Origin: Planctomycetota bacterium
GTDB lineage: Bacteria; Planctomycetota; Phycisphaerae; WQYP01
Assembly: GCA_021831565.1 (NCBI GenBank)
Contig: JAKBMM010000032.1
Location: forward strand, 1-35,427
Length of the DNA stretch: 35,427 nucleotides
Reading direction: 5' to 3'
A program made the translations under genes and the position numbers. Below are positions 1 through 35,427 of the stretch, in pieces. Each line of letters starts with the position of its first letter. Position 1 is the first letter of the stretch. The notes beneath the pieces are model-generated. The model ran no database searches. It was not told the origin of the DNA and saw only the letters and a list, made by a program, of their open reading frames with translations.

Positions 1-83
1 AGTCCTTGAACATCGAACCGCACAAGTTCCATGGCGAATGGAATTACACCATCAAGCCTAGAAAACTCGGAAAAGGCGGCTAG
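1..83 (+). mobile_element. 3' end of an ISAzo13-family (DDE) transposase, partial
   Basis: The frame open from the window edge (codons from position 3) reads ...LNIEPHKFHGEWNYTI, then a basic tail and TAG at 81-83. This is the characteristic C-terminus of ISAzo13-family ('Rhodopirellula') DDE transposases, as recalled from the family. Only about 26 residues are in the window, so the catalytic core lies upstream. An alpha-galactosidase without its N-terminus starts within roughly 40 bases of the stop, so the element's right end probably sits between 84 and about 125. I could not identify the terminal inverted repeat because the other end is outside the window. Confidence 0.75.
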
Positions 84-110
84 TCGAGTTGTTCAAGTTA
101 TTTTGCGGAG

Positions 111-824
111 GCTCCTAAGCCACCGGTTTACGGCAACTCCTATCGCATCAGCGGCGACATTCAAGATACATGGCAACTCGTATGCCGCAATGGATTTGAC
201 CAGGATGGTCCGCTCTTTCCGTTCGCCGGTCCGGGCCATTGGAATGACCCGGACATGCTGGTGGTGGGCTACGGTTATTTTGAGCAGGCGCGTAGCCACT
301 GGACGAGATTAACGCCTTATGAACAGCAATCGCACATTACGCTCTGGTGCATGTTGGCCGCGCCGCTGCTGCTGGGATGCTATCTGGAAAAACTTAATAA
401 ATTCACCACGGACTTGATAACGAACACGGAAGTATTGGCGGTGAATCAGGATGAACTGGGCCGGCAGGCGCAGTGCGTTTTCCGCAAGGGGCAGCGGGAG
501 ATATGGGCCAGGCCATTATGGGATGGTTCCTGCGCGGTTGCATATTTCAACCGCGGACCGGCGGCGGCCAATATGGAGGCACACTGGGCGATGCTGGATC
601 CTGTGCTGGTGAATCGTTACGCCCGGCTGCGCGGCAAACAGCCGGTGCGGGACCTGTGGCAGCGCCAGGATTTAGGAATGCTGGACGGCTATGCGACGAC
701 GGTTCCCAGCCATGCGGCGGTGATGCTGAAAATTGGATATCGCGTATCAATGGAACATATCACGAGCTGTGAACCCGGGGATAAGACCGGCAAGAACCTT
801 GCCTTGGCCCGCGCCAGAACGTAA
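111..824 (+). pseudogene. Alpha-galactosidase (GH27), C-terminal part, truncated by the upstream IS
   Basis: GH27 enzymes hydrolyse terminal alpha-galactosides in a (beta/alpha)8 barrel followed by a C-terminal beta domain. From about 126 the frame reads VYGNSYRISGDIQDTW, then AGPGHWNDPDMLVVG, whose WNDPDM aspartate is the family acid/base. It continues with the RLTPYEQQSHITLWCM stretch, PLLLGC, and NTEVLAVNQDELGRQ, all GH27 hallmarks. The beta domain follows to TAA at 822-824. The first part of the barrel, with the DD and the nucleophile KxD motif, is absent; the frame runs back into a stop at 81-83 belonging to an ISAzo13 transposase. The likely cause is IS insertion or an IS-mediated deletion. 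An internal ATG at 255 would give only 189 residues starting after the acid/base motif, so activity is not expected. Confidence 0.85.
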
Positions 825-847
825 TATTTAATCAAGGGGCCATTGCG

Positions 848-2095
848 GTGAAACGGTTGATGCTCATTGGAATATTCATACTCGCGGGCGTCGCGGTAAC
901 CGCGTGGCCGCGTCTGAGGGCAACCGCGTCCCGCGTTCCGACGAAGCCGGCGGTAAATCAGGGGGCGAATGCCGCACTGATTTACTGGCGGGCGTTTGCG
1001 TTAATGCCCCGCCGGTCAAAGTATTTGCTCCATATCGAGCAGTCGCCTTCGTTTTCGTTTCTGACCATACCATTGGATAAACAAATCCGGCAGTTGGATC
1101 AATCCGCACAGAGGTCTCTGCGTTTGCTGCAGCACGGCGCGGAGCTGGTGAATTGCCACTGGGGATTGGATATCAGCCGCTTTGGAATAAGTGTACAAAT
1201 TCCTGAACTTGCCAAGGCTATACAATTAACGAATTGGGGCATTCTCGATGCGCGCATCGCCATCGCCGATCATCATTTCAACCGCGCCATCCGCGACTAC
1301 AGCGATGGAATCATGCTGGCCCACGCCATCGGCCGCGATAAGACAATCATTGGAACCCTGGTTGAATATTCCATTCGCCGTTTTTACCTGAACCGGATGC
1401 TGGCTGATAACCTGGCCAAGTTACCGGCGCCGGCGCTGAATCATCTGGCGGCGGTGCTCTCGCGTCTACCCGCGCCGACGCCATTTTCCTACGGATTCAA
1501 CTGTGATAACCAAGACAAGATTGCCTGGCTTAAGCGCCTGATCCGCACCGGCCGGACGTATCAATTTATCAAGTTGTCTGAATACAAGAAGTGGTTGTCT
1601 GAATACAAGTGGGGGCCGGCCTTCCTATCCAAATTAAAATCCAAATCCAGAGCCTATTGGCTCCAACAAGCACGCGAGTCTATCCACATGCTTGAACCTT
1701 ATAACGAACGCGGACTGCGCGCCATGGCGTTGCCATACCCCCAATCCATTGCGGCTGTGGAAAAATTACCTTCCAATTCCTCCCTCTACACCTCCTCCCC
1801 TGGTAATGTTGCGGACCTATTCATCGGCGTACCTAAGCAAGGATACGCTTTGCAATTCCTAGTCATCGCGCAAACGGCCATGCTCCGGGCCGCGGTGGCC
1901 TATCTTCGCGGCGGCCGCAAGGCATTTGACGCAGTGAAAGATCCCTTTGGCAAAGGCCCGTTTATCTACTACAAGATGCTATGGCCGCGCGGCTCGACAG
2001 GCCAAAAGATGGTGATTCAATCCGCGCTGAATGTGCAATCTATAGAACCAGATTATTACAGACCCATCACCCATATTACCTTTAAACTCAAATGA
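848..2095 (+). CDS. Unknown exported protein, 415 aa
   Basis: No family is recognised. The GTG start at 848 opens with MKRLMLIGIFILAGVAVTAW, a short basic N-terminus plus one hydrophobic stretch that could be a signal peptide or membrane anchor. The rest is soluble-looking and mixed helical, with a NAALIYWRAFALMP segment near residue 45 and a WGLDISRFGI segment near residue 107. Proteins of this general plan (signal plus 'YWRAF') are common as unknowns in Planctomycetes, but that is recollection, not a search. A second ATG-started copy of its first codons lies just downstream at 2151 and ends after 24 codons, so the gene was once part of a tandem pair. The gap to the truncated galactosidase is 23 bases, so the two may once have been cotranscribed. 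Confidence 0.7.
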   Translation: MKRLMLIGIFILAGVAVTAWPRLRATASRVPTKPAVNQGANAALIYWRAFALMPRRSKYLLHIEQSPSFSFLTIPLDKQIRQLDQSAQRSLRLLQHGAELVNCHWGLDISRFGISVQIPELAKAIQLTNWGILDARIAIADHHFNRAIRDYSDGIMLAHAIGRDKTIIGTLVEYSIRRFYLNRMLADNLAKLPAPALNHLAAVLSRLPAPTPFSYGFNCDNQDKIAWLKRLIRTGRTYQFIKLSEYKKWLSEYKWGPAFLSKLKSKSRAYWLQQARESIHMLEPYNERGLRAMALPYPQSIAAVEKLPSNSSLYTSSPGNVADLFIGVPKQGYALQFLVIAQTAMLRAAVAYLRGGRKAFDAVKDPFGKGPFIYYKMLWPRGSTGQKMVIQSALNVQSIEPDYYRPITHITFKLK

Positions 2096-2150
2096 TCGGG
2101 CGGTCGCTGGTACGAATCATGCGGAAGGTCGAGTTTAAGGAGCAATTAGA

Positions 2151-2225
2151 ATGAAACGATTGCTATTGTTTTCAATATTCATACTTGCGGGGACGCCGGC
2201 GGCGCATTATTGGCCCACGGATTAA
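2151..2225 (+). pseudogene. Remnant of a second copy of the 848-2095 gene (24 codons)
   Basis: ATG at 2151 follows a good Shine-Dalgarno (aaggag at 2138-2143). It reads MKRLLLFSIFILAG, closely matching MKRLMLIGIFILAG of the gene at 848. The DNA match around tattcatact is also evident. The similarity fades after about residue 14, and the frame stops at TAA 2223-2225, interlocked with the sufT stop (minus strand, 2222-2224). It looks like the 5' stump of a tandem paralogue whose body was removed when the suf operon end came to lie here. It could still make a 24-residue signal-like peptide. Confidence 0.6.
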
Positions 2226-2923
2226 AATATTCCCAACTCCAGCATGGCCGCTTCCGACATGCGGTCCTTGCTCCAGGGCGGGTCCCACACCAGGTTCACC
2301 TTGACCGATTTTATTTCGTCGATGCTTTGAACCGCCTGTTGAACCGCCGGGGGCATGGAGCCGGCGACGGGGCAGCCGGGGGCGGTGAGCGTCATGTCGA
2401 TGGCGACCTCCTTGTCGCCGGAAATATCGATGCGATAGATCAATCCCAGATCGTAAATATTGACCGGAATTTCCGGATCAAAAATGGTGCGGAGCTTTTC
2501 GATGATTTCGGCCTGGAGCACTTTGTTCCGCAGCGCGTCGGTGATGGTCGCGGCGGATGAGGCGCCTCCGGCGGCGGCGGGACCGGCCGGCACGGCGGCA
2601 TCCGGGCCGGGCGGGCGCACCGGCAAACGCACGGCGTGCGGATTTTTGAAGATAAAGCCGCGGGCGCCGGCCTCGTCCTTAAAGTCTATTTCCGTTCCAT
2701 CCAGGCTGGGAAAGCTCACCGGATCGGCCACGATTTTGATTCCCCGCGATTCGCCGGCGATGTCGTCGTCGCGAAGCGCCTCGGTCAGATCCAGGAGGTA
2801 GTTGAAACCCATCGAATTGCGCCCCTTGATGCCCACGCGCAGGACACACGAGTCGGAAAGCCCCTGCTCTTTCATGATTTTTTGTATTTCCGTGGCCGCT
2901 ATTTCCGAAAGGGTGATGGGCAT
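2222..2923 (-). CDS. sufT: IscA-like/SufT (DUF59) fusion protein, Fe-S cluster maturation
   Basis: The protein has 233 residues. Residues 1-96 have the A-type carrier (HesB/IscA) fold signature: MPITLSEIAATEIQ at the start, LDGTEIDF at 74-81 and GFIFKNPHA at 89-97. Residues 100-128 are an Ala/Pro linker. Residues 129-233 are a MIP18/DUF59 (SufT) domain with FDPEIPVNIYDLGLIY, the conserved cysteine in TLTAPGCP (C184) and VWDPPW. SufT-type proteins help deliver or mature Fe-S clusters. The IscA half lacks all three usual cluster cysteines: the first site reads GRNSMGF and the C-terminal CGCG is missing. The only cysteines are C26 and C184. I chose the ATG at 2921-2923 because it starts the homology and has aaggat about 8 bases upstream. 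It is the last gene of the suf operon, 41 bases after sufU. Confidence 0.85.
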   Translation of the reverse strand: MPITLSEIAATEIQKIMKEQGLSDSCVLRVGIKGRNSMGFNYLLDLTEALRDDDIAGESRGIKIVADPVSFPSLDGTEIDFKDEAGARGFIFKNPHAVRLPVRPPGPDAAVPAGPAAAGGASSAATITDALRNKVLQAEIIEKLRTIFDPEIPVNIYDLGLIYRIDISGDKEVAIDMTLTAPGCPVAGSMPPAVQQAVQSIDEIKSVKVNLVWDPPWSKDRMSEAAMLELGIF

Positions 2924-2964
2924 CGGCGCATCCTTGTGAAAAAAATGGGGGCAAACCGCTGATC

Positions 2965-3420
2965 TTATTCCGTCGAAACAGGCGCCTGATCCTTTTTGAT
3001 CGCCGCCTGGAGCGTATGCCAGGGAAGGGTGGCGCATTTGACCCGCACCGGAAATTCGCGCACGCCGGCGAACACCGCCAGCTTGCCCAGCGCCGCGGCT
3101 TCCGGTTGCGCCTCCAGCGGGCGGGTGACCATGTCGTGGAATTTTTCAAACAACCCGGCGACCTCCACCACCCGCCGGCCCCGGAGAAACTCCGTCATCA
3201 TGGAGGCCGACGCGGTGGAAATAGCGCAGCCCGCGCCGACGAAACTGATGTCGGCGATTACGCCCTGGTCGTCGATTTTCAAAAACAGTTTGAGCTTGTC
3301 GCCGCAAAGCGGGTTGTGGCCGTCCGCGGCGCGGTTGGCGTCGGGCATTTGGCGGAAATTGCGCGGTTTGCGGGTGTGATCGAGAATGGTCTGCTGATAA
3401 AGTTCGCGCAGGTCGGACAT
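2965..3420 (-). CDS. sufU: SufU, IscU-like sulfur acceptor/scaffold protein
   Basis: This 151-residue SufU/IscU-family protein accepts sulfane sulfur from SufS (as a Zn-dependent sulfurtransferase in SUF systems of this type) for delivery to SufBCD. The three cysteine motifs are present: NPLCGD (C39 with D41), GAGCAIS (C65) and RVKCATLPW (C129). The 18-20 residue insertion before the last cysteine that marks SufU over IscU is consistent with the spacing between C65 and C129. The start codon overlaps the sufS stop by one base (TGATG), implying translational coupling with its partner desulfurase. It is the fifth gene of the operon and sits upstream of the sufT fusion. Confidence 0.93.
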   Translation of the reverse strand: MSDLRELYQQTILDHTRKPRNFRQMPDANRAADGHNPLCGDKLKLFLKIDDQGVIADISFVGAGCAISTASASMMTEFLRGRRVVEVAGLFEKFHDMVTRPLEAQPEAAALGKLAVFAGVREFPVRVKCATLPWHTLQAAIKKDQAPVSTE

Positions 3421-4703
3421 CAGGCGAAAACCTCTTTGACTTTTTCGATTGCCGCCGCCAGGCGGTCGATATCCTGGCGGGTATTGTAAAACGCCAGGGA
3501 CACCCGCGCCGTGGCGGGTATGTGGAAATGATCCATCACCGGCTGGCAGCAGTGGTGGCCGGTGCGAATGGCCACGCCTTCCCCATCGACAATGGCTCCA
3601 ATGTCATGCGGATGCACGCCATCCATGACAAAGGATAGGACCGCGGCCCGGTCTTTGGCCGTACCGATGAGGCGCAGGGAGCCGATGGCGGAAAGTTTCT
3701 CCCGCGTGTAAGCGAGCAACTCGTGTTCGTAGCGTTCGATCTGCTCCATGCCGATGCCGGTCAGATAATCAATGGCCGCGCCCAGACCGATGGCCCCGGC
3801 GATATTCGGAGTTCCCGCCTCGAATTTATGCGGCGTTTCGTTCCATGTGGATTTTTCGAATGTGACGGAGCTGATCATGTCGCCGCCGCCCTGGTAAGGT
3901 TCCATGGCCTGGAGAATTTCGCCCCGCGCCCAGAGCACGCCGATGCCGGTCGGACCGCACATTTTGTGGCCGGAGAAAACAAAAAAGTCGCAGTCGATGT
4001 CCCGCACGTTCACCGGGAGGTGCGGCGCCGACTGCGCTCCGTCCACCAACACCGGCACGCCGCGGGCATGGGCCAGGGAAACAATCTGTTTAACGGGATT
4101 CACCGTGCCCAGGGCATTGGATATGTGGGTGATGGCAAGCAGCCGGGTGCGGGGCGTGAAAAGATTTTCCAGTTCATCCAGCCGCAGTTCGCCGGCATCG
4201 GTGATGGGAAGCACCCGGAGGCGAGATCCCGTCCGCTGGGACAGCAATTGCCAGGGAACGATGTTGGAGTGGTGCTCCATTTCAGACAGGATGATTTCAT
4301 CGCCCGCCTGAACGTGTGCCGGCCCCCAGCTTGCCGCCACCAGGTTGATCGCTTCCGTGCTGCCGCGGACAAAAACAATTTCCCGCGCCGACGGCGCCTG
4401 AATGAATTGCGCCGCTTTTTCGCGGGCGTTTTCATAGGCGGCGGTCGCCGCGGCGCTGAGCTGGTAGATTCCACGGTGGATGTTGGCGTTGAGATTGGAG
4501 TAATAGCGCAGCAGCGCGGCCAGGACCGCCTGCGGCTTCTGACTGGTGGCGGCGTTGTCGAGGTAGACCAGCGGTTGGCCATGCACGGTGGTTTGGAGCA
4601 GTGGAAAATCGGCCCGGAGCGCGGCCGGGTTGAACGCTCCCGGCGGTGGTGCGGCGGCGGACCGCCCGGCGCGGCGCGGTCGTTTGGAAATTGATGTACT
4701 CAT
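3420..4703 (-). CDS. sufS: SufS, class-V cysteine desulfurase
   Basis: PLP enzyme of 427 residues that takes sulfur from L-cysteine to form a persulfide for SufU and Fe-S assembly. It shows VYLDNAATSQKP at 47-58, EMEHHSNIVPW at 141-151, the Schiff-base lysine in FSGHKMCGPTG (K247), and the catalytic cysteine in RTGHHCCQP (C385, with an extra cysteine beside it where families usually have Ala). These are group II (SufS) features. The N-terminus has an additional 25 or so Arg/Ala/Pro-rich residues before the homology starts. The ATG overlaps the sufD stop as ATGA, and the 3' end overlaps the sufU start, so sufD-sufS-sufU are tightly coupled. Confidence 0.95.
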   Translation of the reverse strand: MSTSISKRPRRAGRSAAAPPPGAFNPAALRADFPLLQTTVHGQPLVYLDNAATSQKPQAVLAALLRYYSNLNANIHRGIYQLSAAATAAYENAREKAAQFIQAPSAREIVFVRGSTEAINLVAASWGPAHVQAGDEIILSEMEHHSNIVPWQLLSQRTGSRLRVLPITDAGELRLDELENLFTPRTRLLAITHISNALGTVNPVKQIVSLAHARGVPVLVDGAQSAPHLPVNVRDIDCDFFVFSGHKMCGPTGIGVLWARGEILQAMEPYQGGGDMISSVTFEKSTWNETPHKFEAGTPNIAGAIGLGAAIDYLTGIGMEQIERYEHELLAYTREKLSAIGSLRLIGTAKDRAAVLSFVMDGVHPHDIGAIVDGEGVAIRTGHHCCQPVMDHFHIPATARVSLAFYNTRQDIDRLAAAIEKVKEVFA

Positions 4704-6067
4704 GTTGACGCTTTCTCTATATGCAGCCGCTGCAGTTCCCCGGCCACAAGAGTTTCCAGGTATTGCCGCCAGGGGGCGTGCCGGACGCGCTGGAGCACGT
4801 CGCCGGCGAACGCATACGTGAGCAGGGCCCGGGCCGGGGCGGCGGCGATGCCGCGCGAACGCAGGTAGAAGATCTGCTCATCATCCAGCGGTCCGGTGGT
4901 GGAACCATGCGTGCATTTGACGTCGTCGGCGTAAATTTCAAGCTGGGGCTGAGAATTCATCGACGCTTCGTCCGAGAGAAGAATGGTTTTGCTGGTTTGC
5001 CGGGCGTCGGTTTTCTGCGCGCCGGGACGGACCAGTATCTTGCCCCGGAAAACGCCGCCGGCCCTCTGCGCCAGGAGATATTTATAGAGTTCATGACTGG
5101 TGGAGTTCTCGCAGGCATGGTCGAGCAGGGTATGGTTGTCCACGTGCCGGCGCCCGGCGGCCAGGGTAAGGCCATGGAGCGTGGCCTGGGCGCCGGGGCC
5201 GTCCAGTCGCACGGAAAGATTGTTGCGAACCAGTCCGCCGCCGAGGTTGAGAGTCAGCGAAAGCAGATTCGCCGCGGCCTGCAGGCGAACGGCCTCATGC
5301 GCCACGTGGAAGGCCTCATCACTTGCACACTGGAGTTTAACCAGCTCCACTTGCGCGGCCTCGCCGAGAACCATCTCCAGCACGGTATTGGTCAGCGCGG
5401 CGGCGGCGTCCTGGCCGGCGTAGACGCAGGCCAGCACGAGATGCGCCCCGGCCCCGATGAGAACCAGATTCCGGGGCTGCACCAGAAGCGGCGCCGGGGC
5501 GCGACCCGCGGCATTGAAAAACAGCAGATGAACCGGTTTGTCCACGACCACACCGTCCGGTACGTGGATGAAAGCGCCGTCCCGGAAGCCCGCGGTGTTC
5601 AAGGCGGCGAACCCATTTTGCTCCCACGGCGCTTCCCGCCCCAGATGCGCGCGGACCATGGCGCCGTGGCGAGCCATGGCGTCTTGGAGCGTGGTGATTT
5701 GAATCGCGGGCGCGGCCGCGGTGGAAAGTTCCGGAGCATGGACGCCATTGATGAAAACGATTTCATATCCGCCCAGCGAACGCGGCGCATAGGGCGCCAT
5801 GCGGTGAAAGATTTCCCGGCGCGACGGTTCGACCAAATCAGCCGGGGCGGCCGATTGGAACCGTGTTTTCGCGATGGGCGCGACATTGGTCCAGCGCCAT
5901 TCCTCCTGCCGCGTAGTCGGAAAACCGACATCGCGAAAATGCGCCAAAGCGCGCCGGCGCATCTCCGCCAGCCAGGGCGCGTCGGAGGAAGGCGCACGTT
6001 CGAACCAGCGCGCCAATTCTTCAAGCGCAACGGCGGGGTTCGCGGCGGGAGTCATCGTGGCGTTCAT
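4700..6067 (-). CDS. sufD: SufD, Fe-S scaffold subunit
   Basis: Protein of 455 residues. SufD pairs with SufB in the SufBC2D scaffold, where clusters are assembled. The region with QKTDARQTSKTILLSDEAS, LEIYADDVKCTHGSTTG and DDEQIFYLRSRGI is the diagnostic C-terminal core of the SufB/SufD family, including the histidine of CTHG at the SufB-SufD interface. The N-terminal part contains RQEEWRWTNVAPI, typical of SufD. The start gives MNATMTPAANPAVALEEL; no strong Shine-Dalgarno is seen, and translation may depend on the upstream sufC, 98 bases away. The stop overlaps the sufS start (ATGA). Confidence 0.93.
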   Translation of the reverse strand: MNATMTPAANPAVALEELARWFERAPSSDAPWLAEMRRRALAHFRDVGFPTTRQEEWRWTNVAPIAKTRFQSAAPADLVEPSRREIFHRMAPYAPRSLGGYEIVFINGVHAPELSTAAAPAIQITTLQDAMARHGAMVRAHLGREAPWEQNGFAALNTAGFRDGAFIHVPDGVVVDKPVHLLFFNAAGRAPAPLLVQPRNLVLIGAGAHLVLACVYAGQDAAAALTNTVLEMVLGEAAQVELVKLQCASDEAFHVAHEAVRLQAAANLLSLTLNLGGGLVRNNLSVRLDGPGAQATLHGLTLAAGRRHVDNHTLLDHACENSTSHELYKYLLAQRAGGVFRGKILVRPGAQKTDARQTSKTILLSDEASMNSQPQLEIYADDVKCTHGSTTGPLDDEQIFYLRSRGIAAAPARALLTYAFAGDVLQRVRHAPWRQYLETLVAGELQRLHIEKAST

Positions 6068-6165
6068 CGTTGCATCATCTTAAGAAACAACTGTTAAAAA
6101 ACATACTTTGTCGCCTTGCGACCCGGTTTTTATTCCCTTGCTTCGCCCCACATATTGCCATACCC

Positions 6166-6927
6166 TCACGCCGCGGCCGTGGCGCCTTCCAGCCAGCCGT
6201 AACCGCGGGCTTCCAATTCCAGCGCCAGATTCTTGTCGCCGGATTTGATGATTTTTCCATCCCGCAGCACATGCACAAAGTCCGGCACGATGTAATTGAG
6301 CAACCGCTGGTAGTGGGTCACCACCAGAATGGCCCGCTCCGGTCCACGCAGCGCGTTGACTCCATCGGCCACGATTTTCAGGGCGTCGATGTCCAGACCG
6401 GAATCCGTTTCATCCATGATCGCCAGCCGGGGTTCCAGCAGCGCCATCTGCAAAATTTCATTGCGTTTTTTTTCGCCGCCGGAGAATCCTTCGTTAACCG
6501 AACGGTTGAGAAAACTCGGATCCATTTGCAGCAATTTCATTTTGTCCTTGATCCGCTGGAGAAAATCCATGGCGTCGAGTTCCTCCTGCGCGTGATATTT
6601 GCGGATGGCGTTGAGCGCCGCTTTAAGAAAGTAACTGGTGCTCACACCGGGAATTTCAACGGGATATTGAAAGGCCATGAACACGCCTTCGCCGGCCCGC
6701 TCTTCCGGGGCCAGCGCCAGCAGGTCTTTACCATGAAACAGAACCTGACCGCCGGTAACCTCATACGTTTCGCGGCCCGCGAGAACTGAAGCAAGCGTGC
6801 TTTTGCCCGAGCCGTTGGGCCCCATGATGGCGTGCACCCGGCCGATTTCGATCGTCAGGTTGATTCCCTTGAGTATTTCCCGGCCGCCGACGGCGGCCCG
6901 CAGATCCTTGATTTCCAACAACGGCAT
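6166..6927 (-). CDS. sufC: SufC, ABC-type ATPase of the SUF scaffold
   Basis: This 253-residue soluble ABC ATPase powers conformational change in SufBC2D. Walker A is GPNGSGKST at 36-44, the signature is [10 protein letters not shown] starting at 148, Walker B is [12 protein letters not shown] starting at 168, and the switch histidine is in VVTHYQR (H205). [12 protein letters not shown] is the SufC Q-loop region. I chose the ATG at 6925-6927 because it starts MPLLEIKDL with aagga about 8 bases upstream; a longer frame exists to 7020 but has no homology. It is separated from sufB by about 400 bases containing a strong hairpin and a MITE-like element, which is unusual for a suf operon. Confidence 0.95.
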
Positions 6928-7105
6928 CAGGCATTCCTTATTCTTCGGGGCACGCAGGGCGGCACCACACCGCACCACGATATGCATCCCGCGACTCGCC
7001 CGATAGCTATCGGGACTCATTCGTCCTCGTACTCACGGCGGCGGCACGGGCCGTCGCGGCAGCCCGGCTTCGCGCCGGCATCCGCGGCGTGCGTCGCCGG
7101 GGAAA

Positions 7106-7135
7106 GGGGGGCGCGCCGGTTCCGGCGCACCCCCC
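7106..7135 (-). promoter_or_regulatory. Strong GC hairpin in the sufB-sufC intergenic region
   Basis: Six G, then cgcgccgg, a TT loop, ccggcgca and six C form a 14-bp stem with one mismatch. It lies between sufB and sufC in the transcript, with no T-run on either side, so it is not a standard intrinsic terminator. It could stabilise or process the mRNA, or partly attenuate sufC expression relative to sufB. Confidence 0.5.
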
Positions 7136-7165
7136 ACCCGCCCTCACATGGCCTTACCTACATTA

Positions 7166-7328
7166 AGGGGCCGTCAAGAAATAACCTTTCCAATCTGACT
7201 TAGTCTTTTGGCCTCTGGCTACGTTGCTCACTCGTTACAGATACCTGCGGATATGCTCCTCGCTGGCGCCTTGCCAGAGGCCAAAATCCCGGCGTCATAT
7301 TTGTAAACCTTATTTCTTGACGGCCCCT
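7166..7328. mobile_element. MITE-like element, 163 bp, with 19-bp perfect terminal inverted repeats
   Basis: The left end aggggccgtcaagaaataa (7166-7184) is exactly the reverse complement of the right end (7310-7328). Inside is a second inverted pair, ttttggcctctggc (7206-7219) and gccagaggccaaaa (7273-7286). No coding frame is present. This nested structure is typical of a non-autonomous miniature element. Its right end overlaps the sufB stop codon, so the stop is partly made of element sequence. No clear target-site duplication was found at the boundaries. The parent transposon is not identifiable from this window. Confidence 0.75.
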
Positions 7329-8772
7329 AACCTACGCTTCCTTCCAGGCTCACGCCGAGAAGTTTCTGCGCTTCGACCGCGAACTCCATCGGCAATTCCC
7401 TGAACACCTCCTTGCAGAAGCCGTTGATAATCATGTTCACGGCGTCTTCCAGCGGGATTCCCCGCTGCTTGCAATAAAAGAGCTGATCCTCGCCGATTTT
7501 CGAGGTGGAAGCCTCGTGCTCGGCCCGCGCGGTGGTGTTGTGGACTTCCACATAGGGAAACGTGTGGGCGCCACACTTGTCGCCCAGCAGCAGGGAATCA
7601 CACTGGGTGTAATTACGGGAGCCGGCGGCCGCGGGGAGAATCTTCACCAGGCCGCGGTAGGTGTTCTGCCCGCAACCGGCGGAAATACCCTTGGATACAA
7701 TGGTGCTGCGCGTGTTACGGCCGATGTGTATCATTTTGGTTCCGGTGTCGGCCTGCTGACGGTTATTGGTGACGGCGACGGAATAAAATTCACCGACGGA
7801 ATTATCGCCCTGGAGGATTACGCTGGGGTATTTCCAGGTGATGGCCGATCCGGTTTCCACCTGCGTCCAACTGATGCGCGACTTTTCGCCGAGGCATTTG
7901 CCCCGCTTGGTCACGAAGTTGTAGATACCGCCGCGGCCCTGCTTGTCGCCGGGATACCAGTTCTGCACGGTGGAATACTTGATCTGCGCCCCTCTATGCG
8001 CAATGAGTTCCACCACGGCGGCATGGAGCTGGTTTTCATCGCGCATCGGCGCGGTGCACCCCTCCAGGTAACTCACGTACGCCCCTTCCTCGGCGATGAT
8101 CAGCGTGCGCTCAAATTGCCCGGTTTCCCGGGCATTAATGCGGAAATAGGTGGACAATTCCATCGGGCAGCGCACGCCCTTGGGCACGTAACAGAACGAC
8201 CCGTCGCTGAAAACGGCGGAGTTGAGGGTGGCGTAGAAATTGTCGGAATAGGGAACCACCGAACCCAGGTACTGGCGCACCAGGTCCGGGTGTTTCCGGA
8301 CAGCTTCGGATAACGGGCAGAAAATTACGCCCGCTTCCGCAAGTTTTTCCTTGAATGTTGTGGCCACCGATACGCTGTCGAAAACCGCATCGACCGCGAC
8401 GCCGGAAAGCAGTTGCTGCTCTTGCAGCGGGATGCCCAGCTTTTCGTAGGTTCTAAGCAGCTCGGGATCGACCTGATCAAGACTTTCGAGTTTTTTATTC
8501 GGCTTGGGCGCCGAGTAATAAACGATATTCTGGAAATCAATCGGCGGATATTTCACGTTCGGCCACTTCGGCTCGGTCATGGTAAGCCAGTGCCGATAGG
8601 CCTTGAGCCGCCATTCCAGCATGAATTCCGGCTCGTTTTTTCGACGGGATATTTCCCGGATGATGTCTTCGCCAAGACCCTTGGGAACCGCGTCCGCCGC
8701 AATGTCGGTAACAAATCCCCACTTATATTCGCGGGTGGCAAGAGTTTCTATGGTTCCTGTATCAGTAGGCAT
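7327..8772 (-). CDS. sufB: SufB, Fe-S scaffold subunit
   Basis: This protein of about 481 residues is the core scaffold subunit on which Fe-S clusters form. Family motifs include [87 protein letters not shown]-like text and [16 protein letters not shown]. The C-terminal block with [20 protein letters not shown] carries the conserved cysteine and CGAHTFP. ATG at 8772 is preferred (gagg eight bases upstream); a GTG at 8775 is directly adjacent. It is the first gene of the operon, with a near-consensus promoter about 27 bases upstream. The C-terminus ends in GSVG, with the stop formed at the MITE boundary. Confidence 0.96.
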
Positions 8773-8798
8773 CACGCATACCTCACAATCACCAGTTC

Positions 8799-8827
8799 AT
8801 ATTAGAGGGAGAAGTGGGCCATGTCAA
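8799..8827 (-). promoter_or_regulatory. Sigma70 promoter of the suf operon
   Basis: On the minus strand, the -35 box TTGACA (8822-8827) is separated by exactly 17 bases from the -10 box TAATAT (8799-8804). Transcription would start near 8792, about 20 bases before the sufB ATG. The near-consensus boxes suggest strong basal expression that is kept down by a repressor. Confidence 0.85.
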
Positions 8828-8845
8828 TTGAGACTGTGTCTCAAT
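8827..8845. promoter_or_regulatory. Palindromic operator at the suf promoter
   Basis: attgagac-tgt-gtctcaat is a perfect 8-3-8 inverted repeat of 19 bp. It abuts and shares one base with the -35 box. The position fits a repressor that occludes the -35, or an activator bound just upstream. The size fits Fur-type or other dimeric winged-helix regulators. It does not match the published IscR, SufR or Fur consensus that I can recall, so the regulator is unassigned. Confidence 0.7.
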
Positions 8846-8937
8846 CTGAATGGAAATTTACAAAATAGCGGTTTTTCGCAAATGAGAAATTTATACGGAG
8901 TATTCCCTTAAACGCCGAAATGGCATAACTATTACCC

Positions 8938-8998
8938 TAACCGTTCACGGGATCATACATGCAAAATCGTTGGGAAAAACGCCTGGTAACCGTTCACG
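8938..8998. repeat. Two copies of an IS66-like terminal motif
   Basis: taaccgttcacggg (8938-8951) and gtaaccgttcacg (8986-8998) are near-identical. They match the terminal repeat next to the IS66-family transposase end at 35284. IS66 elements typically begin with GTAA. No transposase frame is present here, so these look like solo ends or scars of deleted IS66 copies. The rest of 8846-9135 has no credible gene. Confidence 0.55.
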
Positions 8999-9135
8999 CA
9001 CCGGATGTTTTTCGCGCACGTCCCGGCGGGCATGGGTTTTCCCGGTGTGTGTCGGGACCGCCAATCGCCGCGCCGCCCCAGTCACGCAGCCGCGTGGTGG
9101 AATCCCGCGGCCGTTTTCCGCGCCGCCTTGAAGGG

Positions 9136-9222
9136 TTACTTCCGCCGCACCAAGTCGTGGCTCTGCTGGGCATATATCTTGTAGCTGTTGATCTCGTTCT
9201 GGACTTCGTCCCAATTTGGAAT
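9136..9222 (-). pseudogene. Orphan 28-codon coding scrap
   Basis: Between two in-frame stops, the minus strand reads IPNWDEVQNEINSYKIYAQQ followed by SHDLVRRK and TAA. It reads like genuine protein sequence (the C-terminus of something) amid non-coding DNA. It might be the 3' end of the restriction-modification-like gene whose N-terminus lies at 9509-9658, but I cannot assign it from sequence alone. The surrounding 9223-9508 holds no gene I can support. Confidence 0.35.
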
Positions 9223-9508
9223 TTAGAGCTCACCTTGTTTGCGCTGGGTATTGCGTCGAGGTTGTCGTGACCGTGGGTACTACGGGGAATGGCCAAGGCT
9301 GCTCGAGCGAATAATTGTCAGCAAGGGACACCGCCGGCGAAGGAGGTATTGGCCGAAAATAACGACGATAAAGATGGTCTAATTTCGCGGTCTTTGATCC
9401 CGATTTGGTTCCGGCGCGCCGAGATCGACTGGTTGATTTCGTTTTTTTCCAGAACGGTCTATGGACGTCTCCTCTTTTTAAATGTAAAAAAGCTACAAAA
9501 TATCCATG

Positions 9509-9658
9509 TTAGAAAGCACACAAAGACCGGCAACCGTCGCGGGGGAGAATATTTGCGTAATACGCAGGCGGATTCGACCAGCCAAGTTGTTCAATGAACA
9601 AATCCTTGAAATTGAACCCATGGAGCAGGTCGCGGGTCTGGGAGAAGTTCAGCGGCAT
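9509..9658 (-). pseudogene. N-terminal fragment of a class IIG-like restriction-modification gene
   Basis: It reads MPLNFSQTRDLLHGFNFKDL, then FIEQLGWSNPP, and stops after 49 codons. The 'NFSQTR..L..F.FK.LFIEELGW' opening is what I recall for Eco57I-like (class IIG) restriction-modification enzymes, which normally exceed 1,000 residues. Sequence after about residue 33 loses resemblance, so only the N-terminus survives. The frame stays open upstream to about 9760 (HVQIIHDKPRGEEG), which may be an additional remnant. It sits in a run of minus-strand gene remains typical of a dying defence island. Confidence 0.5.
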
Positions 9659-9802
9659 GACGGCATACTCCTGGGGCGGTCTGCCTTCCTCGCCACGGGG
9701 TTTGTCGTGGATAATCTGAACATGGCGATGATTATGATGGAGGGGGGCGCGTTTGGGTAGCGAGTCGGCGTCGCCTGAATTTCAGCGAGCCGCCGGCGAG
9801 GT

Positions 9803-10603
9803 CTACCGAGCGGAGAAATCCGTCGCTTCAGTGGAAATGGGCCGGAAGGGTTCTGTCGCGAATGGCCGAAAGCCTTCCGGCCAGCAAGTTTCCAAGCGGC
9901 ATAAGAGCCGCTGTTGGAGCGGTACGGTGGGCGGGTTGGCCTTGACTACGTAGCAAGTGATGTATTGGCACTGCTCCCAGAGGCGCAGCGCCTCTTCAAG
10001 AAGAAAGCCGGGCAGGTAGCCGACGATGATGCGGTCGCTGGTACGCATGGCCAAGGCGCGGCCGTCGTAATTGTTCTGACAATCGCACATCAGATAGAGC
10101 TGCTCATCACATTGCAACGAGTTGATTCGGTTAAGGGAAAGCTTGGAGAGATGACGCAGTCCGTGGGCGAGGAAGTGGGTGCTATAGGGCGGAAAACAGC
10201 CGGCCCGCATCGGCTGCACCGGGCACTCAAAAATTTCAAATGGATCGGTTACGCGGGAGCCGCCGGTTCGAATGAGGATGTCCATCGGGGTGGCGTGCTC
10301 CGGTTCCAAGGCAAGGGTGTTGACGAAATCGGAATAATCCGGCCGGCCCGGCTGCATCACGCGGTTTTGGAAGAATGGGAATAGCTCATTGCTGCGGTAC
10401 ACCCGGTTGATGTCCGGGAAAGCCAATAGCGGCCCCAACCCCTGGGCGAGCGCGTCCTTGACGCCGTTGAGAAACGCAAATTCATATTCAGGGTAATCAG
10501 GCCCCAGGCCGGAAATCAGACGACCGAGCGGGATATAGGCGCGGTCGGTTGGCTTTCGCCAAGTGACGATCAGGGCTTGCAACTGCTTTTGTGCGACAAT
10601 CAT
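9803..10603 (-). CDS. HIRAN-domain protein, partner of a HipA-like kinase
   Basis: This protein of 266 residues belongs to a bacterial family usually annotated as HIRAN-domain proteins. The N-terminal half (residues 10-120) has YIPLGRL, FLNGV, LLAFPD, VYRSNELFPFFQNRVM and RPDYSDFV. Residues 155-235 form the HIRAN-like module, HGLRHLSKLSLNRI, YLMCDCQNNYDGRALAMRT and IVGYLPGF, followed by NPPTVPLQQRLLCRL, CWPEGFRPF. HIRAN domains bind DNA ends or ssDNA in helicases. Stand-alone bacterial versions are found beside HipA-like kinases and are thought to be regulatory or antitoxin-like partners. The ATG lies 6 bases after the kinase stop, so the two were a transcription unit. It looks intact although its kinase partner is truncated. 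Confidence 0.75.
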   Translation of the reverse strand: MIVAQKQLQALIVTWRKPTDRAYIPLGRLISGLGPDYPEYEFAFLNGVKDALAQGLGPLLAFPDINRVYRSNELFPFFQNRVMQPGRPDYSDFVNTLALEPEHATPMDILIRTGGSRVTDPFEIFECPVQPMRAGCFPPYSTHFLAHGLRHLSKLSLNRINSLQCDEQLYLMCDCQNNYDGRALAMRTSDRIIVGYLPGFLLEEALRLWEQCQYITCYVVKANPPTVPLQQRLLCRLETCWPEGFRPFATEPFRPISTEATDFSAR

Positions 10604-10609
10604 AAAAGG

Positions 10610-11230
10610 TCAATCCAGTTCCAACAACCGTGCTCTATTATATACCAGAAGTTCCAAGGCGAAGCGTCCGGCAGCGGTAGACATGCGACGGGCCGGAACT
10701 CGGCTGATAATCGCGGTGAACTCGCCCGGACCGACTGCGGCAAGTCTTCCAAGCCACAGGGCGCGGACGGCCGGCGTGTCGGCCGTCGCCTCCCTGAATG
10801 CTTCCAGAGGCGCAAGCGGCTTGAGGGCATCGGCGTTGAGATACATTTTGGATCGGCATCTTCCAGTGTAAAGCGGGATGTTCCGGTTGCCGGCTCCGGA
10901 AAGCATGTCCCCGCGGTCAGCGTCGCTGATTTCCCGGCCCAGTGAGGATGCGTGGTCGAATGAAGGGGCGAGTACGGTGGGACTTTCCGGCGGGATGGAA
11001 CGGGTGATGAGCCCCCAGTTTTCGTGGTGGCGGTCGGTATTGCCGATCAGCGCATCAAGCATCAGGTATCCCGCGAACATATGCCAAAGTGTTTTGATTG
11101 CGCCGGAACCACATTCCAGCAAAGTTCCAGATACATTGTATTTGCCGAGAATCTCCCGGATGGCCGGAATGCAGTGCTGGTTTACCTTGTAAGACCTATT
11201 GATCGGGTATCGCAATAATAGGGAATTCAT
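10610..11230 (-). pseudogene. HipA-like Ser/Thr kinase, C-terminal half only
   Basis: From an internal ATG the frame reads MNSLLLRYP, then FAGYLMLDALIGNTDRHHEN, whose N-x-D-R-H-x-x-N is the HipA-type catalytic loop, and APSFDHASSLG, the metal-binding DFD-like motif. The remaining helical C-lobe is present to TGA at 10610. The N-terminal lobe with the nucleotide-binding lysine and P-loop, normally about 100 or more residues, is missing. The same frame continues to 11449 but its text there is not protein-like, and it runs into a different gene's fragment. Coding-like sequence in another frame (EAIDDEALAKLVIDLRSD, around 11400-11460) marks the scar. The kinase is therefore probably inactive. Confidence 0.7.
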
Positions 11231-11445
11231 CGGCCATATAATCCCCGTCCGACCCCACCGAGCCTCTGAAAAAACGCCGCCGCGGTCACAATAATCGTCG
11301 GGCCGTAAACACACACGATCCTCATGAACTTCGCAACCCCAGCGAACAGATAATCCGCGGGTCGGCATCCCGCGCGTCTTCGGCCACATGGCACAGGGCA
11401 CTGTCCGAGCGCAGGTCGATGACCAGTTTGGCCAGCGCCTCATCA

Positions 11446-11958
11446 TCAATCGCCTCCTTCATCCGCCGCGCCAGCAAATCCTGGGCGGAAGCCGATTTTC
11501 GGATTGAGCGGGTCGGGCCGGAAGAGCAGGTACAGCTTGGCGTGCAACGGGTGCCGCAGGAATAATTTGACCTGGAGTTTTTTCGCCCGCATCTGCGCCG
11601 CCAGACGCCGCAGACCCGTCTCGTCGGCGTCGGTGGGAGCGCCCCATTGGAGTTGTTCACGGAATTTTTCGGCAAGGGATTTTTTGAGCCGGGCCACCGA
11701 GGCGGTGTCCATGGATTTGTCGAAAGATGACGGCCGCAGGGCGGCGCGAAGCTCCTCTTCCGGCGGCCGCTGCATGCCCACGAGCAATCGGCAGCAATGA
11801 CCTTCGCCGCCGGCCCATTTTTCCACATAGTGGTCGAGTTCTTTCCAGCCCCGCAAGTTAAAATAACCGACGCAAAAATCCGCGCGTTCGGACATCTTCA
11901 GCGCGGTTTGCAACGTGGGCAATAGAGGTATTTCAATATTGTCGAATATTTGCGGCAC
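11446..11958 (-). pseudogene. PLD-domain N-terminus of an SNF2/DEAD-type helicase, truncated
   Basis: From a GTG at 11958 (ggag 4 bases upstream) it reads VPQIFDNIEIPLLPTLQTAL, then ERADFCVGYFNLRGW, GGEGHCCRLLVGMQRPPEEE, and HPLHAKLYLLFRPDPLNPKIGF. This is the phospholipase D-like N-terminal domain of long helicases found in defence islands with Eco57I-like methylases. HAKLYL carries the HxK of the PLD motif. The following GSSNLT stretch and the whole helicase part are gone: the text breaks near 11490 and a stop follows at 11446. It is divergent from glgB and is the first of four minus-strand remnants. Confidence 0.7.
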
Positions 11959-12088
11959 GGGTCTCCTTCGCCGATACTGAAAAATTAAGTCCGATACGGT
12001 CGGCCATCTTCGCCGGAAACGGACAATTTCGCCACTCGCTGCGGCGTGAAGACGTATACCACACGCACTTATAGGATTGAGAATCACG

Positions 12089-12158
12089 CCTGCCTGCCGG
12101 CCTGCCACGGCAGGCAGGAATATCTTAAGCCTTGCCGCGGCCTTTCTGTGCCGCGGCA
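12089..12158. repeat. Two GC-rich hairpins upstream of glgB
   Basis: The first is cctgcctgccg (12089-12099), an 8-base loop, then cggcaggcagg (12108-12118), an 11-bp perfect stem. The second is tgccgcgg (12133-12140), a 10-base loop, then ccgcggca (12151-12158), an 8-bp perfect stem. Both lie in the 264-base gap between the helicase remnant and glgB. They resemble dispersed REP-type palindromes more than terminators, since no T-runs follow. Confidence 0.55.
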
Positions 12159-12222
12159 GACAGGGCGGTATATGCTAAGATACCGGCTATTGCGGCAGCG
12201 GAGGAATCTTTTAGTCCTGAAA

Positions 12223-14301
12223 ATGACCGGCCACGAGACACACAAGGAACACCCGGACGGAACCGGGCTTATTGCCGGGGATCCCTGGCTAGGCCCTTAC
12301 GCCGATCAATTGCGGAAGCGTTACGCCCATTATCAGCAGATGCTGGAGCTTATTGAAAAAGCCGGCGGCCTGCTTGGTCCGGTCAGTCAGGGACACCATT
12401 ATTTCGGACTTAACCGCGGCCGGCACAATGGAAAAGCGGGTGTGTGGTACCGGGAATGGGCGCCGGGCGCCCAAGGGCTGTATCTGACCGGCGATTTCAA
12501 CGAATGGAATCGCCGGTCCCATCCGCTGGAAAAAGATTCCTTCGGCGTATGGAGCATCTTCCTTCCCGACAACCAATATGCCCACCGGCTGGTTCACGCG
12601 AGTCAGGTGAAGGTTCGCGTCGTATCGGCGCGGGGGGCGATGGATAGAATTCCCGCCTATATCCGCCGGGTGATTCAGGATCCGAATACCTCTGATTACC
12701 TGGGGCTTTACTGGCAGCCGCCGAACCCATTCAAGTTCCAACATCCGCGGCCCGCGCCACAAACGCGGCGCGGCGGCCTGCGCATTTACGAAACCCATAT
12801 CGGCATGGCGCAGGAAGAGCCGCGCGTGGGAACATTCGCCGAATTTACCGCGCGCCTTCTGCCGCGCATTGGCGAGCAACACTACAACGCCATTCAGCTC
12901 ATGGCGATCATGGAACATCCCTACTACGGTTCGTTCGGTTACCACGTGAGCAACTTCTATGCGGTAAGCTCACGGTTCGGCACGCCCGAAGAGCTGAAGG
13001 AGCTTATCGACACCGCCCACGCCATGGGCATCGCGGTATTGCTGGACGTGGTGCACAGCCACGCCATCCAAAACCTCAACGAGGGTCTGAATCTCTTTGA
13101 CGGCACGGACTACCAGTATTTCCACACCGGGGCGCGCGGCCGGCACGTGGCGTGGGATTCGCTCTGTTTTGATTACCGCGTGTTCGAGGTGCGGCGATTT
13201 CTGTTAAGCAACCTTCGCTATTGGCTGGAGGAATTCCAGTTCGACGGCTTTCGCTTCGACGGCGTAACGAGCATGTTGTATCTCGACCACGGGTTGGGCG
13301 CCGGATTTACCAGTTACGACTCTTACTTCGGATCGAACGTGGATGCCGACGCCCTGGCGTATCTGCAACTGGCCAACCAGCTTGTGCATTCGCTGCGCCC
13401 CGAAACCATCACCATCGCGGAAGACGTTTCCGGGATGCCGGGCATGGCGCGACCGGTGGCGCAAGGCGGTCTGGGATTTGATTATCGCCTGGCGATGGGC
13501 ATCCCCGATTACTGGATCAAACTGCTCAAAGAACAGCGCGATGAACAGTGGAATCTCGGAGGGTTGTATCACACGCTGATGAACCGCCGCCGCCAGGAAA
13601 AACACATCGGCTATGCGGAAAGCCATGATCAGGCCCTGGTGGGCGATAAAACCATCGCGTTCTGGTTGATGGACAAGGAAATGTACACGCACATGAGCAA
13701 GTCCACGCCAAGCCTGATCATCGATCGCGGACTGGCGCTGCACAAAATGATCCGCCTGCTCACCTTGAGCCTGGGCGGCGAGGCCTATCTGAATTTCATG
13801 GGCAACGAATTCGGTCATCCGGAATGGGTGGATTTTCCCCGCCCGGGCAACAATTTTTCCTATCATTACGCCCGCCGACTCTGGAGCCTGGTGGACCGCG
13901 ACGATCTGCACTACCGGTCGCTGAATGAATTCGACCGCGCCATGCAGTCGCTCGACGAACGATGGAACCTCCTGGAAGACACCTTCATTGAGCAATTGCT
14001 GGTCCATGAAGATACCCGCCAGCTCGCCTTTCGCCGCGGCCCGCTGGTGTTTGTATTCAATTTCCACGCCTGGGAAAGCTACTTCGGCCTGCGTATTCCC
14101 GTACCGGACCCCTGTGATTACCAGATCGTTCTCGATACCGATCGGCCCGAGTTCGCCGGCCAGGGGCGCTGCGCTTCCGGCCACGTTTATCCCCGTCAGG
14201 ATGTTCCCATGTATGGGCGCCGCCAAAGCATACAGATATATCTGCCCAGCCGCACCGCGCAGGTTCTGGCGCCGCTGCCGCAAAAAGCGCCGGGCGAATG
14301 A
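12223..14301 (+). CDS. glgB: 1,4-alpha-glucan branching enzyme (GH13)
   Basis: This 692-residue glycogen branching enzyme transfers alpha-1,4 segments to form alpha-1,6 branches. The N-terminal CBM48 segment reads VWYREWAPGAQGLYLTGDFN. The GH13 barrel follows, with YGSFGYHVSNFYA, LLDVVHSHA, the nucleophile in DGFRFDGVTSML (D346), the acid/base in TIAEDVSGMP (E400), and the third region YAESHDQALVG. The wording DGFRFDGVTSML and IAEDVSGMP is typical of the eukaryote-like subtype rather than E. coli GlgB. The start is the ATG at 12223; a better Shine-Dalgarno (ggagga) lies 16-22 bases upstream, so the true start is uncertain, and the frame is open back to 12046. No other glycogen genes are nearby. 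It converges on the PhoD-like gene with a 20-base gap. Confidence 0.95.
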   Translation: MTGHETHKEHPDGTGLIAGDPWLGPYADQLRKRYAHYQQMLELIEKAGGLLGPVSQGHHYFGLNRGRHNGKAGVWYREWAPGAQGLYLTGDFNEWNRRSHPLEKDSFGVWSIFLPDNQYAHRLVHASQVKVRVVSARGAMDRIPAYIRRVIQDPNTSDYLGLYWQPPNPFKFQHPRPAPQTRRGGLRIYETHIGMAQEEPRVGTFAEFTARLLPRIGEQHYNAIQLMAIMEHPYYGSFGYHVSNFYAVSSRFGTPEELKELIDTAHAMGIAVLLDVVHSHAIQNLNEGLNLFDGTDYQYFHTGARGRHVAWDSLCFDYRVFEVRRFLLSNLRYWLEEFQFDGFRFDGVTSMLYLDHGLGAGFTSYDSYFGSNVDADALAYLQLANQLVHSLRPETITIAEDVSGMPGMARPVAQGGLGFDYRLAMGIPDYWIKLLKEQRDEQWNLGGLYHTLMNRRRQEKHIGYAESHDQALVGDKTIAFWLMDKEMYTHMSKSTPSLIIDRGLALHKMIRLLTLSLGGEAYLNFMGNEFGHPEWVDFPRPGNNFSYHYARRLWSLVDRDDLHYRSLNEFDRAMQSLDERWNLLEDTFIEQLLVHEDTRQLAFRRGPLVFVFNFHAWESYFGLRIPVPDPCDYQIVLDTDRPEFAGQGRCASGHVYPRQDVPMYGRRQSIQIYLPSRTAQVLAPLPQKAPGE

Positions 14302-14321
14302 TTTTTTTCGAATGAGATTCT

Positions 14322-15737
14322 TCAATTACCGGTCAACTGGCCGGCCAGCAGCATCTTGGAGAGCACGGTTTTTCCATGCGCGTTGCACAGACGAAGCATG
14401 ATGTGACGGTTGCCGGCGGGGCCGCCGACGGAAATCACGCCAAAATTATGCTCCAGCACGGGCGCTCCGACGCGCCGGGGGTTGAAACATTTGATCATTT
14501 GCGCCGGGGGAACCGGGCGGGCCGCCAGGGAGGAGCTGGTCAGTTCATATAGTGGATATTGATCCAGGCTGTTCGGATCGGGCTGGCGGAGCGTCAGTTC
14601 GCCAAAACGGCGGTGGCCGGAGAGAAAGATCACCCCGGACACGTCATGACCGAATATCCAGTGAATAAAACGGGACCTTTCGTTGCCGAAATGCGCCCAG
14701 TCCCGATAGCCGGCGGAAGGGCCGGGATAATCGGGCAACATCGGATCGCCATCGACGATCAATTTGAAATCGGCGCGGCTCGCAAGCAGGTGGCGTTTCA
14801 GCCAGGCGAGCTGGACGGAACCGAACATGGTTCCCGGGCGATTTTTCGCAGGGGGACGGCGAAAGGTGCGGTCGTCCAGCAGAAACACCGCCACGTCGCC
14901 AATGCTAAAGTGGCAAAAAGTTCCCAGTGTATGGCCGGTTCCATAGCCGGGATTCGGCCAGTACCGCTCGAACGCGATGAGCGATTCCTGGGCAAACACG
15001 AACGAAGCGCCGGAATGCGGCGTGCCGAAGTCGCGGTCATCCCAGGTGGCGTAAATGGGGCAGGTTCGCAGCAGCCGCTGGAAGCCGGCAAATCGCCGGG
15101 CTTCATCGTAGCGCTGCTCAATAAATCGCCGCGCGGCTTCGTAGGTGTAGGGAAATTCGCTCAGCTTCCGCGGCAGATAAACGGTGTTGCCGGCGAAAAT
15201 GAACGCGCGCGGCTGAACCCGTACAATGCTGCGCCAGATCGCGCGGGAGGGGTAACGGTCGGTGTTGACGCAGGAGCCGAAAGCCAGGGTGATGTCTTTG
15301 TTGGCGCCCGGTGCGGGTGGCGTATGGATAATCAAAGACGGTGGCGGCAGGCGAAGCGGAAGACCGTTTGCCGTGAGCGTCATGCGGTAATCGTGATCGG
15401 GCAGCAATCCTCCCAAAGGCGCGTTGACCACGAAGGGAGGCGGTCCCGGAACGGTCATACCAATGGAGCACATTTCCTGGTTGGTGTTGACGTCGAAACA
15501 CCGTACGCGAACCCGCTCCGAGGTGTTGATTTCGATCCACACCCGCGCCGAGGTGGGAGTTACGCTTCCCACCATCGGGCCGGCGACAACGTGGACCGCG
15601 CGGGCCGATGAAGACACTCCCGCCGCCACCAGGATGAACCAAACCGCCCCCTGGGCGAACAATCCCCCGCAGCGTTTTTTTTCAACGGAGGATGGTTCCA
15701 TAGCGACGGCGGTCCCGTTCCAAGAGCCTGTCTCCAT
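14322..15737 (-). CDS. PhoD-like metallophosphatase-fold protein with altered active-site motifs
   Basis: Exported protein of about 471 residues. A signal or anchor helix lies at about 28-48, followed by a PhoD N-terminal Ig-like domain (GSVTPTSARVWIE at 57-69) and the PhoD metallophosphatase domain (FGSC at 153-156, LLDDRTFRRPP from 287). PhoD enzymes hydrolyse phosphodiesters and phosphomonoesters with Fe/Ca. Here GDN-x-Y is AGNTVY (182-187), WDDHD is WDDRDFG (232-238), and LSGD-x-HF is LSGHRRFGEL (372-381). At least three metal-site residues are therefore replaced (D to N, H to R, D to H, and H to R). ATG at 15737 is chosen over TTG 15743 because ggag lies 7 bases upstream. The tRNA-Leu and ferredoxin precede it on the same strand. 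Confidence 0.8.
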   Translation of the reverse strand: METGSWNGTAVAMEPSSVEKKRCGGLFAQGAVWFILVAAGVSSSARAVHVVAGPMVGSVTPTSARVWIEINTSERVRVRCFDVNTNQEMCSIGMTVPGPPPFVVNAPLGGLLPDHDYRMTLTANGLPLRLPPPSLIIHTPPAPGANKDITLAFGSCVNTDRYPSRAIWRSIVRVQPRAFIFAGNTVYLPRKLSEFPYTYEAARRFIEQRYDEARRFAGFQRLLRTCPIYATWDDRDFGTPHSGASFVFAQESLIAFERYWPNPGYGTGHTLGTFCHFSIGDVAVFLLDDRTFRRPPAKNRPGTMFGSVQLAWLKRHLLASRADFKLIVDGDPMLPDYPGPSAGYRDWAHFGNERSRFIHWIFGHDVSGVIFLSGHRRFGELTLRQPDPNSLDQYPLYELTSSSLAARPVPPAQMIKCFNPRRVGAPVLEHNFGVISVGGPAGNRHIMLRLCNAHGKTVLSKMLLAGQLTGN

Positions 15738-15771
15738 GGACAAGCTCCAATACTTTCAAAACAAGCCCGTT

Positions 15772-15853
15772 TGCTCGGGACAGGAATCGAACCTGCACTC
15801 CTTTCGGAACCGGAACCTAAATCCGGCGCGTCTGCCAGTTCCGCCACCCGAGC
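15772..15853 (-). tRNA. tRNA-Leu (anticodon UAG)
   Basis: On the minus strand a class II tRNA is visible. The acceptor arms GCTCGGG and CCCGAGC pair perfectly, with discriminator A. The anticodon arm has ATTTAGGT with anticodon TAG, there is a variable arm (about TTCCGAAAGGAG), and the T-loop is GGTTCGATTCC. CCA is not encoded. It lies between the ferredoxin and PhoD-like genes, on the same strand. Confidence 0.95.
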
Positions 15854-15869
15854 TTTCGCTGGCGCAGCA

Positions 15870-16130
15870 TCACTTTTTATAATATTCGCCGTTGATGGCT
15901 ATGTATTTCTTCCATTCCTCGGGAACGTCGTCTTCCGGGAAAATAGCCTTGACCGGGCATTCATCCACACATAAACCGCAGTCAATACAGGTGTCCGGGT
16001 CAATATAAAGTTGCACCGCGCCCGTGAAATCGGATTCGTCTTTACGCGGATGGATACAATCGACCGGGCAGACAGTTACACAGGACGTATCCTTTGTGCC
16101 GATGCACGGTTCGGTGATCACATGGGGCAT
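15870..16130 (-). CDS. 7Fe-type ferredoxin ([3Fe-4S][4Fe-4S])
   Basis: Small electron carrier of 86 residues. The first motif, PCIGTKDTSCVTVCPVDCI, has cysteines at 9, 17 and 21 with the second position replaced by Lys-Asp. This is the pattern of 7Fe ferredoxins with a [3Fe-4S] cluster. The second motif, CIDCGLCVDECPVKAI, is a canonical [4Fe-4S] site. MPHVITEP is the usual start of this family, and the ATG at 16130 has aaggag 8 bases upstream, so the longer frame to 16235 was rejected. It may be cotranscribed with the tRNA-Leu. Confidence 0.93.
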   Translation of the reverse strand: MPHVITEPCIGTKDTSCVTVCPVDCIHPRKDESDFTGAVQLYIDPDTCIDCGLCVDECPVKAIFPEDDVPEEWKKYIAINGEYYKK

Positions 16131-16303
16131 GGGAACCAACTCCTTGCAGGCTCCGGACCATGGGTATCGCGCCATGCGCCCCGGCCGTCGCCAACGCCAT
16201 CCACGCCATTGTAGAATAATCGACGCAGGCGGCAAGTGATCGTCCCCTGCTCGCCCGGACTGCGGGTACGGCCCATCTTCGGAATTTATACGATTATCTA
16301 CAT

Positions 16304-16330
16304 AAAAAAGGCCCAGGATTACCCTGAACC
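16304..16330 (-). terminator. Rho-independent terminator of the Pro/Tyr-rich gene
   Basis: On the minus strand, GGTTCAGG pairs with CCTGGGCC (8 bp, two G-U pairs) around a GTAAT loop, followed directly by six T. It lies about 145 bases after the stop of the 16474-16983 gene and upstream of the ferredoxin. Confidence 0.75.
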
Positions 16331-16362
16331 CCGAGCCCGGCCTGCTTATTTAGAGTCTATAG

Positions 16363-16381
16363 TCCCGATAACCAATCGGGA
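16363..16381. repeat. Small hairpin tcccgat/atcggga
   Basis: A perfect 7-bp stem with a 5-base loop, between the Pro/Tyr-rich gene and its terminator. No T-run follows. Its role is unknown; it may be an RNA 3' end structure. Confidence 0.4.
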
Positions 16382-16473
16382 TGGGACCATGCGGAACGGC
16401 CGCCCGACCAAGGATCAAAACCATGGCGACCTGGAAGGCCCGCCGGCGGGAGGCAGACCGCCCCGCAGGGGCG

Positions 16474-16983
16474 TTAGCGACGATCGAACCGGTCACCGAA
16501 CCGGTCACCGAACCGGTCACCAAAACGGGGGCCAAACCGGTTCCCGAAGAAAAATCCAAGCCGGAATCCGCCGTATCCGGGATAGAACGGATGGTAAAAT
16601 GGATGCCACGGCCGATATATCGGTGCGTAGCAAGGCGGCGCGTAATAAACGGGCGGCGGGCAATAAACCGGCGGCGCGTAATAAACCGGCGGAGGTGTAT
16701 ACACCGGCTGCGGTGTGTACACGGCCGGCTGCGGGGGTGGAATATAAGCCGGCTGTGGGGGAACGTAATTGTAAAGCACCGGTGGAGGAACATAGACCGG
16801 CGGCGTGTATACAACCGGTGGCGGACAATACACCGGCCCGCCGATGGAAATTCCAAATCCAATGCCGACCTGCGCCTGTGCGGGTGCTGCCGCCATCAAA
16901 GCGCCCGCCGTTGCAACTACGGTAAGCATCTTCCAACCAGCCCCTCTCCCGGAGATCATTCTCTGAAGCATGTCGGGGATCAT
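16474..16983 (-). CDS. Secreted Pro/Tyr-rich low-complexity protein, 169 aa
   Basis: No family is assigned. The N-terminus is a signal peptide, with WKMLTVVATAGALMAAAPAQA at about residues 17-37 and a predicted cut after AQA. The body (about 45-125) is built of repeated YxPPP/VYTPP units with a few cysteines (YCPPP). The C-terminus is rich in Gly, Phe, Arg and Asp and ends in three GDRF repeats encoded by 12-bp direct repeats (ccggtcaccgaa on the + strand from 16489). Such sequences suggest a cell-wall or matrix-associated structural protein. The start at 16983 is supported by aaggag 7 bases upstream. Transcription is monocistronic, ending at the terminator at 16304-16330. Confidence 0.75.
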   Translation of the reverse strand: MIPDMLQRMISGRGAGWKMLTVVATAGALMAAAPAQAQVGIGFGISIGGPVYCPPPVVYTPPVYVPPPVLYNYVPPQPAYIPPPQPAVYTPQPVYTPPPVYYAPPVYCPPPVYYAPPCYAPIYRPWHPFYHPFYPGYGGFRLGFFFGNRFGPRFGDRFGDRFGDRFDRR

Positions 16984-17338
16984 GGTACCGCTCCTTTCTC
17001 AACACGGTTCGCCGCCTGGCGGCGGCCTTTGTTTATTCCAGCGGGTTCCAAGCCCATCGCTTGCGTCTGTGTAACCCGCTAATTGGTTATACGCATAATA
17101 TCACATTTGGTTGCACAAAAAATATTTTTCATCTCTGATTACATTTTACACAAGGAAACTATTTTGTCAAGTGGCCTTAATTTCTTCGTCAACTATTACG
17201 CTTATACGAATATTATTTGCTTGTTCCATGATGATTATACGTTGTCGTTCGGTAATCCGGTGCGCCAGTCGTCCGCACGCCGGTACGCACAGTCGCAGGT
17301 TGGTTCTTTTCTTTTACCGAATTGTTTATCATGTGGTC
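16984..17338. other. AT-rich intergenic region between divergent genes
   Basis: 355 bases between the Pro/Tyr-rich gene (minus) and the 17339 gene (plus). It is clearly more AT-rich than its surroundings around 17080-17240. No gene is supported: the open frame reaching back to 17111 in phase with the 17339 gene has no protein-like composition. Promoters for both flanking genes must lie here, but none is clear enough to call. Confidence 0.5.
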
Positions 17339-17908
17339 ATGAAGAGATTGACGGGTTCACTTTCGTTGCACAGGCGGTTCCTGCTGCCGGTCACGATGGG
17401 CGGCTTTCTGCTGTTGGCGCTGGGGGCGTCCTGGGGCGTGGAAATGGTCCAGAACCAAACATCACCCTTGCGGGCCGTGACATTTGGGCCAGCCTTGTCA
17501 TTGAGTCCGAGAAACATTCCTACCGCCGGTGCGCCCGCCGGGCGCGTATTGGCCCAGAAAGCGCTTTCGGTACAGGTCCAGGGGCATCGGCGAATGATCG
17601 TTTATTTCCTGCGGCCCCTTGCCGCCAATTCCAAAAACGCTTCGGTCCAACAAGCATCGTTGCGGCTTTATGACAAGCTGGTGCAGGGGGATGGGCGGCC
17701 GGTCCGTTTCATTTCGATCCGCTGGCTTTATGGTCCGCAGGTGATATACACGTTTCAAGGCGCCTGGCGGAATGGATTCGTTTTCCTGGCGGCCACGTCC
17801 CACGGGACGAAGCTTAAGTCCATAGGTTACTTCGGTCAAAGTCCGCCCCTGCCGGCGGACAATGCCAATTTCCATCGGATCGTCGCCACACTCCGGAATT
17901 CCCGGTAA
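17339..17908 (+). CDS. Unknown exported protein, 189 aa
   Basis: Not recognised. From ATG 17339 it opens MKRLTGSLSLHRRFLLPVTM followed by GGFLLLALGAS, a signal peptide or anchor. The remainder (residues 45-189) is a small alpha/beta-looking domain with RMIVYFLRPL, RLYDKLVQGDGRPVRFISIR and VFLAATSHGTKLKSIGYF. No Shine-Dalgarno is obvious; GTG at 17333 is an alternative. It is the first of three co-directional genes (gaps 41 and 15 bases) that probably form an operon for envelope proteins. Confidence 0.6.
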   Translation: MKRLTGSLSLHRRFLLPVTMGGFLLLALGASWGVEMVQNQTSPLRAVTFGPALSLSPRNIPTAGAPAGRVLAQKALSVQVQGHRRMIVYFLRPLAANSKNASVQQASLRLYDKLVQGDGRPVRFISIRWLYGPQVIYTFQGAWRNGFVFLAATSHGTKLKSIGYFGQSPPLPADNANFHRIVATLRNSR

Positions 17909-17949
17909 ATTTCATTACAATACAAACAATACAACAGGTGCCATCCAGC

Positions 17950-19563
17950 ATGGAACGAATGTTCAAGTCGAGTTTTTATCATCGGATCACAAGACGGCGT
18001 CGCGGAGCGCCGTGTGGCGGGACGGCGTTTTACCTGGGGCTGCTTCTGCTGGGCATCCAGGCGACCTGCCGGGCTTTGCCGGCGAAATCTTCGCCGGATC
18101 GGACAACGACGGCAGGCTCCGTATCTTATGTGCGGCTGGGACCGATATGGCGCGACGACGCGGACGGTTTTGAAATTCGGCCGCCGCCGGGATGTCAGGG
18201 TATTGGCCGCACCGGTATGGACCTGGCCAGTTTTGCGAACCATTCGCAGCGCTGGGGTCTGATTGTGCATCTGGCGCTGCTGGCCAAACCGGCGAAATTG
18301 ACGCCCCTGGCGCAGGCGACCATTCAACAGGCCCGGCACGACTTTCAGCACGTACGGGTGCTCGAAGAGAAGCGGATGAACGTATCCGGTCGACCGGCGG
18401 AAAAGCTTGTCATCCGCTTCCAGGCCATTTCCAACCATGCCCCGATTCTCCTGCTGCGGCAACAGTTGCTGGTGCAAGCCGGTCCGCGCCGCTATTACGT
18501 GCTGACGTTTTTCAGCCCGTCCGATCAGCGGACGATGGTCATGCCGGTGTTTGACACGGTTATCGGCTCGTTTCGTCTGCTGAATCGAAAAAAGATCGAG
18601 CGGGAACGCCTGCAAGCCATTGCCGCCGGTAAAAAATGGCTCGCCCGGCAAAGCGCAAAAATTCTGCTGGCACATGCGAACCTTCACCCCCAACTCTTCC
18701 GCATCATGGTACGCCATCACAATATCGGATATGTGCGAACGCACACGTACATCGGACGACAAGATGGATTCAAAGGCGTTTTCTTCGGCGCCAACAGCCG
18801 GATTTTTTTGTCCAAAGGCGCGGTGATTATGGCCAAATCGATCTGTTTCTGGGCCTTTCACCGGCAGCCGGGAAGATCCGGTTCCTCCGTGCACTTCAAC
18901 GCCTGGGTCAAGTCGATGGAGACGCTTATGCCGATCAACAATCCACGGATCGTGGCGTTGCGACAGGAACGGCTCGTTTTGGATCCGAAAACCAAGAGTT
19001 TTCACCTTGTTCATGTAGCCATTGCGTGGCCCAACATGGAGGTGCACTGGACCACGGAAATCGGCACCCAGCAGAGGGGATTATTTCCGGTGGCCGGCGC
19101 CGATGAAAAAACGAGCGATGAATTCTCGTCACTCTGTCGCATTCACGTAATCCGCCAAAGCGGCCATGTCGTTGCGGGGCAAAGCAACAAACCGCTGCGT
19201 TTTTCCATTCGCTCGGGAATGCCCGCGGTGCTGCCGCCGGCGCTCCAATTCCTCTGGCCGCGGCTGGTGAATCTGCACAAACGACAAACCCTGGCGTTCG
19301 TGGTATTTGATTCGCGGACGTCGCGGCTGGGGTTGCGTGTGCTCCAGGTGCTCGGGCCGGAAAAAATCAGCATCGCCAGCCGGCGGATTCCGGCGTACCA
19401 TCTTGTGGATCAGTTGAATCCGGGAGTCTCCAATCTATGGGTAAACTCCCGCGGTGGGCTGCTGAAAGTGGACAATCCCGACGGAAGTACCTGGCTGCCA
19501 ACCACGGTCGGCGCCATGAAAAAACGCTGGGCGATTCGCCTGGCGGCGTTAAAACAAAAATAA
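17950..19563 (+). CDS. Unknown exported two-domain protein, about 537 aa
   Basis: The N-terminus is Arg-rich (RITRRRRG) followed by a hydrophobic stretch FYLGLLLLGI, so it is exported or anchored. Residues about 55-210 resemble the PsbP/DcrB-like (DUF1795) fold in outline: GFEIRPPPG, a strand-rich middle, the VSGRPAEKLVIRF element, and YVLTFFSP before a closing helix. The C-terminal half has a QTLAFVVFDSRT segment and closes with LWVNSRGGLLKVDNPDGSTW. No enzymatic motif is seen. The ATG at 17950 follows aggtg about 9 bases upstream; GTG 17938 is possible. It is followed after 15 bases by a membrane-anchored partner gene. The domain call is tentative. Confidence 0.6.
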   Translation: MERMFKSSFYHRITRRRRGAPCGGTAFYLGLLLLGIQATCRALPAKSSPDRTTTAGSVSYVRLGPIWRDDADGFEIRPPPGCQGIGRTGMDLASFANHSQRWGLIVHLALLAKPAKLTPLAQATIQQARHDFQHVRVLEEKRMNVSGRPAEKLVIRFQAISNHAPILLLRQQLLVQAGPRRYYVLTFFSPSDQRTMVMPVFDTVIGSFRLLNRKKIERERLQAIAAGKKWLARQSAKILLAHANLHPQLFRIMVRHHNIGYVRTHTYIGRQDGFKGVFFGANSRIFLSKGAVIMAKSICFWAFHRQPGRSGSSVHFNAWVKSMETLMPINNPRIVALRQERLVLDPKTKSFHLVHVAIAWPNMEVHWTTEIGTQQRGLFPVAGADEKTSDEFSSLCRIHVIRQSGHVVAGQSNKPLRFSIRSGMPAVLPPALQFLWPRLVNLHKRQTLAFVVFDSRTSRLGLRVLQVLGPEKISIASRRIPAYHLVDQLNPGVSNLWVNSRGGLLKVDNPDGSTWLPTTVGAMKKRWAIRLAALKQK

Positions 19564-19578
19564 AGAAGAAGGTCGACC

Positions 19579-20337
19579 ATGAGGCGATTTCTCAAAGCAA
19601 TGCTGGCGGTGGTCATCCTGGCGACCCTGGTGACGCTGGGAGTCGATGTAAGCTATTATATGCTTTCGCGCCAGGCGCGGATGGAGAAACTGCAACAGGA
19701 ACGCGATCATCTTCAACGGGTGATCAATCGGCTGACCGGCAAGACGCGGCGCGCGGAACTGGTGGTGGACGGCCAGGTGCTCAACGGCCGGGGCCAGGTC
19801 CTCCAGACCACGCTGTTGTGGCGGGAATTTACCATTGGCCGCGGCGGCAAGGAGGTCGCCCTGCCGATGCGAAAGATTACGATTGCCGGCGATATGCCGC
19901 ATGTGGACGGCATCGTTTTAAAATTCCAGAACAAGTATGTGGAAGACGGCGATCTGCTGCGGGGAAAATCGCTGGTGTTTTTCCGGAGCATCTATGGCAA
20001 TTCGCAGGCGCCGGACCAGGGAGTCTCCCTGCTGGGCAGGGGTGGAGTACCGGCGGTGCTGCTCGGACCACATAATCGCCGGAATATATTCGCGCAGTCT
20101 CTTTGGAATAAAATCTGGCAGCTATTAAAACATCCGTTGCTGGCCAAAAAGGAAGGGCTGGACGTGGTACAGGGTGAGGCGGTCTACCGCCCGGTCAAGC
20201 GCGGCCGACTCTATGTGATATACCTGCGGAACGATGGCGGCCCGGAATTCACGGTAGCGCCGGGAGAATCGAGCCTCGTCGACGAGCTGCTGAACCAGGC
20301 CAGCCAGGCTCACTCGCGCGTGTCCGGTTCGCCATAA
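19579..20337 (+). CDS. Unknown single-pass membrane protein with coiled coil, 252 aa
   Basis: MRRFLKAMLAVVILATLVTL forms an N-terminal membrane anchor. A short coiled coil (about 32-52, ARMEKLQQERDHLQRVINRL) follows, and then a beta-rich soluble domain with VVDGQVLNGRGQVLQTTLLW, EVALPMRKITIAGDMPHVDG and VFFRSIYG. No catalytic motif is recognised. The start is preceded by aagaagaagg about 6 bases upstream. It sits 15 bases after the 17950-19563 gene, so the two are probably cotranscribed and may interact. Confidence 0.65.
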   Translation: MRRFLKAMLAVVILATLVTLGVDVSYYMLSRQARMEKLQQERDHLQRVINRLTGKTRRAELVVDGQVLNGRGQVLQTTLLWREFTIGRGGKEVALPMRKITIAGDMPHVDGIVLKFQNKYVEDGDLLRGKSLVFFRSIYGNSQAPDQGVSLLGRGGVPAVLLGPHNRRNIFAQSLWNKIWQLLKHPLLAKKEGLDVVQGEAVYRPVKRGRLYVIYLRNDGGPEFTVAPGESSLVDELLNQASQAHSRVSGSP

Positions 20338-20400
20338 AACCATCAATAGGGGGATTAAGAGCCTATCTATTGCGATAGACTCTAACGGTAAACCTCGCTC

Positions 20401-21639
20401 TTACCTCACGTGGAGGGCGGATACCGGAGAGGTTTTCCGCGAGGCGATGGCCGCCAGCGCTGCGGCGGCGAATTGCGATTCCGGGAGCGTGTTAAACGGA
20501 CCGAAGCTCAGACGAGTGGTTCCCACATCGGTCGGAACAGCCATGTCCGAGGGCTGGTCCGTGCCCATGGTACGGTGCGCCAGCGGCGCGCAATGCAGCC
20601 CCGCCCGGGTAAGGATGCCGAATTCTTTCTCCAGTTGATCGGCCAGAGCCAGCGGCCCCCGGCCCTCAATGCGAACGCTCCATACGCCCACGCGGTCCGC
20701 CATGTTCCGCGGCCCGAAAAACCGCAACTCATCCACGCCGGCAAGGCCCTCCAGGAATGTTGTGCCGAGCGCCCGTTCATGCGCGGCGATGTTCGCAACT
20801 CCCCGTTGAAGAATCCAGGCGATTCCCTCCGAAAGCCCCGCCAGACCGATGGCATTGTGTGAGCCAGGCTCCCAGCGATCGGGCATAAAGTCGGGCTGGG
20901 TGTCGCGTTCACTGACCGATCCGGTGCCTCCCTGACGGGATGTGCGCAGATGCTTTTCCAAACCGGGGCGAATGTACAGACAACCCGTTCCCAACGGACC
21001 CAGCAGGCCCTTGTGGCCGGGACAAGCCAGAAAATCAATACTCTGCGCCTGCACGTCGATCGGAAGGTGGCCGGCGGTCTGCGCCGCATCCACCAGAAAC
21101 GCCACCTCCGCCCGGCGGGCGATGCTCCCGATCTGTGCGATGCGCTGCACCGTACCGGCAACGTTGCCGGCGTGCGCCATGGCGATCAGTCGCGTCCGCG
21201 GCCGGATAGCCTTGCGAATGTCTTGCGGATCAACCCAACCGGTGGCCGGGTCCGCCGGTATGCGGGTCTGGGTAATCATCCGCCAGCGCACCAGATCATT
21301 CAAAGGCCGGAGAATGCTGTTGTGATCCATGGCGGTGCAGATCGCGTGATCACCCGGCTTGAGCCATCCATGGATAACCATGTTCAGCGCATCGCTGCAA
21401 TTAAGCGTGAAAATGAAATGATCGGGATTTTCGCCGTTAAAAAGCGTGCAGAGTCGTTGGCGGCAGATGCGGAGCACCTCGGCCGAAGCGCGCGCCTCGG
21501 CATAGCCGCCGCGACCAGCCGAGGCGCCGATATGCTCGGCGTAATGGATCATCGCCTGGAGAACTTCCGGCGGCTTGGGAAAGCTGGTAGCGGCATTATC
21601 AAGATAGAGCCGATTTTTCGACAACCGTATTTCCGACAT
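20401..21639 (-). CDS. Class-V aminotransferase, cysteine desulfurase family
   Basis: PLP protein of 412 residues. It has LYLDNAATSFPKP near the start, TAMDHNSILRP, VDAAQTAGHLPIDV, the Schiff-base lysine in ACPGHKGLLGPLGTG, and the candidate catalytic cysteine in RAGLHCAPLAH. This wording is that of the stand-alone 'cysteine desulfurase family' rather than SufS or IscS. It likely releases sulfur from cysteine or a related substrate. The ATG at 21639 was chosen because the homology starts there; aagga lies 12 bases upstream and a GTG at 21642 gives shorter spacing. A longer frame to 22059 is only a shadow of the HNH gene. It is a second desulfurase besides sufS and may serve a different acceptor. 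Confidence 0.88.
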   Translation of the reverse strand: MSEIRLSKNRLYLDNAATSFPKPPEVLQAMIHYAEHIGASAGRGGYAEARASAEVLRICRQRLCTLFNGENPDHFIFTLNCSDALNMVIHGWLKPGDHAICTAMDHNSILRPLNDLVRWRMITQTRIPADPATGWVDPQDIRKAIRPRTRLIAMAHAGNVAGTVQRIAQIGSIARRAEVAFLVDAAQTAGHLPIDVQAQSIDFLACPGHKGLLGPLGTGCLYIRPGLEKHLRTSRQGGTGSVSERDTQPDFMPDRWEPGSHNAIGLAGLSEGIAWILQRGVANIAAHERALGTTFLEGLAGVDELRFFGPRNMADRVGVWSVRIEGRGPLALADQLEKEFGILTRAGLHCAPLAHRTMGTDQPSDMAVPTDVGTTRLSFGPFNTLPESQFAAAALAAIASRKTSPVSALHVR

Positions 21640-21922
21640 CACTATAGGGTTCCTTCCGCCCGGCTCGCGCGGGCGTTGAATCAACGTTATGATAGGATTT
21701 GGCTGCGCCGGATTCAATTTTTTCAGGAATGGGCGGGGGGCCGGCAACATGAAATTGTTGCCGCCGGATGTGGTTCGAGCAATGACGCTGTGTACTTCAC
21801 ACCCTAATGGCCGCGCCACGCGTGACACCCAGCCTCCCGGGCACTTGTGGCCGGACGATGAATGCATCACAATACCCTGGTTGGTTGTGGACGAACCGCC
21901 CGCCGCGCGGTTTCTTGGAGCG

Positions 21923-22564
21923 ATGAACGTGTCGGAAAGCCCGCCGGTATCGGGTCTCTCGTGTAATGTGCTGGTGCTCAATCGCCTGTATATGGCGATT
22001 CGTGTCGTTAGTGCACGGCGGGCTTTTTCGCTCCTGTGCCGCAATCTCGCTGAAGTCATCGCGGTGGAAAATGGGGCCTATCTCGCCTATGACATCGAAT
22101 CGTGGATGGAAATTTCGCAACTCAAGGCCCAGTTCGAGCGCGACTCGCATGATTTCGTCCGCACCGTCCGTTACGAAATCGCCGTACCGCGAATCATCCG
22201 TCTGCTTGGCTACGACCGCCTTCCGCGGCAGGATGTCAAACTGAATCGGCGCAACATTTACGCGCGGGACCACGGCGTCTGTCAGTATTGCAGTAAAAAA
22301 TTCTCCACCAGCGAACTTTCGCTGGATCACGTGATTCCACGCGCCATGGGCGGCAAAACCGTCTGGGAAAATCTGGTTTGCGCCTGCGTTTATTGCAATG
22401 CCCGCAAAGGCGGTCGCACGCCCCAGCAGGCCGGCATGCACCTGACGCGTCTGCCACTGAAACCCCGGCGGAATCCCGTGATTAACGTGCGGCTGGGGTC
22501 GGATAAGTACGCCTCGTGGAAGCATTTTCTCGACCATGCCTATTGGAGCGTGGAACTCAAGTAA
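21923..22564 (+). CDS. HNH endonuclease-family protein
   Basis: Protein of about 213 residues with a C-terminal HNH nuclease domain. IYARDHGVCQYC, then LSLDHVIPRAMGG, then WENLVCACVYCNARKGGRTP give the HNH core with two CxxC zinc pairs and DHVIPR as the catalytic H. The N-terminal part (SCNVLVLNRLYMAIRVVSAR, then YDIESWMEIS and YEIAVPRIIRLL) is shared with a family of HNH proteins I recall as frequent in Planctomycetes and other soil and aquatic bacteria; its role is unproven. The start is uncertain: ATG 21923 fits where homology begins, but its ggag is only 2 bases away, and ATG 21749 is possible. It overlaps the convergent rrf2 stop by 8 bases. Confidence 0.8.
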   Translation: MNVSESPPVSGLSCNVLVLNRLYMAIRVVSARRAFSLLCRNLAEVIAVENGAYLAYDIESWMEISQLKAQFERDSHDFVRTVRYEIAVPRIIRLLGYDRLPRQDVKLNRRNIYARDHGVCQYCSKKFSTSELSLDHVIPRAMGGKTVWENLVCACVYCNARKGGRTPQQAGMHLTRLPLKPRRNPVINVRLGSDKYASWKHFLDHAYWSVELK

Positions 22565-23021
22565 TTTTTGCGGGCATATTCTTTTTCGATGGTTTCCTGG
22601 GCAGACACAAAGGATGGCGGCTTTCGTCGCGACCGGTCAACAGACTGGCGATGGTCGCCTGCCTGAGTGTTTTTTCGACATGGCCGATAGCATCATCCAG
22701 GCGGCGATGCAGAGGGCAAAGGTCGCGCCCATGCCAGGTCAGCGCCAAGGGACAGGTCTCGATTCGCCGCAGCGGATCCACCGCCTGTATGACATCATAA
22801 AGCGAGAGTGCGGCGGAATTCCCCAACAGAATGGAACCACCGTGCAGACCACGCTGCGACTTGACCAGGCCGGCGCGACTTAATGTTTGAAGAATTTTTG
22901 CCAAATAACCCCGAGGCACCAAGGTGGCGGCGGAGATTTGCTTGTTGGTCGCTGGTTCGCCGGCCCGGCTGGCCAGATACACCATGACACGCAGAGCGTA
23001 TTCACCCGTTTGCGAAAACAT
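22557..23021 (-). CDS. Rrf2-family transcriptional regulator
   Basis: Winged-helix regulator of 154 residues. MFSQTGEYALRVMVYLA is the family N-terminus, VPRGYLAKILQTLSRAGLVKS the recognition helix, and RGLHGGSILL the wing. Rrf2 proteins such as IscR and NsrR sense Fe-S status or NO through three cysteines. Here C90 and C102 have exactly the outer IscR spacing (12), and H105 matches the IscR histidine ligand, but the middle position is W96. The protein may bind a cluster with a different ligand, or none. The ATG has ggag 5 bases upstream. A promoter lies inside the end of the upstream coaB-like gene. It may control the suf operon or the neighbouring desulfurase; this is inference. Confidence 0.88.
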   Translation of the reverse strand: MFSQTGEYALRVMVYLASRAGEPATNKQISAATLVPRGYLAKILQTLSRAGLVKSQRGLHGGSILLGNSAALSLYDVIQAVDPLRRIETCPLALTWHGRDLCPLHRRLDDAIGHVEKTLRQATIASLLTGRDESRHPLCLPRKPSKKNMPAKIT

Positions 23022-23068
23022 GGAGTCTCCGAAAGGTCATGAATGATTAAAGTAAACCTTCTCATCCT

Positions 23069-23096
23069 ATTTTATGTTCGTCGCGTTGGGTGTCAA
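23069..23096 (-). promoter_or_regulatory. Promoter of the rrf2 gene
   Basis: Minus strand: -35 TTGACA (23091-23096), 16-base spacer, -10 TAAAAT (23069-23074). The -35 overlaps the stop region of the CoaB-like gene (stop at 23093-23095). Transcription would begin near 23062, about 40 bases before the ATG. Confidence 0.65.
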
Positions 23097-23845
23097 CACA
23101 ACCCCGATTCACGTTTTAGATGCGCGGCGGTGTAATCGCGCAATGCCGCCGGAAGATCGCCGCGCGCCACACGCCTTGCGCCCCGGGCGTCGATCAACCA
23201 CGCCGCGGGGGAATCTCCCCGCACCATCTCCAGCGTATTGGCCACGATCGCATCCGCCCCGCTTTGCCGGCGGCTCGCCTCGGCAATGGCCATCAGATCT
23301 TTTTCGGAAATTCCAACCTCCAGCTTGAATTTGAACAAAAGCCCGCGATAGTTCCAGGCGGTGCGGAACTGATCGATCAGTTTGAGCGTTCGTTCGGCCG
23401 CGATGACAAGCCGCTCGTGCGCGCCGCGGATCTTACGTGCCTGCACATCCTGCACTATCCATTGATATTGCGACGGATGGGTCCCCTCAATCCGCCGGCT
23501 TTCCATGATCTGGTACGCGCCGGTGGGTTTGTAATCGCTGACCGCGGCGGTCATGAACACCGCTTGCGTTTTCCGACGGGCCAGATGCGTGGGAATCATC
23601 CGGGCCAGATCACTATGGGTTTGAAAAAAGCCGGTCGTGAGTACTCCACTTGCCCCCCGTACCTCGTGGCAATAGCGGGCGTGTTCGGCATTGGCGGTCA
23701 GCAGAGTGACATCGGCGATATCGAGCATTCGCAACGCGATATCCAGCCCCGTCCGGCCCGTAAAGATGTTGGTCCACCAGCGAACCTCATCAATAGGTTC
23801 GCGCGTGCTGCCGGCGGTGATCAAAACATGCGGGGGACGCGTCAT
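23093..23845 (-). CDS. coaB: CoaB-type phosphopantothenoylcysteine synthetase domain protein
   Basis: Protein of 250 residues resembling the CoaB half of CoaBC, which joins 4'-phosphopantothenate and cysteine with a nucleotide triphosphate in CoA synthesis. VLITAGSTREPIDEVRWWTN at 8-27 and the FTGRTG element form the nucleotide-binding loop. MTAAVSDYKP corresponds to the AAVADYRP motif, KLIDQF lies in the middle, FKFKLEVG stands for the GFAxET region, and DAIVANTL matches D-x-IVAND. The usual N-terminal CoaC (flavoprotein decarboxylase) domain is absent, so decarboxylation must be supplied elsewhere. The sequence is divergent at several core positions, so a CoaB-like role is probable but not certain. 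Confidence 0.75.
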   Translation of the reverse strand: MTRPPHVLITAGSTREPIDEVRWWTNIFTGRTGLDIALRMLDIADVTLLTANAEHARYCHEVRGASGVLTTGFFQTHSDLARMIPTHLARRKTQAVFMTAAVSDYKPTGAYQIMESRRIEGTHPSQYQWIVQDVQARKIRGAHERLVIAAERTLKLIDQFRTAWNYRGLLFKFKLEVGISEKDLMAIAEASRRQSGADAIVANTLEMVRGDSPAAWLIDARGARRVARGDLPAALRDYTAAHLKRESGLC

Positions 23846-24479
23846 AAATGCGCATAGTAACCGCGGCCACGATCAACCGGCCAGTCCCGCCGCGTCCCAT
23901 TCACAATCGGGACCATTTCCTAAGCCGGCCCGCCGCCTGGCATTGCGTATGATCATAGTCTTATAATCATCGCGTCCAGCAGGGAAAAATTGAACGGCAA
24001 AAGAAAATCGCAAAATGATTGATCCAACGGACTTTCATTGCCGATACAAAGTTATGTTCGGGAGCCGCATGTCGTGTGCTTGTGTCAACGGCCAAGTCTC
24101 GATGTTGACAAGGTACGGCTGAGAAGTGGAATTTGTGGAAAAAACTTGGATTTCCTCCGCCAGCTCGTTAGAATATACACTACGTGGCGGTTCGGCGCCG
24201 GTTCATCATCTATTACCGCCGCCGGGCGGATGGGCATATCAGCGGGCAGTGATTGGGATCGTTGGCCGCTGCTTCAAGGGTATGGAGATTGGCGCCGGTG
24301 TGAAATAATTACCGGATCCTGCGCGATTGGAGCGCCGCGCGATGGCACCAGAGAGTAAAAGCGATGGAGAGTCGGAGATGCATGGTGATGGGAATCCACC
24401 GGCGAAATCATATCGAGCGCCATTGTGTGGCGCTGCAGGGCGGTCGACGGTGGTGCGTTAGACGAGAGAGAGGTTTATC
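23846..24479. other. Long intergenic region without a supported gene
   Basis: 634 bases between the CoaB-like gene (minus) and the GGDEF gene (plus). Short open frames (for example 24038-24358) have no recognisable composition, family or ribosome binding site. A TTGACA at 24105-24110 has no convincing -10 partner at 16-18 bases. No riboswitch motif was recognised. Confidence 0.5.
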
Positions 24480-25658
24480 ATGTCAACTTTGAATCCACTC
24501 GATCCGTTTGCGGCGGGCGCCGCAAAGGGGCGACTGGGACGTAAGACGTCAAAAAAAGTCGGAAAAATTCCCGCCGTTTCCACTCCCGCTGAAACGTTCC
24601 CGGGCGGCGTTGCCGACGATTCGCACCAAAACGTACGGCGGCTCTCGCCGGCCGCATCAGATCCGCTCACCGGGGGCGCCGCCGAACACGCGCCGGCGAA
24701 ATCTCCGGAGGAGCGGACGCCAACCATTCCGTCCGCCGCGGCGGAGGCGCGTGGCGGAATCAAATTGCCCGCCGCCGCACAAATGCGGGTCGCCCAAGAG
24801 TTGCTGGCGGGCCGGGACGTGACGCCGGTGGCGCTGGCGGTTCTACAGAACAACCTTCGCTGGCCCGGCGCGTTGCGGGTGGAACCGCACCTTATGGAGG
24901 ATAGCCCCCAGGCGACGACGCCCGGCGATGCCGCGGTTGCGCCGCTTCATTTTGGTTCTGAAAATTTCGGTTCGCTGGTTCTGGAGGGGGGGGCGAAAAG
25001 TCCCCGCGTCGCCGAGCAATTGAACCATTCCGCGGCGTGGCTGGCCTCCTTGCTGGCCGTGGCGCGGCAGCACCAGACCCTGCGCCGCCAGGCGGATACC
25101 GACGAACTCTCCGGCGCCTACAACCGCCGCTATTTCCTGGAAATGGTTCCCCGCCTTCTGGAGCGGGCGCGCCAGGAACGATTCTGCGTGACGATATTGC
25201 TCTTTGATATCGACGATTTCAAGCAGTACAATGATCAGTTCGGCCACGCCGCCGGCGATGCCATTATCCGTGAGGTCATCGGTCTTCTGCGGCGCTGCAC
25301 GCGCAGCCGCGATTTGGTCGCGCGGATCGGCGGCGACGAATTCGCCGTCGTGTTCTGGGATGAGGGAGCGGTCCGCCAACCCGACAGCCAGCATCCCCGG
25401 AGCGTTCTGAGCATCGCCCATCGGTTTCGTAAAGCCGTTGCCGAACACCCCTGGAATACCGAGGGCGGACCGATCGCCGGCCGGCTGAGCATCAGCGGCG
25501 GCCTGGCGACGTTTCCCTGGGACGCCCGGGATCTCCCCGAGCTGATGGCCGTTGCCGATGGCGAACTGCTGCGGGCCAAGTCTCTGGGCAAAAATGCGAT
25601 TGTGCTGGCCGGCCCCGGCGCGGCGCCGGCGAATTCCGTTCCGAACAATCATGCCTAA
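24480..25658 (+). CDS. Diguanylate cyclase (GGDEF domain), 392 aa
   Basis: Makes cyclic di-GMP from two GTP. Residues 1-100 are Pro/Ala-rich and disordered. Residues about 100-195 are an uncharacterised, possibly GAF-like sensory part (PLHFGSENFGSLVLEGG). A short helix leads to the GGDEF domain from about 207: TDELSGAYNRRYFLEMVPRL, FDIDDFKQYND, and GGDEF at 284-288. RSRD at 275-278, five residues before GGDEF, is the I-site for product inhibition. No membrane segment is seen, so it is cytoplasmic. gagagagg lies just before the ATG. It precedes the pilus/secretin cluster on the same strand, suggesting c-di-GMP control of that machine. Confidence 0.9.
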   Translation: MSTLNPLDPFAAGAAKGRLGRKTSKKVGKIPAVSTPAETFPGGVADDSHQNVRRLSPAASDPLTGGAAEHAPAKSPEERTPTIPSAAAEARGGIKLPAAAQMRVAQELLAGRDVTPVALAVLQNNLRWPGALRVEPHLMEDSPQATTPGDAAVAPLHFGSENFGSLVLEGGAKSPRVAEQLNHSAAWLASLLAVARQHQTLRRQADTDELSGAYNRRYFLEMVPRLLERARQERFCVTILLFDIDDFKQYNDQFGHAAGDAIIREVIGLLRRCTRSRDLVARIGGDEFAVVFWDEGAVRQPDSQHPRSVLSIAHRFRKAVAEHPWNTEGGPIAGRLSISGGLATFPWDARDLPELMAVADGELLRAKSLGKNAIVLAGPGAAPANSVPNNHA

Positions 25659-25754
25659 GAGCGTAGGGGAGATGATATCGGGCCTTCCGCCATCTTCTCG
25701 CCGGCGCTCCAACCCGAACATTGCACCGCCGCGCGGCGGGAATCGCCGCAGTTG

Positions 25755-25784
25755 TTGACACGAATCGCAATTCATTGATATATG
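25755..25784 (+). promoter_or_regulatory. Candidate promoter upstream of the pilM-like gene
   Basis: TTGACA (25755-25760), 18-base spacer, TATATG (25779-25784). It is followed by a direct repeat of attcattgatat (25770-25781 and 25786-25797), a possible operator. It lies about 100 bases upstream of the gene start. Confidence 0.45.
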
Positions 25785-25837
25785 ATTCATTGATATCATG
25801 ATGGCCGTTTTTCCGCCGGCGCCGCCGCGGGGGAGGC

Positions 25838-25868
25838 TTGACGCGGGATACGTTCCCGAGTTTATAAT
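25838..25868 (+). promoter_or_regulatory. Second candidate promoter of the pilM-like gene
   Basis: TTGACG (25838-25843) and a perfect TATAAT (25863-25868) with a 19-base spacer that contains the inverted repeat cggga-N5-tcccg (25844-25858). A spacer of 19 is long for sigma70. With such a dyad inside, it resembles MerR-type regulated promoters. The start would be about 15 bases before the ATG. Confidence 0.45.
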
Positions 25869-25889
25869 GAAATAATTGTCGGAGGTCTT

Positions 25890-27896
25890 ATGCCGCGTTT
25901 GCAGACAGCCTGGGGTATCGACGTGGGGACCACCGCGCTCAAAGCGATGAAAATACGCCGCGATGGCGAGAAAATCTATCTGGAAGCGATGGAAGTGATT
26001 GAGCATAGCCGCTTTCTGAGCGAAGCGGACGCGGATCGCAAGGAGATCGTTCGCGAAAGTCTGGCTAAATTTCTGGAGCGCCATCCGCTGCGCGGCGAAC
26101 GGGTCTTCATCGGGGCGGCGGGATCGACCAGTTTCGCCCGCTTTGTCAAACTGCCCCCGGTCGAGCCGCGGAAAATACCCGAAATTGTCCGCTTTGAGGC
26201 CATGCAGCAGATTCCCTTTCCGCTGGACCAGGTGATCTGGGATTTTCATAAGTTCCAGAGCGCGGAAAGTCCGGAAGTGGAAGTCGGGATTTTCGCCATC
26301 AAGACGGACCTGGTCTCGCAGATACTGGCCGATTTCCGCAATCTGGGCATTACCGTGCACGGCGTGCAGATCGCCCCCCTGGCCGTTTACAACGCCCTGG
26401 CGTACGAAGGCGTCGGCCGCGACAAGGGGACCATCGTCATCGACGTCGGCGCCGATCATACGGACCTGATCATCATCGATCAGGGGCGGCTGTGGCTGCG
26501 CAACATCAACCTGGGTGGCAACAGTTTCACCGAATCGCTGGCCCGGAGTTTTCGCTTCCCCTTCCCGAAGGCCGAAACACTCAAGAAAAATGCCGCCACC
26601 AGCAAATGGGCGCGCCAGATATTCCAGGCCATGCGGCCCACCTTCGCCGAGCTGGTCGCGGAAATGCAGCGTTCCGTCGGCTACTACAATGGTTCGCACC
26701 GCGACAGCCGGCTCGAACGGATCCTGGGGCTGGGCAACCCTTTTCGCCTGGCTATATTACAAAAATATATTCACCAGTATATGACAATAGATACCCGGCG
26801 TCTCGAGGGGTTCAACCGCCTGGAGTCCCTGGACACCCGGCTCACGGCCGGTCTGGGCGACCGGGTCCTGGGTCTGACGACGGCTTACGGCCTGGCCCTG
26901 CAGGCGCTGGGGATGGCGAGCATCAACTCCAACCTTCTGCCGGTGAGCGTCGCCCGGGAAACGCTCTGGCGGAGAAAGTATCCGTGGTTCGCCGCCACGG
27001 CGGCGGCGTTTGTCGTCGGCGCCGCCGTGGCGGGCGCCAGGTGCTGGATGGATTCCGCGGCGTTCCACGCCGCGCTGCGCCGCAGCGGGATAAGCAACCT
27101 GAGCGCGCAACTCAACGAGGCCGCGCAGTGGCGCGATGAGTATAACTCTCTGAACAACACCTATCGCCGGAGCCTGCGCAAGGCGCAGTTTTACCTGGCG
27201 CTCAACAAGAGCCGGAACGTCTGGCCGGCCATCCTGCAAACCTTTTATGCCGCGCTGCCCCAGGCCTCCCGGCGGGCCGCCGGGCGGGGACCTGATTGGA
27301 AAATCGTCATCCAGAGCATGCGGAGTGTTTACGCATCCAACCTGACGGCGGCGAATCCGAACCAACCCGCGGCGCCCGGGGCGCCACCCCTGAACGGCGC
27401 CCCGGCAAGCGCTCCGCCCGCCGGAGAAGGATTCCGAGTGTTCGTCACCGGTTACACCCCGTGGAAACATCCGTTGCGAATCATTGAGCATTTTCGCGAT
27501 GCGCTCAAACGGACCGCCCCGCTTAAATCAAACAAACCTTTTTACATTGTGATTCCACCGAATTCACTGGCGTATATGAGAATCGCCCAGATGCGGGGTC
27601 ATCGCTCCGCCGGAAAATCCGACGTCGGCTTTGTGGCCTGGGGATCGCATCCCGGGCCATTCGCCAAAGTTTTCATGCCTGATTTTCTTCCCCCTCGCCT
27701 GAGGCGCCCATACCGGGCGACGGGCGAATCGAATTTCAATTCCGGACGGTCCGGCGCCGGATCCTTTGGCCGGGGTACGGGCGGCGGGTTGAAAAACATG
27801 ATCATTGATCCGAACAGCGGAAAATCGCTCAAGAACGCCACCGCCTTCCGGCTGACTTTTCTGATATACCTCCGGAAGGAAACGGTGCGGCGGTAA
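25890..27896 (+). CDS. pilM: PilM-PilN-like fusion protein of a type IV pilus/T2SS-like system
   Basis: Protein of 668 residues. Residues 1-360 are PilM (actin-like ATP-binding fold): WGIDVGTTALKAMKI at the start, FVKLPPVEPRKIPEIVRFEA, VGIFAIKTDLV, TIVIDVGADHTDLIIID and RLEGFNRLE. One transmembrane segment (about 364-386) follows. The remainder looks like the periplasmic coiled-coil and ferredoxin-like part of PilN (ISNLSAQLNEAAQWRDEYN). In Proteobacteria PilM and PilN are separate and bind each other; here they are one chain. The C-terminal 180 residues are extended, Gly/Pro-rich and uncharacterised. ggagg precedes the ATG by 5 bases. It is first in a run with the PilO-like, third-membrane and secretin genes. 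Confidence 0.85.
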   Translation: MPRLQTAWGIDVGTTALKAMKIRRDGEKIYLEAMEVIEHSRFLSEADADRKEIVRESLAKFLERHPLRGERVFIGAAGSTSFARFVKLPPVEPRKIPEIVRFEAMQQIPFPLDQVIWDFHKFQSAESPEVEVGIFAIKTDLVSQILADFRNLGITVHGVQIAPLAVYNALAYEGVGRDKGTIVIDVGADHTDLIIIDQGRLWLRNINLGGNSFTESLARSFRFPFPKAETLKKNAATSKWARQIFQAMRPTFAELVAEMQRSVGYYNGSHRDSRLERILGLGNPFRLAILQKYIHQYMTIDTRRLEGFNRLESLDTRLTAGLGDRVLGLTTAYGLALQALGMASINSNLLPVSVARETLWRRKYPWFAATAAAFVVGAAVAGARCWMDSAAFHAALRRSGISNLSAQLNEAAQWRDEYNSLNNTYRRSLRKAQFYLALNKSRNVWPAILQTFYAALPQASRRAAGRGPDWKIVIQSMRSVYASNLTAANPNQPAAPGAPPLNGAPASAPPAGEGFRVFVTGYTPWKHPLRIIEHFRDALKRTAPLKSNKPFYIVIPPNSLAYMRIAQMRGHRSAGKSDVGFVAWGSHPGPFAKVFMPDFLPPRLRRPYRATGESNFNSGRSGAGSFGRGTGGGLKNMIIDPNSGKSLKNATAFRLTFLIYLRKETVRR

Positions 27897-27902
27897 GCCC
27901 CC

Positions 27903-27924
27903 CCCGCCAGAGCGCTCTGGCGGG
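27903..27924. repeat. Perfect 22-bp palindrome between pilM-like and pilO-like genes
   Basis: cccgccagagc followed directly by its exact reverse complement gctctggcggg, with no loop. It starts 7 bases after the pilM-like stop. As RNA it would make a stable hairpin and could set processing or relative expression of the genes; as DNA it could be a REP or protein site. Confidence 0.65.
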
Positions 27925-27946
27925 ACAGGGCCGGTTGGAGATGTGG

Positions 27947-29365
27947 ATGAAGTTTCTCAAGGCCAATCTGATTTTGCTTATCTGCGGCGCGGCGGTGTTG
28001 CTGGCGGTGGTGGCGCTATACTATCCGATCGGCGCCCAAGCCCGGCGTTTGCGGCAGCAAATGAAATCCCAACTGAGCCTGGCGGAACGGGCCGCGAGTC
28101 TCGAAAAAACCCCGATTCATATTCTCGGCGAAAAACCGTTCGTCGGTCCGGTGACGCCGGCGATCATCAAGGTCAAGAAGGAAGTTCAGCGACGCATAGA
28201 GGCCCAGGCCAAACGCCTTCGCCGGATGGTGGAACGGTTTAACGCCGCGGGCCGGGTTAAGTTGCCATCATCGCCCAAAGGCAAGGTGATTCCCCTGCTT
28301 GCCGGGGTTCCCCAACCCCATCTGTTGCCGCGCCCGTCGCGGAGTTATTACGTTCGTGGTAATTTCCGGCGGGCGTACCGGCGACTTTTCGTGAATAACC
28401 CCCGCGATCGCCGCGCCTGGCTCACGCAACTGCGCGCCGGCGCGCCGCCGACACCCAAGCGGATCAGCCGCATCCTGCGGGAGAAACTGCGAAGACGGGC
28501 GCGTCTGATGCCGCGGAATACCACGGGCAGCATCCATGCCTCCCGGCACGCGGGTCGCCACAAAAGGCGGTTGCTTGGCGACCTGACACGACAAATGGTT
28601 TTTCATGCCGCCGCGACGTGCCGCATCTACGCCGACCCCGCCAGTTTTCAGGAACGCCAATTCGTGCAAAGCTCCACTCCGCCCACCGCGGATCAAATTT
28701 ATGAAGCTTTTGTCGATACCTGGCTCCAGGGAGATGTGGTCAAGGCGATTGCCGCGCTCAACAAGGGCAGCGCCAATGTGGGTCAGTCGCCGGTCAAGCG
28801 GCTCCTTCACATCACGGTTGGCGCCGCGGCGGCCACGGCGACGGGCGCGACGCCAGCGAGTCGATTCGCACGGCCGGTTTTGGTTGGCGATGGCGGGTTG
28901 TTTATCCGTGGTTCGACCGGCGCCACCCCCGCGGCGATGTCGGCGGGTATGCCGGGCGCCGGTTCGGCCCCCGGCCGCTTCGGCGTATATGCCCCCCCAT
29001 CATCCGCGTATTCGCCTTCTCCCGGCGTTTCCGCCGCCGGCGGCGCCATTCTCACCGGCCACCTGACCAACCCGCGCTACCAGGTCACCTTGATGAACAT
29101 CAGCCTGGTGATTGAGCCCTGGCAGATCAATCACTTCATCGACCAGCTTTACCGCCTCAATAACGGCTACACCGTTCTTCAGATACAGATGCGCACGGTC
29201 GATCCCATCGATGCTTTGACCAGTGGCTACGTGTATGGAAAAGTTCCCGTGGTCCGCGCGGATATACTGGTCGAGGCGATTTTTTTCACGAGTTGGAACG
29301 GGAAAGTCATGCCGGCGGATTACTGCGCCAGGTGCGGGGTGCCCCCACCATCGCCGGCGCCATAG
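27947..29365 (+). CDS. PilO-like membrane-anchored protein with a long insertion, 472 aa
   Basis: ATG at 27947 (ggag 6 bases upstream) gives MKFLKANLILLICGAAVLLA, one N-terminal membrane helix with periplasmic remainder. A coiled coil (about 30-90, with RRLRQQMKSQLSLAERAASL) follows, the arrangement of PilO/GspM proteins. Residues about 100-220 are very basic and rich in Arg/Pro, and about 280-365 are Gly/Ala/Pro-rich; both are unlike classical PilO (about 200 residues). The end holds a compact beta domain, TLMNISLVIEPWQINHFIDQ, then LYRLNNGYTVLQIQMRTVDP, which could be the ferredoxin-like fold. The role is inferred from position and topology, not from motif identity. Confidence 0.6.
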   Translation: MKFLKANLILLICGAAVLLAVVALYYPIGAQARRLRQQMKSQLSLAERAASLEKTPIHILGEKPFVGPVTPAIIKVKKEVQRRIEAQAKRLRRMVERFNAAGRVKLPSSPKGKVIPLLAGVPQPHLLPRPSRSYYVRGNFRRAYRRLFVNNPRDRRAWLTQLRAGAPPTPKRISRILREKLRRRARLMPRNTTGSIHASRHAGRHKRRLLGDLTRQMVFHAAATCRIYADPASFQERQFVQSSTPPTADQIYEAFVDTWLQGDVVKAIAALNKGSANVGQSPVKRLLHITVGAAAATATGATPASRFARPVLVGDGGLFIRGSTGATPAAMSAGMPGAGSAPGRFGVYAPPSSAYSPSPGVSAAGGAILTGHLTNPRYQVTLMNISLVIEPWQINHFIDQLYRLNNGYTVLQIQMRTVDPIDALTSGYVYGKVPVVRADILVEAIFFTSWNGKVMPADYCARCGVPPPSPAP

Positions 29366-29420
29366 CGATTGCGACGGCCCGCCATGGGGCGGGCGGTATG
29401 GGAACGCGGGAATATGAATT

Positions 29421-31088
29421 ATGCAGGTTAAGAACATAACTCCGATCGAACGCCACGTGGAAAAGATTTTACTCCTCGTGGGCATTCTGTTCGCGGGTTG
29501 GTTGATCTATCGGAATTTCGCAGGGAATCCCGAGAGTGTGCCCTTGCCCGGCCAAACGCGGGTGCTTCCCGGCCAGGTGGGGCCGCGGATATCCCAGTCG
29601 GTCGGCAAACTCGAAAACCTTATCCACAACCAGGCGAATCACCGGTTCAACCCCGCGCGCCTGCCGGATTATGTCGGGCGGCTCGTGCGCGAGCAGACGG
29701 CGCCGCTCCCGGCGCCACTGGCGCTTCTTCCGCCGGTGTCGATCGGTCCCTGGAATACGCCGGTCATCAGCTCGCGGAAAGTTCATTTGCATAAACTTAT
29801 ATTTGTCGTTCCGAAAGTTCCCGCGCTGGTCGGATTGAAGGTCAAACAGAACCGCGGCGTCGCCGTCATTTCCTTAAACAAGACGCGGGACCTCGTCTGG
29901 GTGAAAGTATCCGCCCGATTTCCCATGGCGCGGTGGCGGGCGGATCTCAAGGGCGGCGCCCATCTTCCCGCGGGCCGGAGCGGTCTGCCCCCGCCGTATC
30001 GCCGCACTACATTTTTCCGTCTGCGGGCGCGGCGGGAGAAACTGCTGGCGGACGGGCGATGGGGGCGCTGGAAAAGCATTAAGGGCTTCTATGTTGAGCC
30101 GCCGCCAATGATCGATCTGGCCAATCAGAGTGCGCCGGCGATCCCGCAGGCGCTGGGAGTTCTGGATCGGCAGGTTGGCCGCATTCTCACCCCCGCCTTC
30201 TACCCCATCGAGTCCATTCATCTGCGGATCATCCGTCCGCAAACCAAACCTCATCATCCCGTACGGCCGGGTGGATTGCGCCGCGGGCGTGTTCCCGGCG
30301 GTACAGGACCCGGCTCCGTCTTCCACGCACGGCAGGCTCCGGGAAGCGTCTACCACTCCAGAGGCGCCGCGCCCCTGGCGCCGTCCAACCGGACGCCCTC
30401 GCCATTGTCCATCTACACTTCCCACGGCGGAAGCACTCGCCCGCCGGTAATATCCACACCGGCCCGCGTGACTATGGCCAGCCTCCTTTCCAAGCGATCC
30501 ATTAAGGTCTTTCTCTACGACACCAGCGCCAAGCCCGGTTCCAGCTACCGGTATGAGTTGCGCGTGCTGTTGTATAACCCGACATTCAGATTTCCTTACC
30601 GTCTGAACCATCCGGCCGCCAGGCGGCGTCCCTGGCTGGCGTCGCCCTGGAGTCTTGCGAGTCCGGTTGTGGGCGTGCGTAACAGCATGTACTTCTTCCT
30701 GGCCGGCGGAAATGCGACCCATGGCCGGGTGGAATTCCAAATTTTTAAGTGGGTGCACGGTATGTGGACCTGGGGCGATGAGACTGTTTCCGCCGGCCAG
30801 CCGATCGGCACGGTGGAGTCGGCTTCCCTGATCGACCCGAAGACCGGCAGACTGGTCTATAAGCTGGTGAATTTCAACACCGGTTACACGCTTGTCGATG
30901 CGCGCCGTAATTCCTCCGGCGCCAGCGTGACCGCGGTTGTCCGTGGTCCGCACGGCCGGTTGCTGCTGCGAAATTCCGCCTGGGACAACGCCAATCCGCA
31001 GTGGGCTAAGTTGATCAAAGCGGTGAATCAGGCCGGCTCGCCGGCGGTGTCCGCCGGGGGCGCCGGCCCGTCTCCCGCCGTCCCCTAG
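29421..31088 (+). CDS. Membrane-anchored protein in the PilP slot, 555 aa
   Basis: Unrecognised by motif. MQVKNITPIERHVEKILLLV, then GILFAGWLIY, forms an N-terminal anchor at about 15-31. The rest is extracytoplasmic. One domain (about 115-215) contains HLHKLIFVVPKVPALVGLKV and a strand-rich segment; a Pro/Ser/Arg-rich linker (about 285-355) follows; the C-terminal domain has SIKVFLYDTSAKPGSSYRYE and RVLLYNPTF, reminiscent of fibronectin-like strands. Gene order (PilM/N, PilO-like, this, secretin) places it where PilP or a GspC-like connector would be. It has no ribosome binding site of high quality (gggaat). It ends with a duplicated stop region at 31078-31099. Confidence 0.55.
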   Translation: MQVKNITPIERHVEKILLLVGILFAGWLIYRNFAGNPESVPLPGQTRVLPGQVGPRISQSVGKLENLIHNQANHRFNPARLPDYVGRLVREQTAPLPAPLALLPPVSIGPWNTPVISSRKVHLHKLIFVVPKVPALVGLKVKQNRGVAVISLNKTRDLVWVKVSARFPMARWRADLKGGAHLPAGRSGLPPPYRRTTFFRLRARREKLLADGRWGRWKSIKGFYVEPPPMIDLANQSAPAIPQALGVLDRQVGRILTPAFYPIESIHLRIIRPQTKPHHPVRPGGLRRGRVPGGTGPGSVFHARQAPGSVYHSRGAAPLAPSNRTPSPLSIYTSHGGSTRPPVISTPARVTMASLLSKRSIKVFLYDTSAKPGSSYRYELRVLLYNPTFRFPYRLNHPAARRRPWLASPWSLASPVVGVRNSMYFFLAGGNATHGRVEFQIFKWVHGMWTWGDETVSAGQPIGTVESASLIDPKTGRLVYKLVNFNTGYTLVDARRNSSGASVTAVVRGPHGRLLLRNSAWDNANPQWAKLIKAVNQAGSPAVSAGGAGPSPAVP

Positions 31089-31099
31089 CCGTCCCCTAG
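31078..31099 (+). repeat. 11-bp tandem duplication spanning the stop codon
   Basis: ccgtcccctag occurs twice back to back (31078-31088, 31089-31099). The first copy contains the stop codon of the 29421 gene. It is a recent slippage duplication that leaves the protein unchanged. Confidence 0.7.
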
Positions 31100-31114
31100 A
31101 TGACCGTTTTGCAG

Positions 31115-31143
31115 TTGCAACACGGGGATGATGGTTTTAGTAT
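31115..31143 (+). promoter_or_regulatory. Candidate internal promoter for the secretin gene
   Basis: TTGCAA (31115-31120), 17-base spacer, TAGTAT (31138-31143). The transcript would start near 31150, just ahead of the Shine-Dalgarno aggag (31157-31161) and the TTG start at 31169. This supports the downstream start, because the ATG at 31100 lies before the promoter. Confidence 0.5.
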
Positions 31144-31168
31144 ACCCTACGATATTAGGAGTAGCGTT

Positions 31169-34100
31169 TTGAACAAGCATACTCGCTCCAGAATTCTGGC
31201 TCTCGGCATCGCGGGCGCTCTGCTTGCCGGCGGGAGTCTGCCCCTGATCCCTCTGGCTATCGCCGGCGTCACAAACCAATCCGCATCCGCGGCCCTGCTG
31301 GCGCGCGGGCAGCGGCTCTACCACGAGAAACAATTCTCAACATCCAAGCAGGTGCTATTGTCCATTGACCCGGCCAAACTTTCCGCGACCGAGCGCACCA
31401 CGCTTGCAACGCTTCTCCTGCGGGTGGACGAGGCTCTCGCCGGCGCGCGGGAGAACAGCCGCATTTTCCGCAACGCCCAGACGGCGCTGCGCGACGGGCA
31501 TCTCGCCCATGCGGTGCGGCTCTATCGTTTGATCCTGGCTGATCCGAACATTCCTCCGGTATTGCGGCGCGAAGCCGACGACAATCTCGCCTTGGCCCGA
31601 GCCAAACAAAAGGCGCTGGTCCCGGCGATGGAAGCGCTTCTTCAGAAAGCCGCCGCCGCGTACAAGGCCGGCCATTTCGACCAGGCGGAGGCGGACCTGT
31701 ATACCATCCAGGTAACTGGAAGCGATTTAGGCTCCCACAATGCGCTGATCCCGCAATACCAGAATCTGATCGCTCAAAAACGCGCTGCGGCGGTGGAGGC
31801 CATAGAACAGGCCCGTCTGGAAAAAATCGCCGCCGCGCGGCGTGCGGCACAACTTGCCGCTGCGCAAAAAGCCCATGCCGCGCAGCTCGTCGCCGAGAAA
31901 AAAGCCGCGGCCCAAAAGGCGGCGCAATTCGCCGCCGCACAGCGGGCTTCTCAACTTGCCGCCGCGCAAAAAGCCCATGCCGCGCAACTCATCGCCGAGA
32001 AAAAAACCGCGGCTCAGAGAGCGGCTCAGCTCGCCGCCGCGAAGAAAGCCGCAGCTCAGAGAGCGGCTCAGCTCGCCGCCGCGAAGAAAGCCGCAGCCGA
32101 GAAACTCGCCGCCGCAAAAATTGCCGCGCACGAAAAGGCTGTGGAATCACAACTCCTGGCCGAGCAACGAACTCAGGAAATGCAGGCGGAAAAACAACGC
32201 CTGGCCCGGGCCGCCCAACTCGCCGCCGCGCAAAAAGCCGCCGCCGCCAAATTACTCGCCGCGCAGCTTGCCGCCCGTAAGCAGGCCCAGGCCGCGCAGG
32301 CGGCCGCCGCTCGCCAGAGCGAATCAGCCCGTTTAGCGGCTCAGCAGAAGGCGGAAGCGGCCGCGCTGGCCGCGCGCGAGGCGGCGGAAAAAAAGGCGGT
32401 GGCCGCAAAACCAGTCGTTTCCCCACCGCCAACACCCGTGGCCGTCGCGGCGGCGACACCTGTGCCGTCAACCCCAAGGCCCACCGTGGTTCCGGCCACC
32501 CAGGCCGCGGCGGTAACTGCGAAAACAGCCGTTTCTTCACCGCCCGCACCCGTGGCTGTCGCAGCGGCGACACCCAAGCCGCCGGCCTCCAGACCCGCCA
32601 CGGTTCCGGCTGCGCCTGCCGCGCCTGCGGCCGCGACGACTCATCCCGTGACGCTTAGTCGCGCGCAGCTCAATATACAGCGTTCCGCCGCTTTGAGCGT
32701 CCTGGCGGACAAGGCCGTTCATGCCGCTCGTTATCATCGGGCGATCGCTCTTTACAGCGACGCCCTGGCGTTGAATCCGCGCAACCAGGCCGCCTCCCTG
32801 GGGCTTAAGAACGCCCAAAAGTTCGCCGCCGGCCACGCTCCCGGCCTGCTGGCGCAAACCCTTTATAACCAAGCCATTGAGGCGCAGCGGGTGGTGGTTC
32901 TTTTCAACGACGACATGCGCTTGTCGACCCAGGCTATGGAGAAAGACGATTTCGTAACCGCTACGGATCGGGCCAATAATGCCCTGGCTTCGATTGCGGC
33001 GGCCCGGCGCCTCTTCCCTCGCTTGCAGTACAAGACCATGAAAGCCCGCGCCCGGCAACAGCTCGCCATGGTTCAGCAGCGCTCCGCGGCGGCCCAGGCC
33101 AAACAGCAGGCTCTGCGCCAGAAGGAAATCCAGCAAAGCCAGTTGCAGCTCGAACATCATCTCGCTCTGGAACGCCGGCATCAGGTCAATCAGTTGCTCG
33201 GGCAAGCCAACGAGTATCTCAAGCGAATGCAGTACGCCCAGGCTTTGGATACGCTCAACCAGGTGGTGGCGATTGCTCCGACCAATAACTCCGCCCGCTT
33301 CATGCGCCGCATGGTCAAGGATCAGATCGAGTACAACAAGTGGAATAAGTACCACAACGAACAGTCGCGTAACCTGCAGATGCAGGAAGTTGAGACCGAA
33401 CGGGCCTTGATCCCTTATCGCAATCTACTGGTTTATCCCAGCGATTGGCCCGAGCTGAGCCGCATGCGCATGGCGGAACGGCGCAGCACGCGGTCGCCGG
33501 TGAATCGGCTGATTCGGCATCGGCTGGCCGCATCGGTCCCCTCGATCATCGTCCACAACCAGCCGTTCTCAGGCGTAGTGGGGCTGCTGCGCAATGAAAC
33601 CGGCACGAATATTGTGGTCAACTGGAACGCCCTGGCCGCCGCGGGCGTCTCCAAACAGACTCCCATCAGCCTTTCGCTGCGCAACGTGCCGTTCAAGAAG
33701 GTTCTTTCCATCGTTCTCCAGCAGGCCCAGGGCGGCGGCGGATCGCGACTCGGTTACAGCATCAGCGAGGGCGTACTGACCATTTCCACGCGGGCGCAGC
33801 TTGCGCAGCAGCAGGTGGTCAAGGTTTACGATATTCATGATCTGCTGGTGCAGGCGCCAAACTTCTCCAACGCCCCTTCGTTCAACCTGCAGTCGGCCAC
33901 GCAGAACACGTCCTCTTCGGTCAGCTCCCAGGGCGGCGGCGGCGCCATGGGAGCCGCCGGCGGCGGGCTCTTCACGGGCTCGGCCAGCACCACGTCGCAG
34001 GCGGGCCAGAGCGCCAAGTTGATCAAGAGCATCACCAAGCTCATCACCAGCACCGTTGATCCGGCTTCCTGGACCGTCAATGGCGGGACCATCGGATCGA

Positions 34101-35128
34101 TCAGCGAGCTCAACGGCCAATTCGTCGTCAATCAGACCCCGAACAATCAGACAAAAATATATAATCTTCTGCAACAATTGCGCGAGGCCCGCGCCATTGA
34201 AATTTCCATCACGACCCGTTTCCTGGTCGTGGACACCAGCTTCCTGAATGATTTTGGGTTCTCCTGGTCACTGGGCTTCCCTTCCGTGGTGGTGAACAAC
34301 CCCCCGGGATCGTCGGCCGCACAGAGCGCCTATGGTTCCATGTTCGGCAATGGTATTGGTCCGCTGACCGTTACAAACGGCACGAACTCCATGACGGTGC
34401 CCACCCCCACCGGCGTCGGCAACAATATCGCCAAGAATTTCAGCCCCTCCTCAGCGCTCAGTGTCAGCGGCAGTATTCTCTCGAACTATCAGTTGAGTCT
34501 GCTGCTCAACGCGGCCCAGGAGAGCGAGCACACCACCAACCTCGAGGCGCCGCGCATCACCCTGTACAATGGGCAGCGCGCCTGGATCGCCGTGACCAAC
34601 CAGCTTAACTTTATCTCCAGCGTAACCCAGAATATTACCGGCAGCGGTCTGGGCGGAATTCCCTTCATCACCACCACGCTGAACACCTCGACCCTTTCCA
34701 CCGGTATTGTTCTCAATGTGCAGGCGACCGTTTCGGCTAATCATCGCTATGTCGAGATGACCGTTCAACCCAGCTTATCGACCCTGACCTCCCTTACTTT
34801 GTTCAGCATCGCCGGTCAGGCGATATCCGGCTCCACCACACAGGCGATTTCGGGAGGCTTTGTGCAGTTGCCCGCCATTCAGACCACTACCGTCGCCACC
34901 ACCGTTTCGGTTCCCGACGGCGGCACACTTTTGCTCGGCGGCGAGCGCCTTTCCGGTGAAGAGGAAATTGAAGCGGGAGTTCCCATACTCTCCCAGATTC
35001 CCATCATCAACCGGCTCTTTACGAACCGCTCCTATGTTCGCGATAACGGCATCCTGCTGATTTTGATCCGTCCGCGCATCATTATCCAGAAGGAATGGGA
35101 AAAGAAGCAGTTCGGCCGCAATTATTAA
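31169..35128 (+). CDS. Giant PilQ/GspD-family secretin with TolA-like coiled coil, 1,319 aa
   Basis: Secretins form the outer-membrane channel of type IV pili and type II secretion. TTG at 31169 with aggag 7 bases upstream gives a signal peptide (RILALGIAGALLAGGSLPLI). Residues 30-200 are TPR-like helices. Residues about 210-414 are an Ala/Lys/Gln coiled coil (LAAAQKAHAAQLVAEKKAAA repeats). A Pro/Ala linker is at about 415-495, and further TPR-like and helical parts run to about 720. An STN/N0-type domain lies near 787-880 (ISLSLRNVPFKKVLSIVL), and an N3-like domain (KLIKSITKLITSTVDPASW) follows. The secretin domain covers about 1110-1310, with LEAPRITLYNGQRAWIAVTN, VSVPDGGTLLLGGERLSGEE, VPILSQIPIINRLFTNRS and LLILIRPRIIIQ. 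Typical PilQ is half this size. It is last in the pilM-like operon. Confidence 0.92.
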   Translation: MNKHTRSRILALGIAGALLAGGSLPLIPLAIAGVTNQSASAALLARGQRLYHEKQFSTSKQVLLSIDPAKLSATERTTLATLLLRVDEALAGARENSRIFRNAQTALRDGHLAHAVRLYRLILADPNIPPVLRREADDNLALARAKQKALVPAMEALLQKAAAAYKAGHFDQAEADLYTIQVTGSDLGSHNALIPQYQNLIAQKRAAAVEAIEQARLEKIAAARRAAQLAAAQKAHAAQLVAEKKAAAQKAAQFAAAQRASQLAAAQKAHAAQLIAEKKTAAQRAAQLAAAKKAAAQRAAQLAAAKKAAAEKLAAAKIAAHEKAVESQLLAEQRTQEMQAEKQRLARAAQLAAAQKAAAAKLLAAQLAARKQAQAAQAAAARQSESARLAAQQKAEAAALAAREAAEKKAVAAKPVVSPPPTPVAVAAATPVPSTPRPTVVPATQAAAVTAKTAVSSPPAPVAVAAATPKPPASRPATVPAAPAAPAAATTHPVTLSRAQLNIQRSAALSVLADKAVHAARYHRAIALYSDALALNPRNQAASLGLKNAQKFAAGHAPGLLAQTLYNQAIEAQRVVVLFNDDMRLSTQAMEKDDFVTATDRANNALASIAAARRLFPRLQYKTMKARARQQLAMVQQRSAAAQAKQQALRQKEIQQSQLQLEHHLALERRHQVNQLLGQANEYLKRMQYAQALDTLNQVVAIAPTNNSARFMRRMVKDQIEYNKWNKYHNEQSRNLQMQEVETERALIPYRNLLVYPSDWPELSRMRMAERRSTRSPVNRLIRHRLAASVPSIIVHNQPFSGVVGLLRNETGTNIVVNWNALAAAGVSKQTPISLSLRNVPFKKVLSIVLQQAQGGGGSRLGYSISEGVLTISTRAQLAQQQVVKVYDIHDLLVQAPNFSNAPSFNLQSATQNTSSSVSSQGGGGAMGAAGGGLFTGSASTTSQAGQSAKLIKSITKLITSTVDPASWTVNGGTIGSISELNGQFVVNQTPNNQTKIYNLLQQLREARAIEISITTRFLVVDTSFLNDFGFSWSLGFPSVVVNNPPGSSAAQSAYGSMFGNGIGPLTVTNGTNSMTVPTPTGVGNNIAKNFSPSSALSVSGSILSNYQLSLLLNAAQESEHTTNLEAPRITLYNGQRAWIAVTNQLNFISSVTQNITGSGLGGIPFITTTLNTSTLSTGIVLNVQATVSANHRYVEMTVQPSLSTLTSLTLFSIAGQAISGSTTQAISGGFVQLPAIQTTTVATTVSVPDGGTLLLGGERLSGEEEIEAGVPILSQIPIINRLFTNRSYVRDNGILLILIRPRIIIQKEWEKKQFGRNY
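32012..32095 (+). repeat. Exact 42-bp tandem duplication in the secretin coiled coil
   Basis: Two identical 42-base units (32012-32053, 32054-32095) encode RAAQLAAAKKAAAQ-type text. It is in frame and unmutated, so recent. A wider, diverged repeat (AAAQKAHAAQL unit) precedes it. Confidence 0.85.
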
Positions 35129-35283
35129 CTTGTATTGCCGCCGAGAATGACTACACTGTTTACAAAGCCGTGACCGAATAAGGGTGCGGAACAAATAACG
35201 CGGGTAGGTCTGCGCCGCATTCGCGGCGGGACACTTTCAGCTTCGCCTTCTTTGTAACAACGCGAGTCAGCGTTGTGGTTGTA

Positions 35284-35427
35284 GTAACCGTTCACGGGCC
35301 TGAAGGAAGAAGTGAAGGTGTAGGACGCCCTGCGAAGTGGTTGTTGACGGTCTGATACAGGAATTCAAAGACGCTGCGTTGTTGTTGCGTACAGGTGGCG
35401 ATGGCGGACCAGATGCGTTCGCACCAT
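35284..35427 (-). mobile_element. End of an IS66-family element
   Basis: The terminal motif gtaaccgttcacggg begins at 35284, matching the solo copies near 8938 and 8986. The transposase C-terminus lies directly inside it. The element continues beyond the window. 35129-35283, between the secretin and the IS, holds no gene. Confidence 0.75.
35292..35427 (-). CDS. IS66-family transposase, C-terminal end, partial
   Basis: On the minus strand the frame from the window edge reads WCERIWSAIATCTQQQRSVF, then EFLYQTVNNHFAGRPTPSLL, PSGP and TGA at 35292-35294. The ERIWSxIATC...AGRPTPSLLP text is the conserved tail of IS66 transposases (IS66_C region). Only about 45 codons are present. The stop overlaps the terminal repeat, as is usual for IS66 ends. 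Confidence 0.85.
   Translation of the reverse strand, partial: WCERIWSAIATCTQQQRSVFEFLYQTVNNHFAGRPTPSLLPSGP

Follow-up and report, generated by a model that had tools for sequence, protein, structure and literature searches.

A PilM-PilN, PilO and secretin locus of Phycisphaerae, a likely alignment complex of an Akkermansia-type type IV pilus

The genes at the locus

The window, that is the whole stretch of DNA analysed, corresponds to an entire contig of 35,427 bp (C5), one of the 86 contigs of a draft genome that is 95% complete. It holds five ORFs of interest, all intact and all on the forward strand, which encode in this order a GGDEF protein, a PilM-PilN fusion, a protein in the PilO slot, an anchored protein called P4 hereafter and a secretin. 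The positions and the order are those given in a preliminary description of this DNA, and the expected GGDEF, PilM_2 and Secretin domains are confirmed. Intergenic gaps of 38, 55 and 11 bp separate the four pilus genes; between the GGDEF gene and the PilM-PilN gene the gap is 231 bp. Given a dN/dS of 0.15 to 0.31 across all five genes in comparison with one congener, which corresponds to purifying selection, these genes do not arise by chance.

Elsewhere in the window, genes resembling a SUF iron-sulphur cluster operon (SufB/C/D, a cysteine desulfurase and a NifU-like protein) were recognised by eye from the translations at 2222-8775 on the reverse strand. At 20401-22564 a cysteine-desulfurase-like ORF (reverse strand) and an HNH-endonuclease-like ORF (forward strand) show a long overlap, and the extended 5' part of one of the two is probably spurious. 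Finally, the end of the contig falls within a short frame on the reverse strand (35295-35426, WCERIWSAIATCTQQQRSVFEFLYQTVNNHFAGRPTPSLLPSGP*), for which the Pfam scan gave no match and which we take to resemble the end of an IS66-type transposase; if so, the assembly break would be explained.

The first gene (24480..25658, +; 392 aa) encodes a soluble diguanylate cyclase-like protein (PF00990, E 1.9e-33) in which the full GGDEF motif and the catalytic domain are present. An I-site RxxD lies 5 residues ahead of the GGDEF motif (RSRD-LVARI-GGDEF), in agreement with the preliminary description of a soluble GGDEF enzyme with an I-site upstream of the machine. Two further GGDEF genes are found in the genome, making three in all.

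The PilM-PilN fusion (25890..27896, +; 668 aa), which is Amuc_1101-like, comprises a cytoplasmic PilM domain (residues 1-340), a TM helix at about 367-385 and a periplasmic PilN-like part. PF11104 (PilM_2) is aligned over positions 1-338 of 340 with an E of 9.9e-31, and the profile match to Myxococcus xanthus PilM (3jc8_Ma, E 4.2e-48) identifies an actin-like PilM. The match to PilN (3jc8_Na) is weak, with an E of 0.0096 over profile positions 345-465, and is one of sequence only. The top NCBIfam match is Amuc_1101_fam with 222 bits against a cut-off of 650, so that the protein is a relative rather than an equivalog member of that family. Hence the fusion proposed in the preliminary description is upheld by PF11104 and by the TM helix and periplasmic part downstream of it. 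No other PilM gene is present in the genome.

The next gene (27935..29365, +; 476 aa, TTG start) encodes an Amuc_1100-type PilO, identified by its structural model (mean pLDDT 84.6) and fold match. The model displays a TM helix and coiled coil, a basic helical insert and a ferredoxin-like core which is split by a disordered Gly/Ala/Pro loop at residues 305-369. With Foldseek it matches Pseudomonas aeruginosa PilO (2rjz) with a probability of 1.00, which supports a PilO fold. With VIA-align the top match is Amuc_1100 (6lad_D; Z 12.2, 169 of 190 residues aligned, rmsd 3.3 A), followed at a distance by PilO 2rjz_B (Z 7.5) and the T2SS proteins XcpY (Z 5.3) and EpsM (Z 5.0). At the sequence level Amuc_1100_fam is matched by 10 of 63 members of the PilO slot (best E 2.1e-4) and no PilO family is among the families listed in the Pfam scan of these members; in this locus, the Pfam and NCBIfam scans returned no curated family for either the PilO-slot protein or P4. 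Residues 105-201 carry a net charge of +23, compared with +9 to +15 in other members of the family; elsewhere in the class the median is -2. The PilO-like protein with a basic and Gly-rich insertion noted previously is thus recovered.

P4 (29421..31088, +; 555 aa) is a single-pass anchored periplasmic protein that occupies the Amuc_1099/PilP slot, based on its conservation and structural model. The model (pLDDT 80.5 overall, above 90 over most of the domains) shows an N-terminal TM helix and an Ig/Fn3-like beta-sandwich whose halves (132-260 and 361-420) flank a disordered Pro/Gly/Arg linker, which varies in length from 40 to 238 residues across the class. It ends in an all-beta domain at about 421-518 followed by a helix, and the size and strand count of this modelled domain would suit a PilP/GspC domain. 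The best VIA-align match is an Fn3-containing receptor (Z 7.5); the match list is filled by the Ig/Fn3 domain and no PilP was seen in it. A PDB sequence search with P4 found nothing, and a Pfam scan of 60 P4 members gave no consistent family. PF04351 (PilP) had no match in 101 genomes, a search in which the control was equally silent. Against the same 60 members the Amuc_1099 family gave a single marginal match (E 0.028), and its model gave short partial matches only in a search of the phylum, none of them in this genome; homology of P4 to Amuc_1099 is consequently not claimed, and neither is homology to PilP. The unrecognised anchored protein of the preliminary description therefore keeps that character, and P4 is the part of the locus that stays new.

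The last gene (31100..35128, +; 1342 aa) encodes an Amuc_1098-type PilQ secretin (PF00263, E 1.7e-24, over the cut-off). An alternative start is suggested by the congener, whose ORF begins at the equivalent of 31169 and would give 1319 aa. The protein contains a signal or TM segment at about 32-50, a TPR at 699-729 (a TPR_1 match in Pfam), a weak STN at about 848-876 and the secretin domain at 1139-1328. An Ala/Lys/Gln-rich stretch (236-440) and a Pro/Ala/Thr linker (440-530) are specific to the family, the Ala-rich segment being found in every secretin of the family and rarely outside it. In NCBIfam, MshL is matched with an E of 1.9e-28 and PilQ (TIGR02515) with an E of 7.6e-23, the latter below the cut-off, while Amuc_1098_fam aligns over positions 88-796 of 805 (E 6e-24) with 84 bits, the cut-off being 750. 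As PilQ measures 757 aa in Thermus (PMC5745081) and 907 aa in Akkermansia (PMC4960237), the previous estimate of about twice the usual size is fair. Judged from the sequences compared, the large size of the secretin and the basicity of PilO are both family-level embellishments.

Conservation in relatives and pilus genes elsewhere in the genome

The gene order was surveyed in 80 loci from Phycisphaerae and related planctomycetes, each count being limited to the loci with room for the gene concerned. PilO comes after PilMN in all 64 such loci and P4 stands next to PilO, in the order PilMN-PilO-P4, in all 55 Phycisphaerae loci; the P4 protein itself was found in 56 of 61 relatives. This core of the order is kept, but its two ends are not. 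Indeed, PilQ is adjacent in 22 of 46 loci, a figure that concerns adjacency only, and a GGDEF gene upstream of PilMN was found in none of the 71 loci of other named relatives with room for one, the arrangement being shared with one congener only. Hence the GGDEF gene, which the preliminary description had grouped with the machine, is a neighbour adjacent in this genus alone and not a part of it, and its status as a conserved module is rejected. At the level of the class, 149 of 150 genomes have PilM and all 150 have PilB-type ATPases, the PilB model also giving matches in T2SS-bearing genomes. An orthodox pilMNOPQ locus elsewhere in the genome, with the present one absent in relatives, would be the opposite situation; it does not apply, since the genome has no other such locus and relatives keep this one.

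As previously described, no pilin, PilB/PilT ATPase or PilC is present in the window, but this means little given that the window is a single contig of an 86-contig draft. T2SSE-family matches were obtained at eight places in the genome, the main ones being on contigs C85, C32, C72 and C62. Distant pilB, pilC and pilin-like genes were found on C85, which carries two PilB-like ATPases, a PilT, a platform protein of PilC/GspF type and several consecutive N_methyl pilin-like genes. A machine without a motor, as the preliminary description had implied, is therefore rejected; a view limited to one contig can suggest such a machine. No secretin or PilM was found on C85. Because C85 is devoid of these and C5 of a motor, pairing the two would be the simplest way of joining an alignment complex with its motor; they are different contigs with no linkage between them.

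Several other features of these contigs were observed. On C85, at about 17000-25500, six consecutive ORFs are found of which five have N_methyl pilin signals. Most of these ORFs read in frame through a direct-repeat family, which has 8 copies of about 156 nt, encodes a peptide like KVVKKSPWRSWRLGGSKP..GGSQNSPPRP and lies immediately ahead of the signal peptide; the true starts probably lie downstream. On C62 (6000-14000), apart from all other pilus genes, a PilT/PilU-like ATPase of 377 aa has right behind it a diverged PilB-like ATPase of 557 aa with a weak score. A third small system is found on C72, with a GspE-like ATPase lacking the N-domain and T2SSF-domain proteins, one of which has a single weak match.

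A putative alignment complex and its alternatives

In Akkermansia muciniphila, Amuc_1098-1102 has been described as a cluster of type IV pili genes (PMC10688800), and Amuc_1098 is a secretin located to the outer membrane (PMC4960237). The locus described here shares with this cluster the PilM-PilN fusion (Amuc_1101), the Amuc_1100-fold PilO and the TPR-bearing secretin (Amuc_1098), and its four slots follow the same order 1101-1100-1099-1098. In contrast, the three Amuc family scores are under the curated NCBIfam cut-offs, the secretin is about 1.5 times longer and has the Ala/Lys/Gln segment, P4 fills the Amuc_1099 slot with no established homology to Amuc_1099, no Amuc_1102 partner was identified here and the motor genes are unlinked to the locus. 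Three of the four proteins match families of Akkermansia, a member of the Verrucomicrobia, so that the machine is no peculiarity of the planctomycete cell plan, contrary to what had been suggested. Compared with the type IVa PilMNOPQ of M. xanthus and P. aeruginosa, PilM is recognised by profile and PilN weakly so, PilO by fold and the secretin by sequence; however, PilM and PilN are fused here, PilO has a basic helical insert and a disordered loop, P4 stands in the PilP position and the secretin has a TPR and no AMIN domain match.

In light of these results, the four genes at 25890-35128 very probably form one operon encoding the alignment complex of an Akkermansia-type (PVC-type) type IV pilus, and the machine is most likely that of a retractable pilus. 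The PilM, PilO and secretin identities bear out the pilus/secretin complex of inner and outer membrane that the preliminary description had recognised. In such an assembly the PilM domain would lie beneath the inner membrane, and the fused TM PilN part would pair in the periplasm with the Amuc_1100-type PilO. P4, anchored in the inner membrane, would extend its Ig/Fn3-like domain and its second beta-domain to take the place of PilP and connect the inner ring with the secretin's periplasmic domains; the secretin itself would be the pore in the outer membrane. A filament passing through this pore would then be powered and built by the C85 proteins, namely the ATPases, the platform protein and the pilin-like subunits. 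We tentatively suggest, with the balance leaning slightly the other way, that in the PVC-type pilus the function of PilP has been taken over by the unrelated family P4, coupling PilO to the TPR-bearing secretin.

That the neighbouring GGDEF protein serves as a dedicated regulator of the machine through c-di-GMP, as the title of the preliminary description implies, is a separate proposal; it is compatible with the pilus explanation, but we regard it as rather unlikely. The complete GGDEF motif and I-site are consistent with such a role, as are the adjacency retained in the congener and a dN/dS of 0.21 for this gene. Furthermore, Pfam places an MshEN domain in both PilB-like ATPases of C85, and one of them (PilB2) has two tandem 24-residue stretches, PLGRVLIKMGRLTREQVHQALAVQ and PIGQVLVELGMISQKDMNFALAAQ, close to the published MshEN-type c-di-GMP binding motif (PMC5013675) except that the spacer is of 10 instead of 5 residues and that P replaces R. 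Any c-di-GMP link would go via this MshEN-bearing PilB, a plausible receptor from its sequence. A dedicated regulator is nevertheless difficult to reconcile with the 0 of 71 other loci in which a GGDEF gene adjoins PilMN, with the 231-bp separation in a region where promoter-like matches around GGDEF and PilMN are no more frequent than by chance, and with the two other GGDEF proteins of the genome.

It is improbable that the C85 ATPases and pseudopilins use this secretin as a T2SS-like exporter of enzymes. The ferredoxin-like folds of PilO and PilN are common to GspM and GspL and, like the secretin pore, are shared with the T2SS GspL/GspM/GspC/GspD set. Moreover, the C85 platform protein scores higher as GspF than with the PilC models, the GspE and PilB models give similar scores for both PilB-like ATPases, PilB2 being slightly better as GspE than as PilB, and one N_methyl gene weakly resembles GspH. 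However, the same genome has a separate T2SS on C32, with GspE, GspF, pseudopilin genes and its own GspD over the cut-off, which together with the secretin at 31100..35128 makes up the two secretins of the genome. In addition, the PilT retraction ATPase of C85 is above the TIGR01420 cut-off and a T2SS has no PilT, the cytoplasmic partner here is an actin-like PilM and not GspL, and the homologues in Akkermansia carry pilus annotations.

In Planctopirus and Gemmata, crateriform structures join the inner and outer membranes and bear pili-like fibres (PMC5394234), a geometry that a secretin and PilMNO would fit, but an uptake device for polysaccharides or other macromolecules made of these structures with their 12-nm dextran-binding pili-like fibres is very improbable here, as they are absent in cultured Phycisphaeraceae (PMC8882080) while nearly the whole class has the operon, and P. 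limnophila with three pilQ genes deleted is viable (PMC11958385). Phycisphaerae isolates do have fimbriae but are devoid of crateriform structures (PMC8882080), which fits a pilus and speaks against identifying this locus with the crateriform structures that Planctomycetia have.

For the type IV pilus reading, the consequences reach beyond this genome. Amuc_1100, a well-known surface protein of Akkermansia, would belong, as a PilO-type component, to the core of a pilus base common to distant planctomycetes, so that its ancestral role is probably structural. P4 is a conserved unnamed family whose role is directly testable, and its takeover of the PilP function, if true, would represent a solution for coupling the inner to the outer membrane different from that of the well-studied type IV pili. 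Lastly, the Phycisphaerae, a class with few cultured members, gain an envelope machine present in nearly all of them, to which their fimbriae could be due.
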